DNA of 64,000 nt. It comes from Ancylobacter tetraedralis (GTDB lineage Bacteria; Pseudomonadota; Alphaproteobacteria; Rhizobiales; Xanthobacteraceae). The position numbers and the translations under genes are program-made. Below are positions 1 to 64,000 of the stretch, piece by piece. Each line of letters opens with the position of its first letter. The first letter of the stretch is position 1. The notes below the pieces were generated by a model, which had not been told where the DNA came from, did not search any database, and saw nothing but the letters and a program-made list of their open reading frames with translations. Location of the stretch: NCBI RefSeq assembly GCF_014195655.1, contig NZ_JACICD010000004.1:248001-312000 (forward strand), given 5' to 3'.

Positions 1-43
1 GCGGTGTGATCTGCCCGATCTCGATATCCTCGAAGAACAGCAT
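1..43 (-). CDS. MaoC-like dehydratase, N-terminal fragment (cut by window edge)
   Basis: Only the first 14 codons are inside the window. They read MLFFEDIEIGQITP, the usual opening of MaoC/hotdog-fold enoyl-CoA hydratase-like proteins (an FED-x-x-G-type start). A strong ribosome-binding site, GGGAGGAACCC, lies directly before the ATG at 43. The preceding gene on the same strand stops only 14 bp upstream, so the two MaoC genes are probably co-transcribed and may act as a pair. The family call rests on very few residues plus the neighbour. Confidence 0.6.
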   Translation of the reverse strand, partial: MLFFEDIEIGQITP

Positions 44-57
44 GGGTTCCTCCCGCC

Positions 58-519
58 TCAAAGCAGCCGGAAGCCGGGATTGCGCCGGCCGAACATGACG
101 GTGCCGACGAGATCCGCCATCACCTCCGTGCCCGCGTCGATCAGCTCGAAGCGGAACTTGACCAGCCCGAGTTCCGGCCGGCTCTTGGATGAGCGGGTCT
201 CCAGCACCCGCCGCCGGAGGCTGAGCACGGTGCCGGGATGAACGGGCTTGAGGAAGCGCACCTCGTCGAGGCCCGGCGAGCCGAGGCAGTCGGCATTGCT
301 GAGAAAGCCGTCGGCGGCGAGGCGCATGAAGATGCAGCACAGGTGCCAGCCGGACGCCGAAATACCGCCGAGCCGCGTCGCCTCGGCGGCGGAATCGTCG
401 AGATGGATGGGGGCAGGGTCATATTCCCGGGCGAAGGCGACAATTTCCTCGCGTCCGACGACATAGCGCCCGCATGTGGCGACGTGGCCTTCGGTGAAGT
501 CCTCCCAATATTGCTGCAT
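58..519 (-). CDS. MaoC family dehydratase
   Basis: This 153-residue protein is a single hotdog-domain MaoC-type (R)-enoyl-CoA hydratase-like enzyme, expected in the cytoplasm and acting on acyl-CoA thioesters. The hydratase-2 motif D-x4-H is visible as D34-PAPI-H39. The C-terminal half (DEVRFLKPVHPGTVL) matches the family beta-sheet region. The start ATG at 519 has an AAGGAAG ribosome-binding site. The gene is followed after 14 bp by a second MaoC-like start, so a two-gene hydratase operon is likely. The substrate cannot be told from sequence, because MaoC paralogues in this order serve varied acyl-CoA pathways. Confidence 0.85.
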   Translation of the reverse strand: MQQYWEDFTEGHVATCGRYVVGREEIVAFAREYDPAPIHLDDSAAEATRLGGISASGWHLCCIFMRLAADGFLSNADCLGSPGLDEVRFLKPVHPGTVLSLRRRVLETRSSKSRPELGLVKFRFELIDAGTEVMADLVGTVMFGRRNPGFRLL

Positions 520-542
520 CTAGCTTCCTTCACCCCAGAAGC

Positions 543-579
543 GCTTTCGAGCGAAGCGGACGTCGGTTCGCTCGAAAGC
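543..579. repeat. 13-bp perfect inverted repeat, possible terminator
   Basis: Arms GCTTTCGAGCGAA (543-555) and TTCGCTCGAAAGC (567-579) pair perfectly around an 11-nt loop. It lies in the 217-bp gap between ychF and the maoC gene, both on the minus strand. It may end transcripts or be a dispersed palindromic element. There is no clear U-tract on either strand. Confidence 0.6.
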
Positions 580-597
580 ACGTCAAGCCAATAAGCT

Positions 598-637
598 AGA
601 GCCTTGCCGGAGAACCGGGGTTCCCCGCAAAGGCTCT
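598..637. repeat. 40-bp imperfect palindrome, AGAGCC...GGCTCT family, copy A
   Basis: The outer arms are AGAGCC (598-603) and GGCTCT (632-637) and the core contains GAACCGG-GTTC. A second 40-bp element with the same outer arms and core lies at 18927-18966, so this is a dispersed repeat family. It sits just downstream of the ychF stop codon and may also act as a terminator. Confidence 0.6.
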
Positions 638-736
638 GGCGCGGGCGAAGGCGTTACGCTTCCGCCCCCGTGCCGGATTGCGATCACACGGGACGGCGCG
701 CCCTGGGTCAAGTGCCGGTATCGCTATCAGGCCCGT

Positions 737-1834
737 TCAGTTGGCGAAGCGGAAATGCAGCACGTCGCCATCGGCGACGACATATTCCTTGCCTTCCAGC
801 CGCAGCCGCCCGGCATCGCGCGCGCCGGCCTCGCCCTTGCCCTTGACGTAGTCGTCGAAAGCGATGGTCTCGGCGCGGATGAAGCCCTTCTCGAAATCCG
901 AGTGGATCACGCCCGCCGCCGCCGGCGCCTTGGTGCCCGCGGTGATGGTCCAGGCGCGGGCTTCCTTCGGGCCGACGGTGAAATAGGTGACGAGCTTCAA
1001 GAGTTCATAACCGGTGCGGATGATGCGGTTGAGGCCGGGCTCCTCGAGGTCGATGGCCTCCAGATAGTCCTTCTGCTCGTCGGCCGGCAGCACGGCGATC
1101 TCGCTCTCGATCTTGGCCGAGACCACCACCGCCTTCGCGCCTTCCTCGGCCGCGCGGGTAAAGACCTCCGCCGAAAGCGCATTGCCGGCCTTCGCCGAGG
1201 CCTCCTCGACATTGCAGACGTACAGAACCGGCTTGGAGGAGAGCAGGCCGAGCATACGGAAGGCCTTCTCCTCCTCCGGCTTCACCTCGACGAGGCGGGC
1301 CGGCTTGCCCTCGCGCAGCAGCACCAGCGCGCGGGTCATCAGGTCGAGCAGTTCCTTGGAATCCTTGTCGCCGCCCTTGGCCTTCTTCTCCAGCGCGCCG
1401 GCCCGCTTCTCCAGGCTGTCGAGATCGGCCAGCATCAGCTCGGTCTCGATCGTGTCGATGTCGCTGATCGGGGCGAGCTTGCCCTCGACATGGGTGACGT
1501 CGGAATCCTCGAAGCAGCGCACCACATGGGCGATGGCGTCGCATTCGCGGATATTGGCGAGGAACTGGTTGCCGAGGCCCTCGCCCTTGGAGGCGCCGCG
1601 CACCAGCCCGGCAATGTCGACGAAGGTCAGGCGGGTGGGAATGATCTGGCCGGAGCCGGCGATTGTCGCCAGCGTCTCAAGCCGCGGGTCGGGCACGGCG
1701 ACGTCGCCGACATTGGGCTCGATGGTGCAGAACGGATAGTTCGCCGCCTGCGCTGCCGCAGTCTGCGTCAGCGCGTTGAAGAGGGTCGACTTGCCGACGT
1801 TCGGCAGGCCGACAATGCCGCATTTGAAGCCCAT
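737..1834 (-). CDS. ychF: Redox-regulated ribosome-associated ATPase YchF (OBG family)
   Basis: The protein is 365 residues, the usual length for YchF. The G1/Walker A loop GLPNVGKST is at about residues 8-16. The G3-type DIAGLVRGASKGEGLGN segment follows, and the G4 equivalent NVEE, typical of ATP-preferring YchF, lies near residue 205. The C-terminal TGS domain ends in the characteristic VADGDVLHFRFAN. YchF binds ribosomes and modulates stress responses in the cytoplasm. It is followed upstream on the same strand by pth, the classic pth-ychF pairing, with about 100 bp between them. Start ATG at 1834; no strong ribosome-binding site is visible. Confidence 0.98.
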   Translation of the reverse strand: MGFKCGIVGLPNVGKSTLFNALTQTAAAQAANYPFCTIEPNVGDVAVPDPRLETLATIAGSGQIIPTRLTFVDIAGLVRGASKGEGLGNQFLANIRECDAIAHVVRCFEDSDVTHVEGKLAPISDIDTIETELMLADLDSLEKRAGALEKKAKGGDKDSKELLDLMTRALVLLREGKPARLVEVKPEEEKAFRMLGLLSSKPVLYVCNVEEASAKAGNALSAEVFTRAAEEGAKAVVVSAKIESEIAVLPADEQKDYLEAIDLEEPGLNRIIRTGYELLKLVTYFTVGPKEARAWTITAGTKAPAAAGVIHSDFEKGFIRAETIAFDDYVKGKGEAGARDAGRLRLEGKEYVVADGDVLHFRFAN

Positions 1835-1938
1835 GATGCGATGCTCTGTCCGGTGAGATGTTTGCCGCCGTGGTTAGGCAAGTGGCGCCGCCCGCGCAAG
1901 GGGCGAAGAGTGTCGGGGCCGGCGTCGGGACGAAGGCT

Positions 1939-2550
1939 CTAGCGCTTGCCCGCGCCGGCCAGGTCGACGGTGCCGAAGCCGCGCGCCTCCATGAGAAGAT
2001 GCAGCCGGCTCTGGAATTCGTCGAGCTTGCGCGCGACCAGCAGCCCGGCCAGCTCGGCGCAGCCATCGCTCACGGCCTCTACCCAGCCCTGCTCGGCCTT
2101 GGCGAAGTCGCCCAGAACGAAGCTGTGCACCAGTGCCTTGTCGCCGGGGTGGCCGATGCCGAGGCGCACCCGGCCGTAATCATTGCCGCAATGGGCGGTG
2201 ATGGAGCGCAGGCCATTGTGCCCGGCATTGCCGCCGCCGATCTTGGCGCGCACCTTGGCGGGGGGCAGGTCGAGTTCGTCATGGAAGGCGAACACGTCCC
2301 TGAGTTCGATCTTGTAGAAGCGCTGGGCCTCGGCGACCGCCCGACCGCTCTCGTTCATGAAGGTCTCGGGCAGCAGGGCGAGCACCTTCTGCCCCTCGAT
2401 CTCGCCTTCGCAGGCCGCGCCCTGGAAGCGACGGCGCCACGGCGAGAAGCGGTGCCGGCGCGCGATCGCGTCCACCACCATGAATCCGATATTGTGCCGG
2501 TTGCCGGCATATTTCGGGCCCGGATTGCCGAGGCCGGCGAAGAGGAACAC
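1939..2550 (-). CDS. pth: Peptidyl-tRNA hydrolase
   Basis: The 203-residue protein releases tRNA from prematurely dissociated peptidyl-tRNA. The N-terminal [11 protein letters not shown] and the NRHNIGF segment with the catalytic histidine are present, as are FHDELDLP with the catalytic-site aspartate and [12 protein letters not shown]. The start is GTG at 2550, preceded by GGGAGATGAGC; no in-frame ATG gives a complete domain. It lies between rplY and ychF, a conserved rplY-pth-ychF order in alphaproteobacteria. Confidence 0.98.
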
Positions 2551-2630
2551 CGCTCATCTCCCTGGAGGACGGCTTCACCGGCAACGACGCCCGTGGCCGG
2601 ACGGCAAATCCGTCTCCGGTCGAAACGACA

Positions 2631-2656
2631 GGAGCCGGAAGCGAACTTCCGGCTCC
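2631..2656 (-). terminator. Intrinsic terminator-like hairpin after rplY
   Basis: A perfect 11-bp stem, GGAGCCGGAAG/CTTCCGGCTCC, closes a four-base loop (UUCG on the minus-strand RNA) 47 bp past the rplY stop. The following minus-strand sequence TGTCGTTTCG is only moderately U-rich. It separates rplY from pth. Confidence 0.7.
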
Positions 2657-2702
2657 ATCGACGTCAGGCGCCGGCGGGCGACAGCCCACCGTGGCGCGGG
2701 GC

Positions 2703-3326
2703 TCAGCCCTTGGCGGCATCCGCGGCGGCGGCGGCGGCCTCGTCGGCCTCGGCCTCCTTGAGGCCGGTCGGCGCGGTGATGGTCGCCAGCGTGTCGTCGC
2801 CATGGCCGGCCCAGGTCACGCCCGCCGGCAGGGTGATCGCCGACAGGTGGATCGAATCGCCGAAGCTGTACTGGGCCACGTCGACTTCGATCGCCTCGGG
2901 GATCGCATCGGCCGGCGCGTTCAGCGAAACGGCATGCGTGACGATGTTCAGGGTGGCACCCTGCTTGATCGCCGGGGCGCTGTCGTTGTTCAGGAAGTGC
3001 ACCGGCACGTCGACGGTCAGGCTGGCGCCGGCGACCACGCGCAGGAAGTCGACATGCAGCGGCAGATCCTTGATCGGATCAAGCTGGTAGTCGCGCGGAA
3101 TGACGCGGTGCTTCTCGCCCTCGATGTCGATGTTGAACAGCGTGGTGAGGAAGTGGCCCGCATAGATGATGCGGGTGATCTCGGTATAGTCGAGCGTGAT
3201 TCCGACCGGCGCCTTGCCGGCTCCGTAGATGACGGCGGGTACGCGACCGGCGCGGCGTTCTGCACGGGCGGCCCCCTTGCCGATCTTCGTGCGCGCCGAC
3301 GCCTTCAGTTCCTTGATGGCGGTCAT
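2703..3326 (-). CDS. rplY: 50S ribosomal protein L25/general stress protein Ctc
   Basis: The 207-residue protein is the long, two-domain (CTC-type) L25 that binds 5S rRNA. The N-terminal TAIKELKASARTKIGKGAAR and RRAGRVPAVIYG are family signatures, and the C-terminal TL5-like domain ends in an Ala/Asp-rich tail. I place the start at the ATG at 3326, which has an AAGGA ribosome-binding site; the eight codons before it do not match the family. An upstream hairpin (3359-3374) lies in its leader. Confidence 0.97.
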   Translation of the reverse strand: MTAIKELKASARTKIGKGAARAERRAGRVPAVIYGAGKAPVGITLDYTEITRIIYAGHFLTTLFNIDIEGEKHRVIPRDYQLDPIKDLPLHVDFLRVVAGASLTVDVPVHFLNNDSAPAIKQGATLNIVTHAVSLNAPADAIPEAIEVDVAQYSFGDSIHLSAITLPAGVTWAGHGDDTLATITAPTGLKEAEADEAAAAAADAAKG

Positions 3327-3358
3327 GGCTTGATCCTTACATGGTTGCAAAAGGAGAA

Positions 3359-3374
3359 GGCCGCTTGCGCGGCC
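3359..3374 (-). promoter_or_regulatory. Hairpin in the rplY leader
   Basis: GGCCGC-TTGC-GCGGCC forms a 6-bp stem with a 4-nt loop, 33 bp upstream of the rplY ATG. On the minus strand it is followed by TTCTCCTTTT. It could be an attenuator or an autoregulatory L25 leader, or the end of a short upstream transcript. The stem is short, so confidence is low. Confidence 0.35.
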
Positions 3375-3523
3375 CGGTCCTTCAGGCTTGGCAGGTTTCG
3401 CCCGCAGCGCGCCTCCAGGGGTGCGGAAAGGCTGCGGACGGGCGGGCTAATACCAGCAAAAGCGTTGCAGGGCAACGTCCGCAGCGCAGAAGCCGCCCGG
3501 CCGGCATGTTGCAAGGGGCCGGC

Positions 3524-4441
3524 TCAGAACTTGCCGAGCACGCCGGCCTTCACCACGCCACTGGCATTGGCATCGGCCGGCGAGGTCCGCTCCACCGAGA
3601 TGAAGCGCTCATAGCCGTTCCCCGGCGTGCGCAGCTCCACACCGGCGGTGGTGGTGCGGGAATTGTTCACCTCGACGCTGGCGTCCAGCTTGTGGTCGCC
3701 GAGTCCGAGCGGGGCGAGGGGCACGGTATATTTGCTGCCAACCGCCATGTTGTCCGAAACCGAGGGCGCGCTCGTGCTCGCCGAGGCGCTGAGCGTGCCG
3801 GTGCTGTAGACGGCGAGATTGTCCTGCTCATAGCCCACCCGGCCGGTGACGGCGGCCGAGGCACCGCCGGCACTGGCGCCGGCCAGGCCCGATTTCGGCG
3901 CCGATCCGCTCGCGCTGGTGGAGACGCCGACGCTGGCCGGCCCATGGCTGAGGTCGACGCTGGTCGGCAGCGGATCGGACGATCGAGTCACGGCCGGCTT
4001 GCGCTCGGGCAGAAGCTGGTTGGGCGCCGGCGGCGGCTTGACCGGTTCCGGCGTATCGCCGCCCAGACCCAGGTTGAGCACCTGCCAGAGCGAGGGAGCC
4101 TCGGGATCCGGCTCGGGCTGCGCGACAACCGGCGTGGCCGCGGGCTCGGCCCCCGGTTGGGGCTCGGCCGGCTGGGCCGCCTGCTGCGCGGCCTCATAGG
4201 GGGAGGCGCTCGGGGCCGGTTCGGAATCGTCGGGCGGGGAGACGGTGATGGCGATTCCCTGCCAGGGATTGACGGAGGGCGAGGACGATGCGCGCCCGAG
4301 CGACTGAGCCTGTGCGGGGGCGGCGAGGGCCAGCGTCAGCAGCGCGGGAAGGGTGGCTTTGAGCGGGTGCCGGCGCGCGATTCTCGGCGCCGTCATCAGG
4401 CAACTTGCCCAGCCCGCACGCAGCATGGGGGTACGCGTCAT
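3524..4441 (-). CDS. Hypothetical secreted proline/alanine-rich protein
   Basis: The protein is about 305 residues from the ATG at 4441. A later ATG at 4396 is possible, and the frame also opens further upstream. An unusually long N-terminal stretch precedes a hydrophobic segment (TLPALLTLALAAPAQAQ) that looks like a signal peptide ending at AQA-Q. A Pro/Ala/Glu-rich linker follows. The C-terminal half is Ser/Ala/Gly-rich, has alternating hydrophobic strands and ends in GVLGKF, with a terminal phenylalanine as in outer-membrane strands. I do not recognise a named family. Its location is probably periplasm or outer membrane. It stands alone between rplY and prs. Confidence 0.7.
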   Translation of the reverse strand: MTRTPMLRAGWASCLMTAPRIARRHPLKATLPALLTLALAAPAQAQSLGRASSSPSVNPWQGIAITVSPPDDSEPAPSASPYEAAQQAAQPAEPQPGAEPAATPVVAQPEPDPEAPSLWQVLNLGLGGDTPEPVKPPPAPNQLLPERKPAVTRSSDPLPTSVDLSHGPASVGVSTSASGSAPKSGLAGASAGGASAAVTGRVGYEQDNLAVYSTGTLSASASTSAPSVSDNMAVGSKYTVPLAPLGLGDHKLDASVEVNNSRTTTAGVELRTPGNGYERFISVERTSPADANASGVVKAGVLGKF

Positions 4442-4575
4442 GTCGTTGTCCGGTTCGTGGTCGCGAGCCGGAACGGTGGCGTCGAACTGTGGAACGATCA
4501 TGGCGCAGCGCACCATGATCCCGACTTATTATTAAATATCCGGCGGTTAGGTAAAACCGTGCCGTCTGCGGCGTC

Positions 4576-5529
<954 letters not shown>

Positions 5530-5684
5530 TTCCGGCGCGCTCCAAGCCGTACTTCCACCGCCGGCCGTCGCATGGCCGTCGCGCAGCCCTGATAGGCGGG
5601 CCGGTCGGCGCTGTAAAGACGACTCGTTTTCGCCACGCCCGCTTGTTCGGACGTGTTGCGCCCGGCACGCACGAAAACCCGGCC

Positions 5685-6443
5685 TCAGGGACGCGCGGCG
5701 AAGGTGAGCGCGGGGCCTGCGGGCGCGGCCGGGCTCTCGGCAAAGGCCGCGCCGGGCTCCTCGGCCTCGGATGTGACGGAGCCGGGCGCCGCGGCGTTGC
5801 GCGTGCCGGATCCCGGCGTCGCGTCACGGGCGATGGCCGGGCCGTCCGTCGGGTCAATCGGCGGCGAGGCGGCGGGATCCTCGGGCAAGCCGGGCTCTTC
5901 GGCAGGGGTGACCGCCGGCCGAGCGGCGCTGGTGGCGGCAGACTTGGGCCGGCCGGTATTGGCGGCGAGGCGGGTGGAAATCTCGTCGAGGCTCTGGGCG
6001 GCGATGCGGCCGAGTGTCTCGTCGTCGATCTTGTTCCACACGTCCTTGCCGGGGCCGACCTTCTCGGTTCCGGCGACGCGCAGCACCCGCTCGCGGTCGG
6101 CGTCGAACACGTCCCACACCCAGTCGACCTCGCCCTTGCCGTTCTGCACCACGGTGGCGAGATAGCCGCGCACGCGATAGGCGGCCTCGCCCTCGCGCGA
6201 GACAATGGGCATCTGGCGGGTTTGCGCCTCGGTGGAGAGATTGGCGACCAGCTTTTCGAAGACCGGCTGCGGCGGGCCATCGATCGAATCGAAGGCGATG
6301 GACTGCTTGGCGGGAGAGGCGATGGCGGCGGAGGCGACGGGCTTGCCGCCATTGGTCTGGCAAGCCCCAAGGGCAAGAGCGGCGAGGAGCGCCGCGGTCG
6401 TCGGCAGGCGCCGGCTCAGATGCCGGCGGAGTCGATCGATCAT
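5685..6443 (-). CDS. Predicted lipoprotein of unknown function
   Basis: The 252-residue protein has a type II signal peptide: basic start [13 protein letters not shown], hydrophobic core, and lipobox L-G-A-C with the lipidated cysteine at position 28. The middle (residues about 45-165, with [20 protein letters not shown]) is a folded domain found in Rhizobiales proteins without an assigned role. The last 80 residues are Pro/Ala/Glu-rich low complexity. A good ribosome-binding site, GAGGGGGACGG, precedes the ATG. It is expected to be anchored in a membrane facing the periplasm. Confidence 0.8.
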
Positions 6444-6544
6444 GAACCCGTCCCCCTCGTGCCGGCCCGGCCGCGTCTCTCACCGAAGGGCAAGCCCGCA
6501 GGTGATTCGCAGCCGTCGTCGGCGGTCCGGGGAAATGGTTAAAA

Positions 6545-7696
6545 CTAATTAACGATTAGGTCCAGAGGGGCATCCGTTAGGCACTCGTTAGCGTTAACGC
6601 CGATTAGGAAAGTGCGTCCCAGGCACATGGCGGTGTCGGTTTCGCTGTCCATCAGGATCATGTGGGCGAACATCACCATGCCCGCCTCCAGAACCCAGGG
6701 ATTGTCCGCATAGAACATCGGCGGGTCCATCCAGGAGGGGGTGAACTTGGCGCCCAGCGAATAGCCGCAGGCGGCGAGGCGATGACTTGAAAGGCCGTGC
6801 CCGTCCATCACATGGGCATGGGCCGCGAACACGTCGCCGGCGGTCTTGCCGGGCACCAGCGCGTGGGCGCAGGCCTCCATCGCCTGCTTCGCGGCGGCGA
6901 ACAGTTCGAGATGACGATCGCGCGGCGGGCCGACCACCACCGTCTCCATCATCGCGGCATGGTAGTGGCGATAGGTGCCGGCCCATTCGAGCGTGATCTG
7001 GTCCTCGCTCTCCAGCACGCGGCGGCCGGACTTGTAGCGGCACAGCAGCGCGTCGGTGCCCGAGCCGATGATGAACTCGTTGGCGGGATAGTCGCCGCCG
7101 CCCTTGAACACGGCGCCCTGCATGGCGGCGAGCACCTCGCCCTCGTCGATGCCGGGAGCGATGGCGGCGATTGCGGCATCGCGCGCGGCCAGCGCCAGCT
7201 TGCCGGCCTGTCGCACATAGAGGATCTCGGCCGGCGATTTCACCACGCGCAGGTGATCCACGAGGCGGGAGGCATCCTCCAGCGTGGCAAAGCCGTCAAA
7301 GGCCGCATCGAGCTTCTTGCCGCTGGCGGCGGTGAGGCCGTAGCTCTCATATTCCACGCCGATGCGCCCGCCGGCGCCGCCGAGATCCGCCACCATGGCG
7401 CGCAGCTGCTCCTGCGGCGTGGCGTCGGCCCGGTCGGTCCAGATGCGGATATCCTCGATCAGCGAGGTGTGCTGCGCCTGCCGCAGGTCCGCCGAGCGTG
7501 TGAGCAGCGCCATCCGCCCATCCGCCCCGAGCCAGAGCGACTGGAAGAAGCAGAAGCCGAACGTGTCATAGCCGGTAAGCCAGTACATGGATTCCTGCTG
7601 GAACATCAGCAGGCCATCGAGTTTGCGTGCGGCCAGCTCGGCGAGCAGGCGCTGCTTGCGGCGGGCGAATTCCGGGGCGGTGAAGTGCAGGGCCAT
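6545..7696 (-). CDS. M24-family (creatinase-fold) protein, ectoine-hydrolase/Xaa-Pro-peptidase-like
   Basis: The 383-residue protein has the two-domain creatinase/aminopeptidase P layout: an N-terminal domain (residues about 10-150, with YWLTGYDTFGFCFFQSL) and a C-terminal pita-bread domain. The canonical metal ligands appear to be missing. The Asp pair region reads LEWAGTYRHYHAAMMET, the usual GHGIG region reads GYSLG with Tyr for His, and the two late Glu positions are not obvious. This resembles creatinase and EutD/DoeA-type ectoine hydrolases, which hydrolyse C-N bonds without the dinuclear metal site of the peptidases. No ectoine genes are nearby, so the substrate is unknown. An AAGGA ribosome-binding site precedes the ATG at 7696. 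Confidence 0.75.
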   Translation of the reverse strand: MALHFTAPEFARRKQRLLAELAARKLDGLLMFQQESMYWLTGYDTFGFCFFQSLWLGADGRMALLTRSADLRQAQHTSLIEDIRIWTDRADATPQEQLRAMVADLGGAGGRIGVEYESYGLTAASGKKLDAAFDGFATLEDASRLVDHLRVVKSPAEILYVRQAGKLALAARDAAIAAIAPGIDEGEVLAAMQGAVFKGGGDYPANEFIIGSGTDALLCRYKSGRRVLESEDQITLEWAGTYRHYHAAMMETVVVGPPRDRHLELFAAAKQAMEACAHALVPGKTAGDVFAAHAHVMDGHGLSSHRLAACGYSLGAKFTPSWMDPPMFYADNPWVLEAGMVMFAHMILMDSETDTAMCLGRTFLIGVNANECLTDAPLDLIVN

Positions 7697-7750
7697 GGCC
7701 AGATCCTTCGCGTGTCGATCAGGGTTCTCACGTCTACGCGACGCGCTTTG

Positions 7751-7862
7751 CCCCTCTCCACCGGGGGAAGAGGGGTGAGGTGAGGGGGCTCCCGCCGCCG
7801 TGTCACCCCTTACCGACCCGCTTTGCGGGCCACCTCGCCCCGACGGGGAGAGGGACGAGTGA
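7751..7862. repeat. CCCTCTCCCC/GGGGAGAGGG palindromic intergenic repeat, copy 1
   Basis: The gap between the M24 gene and pgeF is filled by a mosaic of G-rich palindromes: CCCCTCT (7751-7757) pairs with AGAGGGG (7769-7775), a GGTGAGG tract follows, and then CGCCCCGACGGGGAGAGGG near 7836-7854. Related sequence occurs at 14378-14402 and in frame inside uvrC (20474-20580). It is a dispersed repeat with no coding role here. Confidence 0.75.
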
Positions 7863-7875
7863 GGCCGTCCGCCCT

Positions 7876-8637
7876 TCAGACCAGGGTGATGGCGGCGATC
7901 AGCCGGCCGTAATCGGGCTCATTGCGATGGGTGGCGCGGCGATAGCTGTAGAAGCGCGCCTCGTCCGCATAGGTATCGAGGCCGAGATCGTCGATCGTGC
8001 CGACGCCGAGCGCTTTGAGCCGGGCCCTGATATAGCCGGGCAGGTCGAACCGGGCGTGATCGGTGCGCCCGGACGGCACGAGGAAGCGCTCGTTGGTCGC
8101 GTCCAGCCCGATCAGCTTGGCGATGAAGTCGGGGCCGACCTCATAGCTCGGCTGGCGGATGAGCGGGCCGATGGCGGCCACCACGTTCTCGCGCCGGGCG
8201 CCCAGTTCCTCCATGCGGGTGAGGGTGGCGTCGAGAATGCCGCCGACCGCGCCCTTCCAGCCGGCATGGGCGGCGCCGACCACGCGCGCCTGCGCATCGG
8301 CGAACAGCACCGGCCCGCAATCGGCGATGGAGACACCGGCGGCGATGCCCGGCGTGTTTGTCGCCACCGCATCCGCCTTGGGCCGCTCCGCCCATGGGGT
8401 GGAGACGACGACGCAATCGGGCGAATGAACCTGCCAGGCGGTGAGGAGGTGCCCGTCCGGCACACCGAGCGCCGCGGCCATGCGCGCGCGATTTTCGGCG
8501 ACGCGCTCCTGGTCGTCGCGCGAACCGGTGCCCCCGTTCAGCCCGGCATAGATGCCCTCGGACACGCCGCCTTCGCGGGTGAAGAAGGCGTGTCGGATGC
8601 CCGGAAGGGCCTTGAGCGCGTTGGATTCAACCTTCAT
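7876..8637 (-). CDS. pgeF: Peptidoglycan editing factor PgeF (laccase-domain, YfiH/DUF152 family)
   Basis: The 253-residue cytoplasmic protein belongs to the multicopper-oxidase-like YfiH family; in E. coli PgeF edits mis-incorporated serine in peptidoglycan precursors. The Cys/His active-site residues are visible as SIADCGPVLF and GAAHAGWKG, with the third histidine in AWQVHSPDC. The start is the ATG at 8637, from which the family N-terminus (NALKALPGIRHAFFTREGGVSEG) begins; the open frame before it is shadow sequence. It overlaps the 3' end of the upstream methyltransferase gene by 11 bp, so lgt-midA-pgeF is one operon. Confidence 0.93.
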   Translation of the reverse strand: MKVESNALKALPGIRHAFFTREGGVSEGIYAGLNGGTGSRDDQERVAENRARMAAALGVPDGHLLTAWQVHSPDCVVVSTPWAERPKADAVATNTPGIAAGVSIADCGPVLFADAQARVVGAAHAGWKGAVGGILDATLTRMEELGARRENVVAAIGPLIRQPSYEVGPDFIAKLIGLDATNERFLVPSGRTDHARFDLPGYIRARLKALGVGTIDDLGLDTYADEARFYSYRRATHRNEPDYGRLIAAITLV

Positions 8638-9742
8638 GCGGCAGTTCCCCGAATGCCTCGCCCGGTGCGAATCCGGCGACGACGCCGAGAGCAGGATGCA
8701 CGAGAGCGAGCGCCTTGAAGAGGGTTCCCATTTCCGTATCGCCGGTCGCGGTGAGGCGGCGGCGCGCGGCCTCGATCGTGGCGCGGGTCGGCTCATCCGC
8801 GTCGCGCATCAGCCGGGCGGCCCGTGCCTCGATGCCGAGCCGCGCCAGCAGCGCGCCCTGTCCGATGGGGCCGAAGGCGCGCGCACCCATGCCGGTGGCG
8901 GCGCGGGCGAGAGCCGAGAAATCGACATGGGCGGTGATGTCCGCCTCGCCCGGATGGGCCAGCACATCGTCGCTCGCGTGGGCGCGCAGGGCCTGCAGCG
9001 TGTCGCCGAAGCCGCCCGCATAGCCATAATCGATGAACAGCGCGGCTCCCCCACCCGTTGCCAGCCGCGCGCCGAGCCGTTCGGCCAGGGTGAGGCCGGC
9101 GGGGCAGATCTCCAGCAGGGCGCCGGGCGATGCCGCGCGCAGCCGCGCCTGCGCCCACTGGTCCAGCCGCGCGCCGGGGCGCAGGCCGAAGGCGAGGGCG
9201 CCTTCCGCATCCAGCCCCACCATACGCTCGGCGATACCCTGCGGTGTACGCACGAACTGGCGGATCGGCAGGGCGTCGACGAATTCGTTGGCGAGCAGGA
9301 TCAGCGGGCCGTCAGGCAGATCCTCGAACGCACCGGCCCAGTCCACGCGATGGCCGGTCAGCGCCGCCGCCTGCCTCTCCCGCAGGCGCGGGGAGGCTTC
9401 CACCAGATGGATCCGGGCGGCGGCATGAAAGCCGGGGACCACGCGCGTGGCGCGCAGCATGTCCGCCATCATGGTGCCGCGCCCGGGGCCAAGCTCGGCG
9501 AGCACGAAGGCGGGGGGCGAGCCGAGCCGCATCCAGCTATCGGCCGCCCACAGGCCGAGCAACTCGCCGAACATCTGGCTGATTTCCGGCGCGGTGACGA
9601 AGTCGCCGGAGGCGCCGAAGGGCTCGCGCGTGGTGTAATAGCCGTGGCGCGGGTGGAACAGGCACAGTTCCATGTAGTCGGCGACGGTGATCGGCCCGTC
9701 CTGCGCGATGCGGCGGGCGATCTCCGCGCGCAGCGCCGTCAT
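8627..9742 (-). CDS. SAM-dependent methyltransferase, MidA/NDUFAF7 family
   Basis: The 371-residue protein matches the NDUFAF7 (MidA) family: N-terminal GPITVADYMELCLFHPRHGYY, then GDFVTAPEISQMFGELLG and the SAM-binding LAELGPGRGTMMADMLR. In mitochondria NDUFAF7 dimethylates an arginine of complex I subunit NDUFS2; the bacterial role is inferred from that. The start ATG at 9742 overlaps the lgt stop (ATGA, 4 bp) and its end overlaps pgeF, showing translational coupling across three genes. Confidence 0.93.
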   Translation of the reverse strand: MTALRAEIARRIAQDGPITVADYMELCLFHPRHGYYTTREPFGASGDFVTAPEISQMFGELLGLWAADSWMRLGSPPAFVLAELGPGRGTMMADMLRATRVVPGFHAAARIHLVEASPRLRERQAAALTGHRVDWAGAFEDLPDGPLILLANEFVDALPIRQFVRTPQGIAERMVGLDAEGALAFGLRPGARLDQWAQARLRAASPGALLEICPAGLTLAERLGARLATGGGAALFIDYGYAGGFGDTLQALRAHASDDVLAHPGEADITAHVDFSALARAATGMGARAFGPIGQGALLARLGIEARAARLMRDADEPTRATIEAARRRLTATGDTEMGTLFKALALVHPALGVVAGFAPGEAFGELPHEG

Positions 9743-10605
9743 GCCGGGCTCACCGCATTCAGCTTCGGCCGGCGGCGGGCGCGCAGCACCAGCCAGGCGC
9801 CCACGGCGAGCATCGGGAGCGAAAGCACCATGCCCATTGTGACGAAGCCGCCCGCGAGATAGCCGAGCTGCGCGTCCGGCTCGCGGAAGAATTCGACGAA
9901 GATGCGCGCGCAGCCATAGAGAAACACGAAGATGCCGGCCACGAGGCCCGGCCGGGCCAGCGCCCCCGCGCGCACCGCGATCATCAGGATCGCGAAGATG
10001 GTCAATCCCTCCAGCCCCGCCTCGTAGAGCTGGCTCGGATGGCGGGCGAGCGGGCCGGCATGGGGGAAGACCATGGCCCACGGCACATCGGAGGGGCGGC
10101 CCCACAATTCGCCGTTGATGAAATTGGCCAGCCGGCCGAGGAACAGCCCGACCGGCACCACGGTGGCGGCGATGTCGAGCATCGACATGAAGGAGAGCCC
10201 GCGCCGGCGCGCGAACAGGTACATCGCGAGGATGGAGCCGAGGAAGCCGCCGTGGAAGGCCATGCCGCCGTGCCAGACGGTCAGCGCCTCCAGCGGATGG
10301 GCCGCGTAATAGGGCAGGTTGTAGAACAGCACATAGCCGATGCGCCCGCCGAGGATGACGCCAAAGGCGATCCACACCACCGCGTCGTCGAATTCCTCCG
10401 GCGCGATGGGCGACTTGCCGCCCCACAGCGCGGGGGACGCACACAGCCGCTTGGCCATCCACCAGCCGAACAGCAGGCCGGTGACATAAGCCAGCGCGTA
10501 CCAGCGGATCGCGAACGGGCCGAGCTCGATCAGGATCGGATCGATCTGGGGAAAGGTCAGGGCGAAGAGCGGCGGGGCGAGAAGTGGCGGGCCGAGGAGC
10601 AGCAT
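9739..10605 (-). CDS. lgt: Prolipoprotein diacylglyceryl transferase
   Basis: The 288-residue polytopic inner-membrane enzyme transfers diacylglyceryl from phosphatidylglycerol to the lipobox cysteine of prolipoproteins. Hallmarks are the YALAYVTGLLFGWW membrane segment, GGRIGYVLFYN, the HGGMAFHGGFLG stretch with the essential histidine, and the Lgt signature GRLANFINGELWGRPSDVPW. The ATG at 10605 (MLLLGPPLL) gives the usual length. Upstream codons are arginine-rich and unlike the family. It is the first gene of the lgt-midA-pgeF set. Confidence 0.97.
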   Translation of the reverse strand: MLLLGPPLLAPPLFALTFPQIDPILIELGPFAIRWYALAYVTGLLFGWWMAKRLCASPALWGGKSPIAPEEFDDAVVWIAFGVILGGRIGYVLFYNLPYYAAHPLEALTVWHGGMAFHGGFLGSILAMYLFARRRGLSFMSMLDIAATVVPVGLFLGRLANFINGELWGRPSDVPWAMVFPHAGPLARHPSQLYEAGLEGLTIFAILMIAVRAGALARPGLVAGIFVFLYGCARIFVEFFREPDAQLGYLAGGFVTMGMVLSLPMLAVGAWLVLRARRRPKLNAVSPA

Positions 10606-10842
10606 GGCGCGGGCAATGGGGGGTCGGAGGGAGCGGGACGAAAAAGCGGCGGCGCGGCGTCGGCCAGCGTTTCGGACGTGTGGTGCCGGCTGCTCTTGCC
10701 TGTCCCGCGTGACGGGATCAAGGCGGGAAAAGCACACGCGGCCCGCGCATCAAACTCCGTGGCACCCTTGCGCACCGCAGCATGCCGCCCCATTCTGCCC
10801 GCAAAGCGTTGCTAGCGTGAACGATCCTGCCGGGAGACCATC

Positions 10843-11109
10843 ATGACCCAGACCACCAGCCGCATCTTCGATGATTTCGCCCGTCTGATGAACGACGCGG
10901 CCGGCGTCGCCACCGGCGTGCGCCGCGAAGCGGAGAACGTGATGCGCGCGCAGGCCGAGCGCGTGCTGCGCGAGCTCGACGTGGTCACGCGCGAGGAATT
11001 CGAGACCGTCAAGGAACTCGCCGCCACCGCGCGCGAGGAAAACGAACGGTTGGAAGCCCGCATCGCGGCGCTCGAGGCCAGGCTTAACCCGCCTGACTCG
11101 CTCGGTTGA
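10843..11109 (+). CDS. UbiK-like accessory factor (YqiC/BMFP family)
   Basis: The 88-residue protein is almost entirely alpha-helical and ends in a coiled coil (REENERLEARIAALEARL), the BMFP/UbiK layout. UbiK assists the aerobic ubiquinone biosynthesis complex and binds lipids in proteobacteria; that role is known for enterobacteria and inferred here. A GGGAGA ribosome-binding site lies 6 bp before the ATG. It is divergent from lgt and precedes a YbjN-family gene and proC on the same strand. Confidence 0.85.
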   Translation: MTQTTSRIFDDFARLMNDAAGVATGVRREAENVMRAQAERVLRELDVVTREEFETVKELAATAREENERLEARIAALEARLNPPDSLG

Positions 11110-11347
11110 GGCCGCCCCTGTGGACGCGGCCGCGCGGCCGCATATCGGTGCTTGCGGCAGCGCGGCGAATCCCGACACTTTCCTTCATGGGCTCCGCGCC
11201 GGAGCCTGCGGCCAGCCGTCGTAGCGAGGTACGAATCCAGCGCGATAATGTCGATCACGGCAAGACGCTCGCCCTGAGCCCTCGCCGCATTGGCCTTAGG
11301 CGCTGCGTGCATTCGACTGCGTGCGTGCCATCCTCGCGAGGTCTTGC

Positions 11348-11845
11348 ATGACCTATACCGATTTCGAAGCCGATACCCGCCTCAATCCCCTCGATCTCAT
11401 CGAACGCATGGCCGCGCTCAACGAGTGGTCGTTCGAACGTTCGGCGGATGACGAGATCACCCTTTCGATCGAAGGCCGCTGGACCGATTGCCACGTCTCC
11501 TTCCAGTGGATGGACGAGGTGGAGGCGCTGCATATCGCCTGCGCCTTCGATCTCAAGGTGCCGGAAAAGCGCAAGACCGAGGTGCTGCGCCTGCTCTCGC
11601 TGATCAACGAGCAGATGTGGATCGGCCATTTCGACCTGTGGTCGAAGGAGGGCGTGATCATGTTCCGCCACGCGCTGCTGCTGGCCGGCGCCGAGGCCAC
11701 CGATCGGCAGTGCGAGGTGCTGATGGAATGCGCCATCGAGGCGGTGGAGCGCTATTTCCCCGCGTTCCAGTTCGTCGTCTGGGCCGGCAAGTCCGCCCGC
11801 GAGGCGATGGACGCCACGCTGTTCGAGACCGTCGGCGAGGCGTGA
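11348..11845 (+). CDS. YbjN domain-containing protein
   Basis: The 165-residue cytoplasmic protein has the YbjN-type fold related to type III secretion chaperones, with no catalytic motif. Typical segments are NPLDLIERMAALNEWSFERS, the central SFQWMDEVEALHIACAFD, and the C-terminal ATDRQCEVLMECAIEAVERYFP. I start at the ATG at 11348 (MTYTDFEAD); nine extra codons upstream lack family similarity. Its position between a UbiK-like gene and proC is common in Rhizobiales. The biochemical function is unknown. Confidence 0.85.
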   Translation: MTYTDFEADTRLNPLDLIERMAALNEWSFERSADDEITLSIEGRWTDCHVSFQWMDEVEALHIACAFDLKVPEKRKTEVLRLLSLINEQMWIGHFDLWSKEGVIMFRHALLLAGAEATDRQCEVLMECAIEAVERYFPAFQFVVWAGKSAREAMDATLFETVGEA

Positions 11846-12217
11846 GGGCGCGCCTGTGCGGCGTTTCGCGAGGAGGTGCGGCGAGCGGCGTCACTGCCTC
11901 CGCGCACGCCTGTCATCCCGGCCCGCGCGCGGCCCTGGGCTGGGCTGGCGCTTTCGGGAGGGGGCTACGATCCGCGTGCCCTGTCGTTGCGGATCCGCCT
12001 GTGGCTGTTCGGGATGCGGGTTCCCGGAAAGGCGGCGACATTCCTGTCCGGCGGAGAATGCGGCGGGACCGGATGCCTGAGTCGCGATCCGTGTGCGCCA
12101 AAGTGGTGGATGCCTCACGCGAGGCCGGACACGCCGTTCCGGCACACGCTATGCTGCCCCTGCGCGACGACATTGTCGCCGTGCCGTTCTCCCAAGTCTG
12201 AGATTCAGAGTTCTATC
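11846..12217. other. 372-bp intergenic region upstream of proC
   Basis: No gene is supported. Several frames stay open because of high GC, but none has a family match or a convincing ribosome-binding site. The sequence is rich in GGCCCGCGCGCGG-type tracts and in CCGG-containing imperfect palindromes, as in dispersed intergenic repeats. The proC promoter is presumably in its 3' part, but I cannot place it. Confidence 0.5.
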
Positions 12218-13042
12218 ATGGCTTCACTTTCCGACATTCCCGGGCGTGTGCTGCTGGTCGGCGCCGGCAAGATGGGCGGCGCGATGCTGGAGGGCTGGCT
12301 GGCGCTGGGGCTCGATCCGGCGCGCGCGGCGGTGCTCGATCCCGGCCCGCCGCCCGAGGTCGCGGCGATGATCGAGGCGCGCGGCGTCGCACTCAACCCG
12401 CTCAATGGCGGCCCCCCGGCGGTGATGCTGCTGGCGGTCAAGCCGCAGGTGGCGCCGGAGGTGCTGGCCAAGGTGGCGCCGCTGGCGGGGCCGCAGACGC
12501 TGATCGTCTCCGTCATGGCCGGGCGCACGCTCGGTTTTCTCGAATCCGCCTTCGAGCCGGGCACGGCGGTGGTGCGCTCCATCCCCAACACGCCGGCAGC
12601 CATCGGGCGCGGCGTGACCGTGGCGGTGCCGAACGCGGCGGTGACGCCTCAGCAACTCGCCATCGCCGACAGCCTGCTGCGCGCGACCGGCGGCGTCGAA
12701 TGGGTCGAGGACGAGGCGCTGATCGATGTCGCGACCGCCGTCTCGGGCTCGGGCCCGGCTTATGTGTTCCTGCTGGCGGAAGCACTGGCGGCGGCGGGCG
12801 CCAAGGCCGGCCTGCCGGTCGACATGGCGGACCGGCTGGCGCGGGCGACGGTGTCGGGCGCCGGCGAATTGATCGCGCGATCGGGCATCGATCCGGCGCA
12901 GCTGCGCCGCAACGTCACGTCGCCGAACGGCACCACGGCGGCGGCGCTGGCGGTGCTGATGGACGAGGCGAAGGGCTTCGGGCCGCTGCTGGACGAGGCC
13001 GTGCAGGCGGCGGCGCGGCGCTCGCGCGAACTGGCGGGCTGA
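12218..13042 (+). CDS. proC: Pyrroline-5-carboxylate reductase
   Basis: The 274-residue NAD(P)H-dependent enzyme makes L-proline from pyrroline-5-carboxylate. The N-terminal Rossmann motif GAGKMGGAMLEGW, the VKPQVAPEVL segment, the RSIPNTPAAIGRG loop and the catalytic-domain SGSGPAYVFLLAEAL are clear. The C-terminal NVTSPNGTTAAALAVLMDEAKGF is the family signature. The ATG at 12218 begins the conserved domain; a long open stretch upstream is not part of the protein. Length is typical. Confidence 0.97.
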   Translation: MASLSDIPGRVLLVGAGKMGGAMLEGWLALGLDPARAAVLDPGPPPEVAAMIEARGVALNPLNGGPPAVMLLAVKPQVAPEVLAKVAPLAGPQTLIVSVMAGRTLGFLESAFEPGTAVVRSIPNTPAAIGRGVTVAVPNAAVTPQQLAIADSLLRATGGVEWVEDEALIDVATAVSGSGPAYVFLLAEALAAAGAKAGLPVDMADRLARATVSGAGELIARSGIDPAQLRRNVTSPNGTTAAALAVLMDEAKGFGPLLDEAVQAAARRSRELAG

Positions 13043-13181
13043 ACGGCGCCGGCCCATCCGGCCCGGATGTCACGACCAATTGCGAGGGGTCAAGGCCGGC
13101 GCGTGCGGGGGATGATCTTCTCCTCACGCCCCGCCGGCCCTAGATTGAGCAGACGGGCAACGTTCAGGTCAGGAGGTCTTC

Positions 13182-13979
13182 ATGGCACGCTCTTCCGGAA
13201 CGACGACGAAAGCGGCGAAGGTCGCCGCGCCATCCTCGGCGGCGAGCGAGGCGGCACCCGCCGGTCCGTCCGCGACGCCGACGCCGGCGGACACGCCCCC
13301 CTCCGAGAGCCCGGCAGCCGTTGGTCCCTCTTCCGTGCAGGCGCTGCGGGACAAGGCGCTGGCCGGCTTTCTCGCCGTGCTGGCGCATCGCCCGTTCGAG
13401 CGCATCGGCCTCGGCGATGTGGCGACGGAGGCGGGACTCTCGCTGGCGGAGCTGCGCGGCGCCTTCGGCTCGACCTTCGACCTGCTGGCCGCCTTCGTGC
13501 GCGACACCGATGCGAAGGTGCTCGCAGGGCCCACGGACGACATGGCGGACCAGCCGGCGCGCGACCGGCTGTTCGACGTGCTGATGCGCCGGCTCGACGT
13601 GCTGGCCCCGCATCGCCCGGCGCTGCGCTCGCTCGCCGAATCCGCCCGGCGCAACCCGTTCTTCGCGCTGGCGCTGAACCGGCTGGCGGTGCGCTCGCAG
13701 CAATGGATGCTGGCGGCGGCAAAGATCGACACGGCCGGCCTCAAGGGCGCGGTGCGCGCGCAGGGGCTGGCGCTGGTCTTTGCCCGGGTGCTGCAGACCT
13801 ATCTGCGCGATGAGGATCCGGGCCTTGCCCCCACCATGGCTGCACTCGATCGCGAACTGGCCAAGGGCGAGCGCGCGCTCGGCCTTCTCGAAGGCGCGGT
13901 CGGCCTGGCGACGGGGGGCCGGCGCGGGCGTCGCTCCAGTGCGCCGCCGCCCTCATCGGAAACGCCCGCCGCCGCCTGA
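13182..13979 (+). CDS. TetR-family transcriptional regulator
   Basis: The 265-residue protein has a TetR-type helix-turn-helix at about residues 55-100 (ALAGFLAVLAHRPFERIGLGDVATEAGLSLAELRGAFGST broken by turns), followed by a helical C-terminal domain. A low-complexity Ala/Pro/Ser-rich tail of about 50 residues precedes the DNA-binding domain, and a Gly/Arg/Ser-rich tail ends the protein; both are unusual for TetR regulators. A strong AGGAGG site lies before the ATG. It is followed by csaA after 27 bp, so the two are probably co-transcribed. The ligand is unknown. Confidence 0.8.
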   Translation: MARSSGTTTKAAKVAAPSSAASEAAPAGPSATPTPADTPPSESPAAVGPSSVQALRDKALAGFLAVLAHRPFERIGLGDVATEAGLSLAELRGAFGSTFDLLAAFVRDTDAKVLAGPTDDMADQPARDRLFDVLMRRLDVLAPHRPALRSLAESARRNPFFALALNRLAVRSQQWMLAAAKIDTAGLKGAVRAQGLALVFARVLQTYLRDEDPGLAPTMAALDRELAKGERALGLLEGAVGLATGGRRGRRSSAPPPSSETPAAA

Positions 13980-14006
13980 GTTGAACCATCAAGGGAGTAG
14001 CCTGCC

Positions 14007-14360
14007 GTGAGCCTGGCGCCGCTGGAGCCGATTTCTTTCGCCGATTTCCTGAAAGTCGACATCCGGGTCGGCACCATCATCCAGGCCGAGCCCTTTCCGG
14101 AGGCGCGCAAGCCGGCGATCAAGCTGGTGATCGATTTCGGCCCGCATATCGGCTGCCGCAAGAGTTCGGCGCAGATCACCGTGCATTACGCGCCGGAGGA
14201 TCTGGTCGGCCGGCAGGTGGCGGCGGTGGTGAATTTTCCGCCGCGCCAGATCGGCCCGATGATGTCCGAAGTTCTCACCCTCGGCTTTCCCGACGCGGAT
14301 GGCGCGGTGGTGCTGTTCAAGCCCGACCGCGAGGTGCCCAACGGGGCGCGGCTGTTCTGA
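14007..14360 (+). CDS. csaA: tRNA-binding protein/export chaperone CsaA
   Basis: The 117-residue protein is a stand-alone OB-fold tRNA-binding domain of the CsaA type: [20 protein letters not shown] at the start, then [17 protein letters not shown] and [14 protein letters not shown]. CsaA homologues form dimers with a chaperone or secretion-related activity in Bacillus, and the family also binds tRNA. The start is GTG at 14007 with GGGAG upstream. It directly follows the TetR gene. Confidence 0.92.
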
Positions 14361-14377
14361 GCCGGGTGCCGGTTCGC

Positions 14378-14402
14378 CTTATCCCCGCGGGGGAGAGGAA
14401 CG
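14378..14402. repeat. GGGGGAGAGG palindromic repeat, partial copy
   Basis: CCTTATCCCCGCGGGGGAGAGG lies in the 51-bp gap between the convergent csaA and sensor-kinase genes. It is a short member of the same G-rich palindromic family seen at 7751-7862 and inside uvrC. It could serve as a bidirectional terminator for the convergent genes. Confidence 0.55.
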
Positions 14403-14411
14403 GCCGCGCCA

Positions 14412-15815
14412 TCACACCGGGATGCGCACCATGGCCCGCAGCCCGCCCAGCGGGCTGTCGCTCAACGACACGTCGCCGCCATGCGAGCGGGCGGCATCGC
14501 GGGCGATGGTGAGGCCGAGGCCGGAACCACCGGCATCCTGGTTGCGCGCGTCGTCCAGCCGCACGAAGGGGCGGAACACGTCCTCGCGCTTGGCGGCCGG
14601 AATGCCCGGGCCGTCATCATCTACCGTCACGATGAGCCAGCGGTCGTCGCGCGTGCCGGTGATCTCCATCCGCGTGCCGTGCCGCCACGCATTGGCGGCA
14701 AGATTGGCGAGGCAGCGGCGGAACGCATCGGCACGGATCATCACCATGGGGTCGCCGGTGAAGCTCGCCGTCACCTTCGCGCCGTGGCGCTCGGCGTTGA
14801 AGCGCGTATCGTCGACGATGCGGGCAATGTCGGCCACGACCGGCGCCTCGCCGGTGTCGTCGCGGGCGAAGGCGAGATAGGCCTCGAGCATGCTCTGCAG
14901 CTCGTCCACATCCTTGCGCAGCGCCTCGGTGTCGGGCGTGTCGCCCATCAGCGCCAGCTCCAGCTTGAAGCGGGTGAGGATGGTGCGCATGTCGTGGCTG
15001 ACGCCCGCCAGCATGGTGGTGCGCTGCTCGATCTGCCGTTCGATGCGCCGGCGCATCTCGAGGAAGGCGAGCGCCGCGCCGCGCACCTCGCGCGCGCCGC
15101 GCGGGCGGAAGCCGGAGACGTCGCGCCCCTTGCCGAAGGCGATGGCCGCGTCCGCCAGCGCCTCGATCGGCTTGATCTGGTTGCGCAGGAACACGATGGC
15201 GACGCCGAGCAGCACCAGCGAGGTGCCCACCATCCACACCAGGAAGATGTGCGAGTTGGAGAGATAGGCCTGGCTGCGCCGGGCAAAGACCCGCATCACC
15301 GTGCCGTCCAACTGCACCCGCACCTCGATGAGGTTGGAGCGGCCCACCGTGTCGGTCCAGAACGGGCGGCCGAGCCGCTTGCCCAACTCGCCCGTGAAGG
15401 CGGAATCGAGGATGGAGAAGAACGGCTTGGTGCCCGGCGGGGGCAGGCGCTCGCCGGGCTGGAAATCGACCGTCAGCCCCATCGTGGTCTGGGCGATCTG
15501 CCGGATGCGCTCCTGGTCCTCCGGCGTGGGGAAGCTGACCGCCAGATCGGCAATGGCCGTGATGTCCTGCGACACCGCCGCCGAGAGCCGACGCGTCACG
15601 GTATTGTAGTGCCTCTCCATGAAGACGAAGGCGAGCACCGATTGCAGGATCACCATCGGCGTGACGATGATGATGAGCGAGCGGGCATAGAGCCCTTTCG
15701 GCATGATGCGGTTGAACCATGCACCGAAGCGGGCATTGTTCTCGCGCATGCGCGCCTGGGTCAGCTTCAGCCGCTCCCGGGCGGCGCCCACCATATGGGT
15801 GTCGAGCAGGCTCAA
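14412..15815 (-). CDS. EnvZ-like sensor histidine kinase
   Basis: The 467-residue inner-membrane kinase has TM1 (SLIIIVTPMVILQSVLAFVFM, about residue 48), a periplasmic loop, TM2 (IFLVWMVGTSLVLLGVAIVFL), a HAMP linker, a HisKA box (GVSHDMRTILTRFKLELALM) and a HATPase_c domain with N, G1 and G2 boxes (NLAANAWRHGT, DDGPGIP, GSGLGLTIARD). The usual proline after HDxRT is replaced by isoleucine. The start shown is TTG at 15815, whose TTGA overlaps the response-regulator stop by 4 bp; an ATG at 15794 is an alternative. It pairs with the OmpR-like gene upstream. Confidence 0.92.
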   Translation of the reverse strand: MSLLDTHMVGAARERLKLTQARMRENNARFGAWFNRIMPKGLYARSLIIIVTPMVILQSVLAFVFMERHYNTVTRRLSAAVSQDITAIADLAVSFPTPEDQERIRQIAQTTMGLTVDFQPGERLPPPGTKPFFSILDSAFTGELGKRLGRPFWTDTVGRSNLIEVRVQLDGTVMRVFARRSQAYLSNSHIFLVWMVGTSLVLLGVAIVFLRNQIKPIEALADAAIAFGKGRDVSGFRPRGAREVRGAALAFLEMRRRIERQIEQRTTMLAGVSHDMRTILTRFKLELALMGDTPDTEALRKDVDELQSMLEAYLAFARDDTGEAPVVADIARIVDDTRFNAERHGAKVTASFTGDPMVMIRADAFRRCLANLAANAWRHGTRMEITGTRDDRWLIVTVDDDGPGIPAAKREDVFRPFVRLDDARNQDAGGSGLGLTIARDAARSHGGDVSLSDSPLGGLRAMVRIPV

Positions 15816-16537
15816 GGCGCGACGACCAGCCGGTAGCCGACGCCGCGTACGGTCTGCACATAGGCGGGATTGGCGGGGTCGCGCTCGATCTTTCGGCGCA
15901 GGCGGTTGACCTGCACGTCGACCGCGCGGTCGCCGGCGGCGGCGCCGGGGGCGACCAGCGCCTGCCGCGGCACGGTGTCGCCCGGCCGCTCGCCCAGCAC
16001 GCGCAGCATGTCGCGCTCGCGATCGGTGAGGCGCACGATTTCGCCCTCGCGGATGAGTTCGCCGCGCTCGATATGGAAGGTGAACGGCCCGAAGCGCAGG
16101 GTCTCGATCACCTGCTGCGTCGGGGTGGCGGCGCGCTTGATGATATTGCCGATGCGCAGCAGCAATTCGCGCGGCTCGAACGGCTTGGCGAGATAGTCGT
16201 CGGCACCGATTTCCAGCCCCTCGATGCGGTCCGCGGCGTCGGAGCGCGCGGTGAGCATGAGGATCGGCACGCCTGATTCCGCGCGCACCGCGCGGGCGAG
16301 GTCGAAGCCGCTTTCGCCCGGCATCATCACGTCGAGGATGAGCAGGTCGAAGGCGATGCCGCCGATCCGCGCGCGGGCGTCGGCCGCCGATTCGGCCGTG
16401 CTGACGCGGTAGCCGTGCTCGCTGAGGAAGCGCGAGAGCAGATCGCGGATGCGCCGGTCGTCGTCGACGATCAGCAGGTGGACGGCGTCATCGGCCGGCA
16501 TGGCGCGGGCGACCTCGTCCGGGGTGGCGTTCAGCAT
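15812..16537 (-). CDS. OmpR-like response regulator
   Basis: The 241-residue regulator has a receiver domain (LLIVDDDRRIRDLL; phospho-acceptor aspartate in DLLILDVMMPGESGFD; lysine in DDYLAKPFEPREL) and a winged-helix DNA-binding domain (RDMLRVLGERPGDTV ... VDVQVNRLRRKIERDPANPAYVQTVRGVGYRLV). GAGGAGA precedes the ATG. It sits between a MarR gene (12 bp upstream) and the cognate kinase (4-bp overlap), forming marR-ompR-envZ, an order I associate with Rhizobiales. Target genes are unknown. Confidence 0.95.
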   Translation of the reverse strand: MLNATPDEVARAMPADDAVHLLIVDDDRRIRDLLSRFLSEHGYRVSTAESAADARARIGGIAFDLLILDVMMPGESGFDLARAVRAESGVPILMLTARSDAADRIEGLEIGADDYLAKPFEPRELLLRIGNIIKRAATPTQQVIETLRFGPFTFHIERGELIREGEIVRLTDRERDMLRVLGERPGDTVPRQALVAPGAAAGDRAVDVQVNRLRRKIERDPANPAYVQTVRGVGYRLVVAP

Positions 16538-16549
16538 GTTGCGGTCTCC

Positions 16550-17200
16550 TCAGCCAGCCGGCCGCACGAGGGGCGCGGGCCGGTTGCCCGTCGCACCCAG
16601 GCTCCCGCCCGCCGGAGGCGAGGCCTTGCCCGATGCGCCGGAGGTTTTCGCTTCCGCCTGCTGGTCGGCGCGGGCGATGAGCTTTTCCACCGGGCCGCGA
16701 TCTTCCGGGTCGATCATGGCGACAAGAAAGCGGCGCGCCGTCTCGCGCGAGTCGGGACCGCACTCTTCCAGCGCCCGGCGGATGCGGTGCGACTGCAGGG
16801 TGACGAATTGCTGCGCCAGCGCCTCGCCCTTCGGCGTGAGATGGAGCAGCCGCTGGCGGCGGTCGGACGCGCCGGCGCGGCTGTCGATGAAGCCCTGGTC
16901 GACCAGCTCGCGCAGCACCCGGCCCAGGCTCTGTTTGGTGATGCGCAGGATGTCGAGCAGGTCCGTCACGCGCATACCAGGGTGGCGATTGACGAAATGC
17001 AGCACCCGGTGATGCGCGCGGCCGAAGCCGATGCCTTGCAAGATCTCATCGGGATCACTGACGAAGTTCCTGTAGGCGAAGAAGAAAAGCTCGATCACAT
17101 CGACCAGCGGATCCCCTTCGCCCAAGCCGCCGGAACGGGCGGGGACGCCGGGATCGCCCTTGGCGGGGCGGGAGGATGCCGAGACATTTATGTCAGCCAT
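16550..17200 (-). CDS. MarR-family transcriptional regulator
   Basis: The 216-residue protein has a winged-helix MarR domain at about residues 30-160: GRAHHRVLHFVNRHPG, recognition region VTDLLDILRITKQSLGRVLRELV, wing SDRRQRLLHLTPKGEAL. The N- and C-terminal extensions are Ala/Pro/Gly-rich. The start is the ATG at 17200, and the domain begins soon after it. It is divergent from ilvE, and the shared region contains TCGTTA/TAACGA-type repeats that could be its operator. It is the first gene of the operon with the OmpR/EnvZ pair. Confidence 0.9.
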   Translation of the reverse strand: MADINVSASSRPAKGDPGVPARSGGLGEGDPLVDVIELFFFAYRNFVSDPDEILQGIGFGRAHHRVLHFVNRHPGMRVTDLLDILRITKQSLGRVLRELVDQGFIDSRAGASDRRQRLLHLTPKGEALAQQFVTLQSHRIRRALEECGPDSRETARRFLVAMIDPEDRGPVEKLIARADQQAEAKTSGASGKASPPAGGSLGATGNRPAPLVRPAG

Positions 17201-17211
17201 GTTGACTTTTT

Positions 17212-17257
17212 TCGTTATGATCGTTACCCAGATGTCCCGTTCAACGAAAGGATCGTT
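17212..17257. promoter_or_regulatory. Candidate operator region between marR and ilvE
   Basis: TCGTTATGATCGTTA (17212-17226) is a direct repeat of TCGTTA, and AACGA-AAGGA-TCGTT (17243-17257) is an inverted repeat of the same half-site. A further AACGATAACG lies near 17320. Clustering of one hexamer in a divergent promoter next to a MarR gene suggests autoregulation and possibly control of ilvE. This is inference from position and repetition only. Confidence 0.4.
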
Positions 17258-17449
17258 CGGTTCAGCCGTGCGATCCGCTTCGGAACGGGATAGATTAGCC
17301 GCCCCTTCCGGGGGTGGCGAACGATAACGGGACTTCGGCCGCGAGGCAAAGCATTGCGCTCTCGCAGCGGCAGCGAAGCCACCAGGCTGACAGATGTGAG
17401 GGCCGCGGCGTCTCCATGGGCGTGGGCGGCCCGTTTGGGAGACTGACCC

Positions 17450-18337
17450 ATGGCAAGCGAGCCTTTCGACAAACGCACGGGCTGGATCTGGTATGACGGC
17501 GCCTTCGTGCCGTGGCAGGATGCCCAGGTCCATGTGCTGACCCACGGGCTGCATTATGGCAGCTGCGTATTCGAGGGCGAGCGCGCCTATGGCGGCGAGA
17601 TTTTCAAGCTCGAGGACCACACGGCGCGCCTCAAGGAAAGCGCCCGGCTGCTCGACTTCGAGATTCCCTATGACGAGGCCGAGATCAACGCGGCCTGCCG
17701 CGAGCTGCTGGCGCGGCAGAACCTTTCCGATGCCTATCTGCGCCCGGTGGCGTGGCGCGGCTCGGACATGATGGGTGTCTCGGCGCAGCACAACCAGATC
17801 CACCTGGCCATCGCGGCGTGGGAATGGCCGAGCTATTTCGACCCGGCCGAGCGGCTGAAGGGCATCCGCATCGGGCAGGCGAAATATCGCCGCCCCGATC
17901 CGCTGACCGCGCCCTCGACCTCGAAGGCGGCGGGCCTGTACATGATCTGCACCATCTCCAAGCATGCCGCCGAGCGCGAAGGTTATGCCGACGCGCTGAT
18001 GCTGGACTGGCGCGGCCGCGTGGCGGAATGCACCGGCGCCAACATCTTCTTCGCGAAGAACGGCGAATTGCACACGCCGGAGGCCGATGCCTTCCTCAAT
18101 GGCATCACCCGCAAGACGGTGATCGAGCTGGCCAAGCGCCGCGGCATCGCCGTGCATGAGCGCGCGATCCTGCCGGAGGAGCTGGAGAGCTTCGACGAGT
18201 GCTTCATCACCGGCACTGCCGCCGAGGTGACGCCGGTCTCCGAGATCGCCGGCCGCCACTACCAGCCCGGCCCGGTGACCAAGCAGCTGTTCGACGACTA
18301 CACGGCCGAGGTGCAGCCCAAGAAGGCGGCGGCCTGA
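17450..18337 (+). CDS. ilvE: Branched-chain amino acid aminotransferase
   Basis: The 295-residue PLP enzyme carries out the last step of isoleucine, valine and leucine synthesis. Fold-type IV motifs are visible: the N-terminal GWIWYDGAFVPWQDAQVHVLTHGLHYGS (in parts), YLRPVAWRG, the PLP-lysine region PSTSKAAGLYM, and the cofactor-phosphate region ECTGANIFF with LNGITRKTVIELA. The ATG at 17450 has GGGAGA upstream. A strong terminator follows the stop codon. Confidence 0.95.
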   Translation: MASEPFDKRTGWIWYDGAFVPWQDAQVHVLTHGLHYGSCVFEGERAYGGEIFKLEDHTARLKESARLLDFEIPYDEAEINAACRELLARQNLSDAYLRPVAWRGSDMMGVSAQHNQIHLAIAAWEWPSYFDPAERLKGIRIGQAKYRRPDPLTAPSTSKAAGLYMICTISKHAAEREGYADALMLDWRGRVAECTGANIFFAKNGELHTPEADAFLNGITRKTVIELAKRRGIAVHERAILPEELESFDECFITGTAAEVTPVSEIAGRHYQPGPVTKQLFDDYTAEVQPKKAAA

Positions 18338-18361
18338 GGCTGTTTCCAGATCGACGACATG

Positions 18362-18389
18362 AAAATGCCGGCCTTCGGGCCGGCATTTT
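18362..18389 (+). terminator. Rho-independent terminator after ilvE
   Basis: A perfect 12-bp stem, AAAATGCCGGCC/GGCCGGCATTTT, closes a UUCG tetraloop 24 bp after the ilvE stop. The A- and T-runs at the base let it work in both directions, which suits its place between convergent ilvE and moaE. Confidence 0.92.
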
Positions 18390-18421
18390 GCTGTTCCTCG
18401 TGATGATCCGGAGCGGGTGGC

Positions 18422-18880
18422 TCACCCCCACCGTCCCGCCGCCGTATCGTCCGTGTCCTTGGCGGCGACCCAGCTGCGGGCGGCCTCGCGCTCTTCCAGC
18501 TTCCAGAACGGCGCGCGGGTCTTCAGCCAGTCCATGAGGAATTCGGCGGCCTCGAAGGCGGCGGTACGGTGCGACGAAGCCGTGACGACCAGCACGATAT
18601 TGTCGCCGGGGATCATCCGGCCGAAGCGGTGGATGACGGTGGCGCCGGTCAGCGGCCAGCGCGTGCGGGCCTCCTCGACGAGCCGGGCGATTTCCTCCTC
18701 CGCCATGCCGGGATAATGTTCCAGCGTCAGCGCCACCAGCCGCGCGCCGCCGGGTGCGATGTCGTCGCGGCACAGGCCGGTGAAGGTGACGACCGCGCCG
18801 ATATCGGTGCGGCCTTGCGCCAGCGCGGCAATCTCCGCGGCGGCGTCGAATTGGCCAGCCTGAATGCGGACGGTGAACAT
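18422..18880 (-). CDS. moaE: Molybdopterin synthase catalytic subunit MoaE
   Basis: The 152-residue protein is the large subunit of molybdopterin synthase, which inserts two sulphurs into precursor Z using thiocarboxylated MoaD. Family motifs include GAVVTFTGLCRDD, the ALTLEHYPGMAEEEI segment, IHRFGRMIPGDNIVLV and the lysine-bearing FLMDWLKTRAPFWKLE. The ATG at 18880 has AGGAGG at ideal spacing. moaD lies upstream in the same operon. Confidence 0.96.
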   Translation of the reverse strand: MFTVRIQAGQFDAAAEIAALAQGRTDIGAVVTFTGLCRDDIAPGGARLVALTLEHYPGMAEEEIARLVEEARTRWPLTGATVIHRFGRMIPGDNIVLVVTASSHRTAAFEAAEFLMDWLKTRAPFWKLEEREAARSWVAAKDTDDTAAGRWG

Positions 18881-18926
18881 GCCGTCCTCCTGTTCGAGCG
18901 AAGAAAACGCGTTGAGACAAATTGGC

Positions 18927-18966
18927 AGAGCCATTCGGGCGAACCGGCGTTCACCGGAATGGCTCT
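18927..18966. repeat. 40-bp imperfect palindrome, AGAGCC...GGCTCT family, copy B
   Basis: AGAGCCATTC pairs with GAATGGCTCT around a core GAACCGGCGTTC. It has the same length, arms and core as the copy at 598-637. Its end overlaps the moaD stop codon region, between moaD and moaE. Confidence 0.6.
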
Positions 18967-19216
18967 AGCCGCCCGTCATGGGCGGGAAAAACGCCACTTC
19001 GCGCGCCGCGCCGAGCGGGGTATCCGGCCTTGCGTGGGTGCGGTCGAGCGCGGCGCGCACCACGCTGGGGTTCTCGAAGGCATGGGCATAGCCTTCGCCG
19101 CGCTCTTTCAGGAAGGCCGCGAGGTCGGCCACGGTGCGCACGGAAGCCGGCGGATCGACCTCCTCGGCCTCCAGCCCGATACGCTCGCGCACCCAGGCAA
19201 AATAGAGAATCTTCAC
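18965..19216 (-). CDS. moaD: Molybdopterin synthase sulfur carrier subunit MoaD
   Basis: The 83-residue ubiquitin-like protein ends in the obligatory Gly-Gly (FPPMTGG), the site of thiocarboxylation. The N-terminal VKILYFAWVRERIGL and the SVRTVADLAAFL helix fit MoaD. The start is GTG at 19216, which overlaps the pgsA stop as GTGA (4 bp), so translation is coupled to pgsA. It works with MoaE encoded immediately downstream. Confidence 0.95.
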   Translation of the reverse strand: MKILYFAWVRERIGLEAEEVDPPASVRTVADLAAFLKERGEGYAHAFENPSVVRAALDRTHARPDTPLGAAREVAFFPPMTGG

Positions 19217-19845
19217 CGGCCGTCCCCGATCAGGTGCCGCGCGCCGGCGCGGAAATAATCCCACCCGGTATAGAGCGTGAGCACGGCGGCGATCCACAAA
19301 AGCACGATGCCGCCCAGCGTGATGCCCGGCACCAGCTTGTCCGCCGCCGGGCCCGCCAGTAGCACGCCGACCGCCACCAGCTGCGCGGTGGTCTTCCATT
19401 TGGCGAGCTGCGTCACCGGCACGCTCACGCGCAGTTCCGCGAGAAATTCGCGCAGGCCCGAGACCAGGATCTCTCGGCAGAGGATGACCACGGCCGCCCA
19501 GAGCGACCAGCCGCGAATGGTGCCGTCCGAGGCCAGCATGAGCAGCGACGTGGAGACCAGCAGCTTGTCCGCGATGGGGTCCAGCATGCGGCCGATGGCC
19601 GATTGCTGCTGCCAGGCGCGGGCGAGATAGCCGTCGAAGAAGTCCGTGATGGCGGCGACGATGTAGAGCACCAGCGCCAGCCAGCGCAGCCACAGCCCGC
19701 CTTCGAGGATGTCGGCCCAGAACAGGCAGCCGGCCACTAGCGGCACCGCGACGCAGCGGCCATAGGTGAGGATATTTGGCAGCGAAAAGGCGTGACCGCG
19801 GCTCATCTTGCCCGGCTCCTGCTGGCTGCTCGCGACATCGGCCAT
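19213..19845 (-). CDS. pgsA: CDP-diacylglycerol-glycerol-3-phosphate 3-phosphatidyltransferase
   Basis: The 210-residue integral membrane enzyme makes phosphatidylglycerol phosphate. The CDP-alcohol phosphotransferase motif D-G-x2-A-R-x8-G-x3-D-x3-D is present as DFFDGYLARAWQQQSAIGRMLDPIADK, read in parts. Four or more hydrophobic segments follow. I choose the ATG at 19845 (MADVASSQ) with GGGAGA upstream; a GTG six codons earlier is possible. It is the first gene of pgsA-moaD-moaE and lies downstream of uvrC. Confidence 0.96.
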   Translation of the reverse strand: MADVASSQQEPGKMSRGHAFSLPNILTYGRCVAVPLVAGCLFWADILEGGLWLRWLALVLYIVAAITDFFDGYLARAWQQQSAIGRMLDPIADKLLVSTSLLMLASDGTIRGWSLWAAVVILCREILVSGLREFLAELRVSVPVTQLAKWKTTAQLVAVGVLLAGPAADKLVPGITLGGIVLLWIAAVLTLYTGWDYFRAGARHLIGDGR

Positions 19846-19989
19846 GGCTTGTCCGTCTCCCACACGACGGACGTAATCACGCGGCAGGTTCGCGTCAATC
19901 TCGTCCGCCGCAATCTCATCCCGGTCACTCTCAACAATGCATGATGCGCGCGGGCTGTGACCATCGCATGGCCATGGCCCATGGCCGAA

Positions 19990-22104
19990 CTATCCCGACC
20001 GTGCGTGAAAGAAATCGTAAACCGCCCGCGCCGTCGCCGCGTTGACGCCGGGCACGCCTTCGAGATCGGCCAGCGAGGCGCGCTCAATCGCCTTGAGCGT
20101 GCCGAAATGGCGCAGTAGCGCGCGCTTGCGGGTCGGCCCGATGCCGGGAATTTCCTGCAGCCCGGCCTGGGTGATGTCCTTCTTGCGCCGCGCGCGATGC
20201 GAACCGATGGCGAAACGGTGCGCCTCGTCGCGCAGGCGCTGGATGAAATAGAGCACGGGGTCGCGTGCTTCCAGCCGGAACGGCTCGCGTCCCTCGACAT
20301 GGAAGGTCTCGCGGCCGGCATCCCGGTCCGGGCCCTTGGCGACGCCGACCAGCGGCACGTCCTTGATGCCGAGCGCGGCCAGCGTCTCCGCCGTCGCCTT
20401 GAGCTGCCCCGGGCCGCCGTCGATCAGCACGAGGTCCGGCCACGCGGTGTTGGCGGCGGAAGCGTCCTCGTCTCCCTCTGCCCGACGGGGAGAGGGCTGG
20501 GGCGAGGGGAGGGTGGAGGGCGATGCCTCCCCCTCACCCGCCGGCTGCTCCGTCGACCTCTCCCCGTCGGGGAGAGGGGAAGTATCGCGGGGCGCTTCCT
20601 TCAGCAGGCGGGAGAAGCGACGGGTCAGCACTTCGCGCATCATGCCGTAATCGTCACCGGGGGTGAGGTCGGCCGACTTGATGTTGAACTTGCGGTACTG
20701 GCTCTTGGCGAAGCCTTCCGGCCCGGCCACGATCATGCCGCCCACCGCGTTGGTGCCCATGATGTGGCTGTTGTCATAGACCTCGATGCGCTTCGGGCTT
20801 GCCGGCAGGGAGAAGGCACGGGCCAGCTCGTCCAGCAGCCGGGCCTGGCTGGCGCTCTCGGCCAGCTTGCGGCCGAGCGCCTCGCGGGCGTTCTGCAAGG
20901 CGTGCTCGACAAGTTCGCGCTTCTCGCCGCGCCGGGGCGTGGCGATCTCCACCCGATGCCCGGCGCGGGTGGCCAGCGCCTCCTCCAGCAATTCGCGCTC
21001 GGCGATGTCATGGCTGAGCAGGACGAGGCGGGGGCAGGGCTTGTCCTCGTAGAACTGGGCGAGGAAGGATTCCAGCACCTCGCCGGGCTCCAGCGAACGG
21101 TCGGCGCGCGGGTAGAGCGCGTGGTTGCCCCAGTTCTGCCCGGTGCGGAAGAAGAACACCTGCACGCAGGTCGCCCCGCCTTCCTGGTGGATGGCGAACA
21201 CGTCCGCCTCTTCCACGCCGCGCGGATTGATCCCTTGCGTGCCCTGCACGGCGGAAAGTGCGGCGAGGCGATCGCGCAGCACGGCGGCGCGCTCGAATTC
21301 CAGCTCCTCGGCAGCGGATTCCATCTCGCGGGCAAGCTGCTCCTTCACCACCCGGCTCTTGCCGGACAGGAACTCGCGCGCCTCGCGGACATATTCGCCA
21401 TAGTCGGCGTGGCTCACCTCGCCGGTGCAGGGGCCGGCGCAGCGCTTGATCTGGAACAGGAGGCAGGGGCGGGTGCGCGCCTCGTAGAACGAGTCCGAGC
21501 AGGAGCGCACCAGGAACGCCTTCTGCAGCGCGTTGATGGTGCGGTTTACGGCCCAGACCGAGGCGAAGGGCCCGTAATAGTCGCCCGGCCGGTTGCGCGC
21601 GCCGCGATGCTTGGTGATCTGCGGGGCGCCATGGTCGCGGGTGATGAGGATATAGGGAAACGACTTGTCGTCGCGCAGCAGCACGTTGAAGCGGGGGCGC
21701 AACTGCTTGATGAGGTTGGCTTCCAGCAGAAGCGCCTCGGTCTCCGTGCCGGTGGAGACGAATTCCATCTCGGCGGTGCCCGCCACCATGCGCATGATGC
21801 GGGCGGTGAGCCCGGTCGGCCGCGTATAGGCGACGATGCGGCGCTTGATGCTCTTGGCCTTGCCGACATAGAGCACGCTGCCGTCCGAGCCGATCATGCG
21901 ATACACGCCCGGGCCGTTTGGCGCGTGCTTGAGCGCGCGCAGGATCGCCGCCCGGCCCAGCGCGACGGTGCCGGCGGCGGGCTCGATCTCCTCGCTCTCC
22001 TCGGCAACGAGCAGCAGCTCGTCCTCGGTCTCCGCGCCGGCGAATTCGTCGGCGTCGTCGAGATCGGGGTCGAGATCGGTCGCTTGTGTGGGATGTCGGC
22101 TCAT
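19990..22104 (-). CDS. uvrC: Excinuclease ABC subunit UvrC
   Basis: The 704-residue nuclease makes both incisions in nucleotide excision repair. A GIY-YIG domain ([20 protein letters not shown], from about residue 65), a Cys-rich segment and a UVR motif ([21 protein letters not shown]) come first. The C-terminal RNase H-like endonuclease half ([28 protein letters not shown]) and tandem HhH motifs ([39 protein letters not shown]) follow. An acidic extension of about 50 residues precedes the nuclease domain. Residues about 506-550 ([17 protein letters not shown]...) are a low-complexity insertion encoded by a palindromic repeat. Start ATG at 22104. Confidence 0.97.
20474..20580. repeat. CCTCTCCCC-GTC-GGGGAGAGG palindromic repeat inside uvrC
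   Basis: Two G-rich palindromes, CCCTCT...AGAGGG (20474-20496) and the perfect 9-bp-arm CCTCTCCCCGTCGGGGAGAGG core (20557-20577), flank a GGGTGAGGG-type tract. The same kind of sequence is intergenic at 7751-7862 and 14378-14402. Here it is translated, in frame, into a Pro/Ser/Glu-rich loop of UvrC, between the RLLKEAP and [11 protein letters not shown] segments. Confidence 0.8.
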
Positions 22105-22416
22105 ACGCGCGCAACATAAGGATTCGGGGGCCTGTACAACAGGGGGCGGGCAACGGATGGCGTCGCGACGCGGCGGTCCTGTGCAGAGGTGACGCATGGG
22201 CAGCGTTGCGGCGCCGGCGCGGCGCGTGCTAAGCGGGCGCATCATGAGCGATCGCGCGCACCGTCATCTCGTCCTTCTGCTTACCGGCGCCCCGGGCGTC
22301 CGGCGGGACGACTGATCGCGACCGATCGGTCTGCCACCGGCACGCGGGATGCGCGCCGCCGGTTCTTCCGATCCAGGGTGCCGCCCGCCTGCCTCGACCA
22401 CGAGGTCTACATTTCC
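22105..22416. other. 312-bp divergent intergenic region between uvrC and the EamA gene
   Basis: The region must hold the promoters of two divergent genes. I see a perfect 12-bp palindrome GACCGATCGGTC (22320-22331) that could bind a regulator, and otherwise GC-rich sequence without clear sigma-70 boxes. Short open frames here lack ribosome-binding sites. Confidence 0.4.
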
Positions 22417-23421
22417 ATGTCCAGCGTTCCCGAGCCGGCCACCCCCGGCGCGTCGGTTGCCGAGGCATCGTCCGCCGCGCCGGCCGTTCTCCACGCAGCT
22501 GCCCCCGTGCCTGCGGAGGGGCTGCCGCTCGCCGGCTATGCGCTCGGCGCGGCGGGGGCGATCTTGTTCGCCTCCAAGGGCATCATCATCAAGCTCGCCT
22601 ATGGCGAGGGCATCGATGCCGAGACGTTGCTCGCGCTGCGCATGGCGTTCTCGCTGCCGTTCTACCTGGTGATCGGGGCGTTCGCACTGCGCGGGCTGCG
22701 CATGCGGGGCGAAGCCCTGCCGACGACCCGGGTCGTGCTGCAGTCGGCCGGCGTCGGCGCGCTGGGCTACTGGTTCTCCAGCTATGTCGACTTCCTTGGC
22801 CTGCACTATATCTCCGCCTCGTTCGAGCGGCTGATCCTGTTCACCTACCCGCTCTATGTGGTGCTGTTCGGGGCGCTGCTGTTCCGCCAGCCGGTCCGGC
22901 TGAAGGTACTGTGGACCTTCGCGGTGGCCTATGCCGGCCTCGCTTTGATCTTCGCGGAAGGGCTGGCGACGATCGGCGCGGACGTCGCGCGCGGGGCGAG
23001 CCTCGTCAGCGTGTGTGCGATCAGCTTCGCGCTCTACCAGCTGATGGCGCGCCGGCTGCTCAACCATATCGGCTCGGCGCTGTTCACCTGCATCGCCATG
23101 ATCTCGGCCTCGGTGCTCGCCATCGGGCAGTTCTCGCTGCTGCGTCCGCTCGATTCGCTGCTGGTGTCGCGGCACATGCTGGCGCTGGGGCTGATGATCG
23201 CGATCGGCGCCACGGTGCTGCCGAGCTTCCTGATGAACGCGGCGCTCAAGCGCATTTCCGCGCAGGCCAATTCGATGATCAGCACGGTGAGCCCGGTGGC
23301 CACGATGATGCTGGCGTTCCTCGTGCTGGGCGAGGCGGCCTCCATGGTCGAGCTTGCGGGCGCGGGACTGGTGCTGGCCAGCATCGGCTGGTTCACCCTC
23401 AGCGACAGCCGGCGGCGCTGA
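22417..23421 (+). CDS. EamA/DMT-family transporter
   Basis: The 334-residue inner-membrane protein has about ten hydrophobic segments arranged as two EamA repeats (LAGYALGAAGAILFASKG ... and a second half starting near VCAISFALYQLMARR). DMT proteins of this type are usually metabolite exporters; the substrate cannot be told. The ATG at 22417 is followed by about 35 Ala/Pro-rich residues before TM1. Upstream open sequence is not membrane-like and is excluded. The gene converges with the SDR gene. Confidence 0.85.
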   Translation: MSSVPEPATPGASVAEASSAAPAVLHAAAPVPAEGLPLAGYALGAAGAILFASKGIIIKLAYGEGIDAETLLALRMAFSLPFYLVIGAFALRGLRMRGEALPTTRVVLQSAGVGALGYWFSSYVDFLGLHYISASFERLILFTYPLYVVLFGALLFRQPVRLKVLWTFAVAYAGLALIFAEGLATIGADVARGASLVSVCAISFALYQLMARRLLNHIGSALFTCIAMISASVLAIGQFSLLRPLDSLLVSRHMLALGLMIAIGATVLPSFLMNAALKRISAQANSMISTVSPVATMMLAFLVLGEAASMVELAGAGLVLASIGWFTLSDSRRR

Positions 23422-23435
23422 GCGATCGGCCGGGG

Positions 23436-24218
23436 TTATTCCGGCGTCAGCGCATCCGCCGTCTGCCAGGCGAGGTGCTGGCCGCCATCCACCGCGATCA
23501 TCTGCCCGGTGACACTCTCGGCGCGGGCGAGGAACAGCACGGCGTCGGCGATCTCCTCCGGCGTCGGGCCGCGCCCGAGCGGGACGGATGCGCTCTGCCG
23601 GCTGAAATCGTCCGCGCTCTGCCGCAGATTGGCCAGCGTCGGGCCGGGGGCCACCGCGTTGACGCGAATGCGCGGTGCCAGCGCCTGCGCCATCATTCCT
23701 GTGGCCGCCCACAGCGCGTTCTTGGTGAGGCTGTAGGAGAGGAAGGCCGGTGTCGGCTTCAGCACCCGCTGGTCGATCAGGTTGACGATCGCGCCGCGCC
23801 TGTCCGCGGGAAGCTGCCCGGCGAAAGCCTCGGCCAGGAACACCGGCGCGCGCAGATTGACCGCGAAATGCCGGTCCCAACGGGCGATATCGAGCGCGCC
23901 CAGGCCGTCCGGATGGAATTCCGAGGCATTGTTGACGAGAAGGCTGACCGGGCCCAGCGCGGCCGCGGCGGCCGGCATGAGCGCGGCGACAGCCACGCTG
24001 TCCGCGAGGTCCCCGGTGACGATGGCGGCCCGCGCGCCGACGGCCATGGCGGCCTCAAGGCAGGTCTGCGCTGCCTCGTCCGCATGGCGGGCATGGATGA
24101 CGACGTCGTAGCCGGCCGTCGCCAGCGTCAGGCAGATCGCGCGCCCGATGCGGATGCCGCCGCCGGTGACGAGAGCCACCGGGCGAAGGGAGGGCGAGGG
24201 AGCAGCTCCGTCATTCAT
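23436..24218 (-). CDS. SDR-family oxidoreductase, pteridine-reductase (FolM)-like
   Basis: The 260-residue protein has a Rossmann cofactor motif TGGGIRIGRAI. The arginine-containing form replaces TGxxxGIG and is typical of FolM/PTR1 pteridine reductases that bind NADPH. NNASEF follows, and the active-site Y-x3-K reads YSLTK. The usual catalytic serine is not evident in IVNLIDQRVLKPTP, also as in FolM. A dihydromonapterin or dihydrofolate reductase role is inferred. The start ATG at 24218 has AAGG upstream and gives the standard length. Confidence 0.82.
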   Translation of the reverse strand: MNDGAAPSPSLRPVALVTGGGIRIGRAICLTLATAGYDVVIHARHADEAAQTCLEAAMAVGARAAIVTGDLADSVAVAALMPAAAAALGPVSLLVNNASEFHPDGLGALDIARWDRHFAVNLRAPVFLAEAFAGQLPADRRGAIVNLIDQRVLKPTPAFLSYSLTKNALWAATGMMAQALAPRIRVNAVAPGPTLANLRQSADDFSRQSASVPLGRGPTPEEIADAVLFLARAESVTGQMIAVDGGQHLAWQTADALTPE

Positions 24219-24544
24219 GCGACCTTGCCTCAAGGAATACGTCCTGGCGACGGTTATGCGCGAGATGTTGCCCGGCGCAACCGGCAGTGTTGATGTCTGA
24301 CTTAACACGAACACGAGTGCGTGCGCGAGGGCACTGTATTCTGCACGGAATTGGCGCGGAGACGATCGATCTTGAAAGTATTACAGCCCCTTACGGTGCC
24401 GTAAACCGATAGTTAAGCATAACGTATCCTTTCCCGGGGGTCGGAGTTTCGCTGCATGGATTTATGAGATCGTCACCGTTACCGGATGGCGAGCCGGGGC
24501 CGACCGACAGAGAGAGGCGCCGCCGCCTGATGCAGGAGACGAAA
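24219..24544. other. 326-bp intergenic region upstream of the first OMP gene
   Basis: It contains a small palindrome, TTACGG-TG-CCGTAA (24391-24404), within a relatively AT-rich stretch (CCGATAGTTAAGCATAACG) that probably carries the promoter of the outer-membrane protein gene. I cannot fix the -35 and -10 boxes. The long 5' leader is typical of highly expressed porin-like genes. Confidence 0.45.
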
Positions 24545-25156
24545 ATGAACACCAAAATCATCGCAGGACTGGGGTTCGTGGCCCTGCTGGCCACCCCCGC
24601 CGCCGCCGCGGATCTCAGTTATCGCGCGCCCAACAACTATGCCTATGCCGCCCCGGCGCCCGCCTTCACCTGGCAGGGTTTCTATCTCGGTGCCAATGCC
24701 GGCTATGGCTGGGGCGACGCCAACACCTCGAAGGACCTCAACGGTTTCTCGGGCGGCTTCCAGGCCGGCTACAACTGGCAGTTCAATTCGCTGGTGCTCG
24801 GCCTGGAAACCGATCTTCAGGGCGCCAATATCGGCAGCCGCACGTTCGAACTCGACTATTTCGGCACGGTGCGCGCCCGCGCCGGCGTCGCCCTCGACCA
24901 GTTCCTGCTCTATGGCACGGCCGGCTTCGCCTATGGCGGCGGCACCTATGAACTGGCCTATCTTTCCAACGACCAGACCCATACGGGCTGGACGATCGGC
25001 GCCGGCGGCGAATACGCGATCAACCCGAACTGGAGCGTGAAGGCCGAGTATCTCTATGTCGACCTCAACAAGCAGACCTACACCAGCGTGGTCGGCCCGG
25101 TGGATGTGGGCGCGACGGCCAATATCGTGCGGGCCGGCGTGAACTACCACTTCTGA
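24545..25156 (+). CDS. Outer-membrane beta-barrel protein (Omp25/Omp31 family), copy 1
   Basis: The 203-residue protein starts with a signal peptide (MNTKIIAGLGFVALLATPAAAA, in two parts) and continues as an eight-stranded barrel: FTWQGFYLGANAGYGWGD, GGFQAGYNWQFNSLVLGLETDLQG, and repeated WTIGAGGEYAINPNWSVKAEYLYVDL ending in ANIVRAGVNYHF with a terminal Phe. These are hallmarks of rhizobial and Brucella Omp25/Omp31-like proteins. It precedes a paralogue of the same layout, probably from tandem duplication. Its role is structural in the outer membrane. Confidence 0.93.
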   Translation: MNTKIIAGLGFVALLATPAAAADLSYRAPNNYAYAAPAPAFTWQGFYLGANAGYGWGDANTSKDLNGFSGGFQAGYNWQFNSLVLGLETDLQGANIGSRTFELDYFGTVRARAGVALDQFLLYGTAGFAYGGGTYELAYLSNDQTHTGWTIGAGGEYAINPNWSVKAEYLYVDLNKQTYTSVVGPVDVGATANIVRAGVNYHF

Positions 25157-25554
25157 CCGGCGGATTCGGCGGCGCCAGGCGCCTTTCCGGCGCTCTGGCG
25201 ACCCGCCGGGGCAGGGCGGTGGGGGGCTCGGCTTCCCCGCGACCCCAGCGAATACTGGCGGATCGGGGTTTTCAAGCCGGATTTTGTTGTCATTTGGCAA
25301 CAGCTCACGGCAATCGGATTCCGAATATGGCGGAACTGTTGCGGGTTGACTGAGGTTATGACTAGCGAAATTACCTCCCGTGAATCAGCCGTTGCAATGC
25401 TTTGCCTATGCTCCTCACGATTGAGTGAGGGCCGATTGCACCGCCCTGATGCCGAATTCCGCCTCAATCCAGCCCTCGACATGCCCAGCTGCCTGCCTAT
25501 CTCATTTCTCGAACTTGAATTGAGTTCTCGCTTGCAGTTGCTCGGAGAGTATCC
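25157..25554. other. 398-bp leader region between the two OMP genes
   Basis: The second OMP gene has its own long upstream region. A possible sigma-70 promoter is TTGACT (25346-25351) with AATTAC 17 bp downstream, leaving a leader of about 180 nt. In that leader CCTCAC-N6-GTGAGG can form a small hairpin near 25413-25430. A 70-codon frame there lacks any family signal and I do not call it. Confidence 0.4.
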
Positions 25555-26199
25555 ATGAAGAAGATCATCAGCTCGGGCGTTGCCGTCGCCGCCCTCCTCG
25601 TTGCGGTGCCTGCCTTCGCCGCCGACCTGGCGAAGCCCTATCCCACCAAGGCCCCGATGGTGGTCGCCGAGCCGGTCTTCTCGTGGACCGGCTTCTATAT
25701 CGGCGGCAATCTCGGCGGCGCCTGGGGTTCGGGCAACGCTGCCGCCTCCAATCTCGGCCTCGATCCCGACGGGTTCGTCGGCGGTGGCCAGGTTGGCGTG
25801 AACTACCAGTTCGACAACAACGTCGTCATCGGTATCGAAGCCGACCTCCAGGGTGGCGATGTCAGCGCCTCCCGTTGGGGCTACGAGTCGAAGATGGACT
25901 ATTTCGGTACGGTCCGTGGCCGTATCGGTTATGCCTTCGACCACATCCTGCCGTACTTCACCGGTGGTTTCGCCTATGGCCACAGCAAGCTGACCGATCA
26001 GCTCACGGGCTTCTCGGACAGCCAGAACCTCACCGGCTGGACCGTCGGCGGCGGCGTCGAGTACGCCCTCACCAACAACTGGACCGTCAAGGCCGAGTAT
26101 CTCTACATGGATCTCGGCGACGATTACTACAACAGCATCGGCGCCAACGCCGGCCTGACCGCGAACATCGTTCGCGCCGGCGTCAACTACAAGTTCTGA
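25555..26199 (+). CDS. Outer-membrane beta-barrel protein (Omp25/Omp31 family), copy 2
   Basis: This 214-residue protein has a signal peptide ending at AFA-AD, a DLAKPYPTKAP linker, and barrel strands such as FSWTGFYIGGNLGGAWG, DNNVVIGIEADLQGGD, WTVGGGVEYALTNNWTVKAEY and the C-terminal ANIVRAGVNYKF. It is clearly paralogous to the gene ending at 25156. The ribosome-binding site GGAGAG precedes the ATG. A strong terminator follows. Codon usage is notably C-ending and clean, suggesting high expression. Confidence 0.93.
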   Translation: MKKIISSGVAVAALLVAVPAFAADLAKPYPTKAPMVVAEPVFSWTGFYIGGNLGGAWGSGNAAASNLGLDPDGFVGGGQVGVNYQFDNNVVIGIEADLQGGDVSASRWGYESKMDYFGTVRGRIGYAFDHILPYFTGGFAYGHSKLTDQLTGFSDSQNLTGWTVGGGVEYALTNNWTVKAEYLYMDLGDDYYNSIGANAGLTANIVRAGVNYKF

Positions 26200-26234
26200 T
26201 CCGCCGGCCGGCGACGGCCATCGGTCTGATACGG

Positions 26235-26275
26235 AAAGGCCCCGGACGGCGACGTCCGGGGCCTTTCGCTTTTCT
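26235..26275 (+). terminator. Rho-independent terminator after the second OMP gene
   Basis: A perfect 14-bp stem, AAAGGCCCCGGACG (26235-26248) with CGTCCGGGGCCTTT (26253-26266), closes a 4-nt loop and is followed by CGCTTTTCT. It ends the OMP transcript 36 bp after the stop. Confidence 0.95.
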
Positions 26276-26326
26276 CCCGCGGGTGCCCCGAAAATCGGAC
26301 ACTCGCTCCTAAGGGCGGGCGCCGAT

Positions 26327-26935
26327 TCAGGCCGTCGGTCGGGTTGCCTCGAAAGAAGGCACGCGTGCGGCAAACGCGTCCAGCCAGGCCACCAGCGCCG
26401 GATGGTCCTCGCGCCACACGCCGTGGAAGCGCAGGTCGAGATAGCCAAGCGCGCAGGCAAGCGCGATCTCGCCGATATTCGCCACCGCGCTCACATGCCC
26501 GGGCACCGGCGGGGCGGCTTCGAAGGCCCGTAGGGCCCGCGCCACCTTTCCCGCCTGATTGTCGATCCACGCGTCGCTGCGCGCCTCCTCGGCCCGGAAG
26601 CGCGTCTCGTAAACCTGCAGCAGCGCGGCATCCATCAGCCCGTCGGCGAGCGCCTGGGCCACCAGCACATCGAAGCGCGGCGCGCCGGACGACGGGATGA
26701 GGCAACCCCCGCCAGCCTGCGCGTCGAGATATTCGACGATCACGCGCGAATCGAACAGCGGCGCGCCATCCGCCCGCACCAGCACGGGGATCTTGCCGAG
26801 CGGGTTCTGGAGGCGCACCGAATCGGAGGGGTCGACGGTGTTGGCGGGCTCGATGTCGAGATGGATGCCGCACAGGACGGCGGCGATCTTGGCCTTGCGA
26901 CCGAACGGCGAGGCGGGAGACGAACGAAGCTGCAT
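26327..26935 (-). CDS. Glutathione S-transferase family protein
   Basis: The 202-residue protein has a thioredoxin-like N-terminal domain: MQLRSSPASPFGRKAKIAA, the cis-Pro GKIPVLV, and DSRVIVEYLDAQ. A helical C-terminal domain includes ANIGEIALACALGYLDLRF. The ATG at 26935 matches the usual family start, and an in-frame extension upstream is excluded. Substrates are unknown. Confidence 0.9.
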   Translation of the reverse strand: MQLRSSPASPFGRKAKIAAVLCGIHLDIEPANTVDPSDSVRLQNPLGKIPVLVRADGAPLFDSRVIVEYLDAQAGGGCLIPSSGAPRFDVLVAQALADGLMDAALLQVYETRFRAEEARSDAWIDNQAGKVARALRAFEAAPPVPGHVSAVANIGEIALACALGYLDLRFHGVWREDHPALVAWLDAFAARVPSFEATRPTA

Positions 26936-27038
26936 CGGAAATATCGCTGGCGATGGGCGCACGCCAAGGCGCGCCACAACGCGGTCCGGCGGTCGATCCC
27001 GGCGGGAACGGAATGTTCCAGCTTCACGGAGGGACTTA

Positions 27039-27254
27039 TCAGTCGGCCCGCTGCAGGTCGATTGCCTTCGGTCCCTTGCCGCGCTTGTCGGGTTCCATCT
27101 CGAAGCTCACCCGCTCGCCCTCGGCCAGCGTGCCGAGCCCCGAACGCGTGACCGCGGAGACATGGACGAACACGTCGCGCCCGCCATCATCGGGACGAAT
27201 GAAGCCGTAACCCTTTTCCGTGTTGAAGAATTTAATGGTACCCGTCGTCGCCAT
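27039..27254 (-). CDS. CspA-family cold-shock protein
   Basis: The 71-residue single cold-shock domain has RNP1 (KGYGFIRPD) and RNP2 (DVFVHVSAV) and the usual start TGTIKFFNTEKGYGF. It binds single-stranded RNA and DNA and acts as an RNA chaperone. The ATG at 27254 gives the standard length. The gap to rlmJ upstream is about 100 bp. Confidence 0.96.
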   Translation of the reverse strand: MATTGTIKFFNTEKGYGFIRPDDGGRDVFVHVSAVTRSGLGTLAEGERVSFEMEPDKRGKGPKAIDLQRAD

Positions 27255-27353
27255 GCGCCTCTCCCTCAAACCCCCGGACGGTTGCGTCCCCGTCCGCTGG
27301 GATCCTGTGGGAGCAGGAGCAAGCAAGACCGATGCCGGAGTTCGAAAGCGGAT

Positions 27354-28229
27354 TCAACGCTCCGGTGTGAGCCAGCCCATGCGCAGGCGGCCCTCGCCAT
27401 CGGTCGCCAGCACCCGCGTCAGGGCACTGAGCGCGGTGCGCAACTCCTCCGCGAGGGTGAAGGGCGGGTTGACGACGATCAGCCCGCAACCCGACATGGC
27501 GTCGATCTGACGTACGGCCCTCAGGTCGAACTGCACGTTGAGCGTTTTGGGAATGCGGGCCCGCTCGATCTCGCGGCGGAACGCATCGACGGCGCGCACG
27601 TCCTTGATCGGGTACCACAGCACATAGATGCCGGTCGCCCAGCGCCGATGCGCCTCGATCAGGCCCTCGGCCATGCGCTGGAATTCGCCGGGCTGCTCGA
27701 AGGGCGGGTCGATCAGCACCACGCCGCGCCGCTCCTTCGGCGGCAGATAGGCTTGCAAGGCCTGCCAGCCATCGGTCGCCAGCACCTTGGCGCGGCCGTC
27801 ACGGCCGACCGATTCGGCAAGCGCCGCCCGCACCCCCTCGACCGTCTCGCAGAAGATCAGCCGGTCCTGCGGCCGCGCCAGCGCCTGGGCGATGAGCGGA
27901 GAGCCGGGATAGCGGCGGAGCGCGCCCGCCAGCGTGACGTCGTCCGCCGCCGCCGGGTTGACCGCGCGCACCGCCGCCAGCCAGGGCTCCAGCAAGGTGG
28001 CGACGGCGGGCGGAAACTCGGCCGCGAGCACGGCGCCGATGCCGCCCTCCCATTCGCCGGTGCGCTGGGCTTCCTCGCCGTGGAGGTCGTAGAGCCCGGC
28101 GCCGGCATGGGTATCCAGCACGCGGAACGGCGCCTCCTTCTTCGCGAGATAGGCGAGGATGCGCACGAGCACGACATGCTTGACGACATCGGCGAAATTG
28201 CCGGCATGGAAGGCGTGGCGGTAATTCAT
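27354..28229 (-). CDS. rlmJ: 23S rRNA (adenine(2030)-N6)-methyltransferase RlmJ
   Basis: The 291-residue methyltransferase begins MNYRHAFHAGNFADVVKH, the RlmJ signature. A SAM-binding region FRVLDTHAGAGLYDL and the catalytic DPPF (VVLIDPPFEQPGEF) follow. It modifies A2030 of 23S rRNA. I take the ATG at 28229; a GTG two codons earlier is also in frame. Confidence 0.96.
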   Translation of the reverse strand: MNYRHAFHAGNFADVVKHVVLVRILAYLAKKEAPFRVLDTHAGAGLYDLHGEEAQRTGEWEGGIGAVLAAEFPPAVATLLEPWLAAVRAVNPAAADDVTLAGALRRYPGSPLIAQALARPQDRLIFCETVEGVRAALAESVGRDGRAKVLATDGWQALQAYLPPKERRGVVLIDPPFEQPGEFQRMAEGLIEAHRRWATGIYVLWYPIKDVRAVDAFRREIERARIPKTLNVQFDLRAVRQIDAMSGCGLIVVNPPFTLAEELRTALSALTRVLATDGEGRLRMGWLTPER

Positions 28230-28284
28230 CGGCACTCGTTCGTGGGGATCGTCACCGGGCCAAGCGAGCCGGCGCTCGCGATTC

Positions 28285-28974
28285 TCAGCCGCCGCGCGTT
28301 GGCGGCATCACCATGCGCGCGGTGCGGCAGGCCTGCCGGTCGACCTCGGCGCAGGGTGTGAAATCGAGTTGTGCGGTGAGGCAGATGCGCACCTCGGTGA
28401 GGCGGCGGCTGTGGCACTGCACCGCTATCATGTCGGCGGCCAGTCCCGGATTGGCGGCGCGGAAGGCGCCCTCCACCTCGTCCGGCGAGACGGTGCGATA
28501 CGCGTCCAGCCGCCGGAACGGTTCGGGAATCGTCACCTTGGCATAGGCCTCGCGCACGGTGGCGAAATAGGCCGTGGGGTCCACGCCCGCGCAGGTGCCG
28601 TGCTTGCGCCATTCGTGCAGCACGAGGGCGCGGCTCGGCATGATGTCGAGCATGCCGCGCAGCACGGGCTCCGGCACAAAGGGCGCCGGCGACTGGCAGG
28701 ATTCCGGCCAGCCGCGCTCATATTGCGGCCAGAGGCCATGCACGACGAAGGCGAAGGGGCGCGTGCGGGCACACTGGGCCGGCTCGGCCTTGTCGCCGCG
28801 CATTTCGCAATAGGTCGGAGACCAGGACAGCGACAGCACGTAATGATCGAACCGGCCGGGCTCCCCGCGTGTCTGCGCGAAAGCCGGGCCGCCGGCCAGC
28901 AGACATGCGACCAGCAGACCTGTAGCCCGCAGATATGCGACGAGCCGGAAATGCCCGCCGCGGGCCAGCCTCAC
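28285..28974 (-). CDS. Ribonuclease T2 family protein (secreted)
   Basis: The 229-residue protein has an N-terminal signal segment (LRATGLLVACLLAGGPAFAQ) and the two conserved active-site segments of RNase T2: VHGLWPQY (CAS I) and HEWRKHGTC (CAS II), each with a catalytic histidine. Six or more cysteines could form disulphides in the periplasm. The GTG start at 28974 overlaps the stop of the upstream gene as GTGA, so the two are translated together. It probably degrades RNA in the periplasm. Confidence 0.9.
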   Translation of the reverse strand: MRLARGGHFRLVAYLRATGLLVACLLAGGPAFAQTRGEPGRFDHYVLSLSWSPTYCEMRGDKAEPAQCARTRPFAFVVHGLWPQYERGWPESCQSPAPFVPEPVLRGMLDIMPSRALVLHEWRKHGTCAGVDPTAYFATVREAYAKVTIPEPFRRLDAYRTVSPDEVEGAFRAANPGLAADMIAVQCHSRRLTEVRICLTAQLDFTPCAEVDRQACRTARMVMPPTRGG

Positions 28975-29525
28975 GGCTGCGCCATGCGGCAGTTCGGCGC
29001 GTAGGTCCACGAGCGGTCGAAGCCCTCGACGCACCATTCCACGCCCCAGGAGAAGCTCTGGAAGCCGCCATCCTCGATCAGCGAATAATAGATGGTGTGG
29101 CGCGCCGGATGGACCATGGTGCTGCCGGCCGCCTTGCCGCCATTATACTGGGCGGGGGCGTGAGGCACCGGGCCTTCGGTACCGGAAATGACGACCTCGG
29201 CCGAGCAATAGCGGCGGGGAATGTATTCCTCGCCCCACGGCCGGAACGCGATCTCGCGCACATGGTCGAAGCTGTCGATCTTCAGCGACGAGTTCCAGAA
29301 GCGCGATTCGGTGGTGGCGAAGCGGCCGCGAATCTCGGAGATGGCGGCCGGCAGATCGCAGGCCGGCACCTTGCCGCTATAATTGGGCCCCGACAGCCAG
29401 AAGTTCTTTTCAAAGAAATTGGCCGCCTGCGCCGAGGCCAGGGACGAAGCCAGCATGGCAACGGCCGCCGCGCCCGTCACGACCTTACGCAGCAGACCAG
29501 TCGCTTCGTTCCGTTCAGCACGCAT
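28971..29525 (-). CDS. Hypothetical secreted protein coupled to RNase T2
   Basis: The 184-residue protein has a signal peptide (VVTGAAAVAMLASSLASAQA) and a mature part with four cysteines (CDLPAAI, YCSAEVVIS, EWCVEGFDR, NCRMAQP) and conserved-looking SFDHVREIAFRPWGEEYIPRRY. It resembles DUF-type periplasmic proteins of Rhizobiales, but I cannot name the family with confidence. The GTGA overlap with the RNase T2 gene suggests a related periplasmic function. ATG at 29525. Confidence 0.75.
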   Translation of the reverse strand: MRAERNEATGLLRKVVTGAAAVAMLASSLASAQAANFFEKNFWLSGPNYSGKVPACDLPAAISEIRGRFATTESRFWNSSLKIDSFDHVREIAFRPWGEEYIPRRYCSAEVVISGTEGPVPHAPAQYNGGKAAGSTMVHPARHTIYYSLIEDGGFQSFSWGVEWCVEGFDRSWTYAPNCRMAQP

Positions 29526-29647
29526 CCTACGTCTCCCAAGCCCTTTGCCGCGAAGATGCGTCGCCCGCGTCAAGCGGTCAATAACGGCAAGGACACACCT
29601 TCAGATAATCTGCAATCGCCGAGAAGCTGCATTCCGACACGCCGAGG

Positions 29648-30001
29648 TCAGATCAGCCGAATGACGTATAATTTGCGCGTGGTCTCGACGACTTCCCACA
29701 CGCCCTTGAAGCCCGGCCGTATCACAAAGCTGTCGCCCGCGTTCAGCGTCACCGGCGGCTCGCCGTCCTCGCGCAGGATCGTGACTCCGGACGTGAGAGT
29801 GCAGAATTCCCATTCCTCATAGTCCACTCGCCAGGCACCGGGCGACGATTCCCAGACGCCGGCAAACAGCGCGCCGTCCGGTAGGGTCTCGGCATTCCAG
29901 GTGAGGTGGCGTGGATCGCCCGCGACGATGCGGTCGGCCGGCGGTGCCGTCTCCTCCGGCTCGCCGAGGGTCTCAGGGGTAAAACGCAGCAGGAAGGACA
30001 T
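29648..30001 (-). CDS. Cupin domain-containing protein (DUF861/cupin_3)
   Basis: The 117-residue single cupin has WESSPGAWRVDYEEWEFCTL followed by GVTILREDGEPPVTLNAGDSFVIRPGFKGVWEV, the cupin_3 pattern related to (S)-ureidoglycine aminohydrolase-like proteins. Cupins of this subfamily often sit with purine or amide degradation genes, and here the next gene upstream on the same strand is an NCS2 permease. A 119-bp gap means co-transcription is possible but not certain. Confidence 0.85.
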   Translation of the reverse strand: MSFLLRFTPETLGEPEETAPPADRIVAGDPRHLTWNAETLPDGALFAGVWESSPGAWRVDYEEWEFCTLTSGVTILREDGEPPVTLNAGDSFVIRPGFKGVWEVVETTRKLYVIRLI

Positions 30002-30120
30002 GCGAACCTCGGCCGGCAGAAGGGCGGGGGATGGAACAAGAGCGGCGCGGCCATCCTGTGCGATGCGCCGCGCCGTCTCAAGCCGCTTCGATCCGCCCCC
30101 GGATCAACGAAGCGGAAGGC

Positions 30121-31737
30121 TTATTCCGCAGGGGCCGGCTGGGCTCCCTCCGGCAGGGTCTCCACCGGCGCCGATGCCGTCACCTCCATGCGGGAGCACA
30201 CGAACAGGAACCCGGCGACGATGAGATAGGCCACGGATACACCGGGCGTGACAGCGAAGCCCACGGTTTCCCCGTGCATGAAGCCGAAGAACGTCAGCAC
30301 CGCGCCGGCCAGCGCAAATGCCGAGGCCTGTACGAACTGGCGTTCCACGACGAACACGGCAATCGCGCCCAGCACCAGCCCGACCAGGATGGCACCACCC
30401 CCCATTACCTCAAGTCCATGGTAAAGCACACCGACAGCCCCAAGCTTGTCAAGGCCGAGCGCGGCGGCCGAGGTGCCGGCCACGGCGAGCGAATTGTCGA
30501 TGAGCAGCTTGGCCCAGGCGGCCAGGTGCGGCGACAGCGCCAGCACGATGGCGGGTGCGTGCTTGCTCGGCGTGGTCTGGAACGCCTGCGCGCCGATGAG
30601 CATGCCGATATAGAGCAGGATGGGCGAGATCGCGACGACCGGGATCAGCGCCAGCAGCAGCGCGATGATGCCGAACCAGGAGAGCACGATCACCATCAGG
30701 CCGGTGGCGACGGAATAGCCGATGCGCCCGCCCATGGATTTCCAGCCGGGGTGGCCGATATAGACCGCGTTGATGAAGGGGTTGCCCATCAGGCAGCCGA
30801 TGAGGCTCACCACGCCGTCGGCGGTCAGCACGCGGGTCGTGGGGTAATGGTCGCCCGCCGCTTCGGCGCTCTCCACATTGTCCATCGCCTCGACCAGGTC
30901 GTAGATGCCGAAGGGGATGGCGGTGACGAGGATGACGCCGAGATATTTGAAGCCGTGGAACACGTGATCCACAGCCGGTAGCGGGACGGAAAAGCCGAAG
31001 CTGGAGAAGGCCGCGCCGACCTTGTCGACGCTCATGCCGCCATAGTTGAGGCCGAGCGCGGTGGAGCCCCAGGCGATGATCATGCCCACCGCGATGGCCA
31101 CCAGCCCGGCGGGAATGCCCTTCGGGTATTTCACGCCGCCAAACCAGCTCACCATGATGATGGCGAAGCAGGTGAGGCCGATGACCGGCGTGGTGAAGAT
31201 CTCGAAGGCCGGGCGCATGGCGATGAAGGCGATGGACACGCCCGCCAGCGTGCCGAGCAGCGCCGCGCGCGGGGTGATGCGGCGGATCCACGGGGCGACA
31301 AAGCCGCCGATCATGAGGATGAAGCTCTGGAAGAACACCCAGACCAGGCCGGCTTCCCAGCCCTGGATGGGGTCGCCCGTGGCAGCCCCGATCGGCAGCA
31401 TGATGACGAAGGTGACGACGAACATGTGCGGCACCGAAATGCCCGAGGGCAGGGCGCAGACGTCGTCGCGGCCGGTCTTCTTGGCCAGCTGGTAGCCAAG
31501 CCAGGCATAATAGCTGGTGGACAGGAACATCATCAGCCCGACCGCCGGCAGGATGCGGCCGAACACGATCTCCGGCGGCATCTTCAGCACGAATTGCAGC
31601 AGGCCGGTGAGCACCAGCATGTTGACGAGAATGTTGGTGCCGAAGCCGAACAGGGCATTCCAGTCACCCCGGGTCCACAGGGTCGGCCGCATGCCGATTC
31701 GGGAAGGTGAAATTGGGATCATCTCACTGGCGGACAT
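30121..31737 (-). CDS. NCS2-type nucleobase/xanthine-uracil permease-like transporter
   Basis: The 538-residue protein has about 12-14 hydrophobic segments and the layout of nucleobase-ascorbate (NCS2) and AzgA-like permeases, with VCALPSGISVPHMFVV early and GNPFINAVYIGHPGWKSMGGRIGYSVATG in the transport core. I choose the ATG at 31737, which has AAGGGG at good spacing; an ATG three codons upstream abuts that same site. It lies 126 bp downstream of a biuret-hydrolase-like gene on the same strand, so it may import a nitrogen-rich ring or amide compound. The substrate is inference. Confidence 0.85.
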   Translation of the reverse strand: MSASEMIPISPSRIGMRPTLWTRGDWNALFGFGTNILVNMLVLTGLLQFVLKMPPEIVFGRILPAVGLMMFLSTSYYAWLGYQLAKKTGRDDVCALPSGISVPHMFVVTFVIMLPIGAATGDPIQGWEAGLVWVFFQSFILMIGGFVAPWIRRITPRAALLGTLAGVSIAFIAMRPAFEIFTTPVIGLTCFAIIMVSWFGGVKYPKGIPAGLVAIAVGMIIAWGSTALGLNYGGMSVDKVGAAFSSFGFSVPLPAVDHVFHGFKYLGVILVTAIPFGIYDLVEAMDNVESAEAAGDHYPTTRVLTADGVVSLIGCLMGNPFINAVYIGHPGWKSMGGRIGYSVATGLMVIVLSWFGIIALLLALIPVVAISPILLYIGMLIGAQAFQTTPSKHAPAIVLALSPHLAAWAKLLIDNSLAVAGTSAAALGLDKLGAVGVLYHGLEVMGGGAILVGLVLGAIAVFVVERQFVQASAFALAGAVLTFFGFMHGETVGFAVTPGVSVAYLIVAGFLFVCSRMEVTASAPVETLPEGAQPAPAE

Positions 31738-31862
31738 GGACTTCATCCCCTTTGAAAATGGTGTCGAGCGTGAGGGCGCGAGCGGAAACGGTTGGATCGG
31801 CGGGGCGACGCGGGCGCCGTTCGGACGGCGATGCGCAGGCCCCGATACTCAGGTCCCGGTAC

Positions 31863-32549
31863 TCAGGCGGCTTCGGCCTTGTTGGCGAGCGCGGCGGTGA
31901 GTGCCGATGAGCCCGACACCCAGCCGAAGATGCCGCCCTGGGCCTTGATCATTTCAAGGCCGATGCGGTGGAATTCCGGGAAATAGGAGGCGCAGCAATC
32001 GGCCAGCGCGACGCAGCGATAGCCGCGGTCATTGCCCTCGCGGATGGTGGTGTGGACGCAGACCTCGGTGGTGACGCCGGCGACCAGCAGCGTGTCGATG
32101 CCGCGATTCTTCAGGATGATCTCGAGGTCGGTCTGGTAGAAGGCGCCCTTGCCGGGCTTGTCGAGCACGACCTCGCCGGGAGCGGGGTAGAGTTCGGCGA
32201 TGATATCGTGGCCGGGTTCGCCGCGGATGAGAATCCGCCCCATCGGCCCGGCGCAGCCGATCCGCGCCGTCGGCGCGCCGCGCTCGACCTTGGCCGGGGG
32301 CGCGTCCGCCATGTCCGGGCGGTGGCCCTCACGGGTGTGGATGACCAGCAGGCCGGCCGCGCGGGCGGCCGCCAGTGCCGCCTGGCACGGGCCCACCGCC
32401 GCCTGAAGCAGCGACACGTCATTGCCAAGCGTTTCACCGAAGCCGCCCGGCTCGAGAAAATCGCGCTGCATGTCGATGATGACCAGCGCGGCACGCGCGG
32501 GGTGGAAGGCGAGCGGGGCGGGTTCGGCGGCGAGTAGGCTTTCGGGCAT
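31863..32549 (-). CDS. Isochorismatase-fold cysteine hydrolase, biuret-hydrolase-like
   Basis: The 228-residue enzyme has the isochorismatase-fold triad: Asp in [11 protein letters not shown], Lys in [10 protein letters not shown], Cys in [11 protein letters not shown]. Segments [42 protein letters not shown] and KAQGGIFG closely resemble what I recall of characterised biuret hydrolase (BiuH), so an amide hydrolase acting on biuret, triuret or a similar ureido compound is likely. The start ATG at 32549 has GGAG upstream. An NCS2 permease and a cupin follow on the same strand. Confidence 0.85.
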
Positions 32550-32848
32550 GGGCGGCTCCGCGTGAAGGCGATCCTATTGCATACATTGATGCATGCATAA
32601 CGCGTGCCACAAGTTTACTTAGGTTTCGTTGTTAAAAAGATAAGTTATATCAATAAGTTATTTAGTTGAACTCTTGGCCATTCCGAAGTGAGGTTACGGG
32701 CCCGAAGGGCTGGGCATTTCAGATATGCATAAAACATAGGCATTTTATGCGAGCCAGTTGCCGTGTGATTGGCCCGCACAAAATACCGATTGAGTGTTCT
32801 CACGAAATATTGCACGTTTAACGTGTATTTTGCATATTGGGGGCTGCA
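32550..32848. promoter_or_regulatory. AT-rich divergent control region with three palindromes
   Basis: This 299-bp region is much richer in A and T than its surroundings. It holds ATGCATGCAT (near 32590), GCATAAAA-N8-TTTTATGC (32727-32750) and CACGTT-T-AACGTG (32813-32825). It separates the biuret-hydrolase-like operon from an orphan lipoprotein gene and probably binds one or more regulators. The promoters cannot be placed exactly. Confidence 0.55.
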
Positions 32849-33508
32849 ATGAACGCGTTGGGTCTGGTTGCCGTCGTGTTGGGATTGTGCGTCGGGGGAT
32901 GCGCAAATGGAGTTGTCCCGGGAGCGAGAGATATCGAGCCGCCAACGACGGGCGTGTATGTCGGCGGGCTCTACAAGCCCCTCGGCACATCGTTGAGCCG
33001 GTCGGGGCCGGTAAATCTAGGCAGGATATGCGTTGTTTCCCGCACACTGGCCGAATTCGGCGTCAGCCCCCCGCAAGGAGAGACGGTCAGTGACATCGAC
33101 CTCCTGCGCACGCGAAAACTTTCGGCGGCAGTCGCGCAGCTGAATACGGCGATAGGGCAGGCCGGCCTGTCGGGCGATATTTCAAGCTACTACGAGTATA
33201 AGATCGTCAATGCGACATCCTACGATATCGACCTGACCTCCGCTGCCGTGGTCTTCGAAAAATTGATGAAGCAGCCGGGCTGCCGGCAGGAGGTGGCGAA
33301 ACAGGCCGCGGACGGCAAGGTGTATCAGGTGACGAAGGCCTATGTGGGCGACATCGTTTTCCGGCGGAAGACCGGCGGCAACCTGTCGGGCACGCTGAGC
33401 CCGGCCGCCGTCCAGGCGGCGCTGGCGGCCGATACGGACCTTCGTTTCAGCGGCAAGGGGCTGGTTTTCGCCTTTGTCGCGGAGAAACGTACGGCTGCGG
33501 GGTACTGA
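32849..33508 (+). CDS. Predicted lipoprotein of unknown function
   Basis: The 219-residue protein has a type II signal peptide with lipobox V-G-G-C (Cys18). The mature part alternates polar and hydrophobic residues (YYEYKIVNATSYDIDLTSAAVVFEKL) and includes KVYQVTKAYVGDIVFRRKTGGN. I recognise no family. It sits alone behind an AT-rich region and before an unrelated phosphodiesterase gene, which suggests acquisition by transfer. ATG at 32849 with a G-rich ribosome-binding site. Confidence 0.75.
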   Translation: MNALGLVAVVLGLCVGGCANGVVPGARDIEPPTTGVYVGGLYKPLGTSLSRSGPVNLGRICVVSRTLAEFGVSPPQGETVSDIDLLRTRKLSAAVAQLNTAIGQAGLSGDISSYYEYKIVNATSYDIDLTSAAVVFEKLMKQPGCRQEVAKQAADGKVYQVTKAYVGDIVFRRKTGGNLSGTLSPAAVQAALAADTDLRFSGKGLVFAFVAEKRTAAGY

Positions 33509-33647
33509 CGCGCCCGCCGGCTCCTCCGCTGGCCAGCGCCCACGCTCCATGTCCGCGTATGGCAGTCGACGCCACGCCTGCCATACGCAGCCTTGCCAAA
33601 GTCCCGACGGGCGGCCACACAATCGGTTGCCCGTTGAAGGACAGATC

Positions 33648-34445
33648 ATGCTCATCGCCCACCTTTCCGACCCGCATGTGCGGCCGCGCGGCCAGCTCTA
33701 CCAGGGCGTGGTCGATTCCAATGCCATGTTCGAGGCCGCGCTGGCGCAACTCGATGCGCTCGATCCGCGCCCCGATCTGGTGCTGCTCACCGGCGATGTG
33801 GTCGACGAAGGCACGGCGGAGGAATATGCGGTCGCGAGCCAGATGCTGGCGGATATCGGGCTGCCGCTGCTGGTCATTCCCGGCAATCACGACGAGCGGG
33901 AGGCGTTTCGCGCCTGCTTCAAAGCCCATGCGCATCTGCCGGCTACCGGGCCGCTGCATTTCGCGGTGGGCGAGCATGGCCCGGTGCGCATCGTCGCGCT
34001 CGACGTCACCCCGCCCGGCGAGCACCATGGCGAGTTCGATGACGCCACCGCCTTCTGGCTGGAGGCGACGCTGGCCGCCGAGCCGGAGCGGCCGACGCTG
34101 GTGATGATGCACCAGCCGCCCTTCGCCAGCGGCATCCCCTATATCGACGATTATAGTTGCCGCGGCGGCGAGCGCCTCGCCGCCATCATCGCTCGTCATC
34201 CCCAGGTCGAGCGCGTGCTGTGCGGCCATATCCATCGCTTCATGCAGTTGCGCTTCGGCGGCACGATGCTGCTGACGGCGCCGAGCACCACCACCGCCAT
34301 CGCCCTGCGCCTCGCCCCCGATGCCGAGCCGGCCTCCTATGTCGAGCCTCCGGCCATGCTGCTGCACCAGTGGCGGCCGGGCACCGGGCTGGTCACGCAT
34401 TTCGTGCCGATCGGGCGCTTTGCCGGGCCGTTCGATTTCTTCTGA
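33648..34445 (+). CDS. Metallophosphoesterase (GpdQ/Icc-like phosphodiesterase)
   Basis: The 265-residue enzyme has the calcineurin-like dinuclear metal motifs: [10 protein letters not shown] (D-x-H), [10 protein letters not shown] (GD), IPGNHDERE (GNHD) and CGHIHRF (GHxH). This set and length match class III cyclic-nucleotide or glycerophosphodiester phosphodiesterases such as GpdQ; the exact substrate is open. The ATG at 33648 has AAGGA upstream and begins the domain directly ([10 protein letters not shown]). uvrB follows 64 bp downstream. Confidence 0.88.
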
Positions 34446-34509
34446 GCGAGGTCTTCGCCGACGCGTCGCCGCTCTTCCATCGGCGGGGTGGACGCCCCAT
34501 ATTCGCGCC

Positions 34510-37110
34510 ATGGCCAAAGCTGCACGTCCCGGCGGATTTTCGGAGCGCTCCCAGCGCGCCTTCGAGCCCGCGCAATCCGCGACCCTCGATCCCGTCCTCG
34601 CCGAGAAGCTCGGCGTGGCGCCGACCTCGGGTGCCTCCGCCACCGTCGCCGCGCTCACGGCGCTGATCGAGACCGGCCGCCCGGAGGTCGATGGGCAACT
34701 CTGGGTGCCGCATCGTCCGGCCCGGCCGGAGAAATCCGAAGGCGGCGTCCCGTTCGTGCTGAAGTCGGACTATCAGCCCAATGGCGACCAGCCGCAGGCG
34801 ATCAAGGATCTGGTGGCGGCGGCGCAGGAGGGCGAGCGCGATCAGGTGCTGCTCGGCGTCACCGGCTCGGGCAAGACCTTCACCATGGCCAACGTGATCC
34901 AGGAGTTGCAGCGCCCGGCGCTGGTGCTGGCGCCCAACAAGACGCTGGCGGCGCAGCTCTATGGCGAGTTCAAGAGCTTCTTCCCCGACAATGCGGTGGA
35001 GTATTTCGTCTCCTATTACGATTACTACCAGCCCGAGGCCTACGTTCCGCGCACCGACACCTTCATCGAGAAGGAATCGTCGATCAACGAGCAGATCGAC
35101 CGCATGCGCCACTCGGCCACGCGCTCGCTGCTGGAGCGCGACGACGTCATCATCGTCGCCTCGGTATCCTGCATCTACGGTATCGGCTCGGTCGAGACCT
35201 ATGCCTCGATGACCTTCAAGATCGAGGTGGGCGAGCGGATCGACCAGCGCCAGGTGCTCGCCGATCTGGTAGCGCTGCAATACAAGCGCACGCAGGGCGA
35301 TTTCGGCCGCGGCACGTTCCGCGTGCGGGGCGACGTGATCGAGATCTTCCCGGCGCATTACGAGGATCGCGCGTGGCGCGTGTCGCTGTTCGGCGACGAG
35401 GTCGAGAGCATCCAGGAATTCGATCCGCTCACCGGCCAGAAGTCGCAGGAGCTGAAATTCGTCAAGCTCTACGCCAATTCGCATTATGTGACGCCGCGCC
35501 CGACGCTGATCCAGGCCACGCAGGGCATCAAGGCCGAGCTGAAGATGCGGCTCGACGAGCTCAACGCCATGGGCCGCTATCTCGAGGCGCAGCGGCTGGA
35601 GCAGCGCTGCACCTTCGATCTCGAGATGATGGAGGCGACCGGCTCCTGCGCCGGCATCGAGAACTATTCGCGCTGGCTCACCGGCCGCCAGCCCGGCGAG
35701 CCGCCGCCGACATTGTTCGAATATGTGCCGGACAACGCGCTGATCTTCTGCGACGAGAGCCACGTCACCGTGCCGCAGATCGGCGCGATGTACCGCGGCG
35801 ACTTTCGCCGCAAGGCGACGCTGGCGGAATACGGTTTCCGCCTGCCGAGCTGCATGGACAACCGGCCGCTGCGCTTCGAGGAATGGGAGGCGATGCGCCC
35901 GCAGACGGTGCATGTCTCCGCCACGCCCGGCAAATGGGAGATGGAGCGCACGGGGGGCGTGTTCGTCGAGCAGGTGATCCGCCCGACCGGGCTGGTCGAT
36001 CCCCCGGTCGAGGTGCGTCCGGCCCGCACGCAGGTGGACGACCTGCTGGGCGAGGTGCGCGCCACCACCGCCAAGGGTTATCGCACGCTGGTCACCGTGC
36101 TCACCAAGCGCATGGCCGAGGACCTGACCGAATACCTGCACGAAAACGGCATCCGCGTGCGCTACATGCATTCGGACATCGACACGATCGAGCGCATCGA
36201 AATCCTGCGCGACCTTCGCCTCGGCGCCTTCGACGCGCTGATCGGCATCAACCTGCTGCGCGAGGGGCTCGACATTCCCGAATGCGGTCTGGTGGCGATT
36301 CTCGATGCCGACAAGGAGGGCTTCCTGCGCTCTGAGACCTCGCTGATCCAGACCATCGGCCGCGCGGCGCGCAATGTCGACGGGCGGGTACTGCTCTATG
36401 CCGACAACATCACCGGCTCGATGGAGCGGGCGATGGCGGAGACCGATCGCCGCCGCACCAAGCAGGTGGCGTGGAATGTCGAGCACGGCATCACGCCCGA
36501 AAGCGTGCGCAAGTCGATCGGCGACATTCTCGAAAGCGTCTATGAGCGCGACCATGTGACGGTCGATTCCGGCCTCGCCGAGGGCGCGGCGACCTATGGC
36601 AACAACCTCGCCACGGTCATCGCCGATCTCGAGAAGCGCATGCGCGCCGCCGCCGCCGATCTCGACTTCGAGCAGGCCGCACGGCTGCGCGACGAGATCA
36701 AGCGCCTGCAGGCGACCGAACTGGCGGTGGCCGACGATCCGCTGGCGCGGCAGGGCGATGTGGATGAGCAGACCGGCGGCTATCGCGGACAGCGCAAATA
36801 TGGCCGCTCGGCCAATCTCCCGGAAAAGAAGGGCGGCAAGTCCGGAGCGCGCTCTTCCGGCCCGCGCTCCTCGCCCGGCCATGTCTCGGCCGGCCACGAG
36901 GCGCGGGCGGACGAGGCGCAGGCGGTCTATGATCCCGGCGACACGGCTGCCCGGGGCGCGCGCTCGCGGCTCGTCAAGCCTTCGCTCGACGACATGGGCC
37001 CGGGCACCGACCGTGTCGAGCCGCTACGCGTGGAAGACTGGGTGCGCCCCGAGCGCCCCGACCCGATGACCAAGGGCCACCGCAAGGGCGGGCGGCGCAA
37101 GGGGCGGTGA
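34510..37110 (+). CDS. uvrB: Excinuclease ABC subunit UvrB
   Basis: The 866-residue helicase-like subunit loads onto damaged DNA and recruits UvrC. Walker [11 protein letters not shown] is at about residue 116; the beta-hairpin [20 protein letters not shown] follows; the DECH-like motif reads CDESH; and helicase motifs include [14 protein letters not shown] and [12 protein letters not shown] motif ([24 protein letters not shown], in parts) is near residue 705. An N-terminal extension of about 80 residues and a basic, Ser/Gly-rich C-terminal tail of about 130 residues make it longer than E. coli UvrB (about 670). ATG at 34510. Confidence 0.97.
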
Positions 37111-37163
37111 GTGGGTGATGGGGACGGCGCGGCGAGGCTGCTGCCGCACCCGTCCTCGTGCCC

Positions 37164-37601
37164 TCACGCGGGCGCCTTCTCGGCGGTGCGGAAGCGCTTC
37201 TTCAGCCAGAGGCACGAATGGCCGGGCGGGAAATCGTCGATCCGGCCGAATTCCTCATAGCCCTGACGGACATAGAAATCCGGGGACTGGAAGCTGAACG
37301 TGTCGACATGGGCGCCGATGCAGGCGCGGCGCTGCGCTTCCTTTTCCGCCGCGGCGAGCAGGCCGGCGCCGATGCCGGCGCCGCGCGAGGCGGGGGAGAC
37401 CCACAGCCAGTCGATGAACAGCCAGCTGTAATAGATCCGTCCCTTCAGCCCCCCCTGCACCGCGCCGCCGCTGCCGCGCGCCATGACCCAGAGGTCGCGC
37501 GCGTGCGGAGGGCCGGCCTTGGTGTCGTTGAAGGCGTCGAGGCCCCGGTCGATCATCGCCCGGACCTCGGCGCCCGGATTCTCCTCGATGGTGAACTGCA
37601 T
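37164..37601 (-). CDS. GNAT-family N-acetyltransferase
   Basis: The 145-residue protein shows the GNAT acetyl-CoA motif: IDWLWVSPASRGAGIGAGLLAAAEKEAQRRAC, read in parts, where R-G-A-G-I-G is the Q/RxxGxG/A loop. A conserved F-Y-x-R-x-G-Y-E segment (FYVRQGYEEFGRI) ends the fold. The ATG at 37601 has GGAG at correct spacing; an ATG five codons earlier is less likely. The substrate is unknown. It converges with uvrB. Confidence 0.88.
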   Translation of the reverse strand: MQFTIEENPGAEVRAMIDRGLDAFNDTKAGPPHARDLWVMARGSGGAVQGGLKGRIYYSWLFIDWLWVSPASRGAGIGAGLLAAAEKEAQRRACIGAHVDTFSFQSPDFYVRQGYEEFGRIDDFPPGHSCLWLKKRFRTAEKAPA

Positions 37602-37649
37602 GGGCGTCTCCGTCATCTGCCGGCCGCGCGAGCGGGCCGAACTCCTTCT

Positions 37650-37767
37650 AGAGCCCTTTCCGATCAGGTGGAATCACCTGATCCCTAAGAAAGTGCTCTC
37701 GATTCAATATGCTGGAGCGTTTTTCGGATCGCGGAAGCCGATCAACTTTCGCGGAGACCGCTCCAGC
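37650..37767. repeat. Rhizobiales-type intergenic palindromic element
   Basis: Two adjacent palindromes fill much of the gap between the acetyltransferase and DUF805 genes. The first, AGAGC (37650) to GCTCT (37699), contains GATCAGGTG-GAAT-CACCTGATC (37662-37683). The second runs from GCTGGAGCG (37711-37719) to CGCTCCAGC (37759-37767). The motif GCTGGAGCGTTTTTCG recurs at 59797-59812. The AGAGC/GATCAGGTGGAATCACCTGATC form resembles repeats I have seen between genes in many Rhizobiales. Confidence 0.7.
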
Positions 37768-37912
37768 CCGCCCGTGCGGGAATTCCCAATCCGGCGCGTT
37801 TCGTCGCCTCTTCGAAGAGCCTATGCTGGCGGGCGGGCGCCGAACATGGGGAACAGGCGCGCGACATGAGCCCGTCCTGTGCGGGCGGGTATATCGGGTG
37901 TGGGGGAACATC

Positions 37913-38329
37913 ATGAATTTCGGACAGGCCGTATCCAGCGTGCTGAGCAAATACGCCACCTTTTCCGGCCGCGCGCCGCGGTCGGAATACTGGTGGTGGG
38001 TGGTGTTCTCGGTTTTGCTCAACTGGGTGACGACGTTTCTCGACACTGCGCTGTTCGGCACTTTCGCGCTCGTTCATTTCGGCGACATGAGCTATGTCGG
38101 CGCGGCCGATGTGTTCACGCCGCTTTCCACCATTGCCGGGCTGGCGCTGATCATTCCCTCTCTCGCCGTCGGAGCCCGCCGGTTTCATGATCTGGGTCGC
38201 ACCGGCTGGTGGCTGCTGATCGGGCTGACCGGTATCGGCGCGCTGGTGATCTTCTTCTGGTTCATGGTGAAGGGCGATGCGGGCCCGAACCGCCATGGAC
38301 CGGACCCGCTGGACCGGCGCCCGGTGTGA
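37913..38329 (+). CDS. DUF805 membrane protein
   Basis: The 138-residue inner-membrane protein has the DUF805 pattern: FSGRAPRSEYWWWVVFSVL at the start, several membrane segments, and the conserved ARRFHDLGRTGWW loop followed by IFFWFMVKGDAGPNRHGPDP. The function is unknown; family members are short four-helix membrane proteins. The ATG at 37913 follows GGGGGAACATC. It is monocistronic and converges with the choloylglycine-hydrolase-family gene. Confidence 0.92.
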   Translation: MNFGQAVSSVLSKYATFSGRAPRSEYWWWVVFSVLLNWVTTFLDTALFGTFALVHFGDMSYVGAADVFTPLSTIAGLALIIPSLAVGARRFHDLGRTGWWLLIGLTGIGALVIFFWFMVKGDAGPNRHGPDPLDRRPV

Positions 38330-38343
38330 GCCGGGCGCGTTCT

Positions 38344-39453
38344 TCACTTTGACAGGCCGATATAGGACGGCTGCTGGTTGAAGGGGATGAGGCGCACGGC
38401 CTTCGCGTCGAGATCGAGCTGTTTGAAGTCGATCAGGCGAGGGGTCGGGTTCTCGTAATCCCAGATCGCGTAGATGCCGTTCTTCAGGTCCGCGACGGCG
38501 GTCCATTCGGTTGTCTCGAAGCCGGATACGCCGCCGCCGGCGGCCGAATCGGCGCTGGTGACGATGGCCCCGGGCGGGATGTCGAAATTGTTGAGGATGT
38601 GACGCGCGGCCTTCATCGCGTCGGAACCCGTCGGCAATGGCGGCAGGTTCTGCACGAAGGTGAAGGCGCGCACGAAGCGCGAGGGCGAGAGGAAGTCACC
38701 GGGCAGGCCGTGCAGTCCGGCACCGGAACTCGGCGCGGCGATGGTGAGATCGCCCACCTTGCGTGGCGGCGGCTCGTTCGCCGACAGGTTGCCATAGAGG
38801 CCGGCATGCGCGATCTGCCACGGGAAGGCCGGGGCGTTGGTCATGATGCCGGTCGGGTTGTCATAGATGTTCAGAGTGCCGTCGACATATTCGACCACGA
38901 TGCTCTTGCCGCCGAGATCGTGCAGGGTGACGTGCAGCGGCACCGCGCTCTTGAACACCGCCTGCGGGGCGTTCGACACCTTGATGGTCGGCAGCGCCGC
39001 CTTCACCTCGTCCACCGTGGCGAAATTGGTGAGCATCCAGGTGAGCAGCTCGAAGGAGGCGATCGAGTTCTTCGCCTCGCCGGGGCCGACATCCTGGAAG
39101 CGCGCGAGTCCGGGGAAGAACAGCATGCCGCCGGCCAGCCCCTTCTCGTTCAGCCCGTCGACGAGAATCGGCAGGCCCAGTCCGTTGGCGCCCATGGCGG
39201 CATATTTGCCCTTCCACTCCAGCCCGGTGCCGGCCGAGCCGTCGGGCCCGGTGCCCTTGATCGTGAGGTTGCGCGGGAAAACGGCTAGCTGGGACTGCAG
39301 GGGCAGGGCGAATTCCAGCGTGCGGCCATAGACCATGGCGCCGTCTTGCGCCTTCAGCAGGAAAGACGTGCAGGCATTGGCGGCCATGGGCGCGCCGGCC
39401 ATCGCCAGGGCCGCGGCCACAGTGAGAGACTTGCGGGCGATTGTTCTCAGCAT
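38344..39453 (-). CDS. Linear amide C-N hydrolase, choloylglycine hydrolase/penicillin V acylase family
   Basis: The 369-residue Ntn-hydrolase has a signal peptide that cleaves before Cys28 (PMAANA-CTSFLLKAQDG), exposing the catalytic N-terminal cysteine. GRTLEF follows, with the conserved arginine, and a conserved Asn/Arg region comes later. Gram-negative members include periplasmic penicillin V acylases and acyl-homoserine-lactone acylases, so a role in amide or quorum-signal cleavage is possible but unproven. Its ribosome-binding site is inside a hairpin (39461-39489). Confidence 0.88.
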   Translation of the reverse strand: MLRTIARKSLTVAAALAMAGAPMAANACTSFLLKAQDGAMVYGRTLEFALPLQSQLAVFPRNLTIKGTGPDGSAGTGLEWKGKYAAMGANGLGLPILVDGLNEKGLAGGMLFFPGLARFQDVGPGEAKNSIASFELLTWMLTNFATVDEVKAALPTIKVSNAPQAVFKSAVPLHVTLHDLGGKSIVVEYVDGTLNIYDNPTGIMTNAPAFPWQIAHAGLYGNLSANEPPPRKVGDLTIAAPSSGAGLHGLPGDFLSPSRFVRAFTFVQNLPPLPTGSDAMKAARHILNNFDIPPGAIVTSADSAAGGGVSGFETTEWTAVADLKNGIYAIWDYENPTPRLIDFKQLDLDAKAVRLIPFNQQPSYIGLSK

Positions 39454-39489
39454 AAAAAATCCTCCCGCGCCGGGCTGCGGCGCGGGAGG
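39454..39489 (-). terminator. Terminator-like hairpin overlapping the ribosome-binding site of the acylase gene
   Basis: A perfect 12-bp stem (39461-39472 with 39478-39489, loop of 5) is followed on the minus strand by six U residues and then immediately by the ATG at 39453. The 3' arm contains GGGAGG, the only Shine-Dalgarno sequence of that gene. The structure could terminate the upstream Tim44-like transcript, block initiation, or both. Confidence 0.8.
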
Positions 39490-39559
39490 ATCATGGAACC
39501 AGAATTCCTACCGTTCGATGATTTCCGTCAGCGGCCGGCCGGGTTCATACGCGGGTCCG

Positions 39560-40591
39560 TCACACGCGGCCCTGCTGGATGGCGCTGAGTTTCCACGCGC
39601 CGCCCGGCTCGCGGGCAAAGGTCCAGAACTCGATCACCTGGGTCGCCCGGTCGGGGTCGCCCTGCACGAGGCGGCCGGTGGCACGCTCGATGGTCGCGTC
39701 CTTCAACTCGTAGCGCATGGCCACCGTGGCATAGTCGCGGGTGTCCTCGGACCAGGCTTCCGACAGGTCGCCCTGCAGCAGCTTCACGTCGGTGAGGGTG
39801 TTCTGCAGGCCGTCGCGGGCGAGATCGTCGAGATCCTCGCTGAGATAGGCGAGCATTTCCGGCGTCGTCACCTGCGCCAGGGCCGCACGGTCGTCGCGGC
39901 CATAGGCGCCCTGTACCTCGCCGAGGCGCTGCTCGAAGGCATCGAAATCCGATGCCTGCAGCGTGAGCGGGCGCCCGCGCGGAGCGCCGCCAAAGCCGGC
40001 ACGGCCACCGGCGGCCACTCCCGACGGGGCGGAACCGCCGCCGAGCGGGGCGGAAGGGCCGGCCGCTTGGTCCAGAGCGCTGCGCGGGCTCGGCTGCGGA
40101 CCGCCGCCGCCGCCGGCATAGGAGGGCTGGTTACGGTTGCGCAGCCAACCCATGACGAGCCGCACGACGATGAAGATCAGGCCGACCTGAACGAGGAGGC
40201 CAAGGATGCCGGAGAGGCTGCCGAGGCCGGAAAAGAAGCCGGAGCCCATCAGCAGGCCGAACAGGCCGGCGCCGAGCAGGCCGCCCATCAGCCCGCCCAT
40301 GAAGCCGCCGCGGTTGAAGAACCCGCCCGGCCGCGCACCGGCGGTCGCCGCCGTCGCGGCCGTCCCGGGCTGGGTCTGAGGCGCGGCAGAGCGCTGCATC
40401 GGCTGGGCGGAGGGGGCGGTCGGGGTCGGGGCGGGGGTCGACCAGGTCCGCGAGCCGCGGCTGCCCATGTTCATGCTGCGTCCGGCGCGAGCCTCGGCAA
40501 AGTCCATGGCCACGACACAGCTGGCCGCGACGAAAAGGGCCGCGAGGGCGACGCGCAGCGCGGCGGATCGGGAACGCGAGGGTTTGGACAA
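39560..40591 (-). CDS. Tim44-like domain protein
   Basis: The 343-residue protein has a signal or anchor segment (AALRVALAALFVAASCVVA), a Pro/Thr-rich linker, a glycine-rich double hydrophobic segment (FMGGLMGGLLGAGLFGLLMG and LLVQVGLIFIVVRLVMGWL), and a C-terminal Tim44/MRPL45 domain (FEQRLGEVQGAYGRDD ... VMEF-type end EFWTFAREPGGAWKLSAIQQ). Alphaproteobacterial members are envelope proteins of unclear role. The start is TTG at 40591; the only in-frame ATG nearby would remove the N-terminal hydrophobic segment. Confidence 0.88.
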   Translation of the reverse strand: MSKPSRSRSAALRVALAALFVAASCVVAMDFAEARAGRSMNMGSRGSRTWSTPAPTPTAPSAQPMQRSAAPQTQPGTAATAATAGARPGGFFNRGGFMGGLMGGLLGAGLFGLLMGSGFFSGLGSLSGILGLLVQVGLIFIVVRLVMGWLRNRNQPSYAGGGGGPQPSPRSALDQAAGPSAPLGGGSAPSGVAAGGRAGFGGAPRGRPLTLQASDFDAFEQRLGEVQGAYGRDDRAALAQVTTPEMLAYLSEDLDDLARDGLQNTLTDVKLLQGDLSEAWSEDTRDYATVAMRYELKDATIERATGRLVQGDPDRATQVIEFWTFAREPGGAWKLSAIQQGRV

Positions 40592-40786
40592 GGATACTCT
40601 CTCGAACTGGTGGATCCGGCATATGCCGTTACGTCACCATATGGGGTTGCCGAGAGCGTTTGTCACCCACCCACCGCTATTCTTCCGGCGCGGCAGGCCT
40701 CCGGGCCTTGAGGCCACAGGCCGCGCGCCGGCACACATTCCCGTGAGGCGTCGCGCATCCGGCGCGGCGCCCGGGCATCGGGCGGT

Positions 40787-40954
40787 TCAGAATCCGAGTG
40801 CGGATTCGAGTGCGGCGATGGAGCCGACGGGAGCCGATACAGCCGCCGCCTTCTTCTCGGTCGCGGCGGTGGCCGGGACGGAGGCGAAAAGGGGCTTGGA
40901 CTGGCGGATATTGGCGGGGGTCTGAACCTCGGCCGGGTTCACGACGGGGGGCAT
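40787..40954 (-). CDS. Small hypothetical protein (55 aa)
   Basis: A 55-codon frame, MPPVVNPAEVQTPANIRQSK to AALESALGF, is preceded by AGGAAGGA seven bases before its ATG, a better ribosome-binding site than many large genes here. The composition is Ala/Pro/Val-rich without a membrane segment. I know no family. It lies alone between the Tim44-like gene and ppc. The call rests on the ribosome-binding site only. Confidence 0.45.
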   Translation of the reverse strand: MPPVVNPAEVQTPANIRQSKPLFASVPATAATEKKAAAVSAPVGSIAALESALGF

Positions 40955-41317
40955 TGGTACGTCCTTCCTGATTACGCACACGCGTCTGGCGATTCGCCGG
41001 CTCAGCGACTTAAGCCTTGCCGGTTTGACCTCGATGGAAGCCGCCAACCCGGCGACCCCATCTTCGGACAGCTTCGGTTATGAACGATGAACGCTGAACC
41101 TTGTCTGACCCTGGCGTTCATACTGGCGGCGATTTGGTTCACAATCGGGGCGGTTCCGGGGCAAACCGAAAGAAGGTGAAACCTGTTGCGCATCTGCCGC
41201 AGGGGCATCGGGCTACCTCGCGCGCGCGTGGCCCGGGATATCCGGCATCCGCCGCTTCCCTGTCACGGCCGGCATGCTAATTGCTAAGTTCCGCCTACGC
41301 CTAAAGGAGTAATCGCC
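40955..41317. other. 363-bp intergenic region upstream of ppc
   Basis: The region carries the promoters of ppc (plus) and possibly of the 55-aa gene (minus). I see AAAGGAG ahead of ppc and a modestly AT-richer stretch near 41080-41180, but no clear boxes, riboswitch or repeat. A 68-codon frame on the minus strand lacks support. Confidence 0.4.
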
Positions 41318-44110
41318 ATGTCCGTTGCCCTCACCATCGCCTTGCCCGATGCCGAGACCGAAGCCGATGGCGATCTCGACCACTCGCTGCGCGAAGACAT
41401 CCGCATGCTCGGCCGTGTGCTGGGCGACACGCTGCGCGACCAGGAAGGCGAGCCTGCCTATGAGCTTGTGGAACGCATCCGCCGCGTCTCGACCCGCTTC
41501 CACCGCGAGGAGGACGAGGGCGCGCGCCAGGAGCTGGAAGTGATCCTGAGCGATCTGGGCGCGGACCAGACCATCTCCATCGTGCGCGCCTTCAGCTATT
41601 TCTCGCACCTCGCCAACATTGCCGAGGACCAGAACGTCATCCGTCGCATGCGCGCCGCGGCCGCCAGCGGGCGTGGCGCGGCGCCCGGCTCGCTGGCCAA
41701 TGCGCTGCAGCGTGCCCGCGAAGCAGGCATTTCCACGGCGGAATTGCGCAAGTTCTTCAAGACCGCGCATGCCAGCCCGGTTCTGACCGCGCATCCGACC
41801 GAGGTGCGCCGCCGCTCGACCCTGACGCATGAAATGTGCATCGCCGAGCTTCTGGCCGACCGCGCCCGGCTGGACCCGACGCCGGACGAGCAGGAACAGG
41901 CCGACGAGGAACTGCGTCGCCGCGTGCTCACCCTGTGGCAGACCAACCTGCTGCGCCGCACCAAGCTCACCGTGCTGGACGAGGTGGCGAACGGTCTTGC
42001 CTATTACGACTACACGTTCCTGCGGCAGTTGCCGAAGCTCTATGCGGCGCTGGAGGACCGGCTGGACAGCCTGGATGAGGAGGGCACCGCGGCGCCGGAA
42101 CTCGCCTCCTTCCTGCGCATCGGCAGCTGGATCGGCGGCGACCGCGACGGCAATCCCTTCGTCACCGCCGAGGTGACACGCGAGACCATGCGGCTGCAAA
42201 GCGCGCAGGCCATGCGCTTCTATCTCGCGGAGATCGATGCGCTGGGGGCGGAACTCTCCATCAGCACCGTGCGCGTCAGGGTGGCCGAGGCGCTGATCGC
42301 GCTGGTCGACGCCTCGCCCGACCTCTCGCCGCACCGGCGCAACGAGCCGTACCGGCTGGCCGCCACCGCCATCGCCGCGCGGCTGCGGGCCACCGCCTTC
42401 CGGCTGGAAGTGGCCGATCTTGTCGGCCTCACCGTGAAGCCCAGCGCGGCGCCCTATGCGTCGGCCGCCGAGTTCAAGGACGATCTCGATGTCATCGATG
42501 CCTCGCTGAAGGCGCACAAGTCGGGCGCCATCGCCCGCGGCAAACTGCGCGACCTGCGCCGCGCGGTGGATTCCTTCGGCTTCCACCTCGCCATTCTCGA
42601 TTCGCGGCAGAACTCGGATGTGCATGAGCGCTGCATCGCCGAGCTGTTCGAGGTTGCCGCACCGGGCACCAACTACAAGGCGCAGCCCGAGGGCACCCGC
42701 GTCGCGCTGCTGCTGCGGGAACTCGCCACCGCGCGTCCGCTGACCTCGCCCTTCGCCGCCTATTGCGAGGAGACGGTGGGGGAACTCGCGATGCTGCGCA
42801 CCTGCGCGCGCATCCACCAGATCTACGGCCCCGAGGCCATCCAGACCTGCATCATCTCCAAGGCCGAGGGCGTCTCGGACATGCTGGAACTGGCGCTGCT
42901 GCTCAAGGAGGTGGGACTGGTCGATCCGGCGGGCACGTCGGCGGTCAATATCGTGCCGCTGTTCGAGACCATCGAGGATCTGCGCAACGCCGCCCGGGTG
43001 ATGGAGCAGATGTTCCGCCTGCCGGAATATCGCAAGCTGGTGGACAGCCGCGGCGGACTGCAGGAAGTGATGCTCGGCTATTCCGACAGCAACAAGGATG
43101 GCGGCTTCGTCACCTCGGGCTGGGAACTCTACAAGGCCGAAATCGAGCTGATCGAGGTGTTCAAGCGCCATGGCGTGCGGCTGCGGCTGTTCCACGGGCG
43201 CGGCGGCTCGGTCGGACGCGGCGGCGGGCCGAGCTACGACGCCATCCTCGCCCAGCCGGGCGGGGCGGTGCAGGGGGCGATCCGCATCACCGAGCAGGGC
43301 GAGATCATCTCGTCCAAATATTCCAACCCGGCGGTTGGGCGCGGCAATCTCGAAATCCTCGCGGCGGCGACGCTGGAGGCGACCCTGCTCTCGGGCGATG
43401 CCAAGGCGCCGCGCGAGGAATATCTCACCGTGATGGAGGAACTCTCCGACGCCGCGTTCACGGCCTATCGCGCGCTGGTCTACGAGACCCCGCGTTTCGA
43501 GGACTATTTCTGGGAATCCACCGTCATCAACGAGATCGCGACGCTGAACATCGGCTCACGCCCGGCCTCGCGCAAGAAGACGCGGCGGATCGAGGATCTG
43601 CGTGCTATCCCGTGGGTGTTCTCCTGGGCGCAATGCCGGCTGATGCTGCCGGGCTGGTATGGCTTCGGCACGGCGGTGAAGAGCTGGCTCCAGCACCATC
43701 CGGACGGCCTGCCGCTGTTGCAGGAAATGTATCGCGAGTGGCCGTTCTTCCGCACCCAGCTGTCCAACATGGACATGGTGCTCTCCAAGAGCTCGATCGC
43801 CATCGCCTCGCGCTATGCGCAGCTGGTGGAGGACGTGGAACTGCGCGAGAGCATTTTCGGGCGCATCCGCGCGGAGCATCAGGGCGCCATCGACTCGCTG
43901 CTGGCGATTTCCGAGCAGCCCCGGCTGCTCGGCTCCAACCCGCTGCTCGACCGCTCGATCCGCGCCCGCTTCCCCTATATCGACCCGCTGAACCATGTGC
44001 AGGTCGGCCTCTTGCGCAAGTACCGCTCCAACGACACCGACGAGAAAGTGCTGCAGGGCATCCAGCTGACGATCAACGGGATCTCGGCGGGGCTGCGGAA
44101 TTCGGGGTGA
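41318..44110 (+). CDS. ppc: Phosphoenolpyruvate carboxylase
   Basis: The 930-residue enzyme carboxylates PEP to oxaloacetate, replenishing the TCA cycle. The catalytic histidine motif [14 protein letters not shown], the glycine-rich [10 protein letters not shown], and the [14 protein letters not shown] substrate loop are all present. The C-terminus ends [14 protein letters not shown]; in this family the last residue is normally glycine, as here. An AAAGGAG ribosome-binding site precedes the ATG. It is monocistronic. Confidence 0.98.
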
Positions 44111-44134
44111 GGGGCGGGGCCTGATGACGCCTAT

Positions 44135-44169
44135 GGCTTGACGGTGACATGATGGCTCCCCGTCAAGCC
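44135..44169 (+). terminator. Inverted repeat after ppc
   Basis: GGCTTGACGG (44135-44144) and CCGTCAAGCC (44160-44169) form a 10-bp stem with a 15-nt loop, 25 bp past the ppc stop. There is no U-tract, so it may be a factor-dependent terminator or an operator for the next gene, whose ATG is 18 bp downstream. Confidence 0.45.
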
Positions 44170-44186
44170 AGATCCGGTGCCGACCG

Positions 44187-44822
44187 ATGTATATCCCGCC
44201 CGCTTTCCGTGAAGACGATCCGGCTATCCTGCGGTCGATCCTGCGCGATGCGCGCCTGTCGACGCTGGTCACCGCCACCGCCGAGGGGCTTGTCGCGACA
44301 CCGCTGCCGCTGTTCCTCGATGAGGCCGAGGGGCCGCACGGCACGCTCTACGGCCATGTGGCGAAGGCCAATCCGCAATGGAAAGCGCCGCCACTCGGGG
44401 AGGCGCTCGTGATTGTTTCCGGGCCCGATGCCTATGTGACGCCGTCCTGGTATGTGTCCAAGCCGGAACACGGCAAGGTCGTGCCGACCTGGAACTACGT
44501 CGCCGTGCATGTCTATGGTCCGGTCGAGTTCTTCGACGATCCGGCGCGGCTGCTCGACGCGGTCACGCGCCTGACCGAACTCCATGAACGGCCGCGGGAT
44601 GAGCCCTGGGCGGTTTCGGATGCGCCGGAAGCCTTCATCCAGTCCCAGCTGAAGGGGATTGTCGGCCTCCGCCTGGCGATCTCCCGCATCGAGGGGAAAC
44701 GGAAGATGAGCCAGAATCGCCCGGAGGCGGATCGCGCGGGCGTGGCGGCGGGGCTTCTGGGTAGCGAGCGCGCGAGTGACCGGGAGGTCGCCATGTTGAT
44801 TCCGATCGAGCGGGGCGGCTGA
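44187..44822 (+). CDS. FMN-binding PaiB-family protein
   Basis: The 211-residue protein matches the PaiB split-barrel family (FMN-binding negative transcriptional regulator): MYIPPAFREDD at the start, LVTATAEGLVATPLPLFLDE, LYGHVAKANPQW, and the conserved PSWYVSKPEHGKVVPTWNY. In Bacillus PaiB regulates protease and sporulation genes; many homologues are of unknown function. The C-terminal part RISRIEGKRKMSQNR-type is present. It follows ppc by 76 bp but probably has its own promoter. Confidence 0.92.
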   Translation: MYIPPAFREDDPAILRSILRDARLSTLVTATAEGLVATPLPLFLDEAEGPHGTLYGHVAKANPQWKAPPLGEALVIVSGPDAYVTPSWYVSKPEHGKVVPTWNYVAVHVYGPVEFFDDPARLLDAVTRLTELHERPRDEPWAVSDAPEAFIQSQLKGIVGLRLAISRIEGKRKMSQNRPEADRAGVAAGLLGSERASDREVAMLIPIERGG

Positions 44823-44842
44823 ACTCCCGACGGGTCAACGGT

Positions 44843-45583
44843 TCAACGGGTCACGGCAGGGTCGGGCGGCACCCGCGCCATCTCGAGCGCCGCCTTGATC
44901 AGCGCCAGATTGCCCTCCGCTTCCTCTCCGCTCGGCAGTTCCTTGCCATCCTCCAGCCCGATCCGCGTATCCAGCCCGCGCATCAGGGCGTCGCGGTAGA
45001 GCGGCCATTTGGTGGCGTCCAGGCCGTGCTGCAGCACCGGCACGTCGAGGCTGGCGCGGGCCAGCACCATGCGGATGGCGGAGGCAGCTTCCAGCGCCTC
45101 GGCCTCGTCCTGCTCGTTGATCTCGATGAGGATGCGCAGGACGGTGCGGGATTCGGGCAGGCTGGCGAAGCGTTCCGCATCCGTCGCCGACCAAAGCCCG
45201 GCCTCGACCCCGATACCGCGCGACAGGGCGAGACGGATCATCTCCGGCGCGTCGGGCTCGATGAGGTTGACCGAGACGTAATCGGGCAGGACCGTCCATT
45301 TTTCCACGCAGGCGAGCCGTCCCGCGCCGCCCGGCGCGATGCGGGCATGGGTGGAGAGGCCGACCGGGATGCCCGGCACGCGGGCGCGGATGGCCTCCAG
45401 CGCGGCGGCGACCGCAAGGGGGTCGAGCGTCTCCAGGCCCTGCGTGTCGCGCGGGTGCACATGCAATTCGTTCGCGCCGGCCGCCACGACCGCCGCCGCA
45501 TCGGCCGCGAGTTCCGCCGGGGTGAGCGGCGTGAAAGCGTGGAAATCCTTGTCCCGCGAACCGTTCAGGCAGGCTTGCAGCAT
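44843..45583 (-). CDS. BKACE-family (3-keto-5-aminohexanoate cleavage enzyme-like) protein
   Basis: The 246-residue TIM-barrel protein belongs to the beta-keto acid cleavage enzyme family, which uses acetyl-CoA to split beta-keto acids. The zinc-binding HxH lies in NELHVHPRDTQG. VGLSTHARI and GLEDGKELPSG correspond to later family segments. It is shorter than typical members (270-310), lacking part of the N-terminus. Start ATG at 45583 (MLQACLNGSRDKDFHAFTP) with GGGAGA. The substrate is unknown. Confidence 0.85.
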   Translation of the reverse strand: MLQACLNGSRDKDFHAFTPLTPAELAADAAAVVAAGANELHVHPRDTQGLETLDPLAVAAALEAIRARVPGIPVGLSTHARIAPGGAGRLACVEKWTVLPDYVSVNLIEPDAPEMIRLALSRGIGVEAGLWSATDAERFASLPESRTVLRILIEINEQDEAEALEAASAIRMVLARASLDVPVLQHGLDATKWPLYRDALMRGLDTRIGLEDGKELPSGEEAEGNLALIKAALEMARVPPDPAVTR

Positions 45584-45618
45584 CGGTATCTCCCATATGC
45601 GAGGGGCGGTGGCGGTCA

Positions 45619-46092
45619 CTAACCCGCGAGGAAGCCTTTCCGTTTCAGCCGCATCACCGCTCTTTCCAGCGCCTGCAGGAATTCGGAGCGGTCACGGGCG
45701 GAAAAGGGGCGGGGCCCCCGCGTGACCTCGCCCGCTTCGCGCAGATCCTGCATCAGGTTGCGGGTGGCGAGTTGCAGGCCGATGGTGGAGGCGGTGAAGG
45801 GCTTGCCGGTCGGCGCGATCGCCTCCGCCCCCTTGGCCACCACGCGCGCGGCCAGCGGCACGTCGGCGGTTATGACGAGATCGCCTTCCTCGGCGCGCTC
45901 GGCGATCCAGTCATCGGCAATGTCGAGGCCTGCGGGCACGATGACGCGCTCGACATCCGCGTCGCGCGGGATCGCGATGTAGGAATTGGAGACTAGAAAC
46001 ACCTTGAGGCGGTGACGGGCCGCGACCCTATAGGTCTCGTCCTTCACCGGGCAGGCGTCGGCGTCGATATAGATGATGATGGGTTTCGGCAA
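45619..46092 (-). CDS. YaiI/YqxD family protein (DUF188)
   Basis: The 157-residue protein has the DUF188 PIN-like pattern: [56 protein letters not shown], and [17 protein letters not shown]. The start is uncertain: a TTG at 46092 gives the usual length, while an ATG at 46161 would place codons inside a strong terminator hairpin. No good ribosome-binding site is seen for either. A 25-codon leader ORF and a terminator lie upstream on the same strand. Confidence 0.85.
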
Positions 46093-46119
46093 AGTATTAC
46101 CGATGCAAGCAGGTGGACA

Positions 46120-46157
46120 CCATAAGAAAGGAGGGCTGCCCTCGCGAGCAGCCCTCC
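46120..46157 (-). terminator. Rho-independent terminator between the leader ORF and the DUF188 gene
   Basis: A perfect 10-bp stem, GGAGGGCTGC (46130-46139) with GCAGCCCTCC (46148-46157), closes an 8-nt loop and is followed on the minus strand by TTTCTTATGG. It would end the leader transcript about 60 bases after the leader stop codon. A second small hairpin, GCCGCC-N5-GGCGGC (46186-46202), precedes it. Confidence 0.85.
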
Positions 46158-46215
46158 CCATGTCAGACCGCGGTCCGGTCCGGTAGCCGCCACGAAGGCG
46201 GCACAAAGTGTCGCA

Positions 46216-46293
46216 TCACGCGGCACGGACCTCGCAAGAGGCAAGCGTCCAGGTCACGGATACCGACGACCGCGGATCAAGACGATCAGACAC
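46216..46293 (-). CDS. 25-aa leader-type peptide with extended Shine-Dalgarno
   Basis: A GTG-initiated 25-codon frame encodes VSDRLDPRSSVSVTWTLASC plus EVRAA. The sequence before it, TGAAAGGAGGTGATCCAGTG in the coding direction, is complementary to 17 nt of the 16S rRNA 3' end, far beyond a normal ribosome-binding site. Two hairpins follow, the second a strong terminator, then the DUF188 gene. The layout resembles an attenuator leader or a small translated regulatory RNA. The peptide has one Trp and one Cys. The function is unknown. Confidence 0.65.
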   Translation of the reverse strand: MSDRLDPRSSVSVTWTLASCEVRAA

Positions 46294-46309
46294 TGGATCA
46301 CCTCCTTTC
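46293..46309 (-). promoter_or_regulatory. 17-nt extended anti-16S (Shine-Dalgarno) site
   Basis: On the plus strand the bases read CTGGATCACCTCCTTTC, identical to the conserved 3' end of bacterial 16S rRNA. The minus-strand transcript is therefore complementary to the rRNA tail over 17 nt, just overlapping the GTG of the leader ORF. Confidence 0.85.
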
Positions 46310-46430
46310 AATTGTTGACGACCACTTCAGATTAAACCGATTCGCACCGGCGTCACCCCCTCTTGTGCGTCGCACGTTCACATCCCGTTACGACGTGACA
46401 TGATCGGTGCCGGACAGAGGAGGGGATGCG

Positions 46431-48194
46431 ATGCGCAGGATTTTCCCATGGGCTGAGGGCGCGGTGCTGGCGCTGCTGCTGGCGGTGTCGCCCGCTAGCG
46501 CGCAGCAGGCAGCGGACAGCCAGGCGCCGGAGGCGGCGAGCGCCGTACAGGCGGGGGCCAAGTTCGCCACGGCCAAGCACTGGATGGTGACGGCGGCCAA
46601 TCCGCTGGCCGCCGAGGCCGGCGCGGCCGCGCTCCGGGCCGGCGGCAACGCCATCGACGCCATGGTGGCCACGCAGCTCATGCTCGGGCTGGTGGAGCCG
46701 CAATCCTCCGGCCTCGGCGGCGGCGCCTTCCTGGTCTATTGGGATGCCGCGAAGGGCGAACTCACCACGTTCGACGCGCGCGAGACCGCTCCGCGCGCCG
46801 CGACGCCGACGCTGTTCCAGGACGCCAAGGGCCAGCCGCTGACCTTCATGGGCGCGGTGGTGGGCGGGCGCTCGGTCGGAACCCCGGGAACGCCGCGCCT
46901 TCTGGAGACCGTGCACCGGCGCTATGGCCGGATCGCCTGGGCGCAGCTGTTTCGCCCGGCGACGCGCCTCGCCGAAGCGGGCTTTGCCGTCTCGCCCCGC
47001 CTTGCCGGCCTCATCGCCGACGATGTCGACAACCTCAAGCGCAACGATGCCGCGCGCTCCTATTTTCTGGACGCCGACGGCGCGCCGCTGAAGCCGGGCG
47101 CGGTGCTGAAGAATCCCGCCTATGCGGCGACGCTGCATCATCTCGCGCAATATGGCGCGGATGCCTTCTATGCCGGCACGCTGGCGAGCGACATCGTGCG
47201 CACCGTGCGTGAGGCGAATAATCCCGGCGTGCTCTCGCTCGCCGATCTGCGCGAATACCGCGTGAAGGAGCGCGGCCCCGTCTGCGCGCCCTATCGCGGG
47301 CTCGACATCTGCGGCATGGGGCCGCCCAGCTCCGGCGCGCTCACCCTCGGGCAGATTCTCGGCATGCTCGGTTCCTATGACCTGAAGGCGCTCGGGCCGC
47401 AGTCACCCGAGGCCTGGCGGCTGATCGCCGATGCCTCGCGCCTCGCCTTCGCCGACCGCGACCGCTACATGGCCGACAGCGATTACGTGCCGATGCCGAC
47501 AAAGGGGCTGCTGGCGCCCGATTATCTCGCCGCCCGTGCCAAGCTGCTCGCGGGTGACGATGCGCTACCCGAGGTTGCGCCGGGTAATCCCACCTGGGAC
47601 CACGCCATGGCCGAGCCGCGCGCCGATGACGAGGCGCTGGAACTGCCCTCCACCACGCAGATCACCATTGTCGATGGCGAGGGCAACATCGTTTCCATGA
47701 CCTCCACCATCGAGGCCGGCTTCGGCTCGCGGCTGATGGTGCACGGCTTCCTGCTCAACAATGAGCTCACCGACTTTTCCTTCCGCTCGCAGAAGGACGG
47801 CGTGCCGATCGCCAACCGCGTGGAGCCCGGCAAGCGGCCTCGCTCCTCCATGGCGCCGACGATCGTGCTGAAGGAGGGCAGGCCGGTGCTCGCGCTGGGC
47901 TCTCCCGGCGGCAGCCAGATCATCGGCTATGTTGCGAAAACCCTGATCGCGCATGTGGACTGGGCGATGCCGCTCGATCAGGCCATCGCCGCGCCCAATG
48001 TGCTGGCGCGCTTCGATGCGGTGGAGATCGAGCAGGGCACGGCTGCCGAGGCATTGACGCCGGCGTTGAAACAACTCGGCTTTCAGGTCAGGGCGACGCC
48101 GATGACCTCGGGCGTGCAGGCGGTGGCGATCACCCCGGACGGGCTGGTCGGCGCCGCCGACCCCCGACGCGAGGGGGTGGCGATCGGCGAGTGA
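46431..48194 (+). CDS. ggt: Gamma-glutamyltransferase (glutathione hydrolase)
   Basis: The 587-residue precursor has a signal peptide (GAVLALLLAVSPASA) and autocleaves to two subunits before the nucleophile Thr408 (ELPS-TTQITIVD). It transfers or hydrolyses the gamma-glutamyl group of glutathione in the periplasm. Other signatures are the N-terminal NPLAAEAGAAALRAGGNAIDAMVA, GLGGGAFLVYW, and the C-terminal KRPRSSMAPTIVLKEG with GSPGGSQIIGYV. I take the ATG at 46431, with GGAGG upstream, over one eight codons earlier. It converges with fmdB. Confidence 0.96.
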   Translation: MRRIFPWAEGAVLALLLAVSPASAQQAADSQAPEAASAVQAGAKFATAKHWMVTAANPLAAEAGAAALRAGGNAIDAMVATQLMLGLVEPQSSGLGGGAFLVYWDAAKGELTTFDARETAPRAATPTLFQDAKGQPLTFMGAVVGGRSVGTPGTPRLLETVHRRYGRIAWAQLFRPATRLAEAGFAVSPRLAGLIADDVDNLKRNDAARSYFLDADGAPLKPGAVLKNPAYAATLHHLAQYGADAFYAGTLASDIVRTVREANNPGVLSLADLREYRVKERGPVCAPYRGLDICGMGPPSSGALTLGQILGMLGSYDLKALGPQSPEAWRLIADASRLAFADRDRYMADSDYVPMPTKGLLAPDYLAARAKLLAGDDALPEVAPGNPTWDHAMAEPRADDEALELPSTTQITIVDGEGNIVSMTSTIEAGFGSRLMVHGFLLNNELTDFSFRSQKDGVPIANRVEPGKRPRSSMAPTIVLKEGRPVLALGSPGGSQIIGYVAKTLIAHVDWAMPLDQAIAAPNVLARFDAVEIEQGTAAEALTPALKQLGFQVRATPMTSGVQAVAITPDGLVGAADPRREGVAIGE

Positions 48195-48203
48195 GGCGTG
48201 GCC

Positions 48204-48569
48204 TCAATGGCTGATCATCCACGGGCGCGCCGAGGGGAAGCTCTTGGCGCCGCTCGCCGTGGTGGCGGTGCGGTTCTTCTTGGTCCGGCTCTTCATGCCC
48301 GAGCAGCAGGAACAGCCGGCGCCGTGGCGGGCGCGGTCCTGCTTCTCCTTGTAGCCGTCGACGCTCATCGGCGCGTGGCGCGCCTGTTCGTTGGTGGAAT
48401 GGGCGAGGCGGCTTTCGCGCGACAGCCCGGAGAAATGCGGAGCCGTCAGCAGGACGCGCGGCGCCAGCGTGCCGCAATCCGGGCAGGGCTGCGGGGCCTG
48501 ATATTCGCTCATCGGCCGCAGTTCCGTGAAGTCGCCGCAGGCGTCGCAGAGATATTCATAGACGGGCAT
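48204..48569 (-). CDS. fmdB: FmdB-type zinc-ribbon protein
   Basis: The 121-residue protein begins MPVYEYLCDACGDFTEL and has two CxxC pairs (CDAC, CPDC) within the first 35 residues, the FmdB zinc ribbon. A later GAGCSCCSGMK cluster could bind another metal. FmdB was first described as a putative regulator in the Methylophilus formamidase cluster. It ends the urtABCDE-fmdA-fmdB operon, 97 bp after fmdA. ATG at 48569. Confidence 0.9.
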   Translation of the reverse strand: MPVYEYLCDACGDFTELRPMSEYQAPQPCPDCGTLAPRVLLTAPHFSGLSRESRLAHSTNEQARHAPMSVDGYKEKQDRARHGAGCSCCSGMKSRTKKNRTATTASGAKSFPSARPWMISH

Positions 48570-48666
48570 CGGGCTGCTTCCCTGGGTTTGATTTTCTCGG
48601 GGCGTTTCCTCGGATGGAGGCGGGACGACACGAATGCCGTCCCGCGCGCCGGACCTGGATGGGGGG

Positions 48667-49902
48667 TCAAAGGTCCGGCGAAATCGGCATCTGGATCGAG
48701 CCGTCGATGAACTTGGTCGGTCCGGCGGCCGAGGGCTTGATGTCGAAGTCGAAGATCTCGGTCGGGAGCCACAGCGTGGCACAGGAATTGGGGATGTCGA
48801 CCACGCCCGACAGGTGCCCCTGCACCGGCGCGACGCCGAGGATGGAATGGGCCTGCGCGCCCGAATAGCCGAACTTCTTCATGTATTCGATGGCGTTGAG
48901 GCAGGCCTGACGGTAGGCGACGTTGGCGTCGAGATAGTGCTGCGTGCCGCTCTCATCCACCGATATGCCTTCGAAGATCAGATAGTCCTTGTAGTTGGGC
49001 GTGATCGGCGACGGCTTGAAGATCGGGTTCTTGATCCCGTACATCTCCATGCCGTTCTTGATCAGGTCGACCTTGATGTGCAGCCACGCGCCGAACATCT
49101 CGATGGCGCCACAGAAGGTGATCTCGCCATCTCCCTGGGAGAAGTGCATGTCGCCCATGGAGAGGCCGGCGCCGTCGACATAGACGGGGAAATAGATCTT
49201 CGAGCCGCGCGACAGGTCCTTGATGTCGCAATTGCCGCCATGCTCGCGCGGGGGCACGGTGCGGGCGCCTTCCGAGGCGACCTTGTCCCAGGCATCGCCC
49301 TTGGCCAGCTTGCCCAGATGCGCGGTCTTCGGCGCGGGCGGGTTGGCGAGCGGGGGCACGCGGGTCGGGTTGGTGTCGATCAGCGCCTGCTCGCGCGCGT
49401 TCCAGGTGTCGAGCAGCTTCTGCGAGGGCAGGGTGCCGATCAGGCCGGGATGGATGAGGCCGGCAAAGCCGACGCCGGGCACATGCCGCGAGCGGGTGAA
49501 CATGCCCTCGTAGTGCCAGATCGACTTCTGCGCGAGCGGGAAGTGGTCGGTCAGGAAGCCGCCGCCATTCTTCTTGGAGAAGAAGCCGTTGAAGCCCCAT
49601 TCGTGACCCTTGAGCGTGCCGGCATCGAGAATGTCGACCACCAGGAGGTCGCCCGGCTTGGCACCCTTCACGCCGATGGGGCCGGAGAGATAGTGCACGG
49701 TGGACAGGTCGACATCGCGGATGTCGTCGGCGGAATCATTGTTGGCGATGGCGCCGCCCGTCCAGTCGACGGTCTCCACGAGGAAGTCCGCGCCCGGCTC
49801 CACCCAGGTGGCGATCGGAATGTCGGGATGCCAGCGATTGTGCAGGAATTCGTTGTCGGTAGCCGGCTTGGAAAGATCGACCGAAATCAGTGTCTCAGGC
49901 AT
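48667..49902 (-). CDS. fmdA: Formamidase (FmdA/AmdA acetamidase family)
   Basis: The 411-residue enzyme hydrolyses formamide to formate and ammonia. It matches the FmdA/AmdA family along its length: HNRWHPDIPIATWVEPG, HYLSGPIGVKGAKPGDLLVVDILD, GFNGFFSKKNGGGFLTDHFP, EHGGNCDIKDLSRGSKIYFPV, and SQGDGEITFCGAIEM. The ATG at 49902 has GGAG at good spacing, and a second ATG four codons upstream is too close to its own site. It directly follows urtE by 75 bp, linking amide hydrolysis to amide uptake. It is cytoplasmic. Confidence 0.96.
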   Translation of the reverse strand: MPETLISVDLSKPATDNEFLHNRWHPDIPIATWVEPGADFLVETVDWTGGAIANNDSADDIRDVDLSTVHYLSGPIGVKGAKPGDLLVVDILDAGTLKGHEWGFNGFFSKKNGGGFLTDHFPLAQKSIWHYEGMFTRSRHVPGVGFAGLIHPGLIGTLPSQKLLDTWNAREQALIDTNPTRVPPLANPPAPKTAHLGKLAKGDAWDKVASEGARTVPPREHGGNCDIKDLSRGSKIYFPVYVDGAGLSMGDMHFSQGDGEITFCGAIEMFGAWLHIKVDLIKNGMEMYGIKNPIFKPSPITPNYKDYLIFEGISVDESGTQHYLDANVAYRQACLNAIEYMKKFGYSGAQAHSILGVAPVQGHLSGVVDIPNSCATLWLPTEIFDFDIKPSAAGPTKFIDGSIQMPISPDL

Positions 49903-49977
49903 GGCGCACTCCATTCCCCTTGGGCGTGATGCGATAGGCCGACGGGGAGCGCTCCGAGGAGCGGCTCCCCTCGGGTG

Positions 49978-50667
49978 TCAGACGGAGAGGAACCGCGCGA
50001 CCTTGGCCTCGTCGACCTCGGCGCGCAGGTTCTCGTGGACGATCTCGCCATTCTCGATGACGAGCACGCGGTCGGCGATGTCGAGGGCGAAGGACAGCAC
50101 CTGCTCGGAGACCACGATGGACAGGCCGCGCTCGTCGCGGATGCGCTTCAGCGTGCGGGCCATTTCACGGATGATGGAGGGCTGGATGCCCTCGGTCGGC
50201 TCATCGAGCAGCAGCACCTTGGGCGCGGTGGCGAGCGCGCGGGCGATGGCGAGCTGCTGCTGCTGACCGCCGGAGAGGTTGCCGCCGCGCCGGCCCTTCA
50301 TCTCCAGCAGCACCGGGAACAGCTCATAGATGTCCGGCGGCACCTTGCTCTCGCCGCGCGGTATGAGACCGGTCTCGATGTTCTCCTGTACCGTCATGGT
50401 GGAGAAGATCATGCGGCCCTGCGGCACATAGGCGACGCCGTTGGCAACGCGCTCATAGCTCTTCAGCTTCGTGATGTCGGTGGGGCCGACCGAGACGGTG
50501 CCGCTCTTGGTCGGCACGATGCCCATGAGCGACTTCATGAGCGTGGTCTTGCCCATGCCGTTGCGGCCCATGATGGCGATGATCTCGTTGGGCGCGACCT
50601 TGAAGTTCAGCCCGTGCAGGACTTCGCTCTCGCCATAGGAGACGTGGAGGTTCGAGACGTTCAGCAT
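49978..50667 (-). CDS. urtE: Urea/amide ABC transporter ATP-binding subunit UrtE
   Basis: The 229-residue ATPase has Walker A GRNGMGKTTLMKSL, signature LSGGQQQQLAIARAL, and Walker B VLLLDEPTEG followed by IQPSI, which together with MLNVSNLHVSYGESEVLHG identifies the UrtE branch of the branched-chain (HAAT) family. It forms a heterodimer with UrtD on the cytoplasmic face. The ribosome-binding site is GAGGAG. Spacing to urtD is 10 bp. Confidence 0.96.
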   Translation of the reverse strand: MLNVSNLHVSYGESEVLHGLNFKVAPNEIIAIMGRNGMGKTTLMKSLMGIVPTKSGTVSVGPTDITKLKSYERVANGVAYVPQGRMIFSTMTVQENIETGLIPRGESKVPPDIYELFPVLLEMKGRRGGNLSGGQQQQLAIARALATAPKVLLLDEPTEGIQPSIIREMARTLKRIRDERGLSIVVSEQVLSFALDIADRVLVIENGEIVHENLRAEVDEAKVARFLSV

Positions 50668-50677
50668 CTTCGTCTCC

Positions 50678-51445
50678 TCAATGGCCGAGATAGACTTCGA
50701 TGACCTTCGGGTCCGCCTGGACCTTGGCCATGGAGCCTTCCGAGAGGATCTTGCCCTGGTGCAGAACCGTGACCTTGTGGGCGATGTCCTCGACGAACTT
50801 CATGTCGTGCTCGATCACGATCACCGAGCGGTTCTTGATGATGGTGTTGAGCAGTTCCGCGGTCTTCTTGCGCTCGGAGACGCTCATGCCGGCCACCGGC
50901 TCGTCGAGCATGAGCAGTTCCGGGTCCTGGATCAGCAGCATGCCGATCTCCAGCCACTGCTTCTGGCCGTGCGAGAGATATTCGGCGCGCTGGTCGAGCT
51001 GGTCGGCGAGGAAGATGGTCTCGGCGATCTCCTGCACCCGCTCCTTCACCGGGCCATCGCGGCGGAAGGTGAGGGCGCCCACCACGGTGCGTCCCTTGGG
51101 GTAGGAGATTTCGAGGTTCTCGAAGACGGTGAGGTCCTCATAGATCGAGGGGTTCTGGAACTTGCGCCCCACACCGGCGCGCACGATCTCGTGCTCCTTC
51201 ATCTTCGTCAGTTCGCGCTCCTTGAAGCGGATGGAACCGGTGGTCGCCCGGGTGCGGCCGCAGATGAGGTCGAGCACCGTGGTCTTGCCCGCCCCGTTGG
51301 GGCCGATGATCACGCGGATCTCGTTCTCGTCGACATAGAAGGACAGGTCGTTGACCGCCTTGAAGCCGTCGAAGGAGACGGTGAGCCCTTCCACCGCGAG
51401 GACGAAGTCCCGGTTCATGGAGTCGGTGATGACGCCCGCGTTCAT
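50678..51445 (-). CDS. urtD: Urea/amide ABC transporter ATP-binding subunit UrtD
   Basis: The 255-residue ATPase has Walker A GPNGAGKTTVLDL, an LSHGQKQWLEIGMLL signature (LSHGQ in place of LSGGQ, normal for UrtD/LivG) and Walker B LLMLDEPVAGMS. It starts at the ATG at 51445 with AGGAG; upstream open sequence belongs to the overlapping reading of urtC. It is tightly packed between urtC (11 bp) and urtE (10 bp). Confidence 0.96.
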   Translation of the reverse strand: MNAGVITDSMNRDFVLAVEGLTVSFDGFKAVNDLSFYVDENEIRVIIGPNGAGKTTVLDLICGRTRATTGSIRFKERELTKMKEHEIVRAGVGRKFQNPSIYEDLTVFENLEISYPKGRTVVGALTFRRDGPVKERVQEIAETIFLADQLDQRAEYLSHGQKQWLEIGMLLIQDPELLMLDEPVAGMSVSERKKTAELLNTIIKNRSVIVIEHDMKFVEDIAHKVTVLHQGKILSEGSMAKVQADPKVIEVYLGH

Positions 51446-51456
51446 GGCTTTCGCTC

Positions 51457-52635
51457 CTATTCGGCGGCGGCGGGGGCGACCGGCCCGGAGGCCGGCGGGC
51501 TGGCGGAAGGCGGCGCGGCGCGGCGCTTGGCGGCGCCGCCGAATAGCGGGCCGAGGCGCGGGGCGACATAGCTCTGCCAGAGGCCGGCAAGGCCGTTCGG
51601 GAAGATCAGCACCACGGCGATGAACAGGCCGCCGAGGCCGAACAGCCAGAGTTCCGGGAAGCTCTCGGAGAAGGAGGTCTTCGCCCAGTTCACCAGCAGC
51701 GTGCCGTAAATCGCGCCAAGGATGGACAGGCGCCCGCCGACCGCCGTGTAGATCACCATCTCGATCGAGGGCACGATGCCCACGAAGGACGGCGACATGA
51801 ACCCGACCTGCAGGGTGAACATTGCCCCGCCAATGGCCGAGAGCGAGGCGGCGAGGCAGAACACGAAGATCTTGAACGAGGAGACGTCGTAGCCGGAGAA
51901 GCGCACGCGGTCCTCCTTGTCGCGCATGGCGACGAGGATGCGGCCGAGCTTGGACGATTTGACGTAATAGGCGAGGAGGATGCAGCCGAGCAGCAGGCCG
52001 ACGCAGACGAAATAGAGGATGGTCTTGGCGCTGTCGGTGCGGATGTCCCAGCCGTGCAGCGAGCGCAGGTCGGTGATGCCGTTGATGCCGCCGGTATAAC
52101 CCTGCTGGCCGACGATCAGGATGGTCATGATCGCCGCGAGCGCCTGGGTGATGATGGCGAAGTAGACGCCGCCCACGCGCCGCTTGAACAGCGCGTAGCC
52201 CAGGATCAGCGCGAACAGCGCGGGCACCACGACCACGGCGAGGGTGGTGAAGCCGAAGCTGCGGAACGGCTCCCAGAACCAGGGCAACGAGGTGATTTGG
52301 TTCCAGTCCATGAAATCGGGGATGCCCGGCGTCGACTGGATCTTGGTGTTCTCGACGCTGGAAGCCTCCAGCTTGAGATACATCGCCATGCAATAGCCGC
52401 CCAGGCCGAAGAACACGCCCTGGCCGAGGGAGAGAATGCCGGCATAGCCCCAGCACAGTACGAGACCGAGCGCCACGAAGGCATAGGTGAGGTACTTGCC
52501 GACGAATTGCAGGCGGAAATTGTCCAGCGCCAGCGGCAGCACGACGAGGAGCAAGATGGCGAGGACGATGATGCCGATCAGGTCCTGCGGACGCAGGAAG
52601 AAGGTGCGGCCGGATTTGGGGGCAGGGATGGTCAT
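51457..52635 (-). CDS. urtC: Urea/amide ABC transporter permease UrtC
   Basis: The 392-residue inner-membrane permease has the LivM-type pattern: about ten membrane helices, LGLVLCWGYAGILSLGQGVFFGLGGYCMAMYLKL, and a late RVRFSGYDVSSFKIFVFCLAA segment with the conserved loop VAMRDKEDRVRF before it. The C-terminus has a short Ala/Pro tail. A strong GAGGAGG site precedes the ATG. It pairs with UrtB. Confidence 0.96.
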   Translation of the reverse strand: MTIPAPKSGRTFFLRPQDLIGIIVLAILLLVVLPLALDNFRLQFVGKYLTYAFVALGLVLCWGYAGILSLGQGVFFGLGGYCMAMYLKLEASSVENTKIQSTPGIPDFMDWNQITSLPWFWEPFRSFGFTTLAVVVVPALFALILGYALFKRRVGGVYFAIITQALAAIMTILIVGQQGYTGGINGITDLRSLHGWDIRTDSAKTILYFVCVGLLLGCILLAYYVKSSKLGRILVAMRDKEDRVRFSGYDVSSFKIFVFCLAASLSAIGGAMFTLQVGFMSPSFVGIVPSIEMVIYTAVGGRLSILGAIYGTLLVNWAKTSFSESFPELWLFGLGGLFIAVVLIFPNGLAGLWQSYVAPRLGPLFGGAAKRRAAPPSASPPASGPVAPAAAE

Positions 52636-52645
52636 GGGCGCCTCC

Positions 52646-53572
52646 TCAGCGACGGACCTTGATGACGAACAGGCCCTGCGGCCGCAGCATCAGGATGATG
52701 ACCACGCCGAGCAGCGTGAGGACTTTGGCCATCGATCCCGAGAGGAAGAACTCCATGGTCGACTGGGCCTGCGAGATGGTGAAGGCGGAGGCGATGGTGC
52801 CGAGCAGGCTCTGCGCGCCGCCGAAGACGACAACGAGGAACGTGTCGACGATGTAGAGCTGGCCGGAGGTCGGGCCGGTGGAGCCGATCATGGTGAAGGC
52901 CGAGCCCGCCACCCCGGCAATGCCGCAGCCGAGGCCGAACGTGTTGCGGTCGATCTTCTCGGTGTTGATGCCCACCGCGCCGGCCATCACGCGGTTCTGC
53001 ACCACCGCGCGCACCTGCTTGCCCCAGGCCGATTTGTACATGAGCAGGGCGACGGCGATGGTGATGGCGATGGTCAGGCCCATGACGAACAGGCCGTTGA
53101 TCTGCACCTCGATCGTGTCGGTGAGGGCGAGCGAGCCCATCATCCAGTTGGGCAGCTCGACGCCCACCTCGCGCGGGCCGAACACCGAGCGGTAGACCTG
53201 CTGCAGGATGAGGCTGAGCCCCCAGGTGGCCAGCAGCGTGTCCAGCGGGCGCTTGTAGAGCCGCCGGATCATCAGCCATTCCACCGCCATGCCGAGCGCG
53301 CCGGAGGCGAAGAAGGCGAGGATCATGGCAACGAAGAAGTAAATGTTGAACAGGGAGGGAAGGAAATGGAGAAAGAACTGCGAGGTGAAATAGGTGACAT
53401 AGGCGCCAAGGATCATGAACTCGCCATGCGCCATGTTGATGACGCCCATCTGGCCGAAGATGATGGCCAGGCCCAGCGCCATGAGCACGAAGACCGAGAA
53501 CAGGATGAGGCCGGCGAAGCCTTGCATCACGAAGATCGAGCCGAGCTCGGCCAGCGAATAATCGGCAAACAT
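52646..53572 (-). CDS. urtB: Urea/amide ABC transporter permease UrtB
   Basis: The 308-residue LivH-type permease shows [28 protein letters not shown] (read in parts), RALVQNR-type [28 protein letters not shown], and a C-terminal [14 protein letters not shown]. It forms the channel with UrtC. It equals FmdE in the Methylophilus amide system. A 100-bp gap with a strong hairpin separates it from urtA. Confidence 0.96.
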   Translation of the reverse strand: [308 protein letters not shown]

Positions 53573-53627
53573 TCAGGAATCCCCCGGCGTGCGCGCTTGG
53601 CGCGCGGTCTCCGTCAACCGAAAGTGC

Positions 53628-53656
53628 CCCGGAGAGGGCACATGGCCCTCTCCGGG
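53628..53656 (-). terminator. Stem-loop between urtA and urtB
   Basis: A perfect 12-bp stem, CCCGGAGAGGGC (53628-53639) with GCCCTCTCCGGG (53645-53656), has a 5-nt loop and no U-tract. In ABC operons such structures after the binding-protein gene stabilise its message or cause partial termination, giving more binding protein than permease. That role is inferred. Confidence 0.75.
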
Positions 53657-53672
53657 TGGGAGCCTCAGGCGA

Positions 53673-54956
53673 TCACTGGTAGCCCTTGGGGAACGGATCC
53701 GGCTCGATCAGGTCCGGCGTCTCGAACACGACCTTGAACTGGCCGTCCGGCTGGGCCTGTCCCACGCGGGTCTTGGACCAGAGGTGATGGTTGGGGTGGA
53801 TCTTGACGTAGCCCTCGGGCGCCTTGGTGAACTCGATCCCGGCCGAGGCGGCGGCGATCTTGTCGATATCGAAGGAGCCGGCCTTCTCGACGGTGAGTTT
53901 CCACAGCCAGGGGCCGAGATAGGCGGCCTGGGTGACGTCGCCGATCACGGTCTTCTCGCCCCACATCTTCTTGAAGGCGGCGACGAACTCCTTGTTGTTC
54001 GGGTTGTCGAGCGACTGGAAGTATTTCATGCAGCTATAGGCGCCGGCGAAATTCTCGCCGCCGATGCCGTCGATCTCGTCCTCGGTGACGGAGATGGTGA
54101 GCAGCGTCTGCTTGGAGAGGTCGATGCCGGCGGCCTTGAGCTGCTTGTAGAAGGCGACGTTGGAGCCGCCGACCACGGCGGCGTAGATCACATCCGGCTT
54201 CTTCAGCTTGATCTTGTTGATCACCGAGTTGAACTGGGTGTGGCCGAGCGGGAAATATTCCTCGCCGACGACCGAGGAATCCTTCAGATGCCCCTCGATG
54301 TGCTTGCGGGCGATCTTCATCGAGGTGCGCGGCCAGATATAGTCCGAGCCGATGAGGTAGAAGGTCTTGCCGTTCTTGGTCTTCTGCACCCAGTCCAGGC
54401 CGGCGAGGATCTGCTGCGTCGCTTCCTGCCCGGTATAGATGACGTTCTTGGACTGCTCCAGTCCTTCATAGAATGTGGGGTAGTAGAGCATGCCGTTATA
54501 CTGCTCGAACACCGGCAGCACCGCCTTGCGCGAGGCAGAGGTCCAGCAGCCCATGACGGCGGCGACCTTGTCGTTGACCAGCAGTTTCTTGGCCTTCTCC
54601 GCGAAGGTCGGCCAGTCGGAGGCGCCGTCCTCCTGGATGTACTTGATCTTGCGGCCGAGCACGCCGCCGGCAGCGTTGATCTGGTCGATGGCGAGCTTTT
54701 CCGCCTGCACCGAGCCGGTTTCCGAAATCGCCATCGTGCCGGTGACGGAATGCAGGATGCCGACGGTGACTTCCGTGTCGGTCACGGCAAGACCCGTCGT
54801 GTTGACGGCGGCCGTGGCCGGCGCCTGAGCATAGGCAGGTGTTGAAAAAAGCCCGGCAGATGACAGAAGAGGCGCAGCAGGAAGCGCCGCCATGCCCATG
54901 AGGAGCTTACGACGCATGCTGGAAAACTTAATTGAATTTTCGTTATCGGAAGACAT
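53673..54956 (-). CDS. urtA: Urea/short-chain-amide ABC transporter substrate-binding protein UrtA
   Basis: The 427-residue periplasmic protein has an N-terminal MRRKLLMGMAALPAAPLLSS segment whose twin arginine suggests Tat export. The mature part is the type 1 periplasmic-binding fold: EVTVGILHSVTGTMAISETG, AIDQINAAGGVLGRKIKYI, AVMGCWTSASRKAVLPVFE, and YYPTFYEGLEQSKNVIYTG, all UrtA/FmdD features. The ATG at 54956 has GGAGGGG. It is the first gene of the seven-gene operon and the target of the divergent regulator by position. Confidence 0.95.
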   Translation of the reverse strand: MSSDNENSIKFSSMRRKLLMGMAALPAAPLLSSAGLFSTPAYAQAPATAAVNTTGLAVTDTEVTVGILHSVTGTMAISETGSVQAEKLAIDQINAAGGVLGRKIKYIQEDGASDWPTFAEKAKKLLVNDKVAAVMGCWTSASRKAVLPVFEQYNGMLYYPTFYEGLEQSKNVIYTGQEATQQILAGLDWVQKTKNGKTFYLIGSDYIWPRTSMKIARKHIEGHLKDSSVVGEEYFPLGHTQFNSVINKIKLKKPDVIYAAVVGGSNVAFYKQLKAAGIDLSKQTLLTISVTEDEIDGIGGENFAGAYSCMKYFQSLDNPNNKEFVAAFKKMWGEKTVIGDVTQAAYLGPWLWKLTVEKAGSFDIDKIAAASAGIEFTKAPEGYVKIHPNHHLWSKTRVGQAQPDGQFKVVFETPDLIEPDPFPKGYQ

Positions 54957-55411
54957 ACGATCCCCTCCACGGGTTTGACGTGGCCTCAACAAGCTTCCCG
55001 ATGTGCTTGCATTATGGGGATCGTGGCGGTCGATGGCGCGCTGCAGCAATACGTCGATTGACGTATAGGGGATCCGGGCCGCCGGCTTCAGAGTAGGTGT
55101 CACGCTAGAGGCGTCCTGCGCTTCCCGCGTCGTCAGTTTTTCGCGCGCGCGCGGGCGCGCAATGTCGGATCAGATAGGATTTCGTCAGCCGTTTTCGGAG
55201 TGAATCGAGTAGCGGGAAGGCAAGTAATTCTTGATCGATGCAGACTGGACGATCCGAATGCGTTCACGAAGGCACTTTTTTGCAATGAGTTGTCGAAGTT
55301 GGAATGATTTGTGCTTGTAATCTACGGCGGTATGGATAACCAGACCGCGCGGTGGCCCGGGCGAGCCGGGTGACGCTCCAAGAAGAACAGTCGAGAGGGT
55401 CGGCGCGCGGG
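54957..55411. promoter_or_regulatory. 455-bp divergent control region between urtA and the transporter-kinase gene
   Basis: It contains the palindrome at 55049-55066, a run of alternating GC (TTTTTCGCGCGCGCGCGGGC, 55137-55156), and an AT-richer stretch near 55200-55320 likely to hold the promoter of the sensor gene. No sigma-54 consensus is evident. The two divergent transcripts are probably controlled together. Confidence 0.55.
55049..55066. promoter_or_regulatory. Perfect palindrome ATACGTC-GATT-GACGTAT, candidate operator
   Basis: Seven-base arms match perfectly around a 4-nt spacer, 93 bp upstream of the urtA start. NarL/LuxR-type response regulators bind such inverted repeats as dimers, and the only LuxR-type regulator nearby is encoded by the divergent operon at 58818-59750. 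Binding is inference. Confidence 0.6.
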
Positions 55412-58400
55412 ATGTCGGACGTCGGGACGGCGAAGCGGGGCCCCATGGCAGCGGAACAGAAAATCGTTCGCGTGCGGCGGCGCTACAACCAGTGGGTCGT
55501 CAACGAGACGCTGGAAGATTACGCGCTTCGCTTCACCGCCAAGAGCGCGCGCCGCTGGTCGGCGCTGCGGGTGGCCAATACCGCGCTGGGCGCGGTGTCC
55601 TTCCTCGCGCTGGAGGCGATTGGCGGGGCGATCACGCTTGCCTATGGCTTCGAGAATGCGGTTGCCGCCATTGTGGTGGTCGGGGTGTTCATCTTCGCCA
55701 CCGGCCTGCCCATCTGCTACTACGCCGCCAAGTTCGGCGTCGATATCGACCTGCTGACCCGCGGCGCCGGCTTCGGCTATATCGGCTCCACCGTCACCTC
55801 GCTGATCTACGCCTCGTTCACCTACCTGTTCTTCGCCATCGAGGCGGCGATCATGGCGCTGGCGCTGGAGATGTGCTTCGGCGTGCCGCTGATGGTGGGC
55901 TATTTCATCAGCGCTCTCGTGGTCATCCCGCTGGTGACGCACGGCATCACCTTCATCAGCCGGTTCCAGCTCTGGACGCAGCCCTTCTGGCTGCTGCTGA
56001 ATCTCATCCCGTTCGGCTTCATCATCGCCTATCACGGCGAATCCGTCCGCGACTGGACGACCTTCACCGGCCGGGTCGGGGCGCCGGACGGCTCGTTCGA
56101 CCTCTTGATGTTCGGCGCGGCGACCACGGTGGTGTTCGCCCTCATCGCCCAGATCGGCGAACAGGTGGATTTCCTGCGCTTCCTGCCGCGCCGGGCGCCG
56201 GGGCGCAGCGCGGCGCGGCGCAACGCGCTGTGGTGGGTGGCGCTGCTCTCCGCCGGGCCGGGCTGGATCATTCCCGGCGTGATCAAGATGCTGGGTGGCT
56301 CCTTCCTCGCCTATTTCGCGCTCACCCGCGGCGTGCCCTTCCTGCACGCGGCCGAGCCGACGCAGATGTATCTCGTCGCGTTCCAGACCATGTTTCCGCC
56401 ACCGATGGCGCTCGCCTTCACCGGCATGTTCGTGATCCTGGCCCAGCTCAAGATCAACGTGACGAACGCCTATGCCGGCTCCATCGCCTGGTCGAACTTC
56501 TTCTCGCGGCTGACGCACAGCCATCCCGGCCGGGTGGTCTGGCTGGTGTTCAACGTCACCATCGCGCTCATGCTCATGGCGCTCGGCATCTACAAGGTGC
56601 TGGAGCAGATCCTCGGGCTCTATGCGGTGATCGCCGTGGCGTGGGTGGCCTCGCTGGTCGCGGACCTCGTGGTGAACAAGCCGATGGGCTGGAGTCCGCC
56701 CGGCATCGAGTTCAAGCGGGCGCATCTCTACGATATCAACCCGGTCGGCTTCGGCGCCATCATCGCGGGCACGCTGGTCGGCGCGCTGGCCTTTTCCGGT
56801 CTGCTCGGGCCAGCGCCGCAGGCCTTCGCCCCGTTCGTGGCGATGGTGGTGTCCTTCGCCACCGCGCCGGCCATCGCCTTCTCGACCCGCGGGCGCTACT
56901 ACATCGCCCGGCGCACCAGTCGCAACTGGGAGAGCCGGCTGACGATCCGGTGCTGCATCTGCGAGCACACGTTCGAGCACGAGGACATGGCCCATTGCCC
57001 GGTCTATGCCGGGCCGATCTGCTCGCTGTGCTGCTCGCTCGATGCGCGCTGCAATGATCGCTGCAAGGACGACGCGCGCTTTCCCGACCAGATCCTCGCC
57101 GCTCTGCGCGCGACGCTGCCGAGCTGGATGGTGGCGCGCATCAACTCGCGCATCGGCCATTATATCGGCGTGCTGTCGCTGCTCGCGGCGCTGATCGGCG
57201 CGATCCTCGGGGTGATCTATTTCCAGGCCACCTTCGCTCCCGCCGCCGAGCGGGAGGCGATGGGCCGCATCCTGTTCACGCTCTACTTCATCCTGCTGAT
57301 GATCGCCGGTGTCGCCGCCTGGCTTTTCGTGCTGGCGCAGGAGAGCCGGCGCGTCGCGCAGGAGGAGAGCGATCGGCAGACCTCGCTGCTGCGGCGGGAG
57401 ATCGAGGCGCACAAGCGGACCGATGCCAAGCTGCAGAAGGCGAAGGAGGTCGCCGAGGCGGCCAACCTCGCCAAGAGCCGCTACGTGGTGGGCATCAGCC
57501 ACGAGTTGCGCACGCCGCTCAATGCCATTCTCGGCTATGCCCAGCTTCTGGAGCGCGACACCACCATTCCCCCGCACCGGCGCGATGCCATCCGCGTGGT
57601 GCGCCGCTCGGCGGAGCATCTCTCGGGGCTGATCGACGGGCTGCTCGACATTTCCAAGATCGAGGCCGGGCGGCTGCACCTCACCCGCGACGAGGTGCGC
57701 ATCGGCGATTTCCTCGACCAGCTGGTCGACATGTTCCGCCTGCAGGCGACGGCCAAGGGCATCGATTTCGTCTATGTGCGCCCCGAGCGGCTGCCGGCGG
57801 TGGTCTATACCGATGAGAAGCGGCTGCGGCAGATTCTCATCAATCTCCTGTCCAACGCCATCAAGTTCACCGCCGCCGGCCGGGTGGCGCTGCGCATTTC
57901 CTATCGCAACCAGGTGGCCGAGTTCGAGGTGGAGGATACCGGCATCGGCATTCCCGCCGCCGATCACACGCGCATCTTCGAGCCGTTTGAACGTGGGGAA
58001 AGAGCGGGCACCTATTCCACCGCCGGCATCGGCCTCGGCCTCACCATCACCAAGCTGCTCACCGAGATCATGGGCGGGGAGATATCGCTCACCTCGGTGC
58101 CGGGGCGCGGCAGCACCTTCCGCGTCAAGCTGATGCTCTCCGAGGCGACGCGGCCGACGCTGGCCGGACCGATCCAGCACCGGCGCATCATCGGCTATGC
58201 CGGGCCGCGCCGCACCGTGCTGGTGGCGGATGACGACACCGCGCATCGCGACCTGATGCATGAATTGCTGCTGCCGATCGGCTTCACCGTGCTGTCGGCG
58301 GCGGACGGCGTCGCCGCGCTCGATATGGTCCGGCAATGGAATCCCGACGTGCTGCTGCTCGACATTTCCATGCCCGGCCTCAATGGCTGGGAAGTGGTGC

Positions 58401-58828
58401 GGCTTCTGCGCGACGAGGGCTTCGGCCGGCTCAAGATCGTGATGATCTCCGCCAATGCCGGCGAGATCCGCGGCGACGGGCTGGACGAGCGGCGCCATGA
58501 CGATCATGTCGTCAAGCCGGTGAATCTGCGCAGCCTGCTGGAAAAGCTGGAGAAGCTGCTGGACCTCGACTGGATCGGCGAGGGCGAGGCCGTGCCCGAC
58601 GCGGCGCCGCGAGAGAAGCTGCGGGCGCCGGCCGATGGGCATATCGAGGACCTCGTGAAGCTCGGCGAGATCGGCTATGTGCGCGGGATCCAGGCCAAGC
58701 TCACGGAAATCGAGCGCGCCTCGCCCGTGCACGGCGCTTTCGTCGCGCATATGCGCGACCTCATGCAAACCTTCGACATCAAGCAGTACATGACCGTCCT
58801 GGAGGCGTTGCGCCGCGATGATGCATAG
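55412..58828 (+). CDS. NCS1-permease/hybrid histidine kinase fusion (putative transporter-sensor)
   Basis: About 1138 residues from the ATG at 55412 (ATG at 55445 and GTG at 55352 are alternatives). Residues about 10-490 are an NCS1 cytosine/purine-permease-like domain with about 12 helices, beginning RRRYNQWVVNETLEDYALRF. Residues 514-552 hold nine cysteines (CCIC ... ICSLCCSLDARCNDRC). Two more helices follow, then a coiled coil, HisKA with His697 (GISHELRTP), HATPase_c (NLLSNAIKFT, DTGIGIP, GIGLGLTI), a receiver with Asp984 (LLLDISMPG) and a helical end. It probably senses a transported amide or ureide and signals to the overlapping response regulator. It is divergent from the urt-fmd operon. 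Confidence 0.9.
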   Translation: MSDVGTAKRGPMAAEQKIVRVRRRYNQWVVNETLEDYALRFTAKSARRWSALRVANTALGAVSFLALEAIGGAITLAYGFENAVAAIVVVGVFIFATGLPICYYAAKFGVDIDLLTRGAGFGYIGSTVTSLIYASFTYLFFAIEAAIMALALEMCFGVPLMVGYFISALVVIPLVTHGITFISRFQLWTQPFWLLLNLIPFGFIIAYHGESVRDWTTFTGRVGAPDGSFDLLMFGAATTVVFALIAQIGEQVDFLRFLPRRAPGRSAARRNALWWVALLSAGPGWIIPGVIKMLGGSFLAYFALTRGVPFLHAAEPTQMYLVAFQTMFPPPMALAFTGMFVILAQLKINVTNAYAGSIAWSNFFSRLTHSHPGRVVWLVFNVTIALMLMALGIYKVLEQILGLYAVIAVAWVASLVADLVVNKPMGWSPPGIEFKRAHLYDINPVGFGAIIAGTLVGALAFSGLLGPAPQAFAPFVAMVVSFATAPAIAFSTRGRYYIARRTSRNWESRLTIRCCICEHTFEHEDMAHCPVYAGPICSLCCSLDARCNDRCKDDARFPDQILAALRATLPSWMVARINSRIGHYIGVLSLLAALIGAILGVIYFQATFAPAAEREAMGRILFTLYFILLMIAGVAAWLFVLAQESRRVAQEESDRQTSLLRREIEAHKRTDAKLQKAKEVAEAANLAKSRYVVGISHELRTPLNAILGYAQLLERDTTIPPHRRDAIRVVRRSAEHLSGLIDGLLDISKIEAGRLHLTRDEVRIGDFLDQLVDMFRLQATAKGIDFVYVRPERLPAVVYTDEKRLRQILINLLSNAIKFTAAGRVALRISYRNQVAEFEVEDTGIGIPAADHTRIFEPFERGERAGTYSTAGIGLGLTITKLLTEIMGGEISLTSVPGRGSTFRVKLMLSEATRPTLAGPIQHRRIIGYAGPRRTVLVADDDTAHRDLMHELLLPIGFTVLSAADGVAALDMVRQWNPDVLLLDISMPGLNGWEVVRLLRDEGFGRLKIVMISANAGEIRGDGLDERRHDDHVVKPVNLRSLLEKLEKLLDLDWIGEGEAVPDAAPREKLRAPADGHIEDLVKLGEIGYVRGIQAKLTEIERASPVHGAFVAHMRDLMQTFDIKQYMTVLEALRRDDA

Positions 58829-59750
58829 CGTGGAACGCCGCGACATCATTCTCGTGGTGGATGATTCACCCGAGACCCTGAGTCTTTTGACCGATGCGCT
58901 GGAAGCCTCGGGTGCCACGGTTCTGGTGGCGGTCGAGGGCGCCAATGCGCTGGCGCTGGTCGAGCGCATCACGCCCGACGTCATCCTGCTCGATGCTGTC
59001 ATGCCGGGCATGGACGGCTTCGAAACCTGCCGGCGGCTCAAGCGCAACAAGGCGGTCGCGCATGTGCCGGTCATTTTCATGACCGGGCTTTCGGAAACCG
59101 AGCAGATCGTGAAGGGGCTGGAGGCCGGCGGCGTCGATTACGTGACCAAGCCGATCTCCCCGGACGAACTCATCGCCCGCATTCGCGTGCATCTGGCCAA
59201 TGCCCGCCAGACTCACAGCGCGCGGGCCGCGCTGGACGCGGCCGGCCGCTTCCTGCTCTCGGCGACGCGCGAGGGGCGGGTGCTGTGGTCGACGCCGCAG
59301 GCGACGGCGCTTCTATCCGCCATCACCGCGTCGTCGCCCGGCGACAGCCTCATGTTGCCCGAGGCCGTGCGGCTCTGGCTGGCGGCACGGCGAACGGATG
59401 GCGCGGGCGGCGAGCCGGCCGCGCTCGATCTGCCGATGCCGGGCGTCGTGCGCCGGCTGCGCCTCTCCTATGTCGGGCAGATCGGCCCGGAGGAACTGCT
59501 GCTGCGCATCGTCGAGGACGAGGGCGTGCCGCCCGAACAGGTGCTGCGGGCCAAGCTCAATCTCACGGTGCGCGAGGCGGAAGTGCTGATGTGGCTGGCG
59601 CGCGGCAAGGCCAATCGCGATATCGGCGAGATTCTCGGCCTCTCGCCGCGCACGGTGAACAAGCACCTGGAGCAGATCTACGCCAAGATCGGCGTGGAAA
59701 ACCGCGCCGCCGCCACCGCGCTGGCGGTCACCGCGCTCGCGCCGCGCTGA
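58818..59750 (+). CDS. LuxR/NarL-family response regulator
   Basis: The 310-residue regulator has a receiver domain (ILVVDDSPETLSLL; phospho-acceptor Asp59 in DVILLDAVMPGMDGFE; lysine in VDYVTKPISPDEL), a middle segment of about 110 residues, and a C-terminal LuxR helix-turn-helix (LTVREAEVLMWLARGKANRD, then IGEILGLSPRTVNKHLEQIY). It overlaps the transporter-kinase gene by 11 bp, so the two are translated together and are a cognate pair. It probably controls the divergent urt-fmd operon. ATG at 58818 or 58821. Confidence 0.93.
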   Translation: MMHSVERRDIILVVDDSPETLSLLTDALEASGATVLVAVEGANALALVERITPDVILLDAVMPGMDGFETCRRLKRNKAVAHVPVIFMTGLSETEQIVKGLEAGGVDYVTKPISPDELIARIRVHLANARQTHSARAALDAAGRFLLSATREGRVLWSTPQATALLSAITASSPGDSLMLPEAVRLWLAARRTDGAGGEPAALDLPMPGVVRRLRLSYVGQIGPEELLLRIVEDEGVPPEQVLRAKLNLTVREAEVLMWLARGKANRDIGEILGLSPRTVNKHLEQIYAKIGVENRAAATALAVTALAPR

Positions 59751-60100
59751 CGCGGGTTCGGCCTCGTGTGAGTGATCCCCGCGGCAAACGGGGTCCGCTG
59801 GAGCGTTTTTCGCGAAACTTGACCGACTTTCGCGAGTCGAAAACGCTGCCCCTGACCGGAAGGGGTTCTGAGCGGCCGATCCCGGGGAGCGCTCGCGCCG
59901 GGCACCTCGATCGCCCGGAACGTCCCGCCGCGCCAGCCTGCGGAGCACAACCCTCGTTATCGAGCGCGTGCACCGGCTCATCATAAAGTTTCAAAATTGT
60001 CGATAATGTCGCAGCAAAATGTCGACGAATTTGTTGCTTTGTGACAGTCAGCCCGTAAATTCGCGCGGAAAGCGAGACCTCACCCGAAAGGGATACCTCA
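59751..60100. other. 350-bp intergenic region with palindromic repeat
   Basis: Apart from the repeat at 59797-59847, I see an AT-richer stretch near 59990-60060 that may hold the promoter of the following small secreted protein. AAAGGG precedes that gene. No other gene is supported. Confidence 0.5.
59797..59847. repeat. GCTGGAGCGTTTTTCG palindromic repeat, copy 2
   Basis: AGCGTTTT-TCGCGAAA (59802-59817) pairs with TTTCGCGA (59828-59835) and AAAACGCT (59840-59847). The first 16 bases, GCTGGAGCGTTTTTCG, are identical to 37711-37726. It lies after the response-regulator gene and could also act as a terminator. Confidence 0.65.
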
Positions 60101-60430
60101 ATGCGCCAGCGGATGATGATTGGCGCCGCCGCCGCCCTGCTGATGAGCGGCGCGGCAGGATCGGCGGCTCTGGCCCAGCAGCGCGCCGCGGGCGAGGCGC
60201 TGCAATATGCCGTCGAGCGCCAATGCGTGATCGAGCTGCGATCGTACAGTGATCCCGAGCGCATCGAACTGCAGAATGTCTGCTACAATCCGCGCGCGGT
60301 GCGCATCAGCTGGGGCAATGGCCGCGTGGTCGACTATTGCCTCAACAGCGCGGGCGATGTGCGCTACGTCGTCAAGCTCAGCGACAATTATCGCATGACC
60401 CGCGAGCAGGACATCCTGATCTGCCGGTAA
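60101..60430 (+). CDS. Small secreted hypothetical protein
   Basis: The 109-residue protein has a signal peptide (MMIGAAAALLMSGAAGSAALAQ, in two parts) and a mature region of about 84 residues with four cysteines (QCVIEL, NVCYNP, DYCLNS, LICR) that could form two disulphides. RISWGNGRVVDYC and VKLSDNYRMTREQDIL look like a compact beta domain. I recognise no family. AAAGGG precedes the ATG. Confidence 0.75.
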   Translation: MRQRMMIGAAAALLMSGAAGSAALAQQRAAGEALQYAVERQCVIELRSYSDPERIELQNVCYNPRAVRISWGNGRVVDYCLNSAGDVRYVVKLSDNYRMTREQDILICR

Positions 60431-60479
60431 GCCGTCGGTCGTCGCATGGCGGGCACGTTCAGCGCGGCCCGCGCAGCCG

Positions 60480-60914
60480 TCAGTCCGCGCCGAAGGCGAG
60501 GGGCATCAGGTGGTCCAGTTCCGCATCGCCGAATAGCCGGGAACGGGTGAGAAAGCGCACGCCGCGCCCGTTCTCCAGGCTGAACATGCCACCCCGGCCC
60601 GGCACCACGTCGATGATAAGCTGCGTGTGCTGCCAGTAGTCGAATTGCGAGGGGCTCATGAAGAAGGGCGCCCCGCCGATCGCGCCCATGCGCACGTCCC
60701 CGTCGCCGACAATATAGTCGCCGATCGGGTAGCACATGGGCGAGGAGCCGTCGCAGCACCCGCCGGACTGGTGGAACAGCACGGGGCCGTATTCCTCAAC
60801 CAGCGTAGCGATCAGATCGAGCGCGGCCGGCGTGGCGAGAACGCGCGGCACGGTGATCGCCTCCGCTGTAGTGGCGGCTGGTTCGAGCGTCGAGACGGGC
60901 GTCGAAACGGTCAT
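60480..60914 (-). CDS. DUF779 domain-containing protein
   Basis: The 144-residue protein has the DUF779 core: EEYGPVLFHQSGGCCDGSSPMC, YPIGDYIVGDGDVRMG, PFFMSPSQFDYWQHTQLIIDV, and GRGGMFSLENGRGVRFLTRS, with a Cys pair that may bind metal. DUF779 proteins are typically encoded next to acetaldehyde-type aldehyde dehydrogenases, as here, and are thought to assist them. The ATG at 60914 has GGAGGAGG. A strong terminator separates it from the dehydrogenase gene upstream. Confidence 0.92.
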   Translation of the reverse strand: MTVSTPVSTLEPAATTAEAITVPRVLATPAALDLIATLVEEYGPVLFHQSGGCCDGSSPMCYPIGDYIVGDGDVRMGAIGGAPFFMSPSQFDYWQHTQLIIDVVPGRGGMFSLENGRGVRFLTRSRLFGDAELDHLMPLAFGAD

Positions 60915-60930
60915 GATGGCCTCCTCCATG

Positions 60931-60967
60931 AAAAAACCGCCGCCCCGGGAAGGGATCCGGGGCGGCG
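60931..60967 (-). terminator. Rho-independent terminator between the aldehyde dehydrogenase and DUF779 genes
   Basis: An 11-bp perfect stem, CGCCGCCCCGG (60938-60948) with CCGGGGCGGCG (60957-60967), has an 8-nt loop. On the minus strand it is followed by GTTTTTT. It would reduce readthrough into DUF779, so the two proteins may be made in unequal amounts. Confidence 0.9.
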
Positions 60968-60986
60968 TCGAGAGGATGTCGGGCGC

Positions 60987-62504
60987 TCAGAAGAAGCCGA
61001 GCTTCTTCGGGCTGTAGCTGACCAGCATGTTCTTGGTCTGCTGGTAATGGTCGAGCATCATCTTGTGGTTCTCGCGTCCGATGCCGGACTGCTTGTACCC
61101 GCCGAACGCCGCATGGGCGGGATAGGCGTGATAGCAGTTGGTCCACACGCGCCCGGCCTGGATGGCGCGGCCGAAGCGATAGGCGCGGTTGCCGTCGCGG
61201 GTCCACACGCCGGCGCCGAGGCCATAGAGCGTGTCGTTGGCGATGGAGAGCGCCTCGTCTTCATCCTTGAAGGTGGTCACGGACACGACCGGCCCGAAAA
61301 TCTCCTCCTGGAAGATGCGCATCTTGTTGTGGCCCTTGAACACGGTCGGCTTCACGTAGAAGCCGCCGGCCAGATCGCCGCCCAGATTGTTGCGCTCGCC
61401 GCCGGTGAGGACCTCTGCCCCTTCCTGCTTGCCGATGTCGATATAGGAGAGAATCTTCTCCAGCTGCTCGGAGGAGGCCTGCGCGCCGATCATGGTCGCC
61501 GGGTCGAGCGGCGAGCCCTGCACGATGGCTTCCACGCGCTTGAGGGCGCGTTCCATGAAGCGGTCATAGATGCTCTCGTGGATGAGCGCGCGAGAGGGGC
61601 AGGTGCAGACCTCGCCCTGGTTGAGCGCGAACATCACGAAGCCTTCGATCGCCTTGTCGAAGAAATCGTCGTCCTCGGCGGTCACGTCCTTGTGGAAGAT
61701 GTTCGGCGACTTGCCGCCCAGTTCCAGCGTCACGGGAATGAGGTTCTGGCTGGCATACTGCATGATCAGCCGGCCCGTCGTCGTCTCGCCGGTGAAGGCG
61801 ATCTTGGCGATGCGCGGCGAGGAGGCGAGCGGCTTGCCCGCTTCGAGGCCGAAGCCGTTGACGATGTTGAGCACGCCCGGCGGCAGCAGGTCGGCGATCA
61901 GTTCGGCCAGCACGAGAATGCTCGCCGGGGTCTGCTCGGCCGGCTTCAGCACCACGCAGTTTCCAGCCGCGAGGGCGGGAGCCAGCTTCCACACCGCCAT
62001 CAGGATCGGGAAGTTCCACGGGATGATCTGACCGACCACGCCGAGCGGCTCGTGGAAGTGATAGGCGACCGTGTCGTGGTCGATCTCGCTGATGCCGCCT
62101 TCCTGTGCCCGCACGGCGCCGGCGAAATAGCGGAAATGGTCGATGGCGAGCGGCATGTCCGCGGCGGTCGTCTCGCGGATCGGCTTGCCGTTGTCCCACG
62201 TCTCGGCCAGCGCGAGCAGGTCGAGGTTCTCCTCCATGCGGTCGGCGATCTTGTTGAGGATCAGCGCGCGCTCGCCGGCGCTGGTGCGGCCCCAGGCGCC
62301 CTTGGCCGCGTGGGCGGCATCGAGCGCCTTCTCGATATCCTGCGCGTCGGAGCGGGCGATCTCGCAGATCTTGCCGCCGGTGACCGGCGAGGTGTTGTCG
62401 AAATAGCGGCCGGCCACCGGCTCGACGAACTGGCCGCCGATGAAGTTGCCGTAGCGCGCCTTGAACGGCGACTGCTTGGTAATGGAGAGTTCGGGTTTGT
62501 TCAT
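60987..62504 (-). CDS. Aldehyde dehydrogenase (AcoD/ExaC-type acetaldehyde dehydrogenase)
   Basis: The 505-residue NAD-dependent enzyme has the ALDH hallmarks: [21 protein letters not shown], the glutamate in [13 protein letters not shown], the catalytic cysteine in [14 protein letters not shown], and [10 protein letters not shown]. It fits the AcoD/ExaC branch that oxidises acetaldehyde and other short aldehydes. A sigma-54 promoter lies 32-50 bp upstream, and a divergent AcoR-type activator gene follows beyond it. ATG at 62504 with GGGAGG. Confidence 0.95.
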
Positions 62505-62535
62505 TGTGTATCCTCCCAGGGTGGTGCCGGAAAGG

Positions 62536-62554
62536 ATTGCACCGCCCGTGCCAA
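62536..62554 (-). promoter_or_regulatory. Sigma-54 (-24/-12) promoter of the aldehyde dehydrogenase gene
   Basis: Read on the minus strand, TTGGCACGGGCGGTGCAAT matches the sigma-54 consensus (TGGCAC-N5-TTGCA) with GG and GC elements exactly 10 bp apart. Transcription would begin near 62526, giving a leader of about 23 nt that includes the GGGAGG ribosome-binding site. Confidence 0.85.
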
Positions 62555-62713
62555 GGCGATGCGGCGCCGCACAAAATCGTTACTGCGACACGGCAAAATA
62601 TTGATATGACTGACTTAAGATGTTGGATTGGAGCGGCGCCAAAACAAAGGGTGTGGACGCGCGTTCGGAACTTTGCCACAACTGTCGTACAAAACAACAA
62701 GAACTAAAAACAC

Positions 62714-62732
62714 GTGTTGCAGAATGCAACAC
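62714..62732. promoter_or_regulatory. Perfect inverted repeat GTGTTGCA-GAA-TGCAACAC
   Basis: Eight-base arms flank a 3-nt spacer, 13 bp upstream of the activator gene ATG and about 160 bp upstream of the sigma-54 promoter. Its position suits an upstream activator site for the dehydrogenase gene combined with autoregulation of the activator. The protein that binds it is inferred. Confidence 0.6.
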
Positions 62733-62745
62733 TCGGGAGGTGCCA

Positions 62746-64000
62746 ATGCGTGCCGACGCAACGCCAAGGGCGGTTTCCGTCGCCCGTCGGCAGTTTTTCG
62801 ATCACGGGCGTCCGCCGCAATCGCTGATCGCCGAGCCGATCCTGCGCTCCTGGCGCCGCTGCGCCGACCGTGGCCTCGACAATCACAGCCTGCCCTCGCT
62901 GGTGCCGCTGACCGAGGGCGAATTGCGCGAGGCGAGCGAGCGCAATGAGCGCCTGCGCCGGCTCAGCCGGCCGGAGATCGAGAGCCTCTATGCCGAGGCG
63001 ATGCAGACCGGCTGCGTGGTCATCCTCACCGATCCGAACGGGCTGATCCTCGATTCGCGCGGCAATGCGGGCTTCGCCTCGCGCGCCGCGCAGGTGGCGC
63101 TGCGCCCCGGCGTCAGCTGGAGCGAGAACGCCACCGGCACCAATGCGGTCGGCACCGCGCTGCTGGAGTGCCGGCCCATCGCCGTGCATGGCGGCGAGCA
63201 TTATCTCGACCCGCACGGCATCCTCAGCTGCTCGGCCGCGCCCATCATGGACCCCTATGGTCGCGCGGTCGGCGTGCTGGACCTCTCCGGCCCGGCGGCG
63301 GTGGATCACCGGCATGCCCTGGGGCTGGTGCGCCTCGCGGCCGAGCAGATCGAGCATCGCTTCTTCGACGAGGGGTTCGCCGACATGCGCGTTCTGCGCG
63401 TGGGCGACGACCGGGCGCTGCTGGGCACGCCGCGCGAGGGCGTATTGGTGTTCGACGGCGACCGGCTGGTGGCGGCCAACCGGCATGCGCTCGGCCTGTT
63501 GCACATGGACTGGTCGGCGCTCGGGCGGCTGCGGGCCGACGAACTGGTGGAGCGCCTGCCGGAGGGCGGGCAGGTCGCGCGGCTGGAGGCGGCCGGCGGG
63601 CGGGCGCTGTTCGCGCGGCTCGACGGCGAGCGTCGCGTCGCGGCGCTGCGCCCGGCTCCGCCCCGGCCGGCCGGTCCTTTCGGCGATCTCGTGCTGCGCG
63701 AGGAGGACGAGAAGGCGCTGGCCCGGGCGATCAAGATGATCGTGGCCGGCGTGCCCGTTCTGGTGCAGGGCGAGACCGGCACCGGCAAGGAGATGGCCGC
63801 GCGCGAAATCCATCGCAAGGGCCCCCGCGCGAGCGGCCCCTTCGTGGCGGTGAACTGCGCGGCAATTCCCGAGACGCTGATCGAGGCCGAGCTGTTCGGC
63901 TATGAGGAGGGCGCCTTCACCGGAGCCCGCCGCAACGGCCGCAAGGGCCTGCTGCGCGAGGCCGATGGCGGCGTGCTGTTCCTCGACGAGATCGGCGACA
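62746..64000 (+). CDS. Sigma-54-dependent activator, AcoR-type (cut by window end)
   Basis: The first 418 codons are present. The N-terminal part ([20 protein letters not shown]) and a GAF-like sensory domain ([19 protein letters not shown] ... [21 protein letters not shown], in parts) match AcoR-like acetoin or alcohol regulators. The AAA+ domain begins with Walker [16 protein letters not shown] and the sigma-54 contact loop GAFTGA, and continues to the Walker B LFLDEIGD at the window edge. A strong GGGAGG precedes the ATG at 62746. It is divergent from the aldehyde dehydrogenase gene it probably activates. Confidence 0.95.

Follow-up and report, generated by a model that had tools for sequence, protein, structure and literature searches.

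A permease-fold hybrid histidine kinase, probably a switch for urea and small-amide uptake genes

Introduction

The window analyzed here, a 64,000-nucleotide stretch of Ancylobacter tetraedralis DNA, carries at 55412-58828 a gene for a permease-sensor hybrid histidine kinase, which we call TK, opposite a set of urt and fmd genes. The locus raises the question of what a kinase with a permease half would sense, and which genes it would control. TK is probably a switch that turns on formamide/urea uptake genes in the presence of urea or small amides, because it is inherited together with these genes and with a palindromic site in front of them. The architecture, fold, intact catalytic residues, conserved neighborhood, and conserved urtA-tied dyad were computed directly and are reported first.

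Results

The features of the locus are listed in Table 1. The original prediction had placed a permease, a cysteine cluster, two helices, HisKA, HATPase_c, and a receiver in one frame; this was confirmed, with the frame intact and open throughout and encoding, in a single chain of 1138 residues (1158 if the GTG at 55352 is used), an NCS1-fold permease core, an 8-cysteine module, two helices, and the 3 signaling domains, in that order. The true start may be the ATG at 55445, because aligned relatives start near residue 12-13. A domain search of the 1138-residue protein, proposed as a check at the time, matched Pfam HisKA, HATPase_c, and Response_reg and left the permease half without a profile match. 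TK is a hybrid histidine kinase with its catalytic residues in place, and these were checked in 114 full-length relatives. TK is not a lone oddity; its relatives are encoded in at least 585 stretches found by a search of genome contigs, and in many public records they are named merely "ATP-binding protein".

Table 1. Features of the TK locus (positions within the window)
Feature	Position	Strand	Evidence and remarks
TK, permease-sensor hybrid histidine kinase, 1138 aa	55412..58828	+	start uncertain: 55352 GTG, 55412 ATG or 55445 ATG
NCS1-fold permease core, residues 47-491	55550..56884	+	predicted structure, alignment; 12 helices (reading of model), TM1 broken at 61-63
Cysteine module, residues 512-552	56945..57067	+	alignment, model; C-x2-C-x11-C-x7-C-x2-C-C-x5-C-x3-C
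Two more predicted helices before the kinase, residues 580-640	57149..57331	+	model
HisKA, phospho-acceptor H697	57473..57670	+	Pfam; H kept in 114/114
HATPase_c	57809..58138	+	Pfam; N815, D842, G874 kept in 114/114
Receiver domain, D984 and K1035	58217..58549	+	Pfam; both kept in 114/114
Response regulator, REC and LuxR/GerE DNA-binding domain	58818..59750	+	Pfam; 11-nt overlap with 3' end of TK
Dyad, 18 bp, ATACGTC-GATT-GACGTAT	55049..55066		proximal edge 92 nt from probable urtA ATG 54956
urtA, substrate-binding protein of amide/urea ABC system	53673..54956	-	NCBIfam; ORF extends to 55103, GGAGGGGA precedes ATG 54956
urtB, permease	52646..53572	-	NCBIfam
urtC, permease	51457..52635	-	NCBIfam
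urtD, ATPase	50678..51454	-	NCBIfam; start approximate
urtE, ATPase	49978..50667	-	NCBIfam
fmdA, formamidase	48667..49914	-	NCBIfam NF045496, 727 bits vs cut-off 500
fmdB-type zinc-ribbon protein	48204..48782	-	Pfam, NCBIfam; start uncertain

Structural prediction, with Mhp1 as the reference proposed earlier, was performed with AlphaFold2. The TK model, of moderate confidence (pLDDT 72, pTM 0.69), had Mhp1 (2jln, E 1.3e-7) and CodB (7qoa, E 2.1e-7) as its nearest solved folds, and the core was modeled as a 12-helix LeuT-type fold closest to these two. No transporter model in Pfam or NCBIfam matched the permease half of the window TK; raising the Pfam limit to E 10 yielded chance names only, and at E 0.01 Pfam matched this half in 0/52 TK-family members. 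A profile search of the half against PDB sequences also gave no match, and likewise none for the Pantoea permease. Among relatives, the NCBIfam "cytosine permease" model matched 16 of the 52 family members (best E 4.8e-9), the window TK not being one of them, and hhalign to a PF02133-positive permease gave E 3.2e-31. The originally predicted NCS1 permease-kinase fusion is supported by predicted structure and by these sequence links through relatives, while a direct family profile match of the window TK was not obtained. An SLC5 (SSS) core of the kind found in CbrA, CrbS, and RpuS was not indicated, as no SSS profile in Pfam or NCBIfam matched TK and NCS1 structures scored above SLC5 structures as fold neighbors of the model. 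No STAC linker was matched in TK by Pfam or NCBIfam, libraries that may not hold a STAC model; the cysteine module occupies that place.

The urt and fmd genes of the window form an amide-urea uptake operon, in which UrtA-E and FmdA passed NCBIfam equivalog or exception cut-offs and FmdB passed domain-level cut-offs. The urtA gene probably starts at ATG 54956, the N-terminal extension to 55103 being probably false. For a Bradyrhizobium cluster of this kind, passages of one report argue that amides are the cargo (PMC3098086). The link between TK and amide/urea uptake genes, originally drawn from this one locus, was supported across many: urtA adjoined TK in 79/80 close relatives, and FmdA, urt, or urease genes adjoined it in 41 of 43 diverse loci hand-picked from search matches, compared to such a gene in 1/20 control regions around other kinases of the window genome. 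By label, the 43 loci comprised 21 urt-fmd, 12 urea (urea-type urt and/or urease), 8 fmdA-AmiS/UreI, and 2 neither. The urt-fmd type was also present in relatives from the genera Azorhizobium and Rhodopseudomonas. Among the urea-label loci, L135 had urea carboxylase and allophanate hydrolase, and L134 had a gene that clusters with that hydrolase. TK orphans without amide/urea neighbors were L132, L133, and Tistrella pTM1. The window genome has a second urtA (C3:162354, 38% identical), with a urease (C3:169664) lying about 7 kb away; neither this area nor the second urease of the genome had a TK or a dyad. A neighbor protein with the order REC-HisKA-HATPase-REC, which is not NtrC, was also noted; its query matched 3/20 control regions as well, and it was not counted as an amide/urea gene. 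We did not retain the idea that TK senses nucleobases or hydantoin, as no hydantoin, cytosine, or allantoin pathway stood out in the TK neighborhoods looked through by eye.

On the TK tree, the urea label needed 7 changes, of which at least 6 were forced. Over several exchanges of formamidase and urea contexts, the core residues of TK stayed constant, and this points to a ligand common to both contexts, namely urea or small amides. Many residues of TM1, 3, 6, and 8 were invariant across gene contexts in the TK-family alignment. Mean identity was 0.94 for TM3, about 0.80 for TM1, and 0.78 for TM8; less conserved segments were TM12 (0.54) and TM13 (0.44), and TM9 (0.85) and the loop at 423-443 (0.84) were also highly conserved. 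Comparative sequence evidence favors urea or formamide as the candidate ligand.

It is rather unlikely that the system instead responds to nitrogen status or to ammonium or formate as breakdown products, with the permease half serving as a membrane anchor or as an ion- or pH-gradient sensor. By established chemistry, ammonia is a product common to all TK contexts. Parts of the literature are also consistent with such sensing, in that high ammonia represses the Methylophilus fmd cluster (excerpts of PMC10781810) and the specific stimuli of SLC5-type kinases are called enigmatic (excerpts of PMC7918813). However, a general nitrogen sensor need not adjoin amide/urea genes at nearly all of the picked loci, and TM3, TM1, and TM8 are strongly conserved as for a ligand site, although TM9 and loop 423-443 share this conservation.

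The partner of TK is a LuxR-type regulator, whose REC-GerE gene adjoined TK at 80/80 close relatives and whose recognition helix/HTH was conserved across gene contexts. Neither this gene nor the dyad figured in the original prediction. No histidine phosphotransferase gene was recognized among the window genes scanned. The dyad ATACG-N8-CGTAT, newly recognized here, is predicted to be the probable site of the regulator. Counts were made in 103 regions before TK at loci with the urt-fmd label, defined from the TK side. The exact dyad was found in 73 of them (0.05 in shuffles) and a site within 1 mismatch in 90 (1.35 in shuffles), leaving 13 with no site within 1 mismatch; the sites comprised 54 distinct 26-mers. 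The distance to urtA varied little: counted from codon 62 (n = 71), its middle half spanned 107-129 nt, with outliers at 75, 183, 185, and 337. That to TK was loose (30 to 388). In urea-context loci, the exact dyad stood just before TK in 2/14, and in 8/14 the whole locus was free of sites within 1 mismatch. As for promoters, sigma-54 was dropped after 3/39 weak matches in intergenic regions, and a search for sigma-70-like promoters found none.

The dyad could belong to another regulator, such as a general nitrogen or amide regulator, with the TK-regulator pair acting elsewhere; we consider this unlikely. The pairing of dyad and regulator is itself a sequence-based prediction, and 4/79 exact dyads, from 128 TK loci, lay away from TK, before fmdA, allophanate hydrolase, or a gene preceding urtA. 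Against this, the strict dyad occurred in 28/30 genomes of the genus, the same 28 that had TK, with both missing in the other 2; the window genome had one strict dyad only. Moreover, none of 24 UrtA loci of TK-less genomes had a dyad within 1 mismatch, the HTH of the regulator is conserved, and the fmdA-AmiS clade, a shorter TK paralogue with other, OmpR-type regulators, had the exact dyad before TK in 0/9. Co-occurrence alone cannot separate the two readings, because the TK and regulator genes are inherited as a unit with urt-fmd.

That TK is very often linked to the ABC system would also fit a trigger-transporter arrangement, in which the transporter or UrtA detects the ligand and TK, by contact, monitors its state or flux. 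This is improbable, as the neighborhood of TK yielded no urt genes in fmdA-AmiS loci, L139, L152, or L171, and it would leave the conserved NCS1 core without a purpose.

All 8 cysteines of the module were invariant in a 52-member alignment, and the module may bind metal. No TK-type module was found at a convincing E outside TKs in 349 genomes searched, and its profile matched no PDB sequence. Foldseek gave nothing significant (best E 0.49; weak matches mostly RING, FYVE, PHD, and LIM fingers), so the label "zinc-finger-like" stays a guess. That the module is the true sensor, of nickel, zinc, or redox, beside a permease importing metal or amides, is very improbable: the invariant cysteines and the HupE/UreJ or NicO genes at some urea loci fit it, but HupE and urease queries, the nickel-gene queries used, matched 0 of 80 + 21 urt-fmd loci, and the weak, non-significant fold matches were mostly structural zinc fingers.

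Discussion

We consider it likely that TK is a transceptor-type amide/urea receptor kinase that activates urtABCDE-fmdAB through its LuxR-type regulator and the dyad. In the model that follows, we infer the ligand, direction of control, coupling route, and module metal, as well as any transport by TK. The NCS1-fold core would bind a small amide, with urea and/or formamide the most likely candidates, and the resulting change would reach the HisKA dimer by way of the cytosolic cysteine module and the two helices. Phosphate would then pass via the receiver, perhaps with a histidine phosphotransferase encoded elsewhere, to the regulator of the overlapping gene, which would bind the dyad ATACG-N8-CGTAT, some 90 bp ahead of urtA, and activate the operon. 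With one strict dyad in the window genome, the regulon there is predicted to be essentially this operon. In some other species, the promoters that the regulator would activate are those of urea transporter, allophanate hydrolase, or fmdA genes. By analogy with CbrA (excerpts of PMC13022988), substrate binding or transport may be read out directly as kinase activity, as originally proposed. In Methylophilus, fmdCABDEF is induced by formamide and also by urea, according to parts of PMC10781810.

A broader reading, which we regard as evenly balanced, is that the TK family is a widespread urea/small-amide receptor kinase: an NCS1 fold turned receptor, coupled through a cysteine module (zinc-finger-like, and in the searched genomes seen in this family only), paired with a regulator and an ATACG-N8-CGTAT operator of its own, and serving amide/urea acquisition across Pseudomonadota, including Klebsiella plasmids. 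If true, the uptake genes for urea and formamide would gain a regulator, and many proteins recorded only as "ATP-binding protein" would gain a function. Characterized transporter-kinase fusions are few, and those compared here are all SLC5; the TK family has a different transporter family as its putative receptor, with a predicted ligand class, cognate regulator, and specific operator. The question of how a transporter fold drives a kinase therefore becomes testable with a simple reporter (dyad-urtA-lacZ).

Mhp1 and CodB, stand-alone transporters of hydantoin and cytosine, share the fold of the N-terminal half of TK, with the cytosine permease matches in relatives as the sequence link, but have no kinase. 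The Klebsiella ST307/CG307 plasmid urea transport system resembles the TK locus in its urtABCDE-formamidase genes. In the K. pneumoniae plasmid examined, whose cluster may differ from the ST307 one, TK was divergent from urtABCDE-formamidase, and 342 of the 531 plasmid records with a TK match were Klebsiella. The formamidase of the Klebsiella plasmid cluster was not FmdA by query and is AmiF in the papers; "histidine kinase" or "two-component" is not mentioned in PMC5506382 or PMC13060141. Unlike the TK locus, Methylophilus methylotrophus fmdCABDEF has a putative positive regulator named and no permease-kinase mentioned, in excerpts of PMC10781810.

TK is a variant of the transporter-kinase fusions exemplified by CbrA and CrbS, but lacks their SLC5 core. 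From excerpts of the reports concerned, CrbS/MxtR (SLC5-STAC hybrid kinase; PMC7918813) and PrlS/PrlR (SSS hybrid kinase with a LuxR-family regulator; PMC5715377) share with TK a transporter-like N-terminus, a receiver, and a cognate regulator, and differ in transporter family, linker, and proposed signals, which are acetate-related or ionic strength. Pseudomonas CbrA, an SLC5-STAC-PAS-HK transceptor, likewise fuses a LeuT-type transporter core to a histidine kinase and combines transport and kinase in one chain (parts of PMC13022988, PMC7918813). CbrA has an SLC5 core, STAC and PAS, no receiver, and a known ligand, histidine, whereas TK has an NCS1-fold core, a cysteine module with two helices as linker, and a receiver.

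Domain architecture and predicted fold

The original prediction held that a permease and a hybrid histidine kinase share one frame. This proved correct, as the permease-sensor kinase (TK) is a single unbroken open frame of 1138 residues, or 1158 from an alternative GTG start at 55352. The domain search gave a divided result; Pfam recognized HisKA, HATPase_c and a receiver, but matched no transporter family to the N-terminal half, whether in TK or in 52 family members also searched. NCBIfam "cytosine permease" was matched by 16 of the 52 (best E 4.8e-9) and not by the window TK itself. The predicted structure decided the question. For residues 1-700 modeled with AlphaFold2 from 28 sequences (pLDDT 72.4, pTM 0.69), the nearest solved structures were Mhp1, the proposed comparison (E 1.3e-7, TM-score by target length 0.66), and CodB (E 2.1e-7, 0.76), both NCS1 proteins; on this model, the N-terminal half is an NCS1 fold. 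Kinase catalytic H, N, D and G and receiver D and K were retained in all 114 full-length relatives, a count that leaves aside 14 of 128 entries. An antisense frame of 1252 amino acids also spans TK; in our view it is not a gene but an apparent consequence of high G+C.

Features in the window and at related loci
Feature	Record	Position	Strand	Remark
FmdB-type zinc ribbon	window	48204-48782	-	after fmdA
Dyad ATACGTCGATTGACGTAT	window	55049-55066		perfect 7+4+7 dyad
Antisense open frame	window	55322-59080	-	spans TK
TK	window	55412-58828	+	1138 residues
Response regulator (REC + LuxR-type GerE)	window	58818-59750		overlaps TK by 11 nt
TK and urtABCDE-formamidase	L167, Klebsiella pneumoniae pKP062-1	3909-13381		divergent
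Stand-alone permease-half relative	L169, Acinetobacter lwoffii pALWVS1.1	8947-10554		535 residues
ClpB-D2-like AAA ATPase	L147	17239-18282		with aliphatic amidase

The predicted cysteine cluster and two additional helices between permease and kinase were also found. The module (residues 512-552) reads C-x2-C-x11-C-x7-C-x2-C-C-x5-C-x3-C, and all eight cysteines were invariant in a 52-member TK alignment; the two helices follow it. A 49-residue module query against 349 phylum genomes returned TK proteins to E 3e-12, then four matches of E 0.002-0.007 that we took for chance. Modeled by itself (pLDDT 77), the module gave no significant match in a fold search. Since NCS1 proteins have their N-terminus inside and the permease has 12 helices, the module would by analogy be cytosolic.

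Occurrence and gene neighborhood

Genome sets inside the family, class and phylum were searched with TK residues 1-640 at E 1e-5. Matches were present in 97 of 248 family genomes, 21 of 289 class genomes and 45 of 349 phylum genomes, the last two counts including a few genomes with merely a weak stand-alone relative. Plasmid records with a match numbered 531, of which 342 were from Klebsiella.

TK lies opposite urtABCDE, fmdA and fmdB, as originally described, and the arrangement recurs: urtA was divergent in 79 of the best 80 relatives, a Bradyrhizobium-rich set selected by similarity from at least 585 stretches, with an aliphatic amidase gene instead in the other (L068). The regulator gene was within 500 bp downstream of TK in 80/80. 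Its recognition helix (consensus SPRTVNKHLE; 32 sequences) was kept in urt-fmd and urea contexts alike. Among 43 further loci, hand-picked for diversity from the family, class and phylum matches, 21 were of urt-fmd type, 12 of urea type (urea-type urt, about 40% identity, and/or urease) and 8 combined fmdA with an AmiS/UreI channel; neither amide nor urea genes were found beside TK in the remaining two (L132, L133). The urea type includes L135, which encodes both urea carboxylase and allophanate hydrolase, and L134, with a gene clustering with the L135-type allophanate hydrolase. Of 20 regions flanking other kinase genes in the window genome, 1 had an amide or urea gene by the same queries. 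L132, L133 and L263 are orphan TK-regulator pairs, in whose surroundings amide and urea genes were not found; even so, an exact dyad lies 144 bp ahead of TK in L132. Six urt-fmd loci (L140, L142, L147, L148, L149, L157) encode a ClpB-D2-like AAA ATPase with an aliphatic amidase. The FmdB-type zinc ribbon has a Methylophilus counterpart described, in the part of PMC10781810 consulted, as a putative positive regulator.

Eight plasmid loci were opened. The Chelatococcus arrangement was the same as in the window, and pKP062-1 carries TK under the RefSeq name ATP-binding protein. The Methylovirgula locus had fmdA, fmdB and an amidase without urt, the Paracoccus locus was fmdA-AmiS, and S. meliloti 1021 pSymB had urea-type urt by tblastn (the record lacks annotation). 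Amide or urea genes were not found at the Tistrella locus, and the Pantoea locus was a distant permease relative. The Acinetobacter protein terminates within the cysteine module and directly precedes ureEFG-HupE-ureDABC inside a urease cluster; it may be a urea permease or a remnant lacking the kinase.

A conserved dyad before urtA

The urtA-TK intergenic regions share an inverted repeat, ATACG-N8-CGTAT, the probable regulator site. Its loose pattern (up to 1 mismatch) matched once in the 64-kb window (shuffles mean 0.45), which is unremarkable by itself; its conservation across loci is remarkable. Within 900 bp before TK, the exact dyad was present in 73 of 103 loci labeled FmdA-urtF (shuffles 0.05) and the dyad with up to 1 mismatch in 90 (shuffles 1.35), a label that takes in the window, L167 and L171 (fmdA without urt). 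The conservation draws on 54 different 26-mers. Exact dyads totaled 79 in 128 TK loci (2.57 Mb). In 75 cases the dyad lay no more than 900 bp before TK; the four exceptions preceded fmdA (L140, L142), a gene before urea-type urtA (L134) and allophanate hydrolase (L135). Urea loci had a dyad with up to 1 mismatch in 6 of 14 cases and lacked it in 8; one-mismatch dyads preceded urtA in L138, L154 and L166. Measured from urtA codon 62, the spacing of 71 sites varies little (107-129 nt for the middle half, with outliers at 75, 183, 185 and 337), and the spacing to TK varies widely (30-388); the dyad thus seems to be part of the urtA promoter.

The strict dyad was present in 28 of 30 genus genomes, exactly those with TK; G234 and G852 lacked both. 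Only the strict dyad is informative genus-wide, since the looser 10-base pattern, read backwards as a control, also gave 0-3 matches per genome. At up to 3 mismatches, the window genome had one further site (3 mismatches). UrtA relatives occurred in 16 of 21 TK-less family and genus genomes at 34-40% identity (one 58%), compared to 68-91% in TK-linked urt-fmd operons; none of 24 UrtA loci in TK-less genomes had the dyad at up to 1 mismatch. Twenty control kinase regions (398 kb) had no exact dyad and three with up to 1 mismatch, and the fmdA-AmiS clade had no exact dyad (0/9).

Sensor history and proposed ligand

A quick-method tree comprised 75 TK-type rows plus 2 outgroup rows, 77 in all (L143 and L166, lacking readable columns, were dropped), with L169 on a long branch. 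The fmdA-AmiS type formed one clade (support 99), and the urea label (13 rows) required 7 changes, of which well supported branches force 6 or more; so the sensor switched into or out of a urea-gene context on several occasions. Members of the fmdA-AmiS clade (L119-L125, L159, L170) are about 880-895 amino acids, without receiver, beside fmdA, the AmiS/UreI channel, a REC-HisKA-HATPase-REC protein and an OmpR-type regulator (the latter two profile-checked in L123, by similarity in the others). A side reading is that the same kind of sensor signals here through another phosphorelay.

Across urt-fmd and urea contexts, 17 of 29 residues in TM3, 16 of 39 in TM8, and E250, Q251 and D253 in TM6 were invariant; TM9 and one loop were also highly conserved. 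Because these core residues are constant, we read them as pointing to a single ligand or ligand class for both contexts, which fits induction of the Methylophilus fmd cluster by both formamide and urea (PMC10781810, in part). The window genome has another urtA (38% identical), with a urease roughly 7 kb away, as well as a second urease; neither TK nor the dyad occurs there, so the TK system does not control all of the urea use in that genome. The fmd-linked transporter of a comparable Bradyrhizobium cluster was argued to carry amides, not urea (PMC3098086, in part). For these two reasons, we favor short amides, urea among them, over urea by itself as the ligand.

From the parts, their conservation and their linkage, we infer ligand, coupling, phosphotransfer route and sign of control as follows. 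An amide or urea would occupy the NCS1-fold pocket, the occupied pocket would alter the kinase via the cysteine module and two helices, phosphate would pass to the LuxR-type regulator, and the regulator would bind the dyad and activate urt-fmd.

Comparison with known systems

Titles and abstract beginnings, with subscription papers mostly outside, yielded no report of an NCS1-kinase fusion or of a kinase beside urt-fmd. "Histidine kinase" had no match in the searchable text of papers dealing with urt-fmd clusters of plasmids or chromosomes (PMC13060141, PMC13209695, PMC5506382, PMC9040855) or on the Klebsiella ST307 urea transport cluster. Permease-kinase fusions are known as a class, as the original prediction noted; SLC5 transporter-kinase fusions are already described in the portion of PMC7918813 consulted, and TK is thus a variant within the transporter-kinase class. 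In CbrA, a STAC domain under the SLC5 core is the proposed coupling element (PMC13022988, in part), and the cysteine module would be its analogue by position only.
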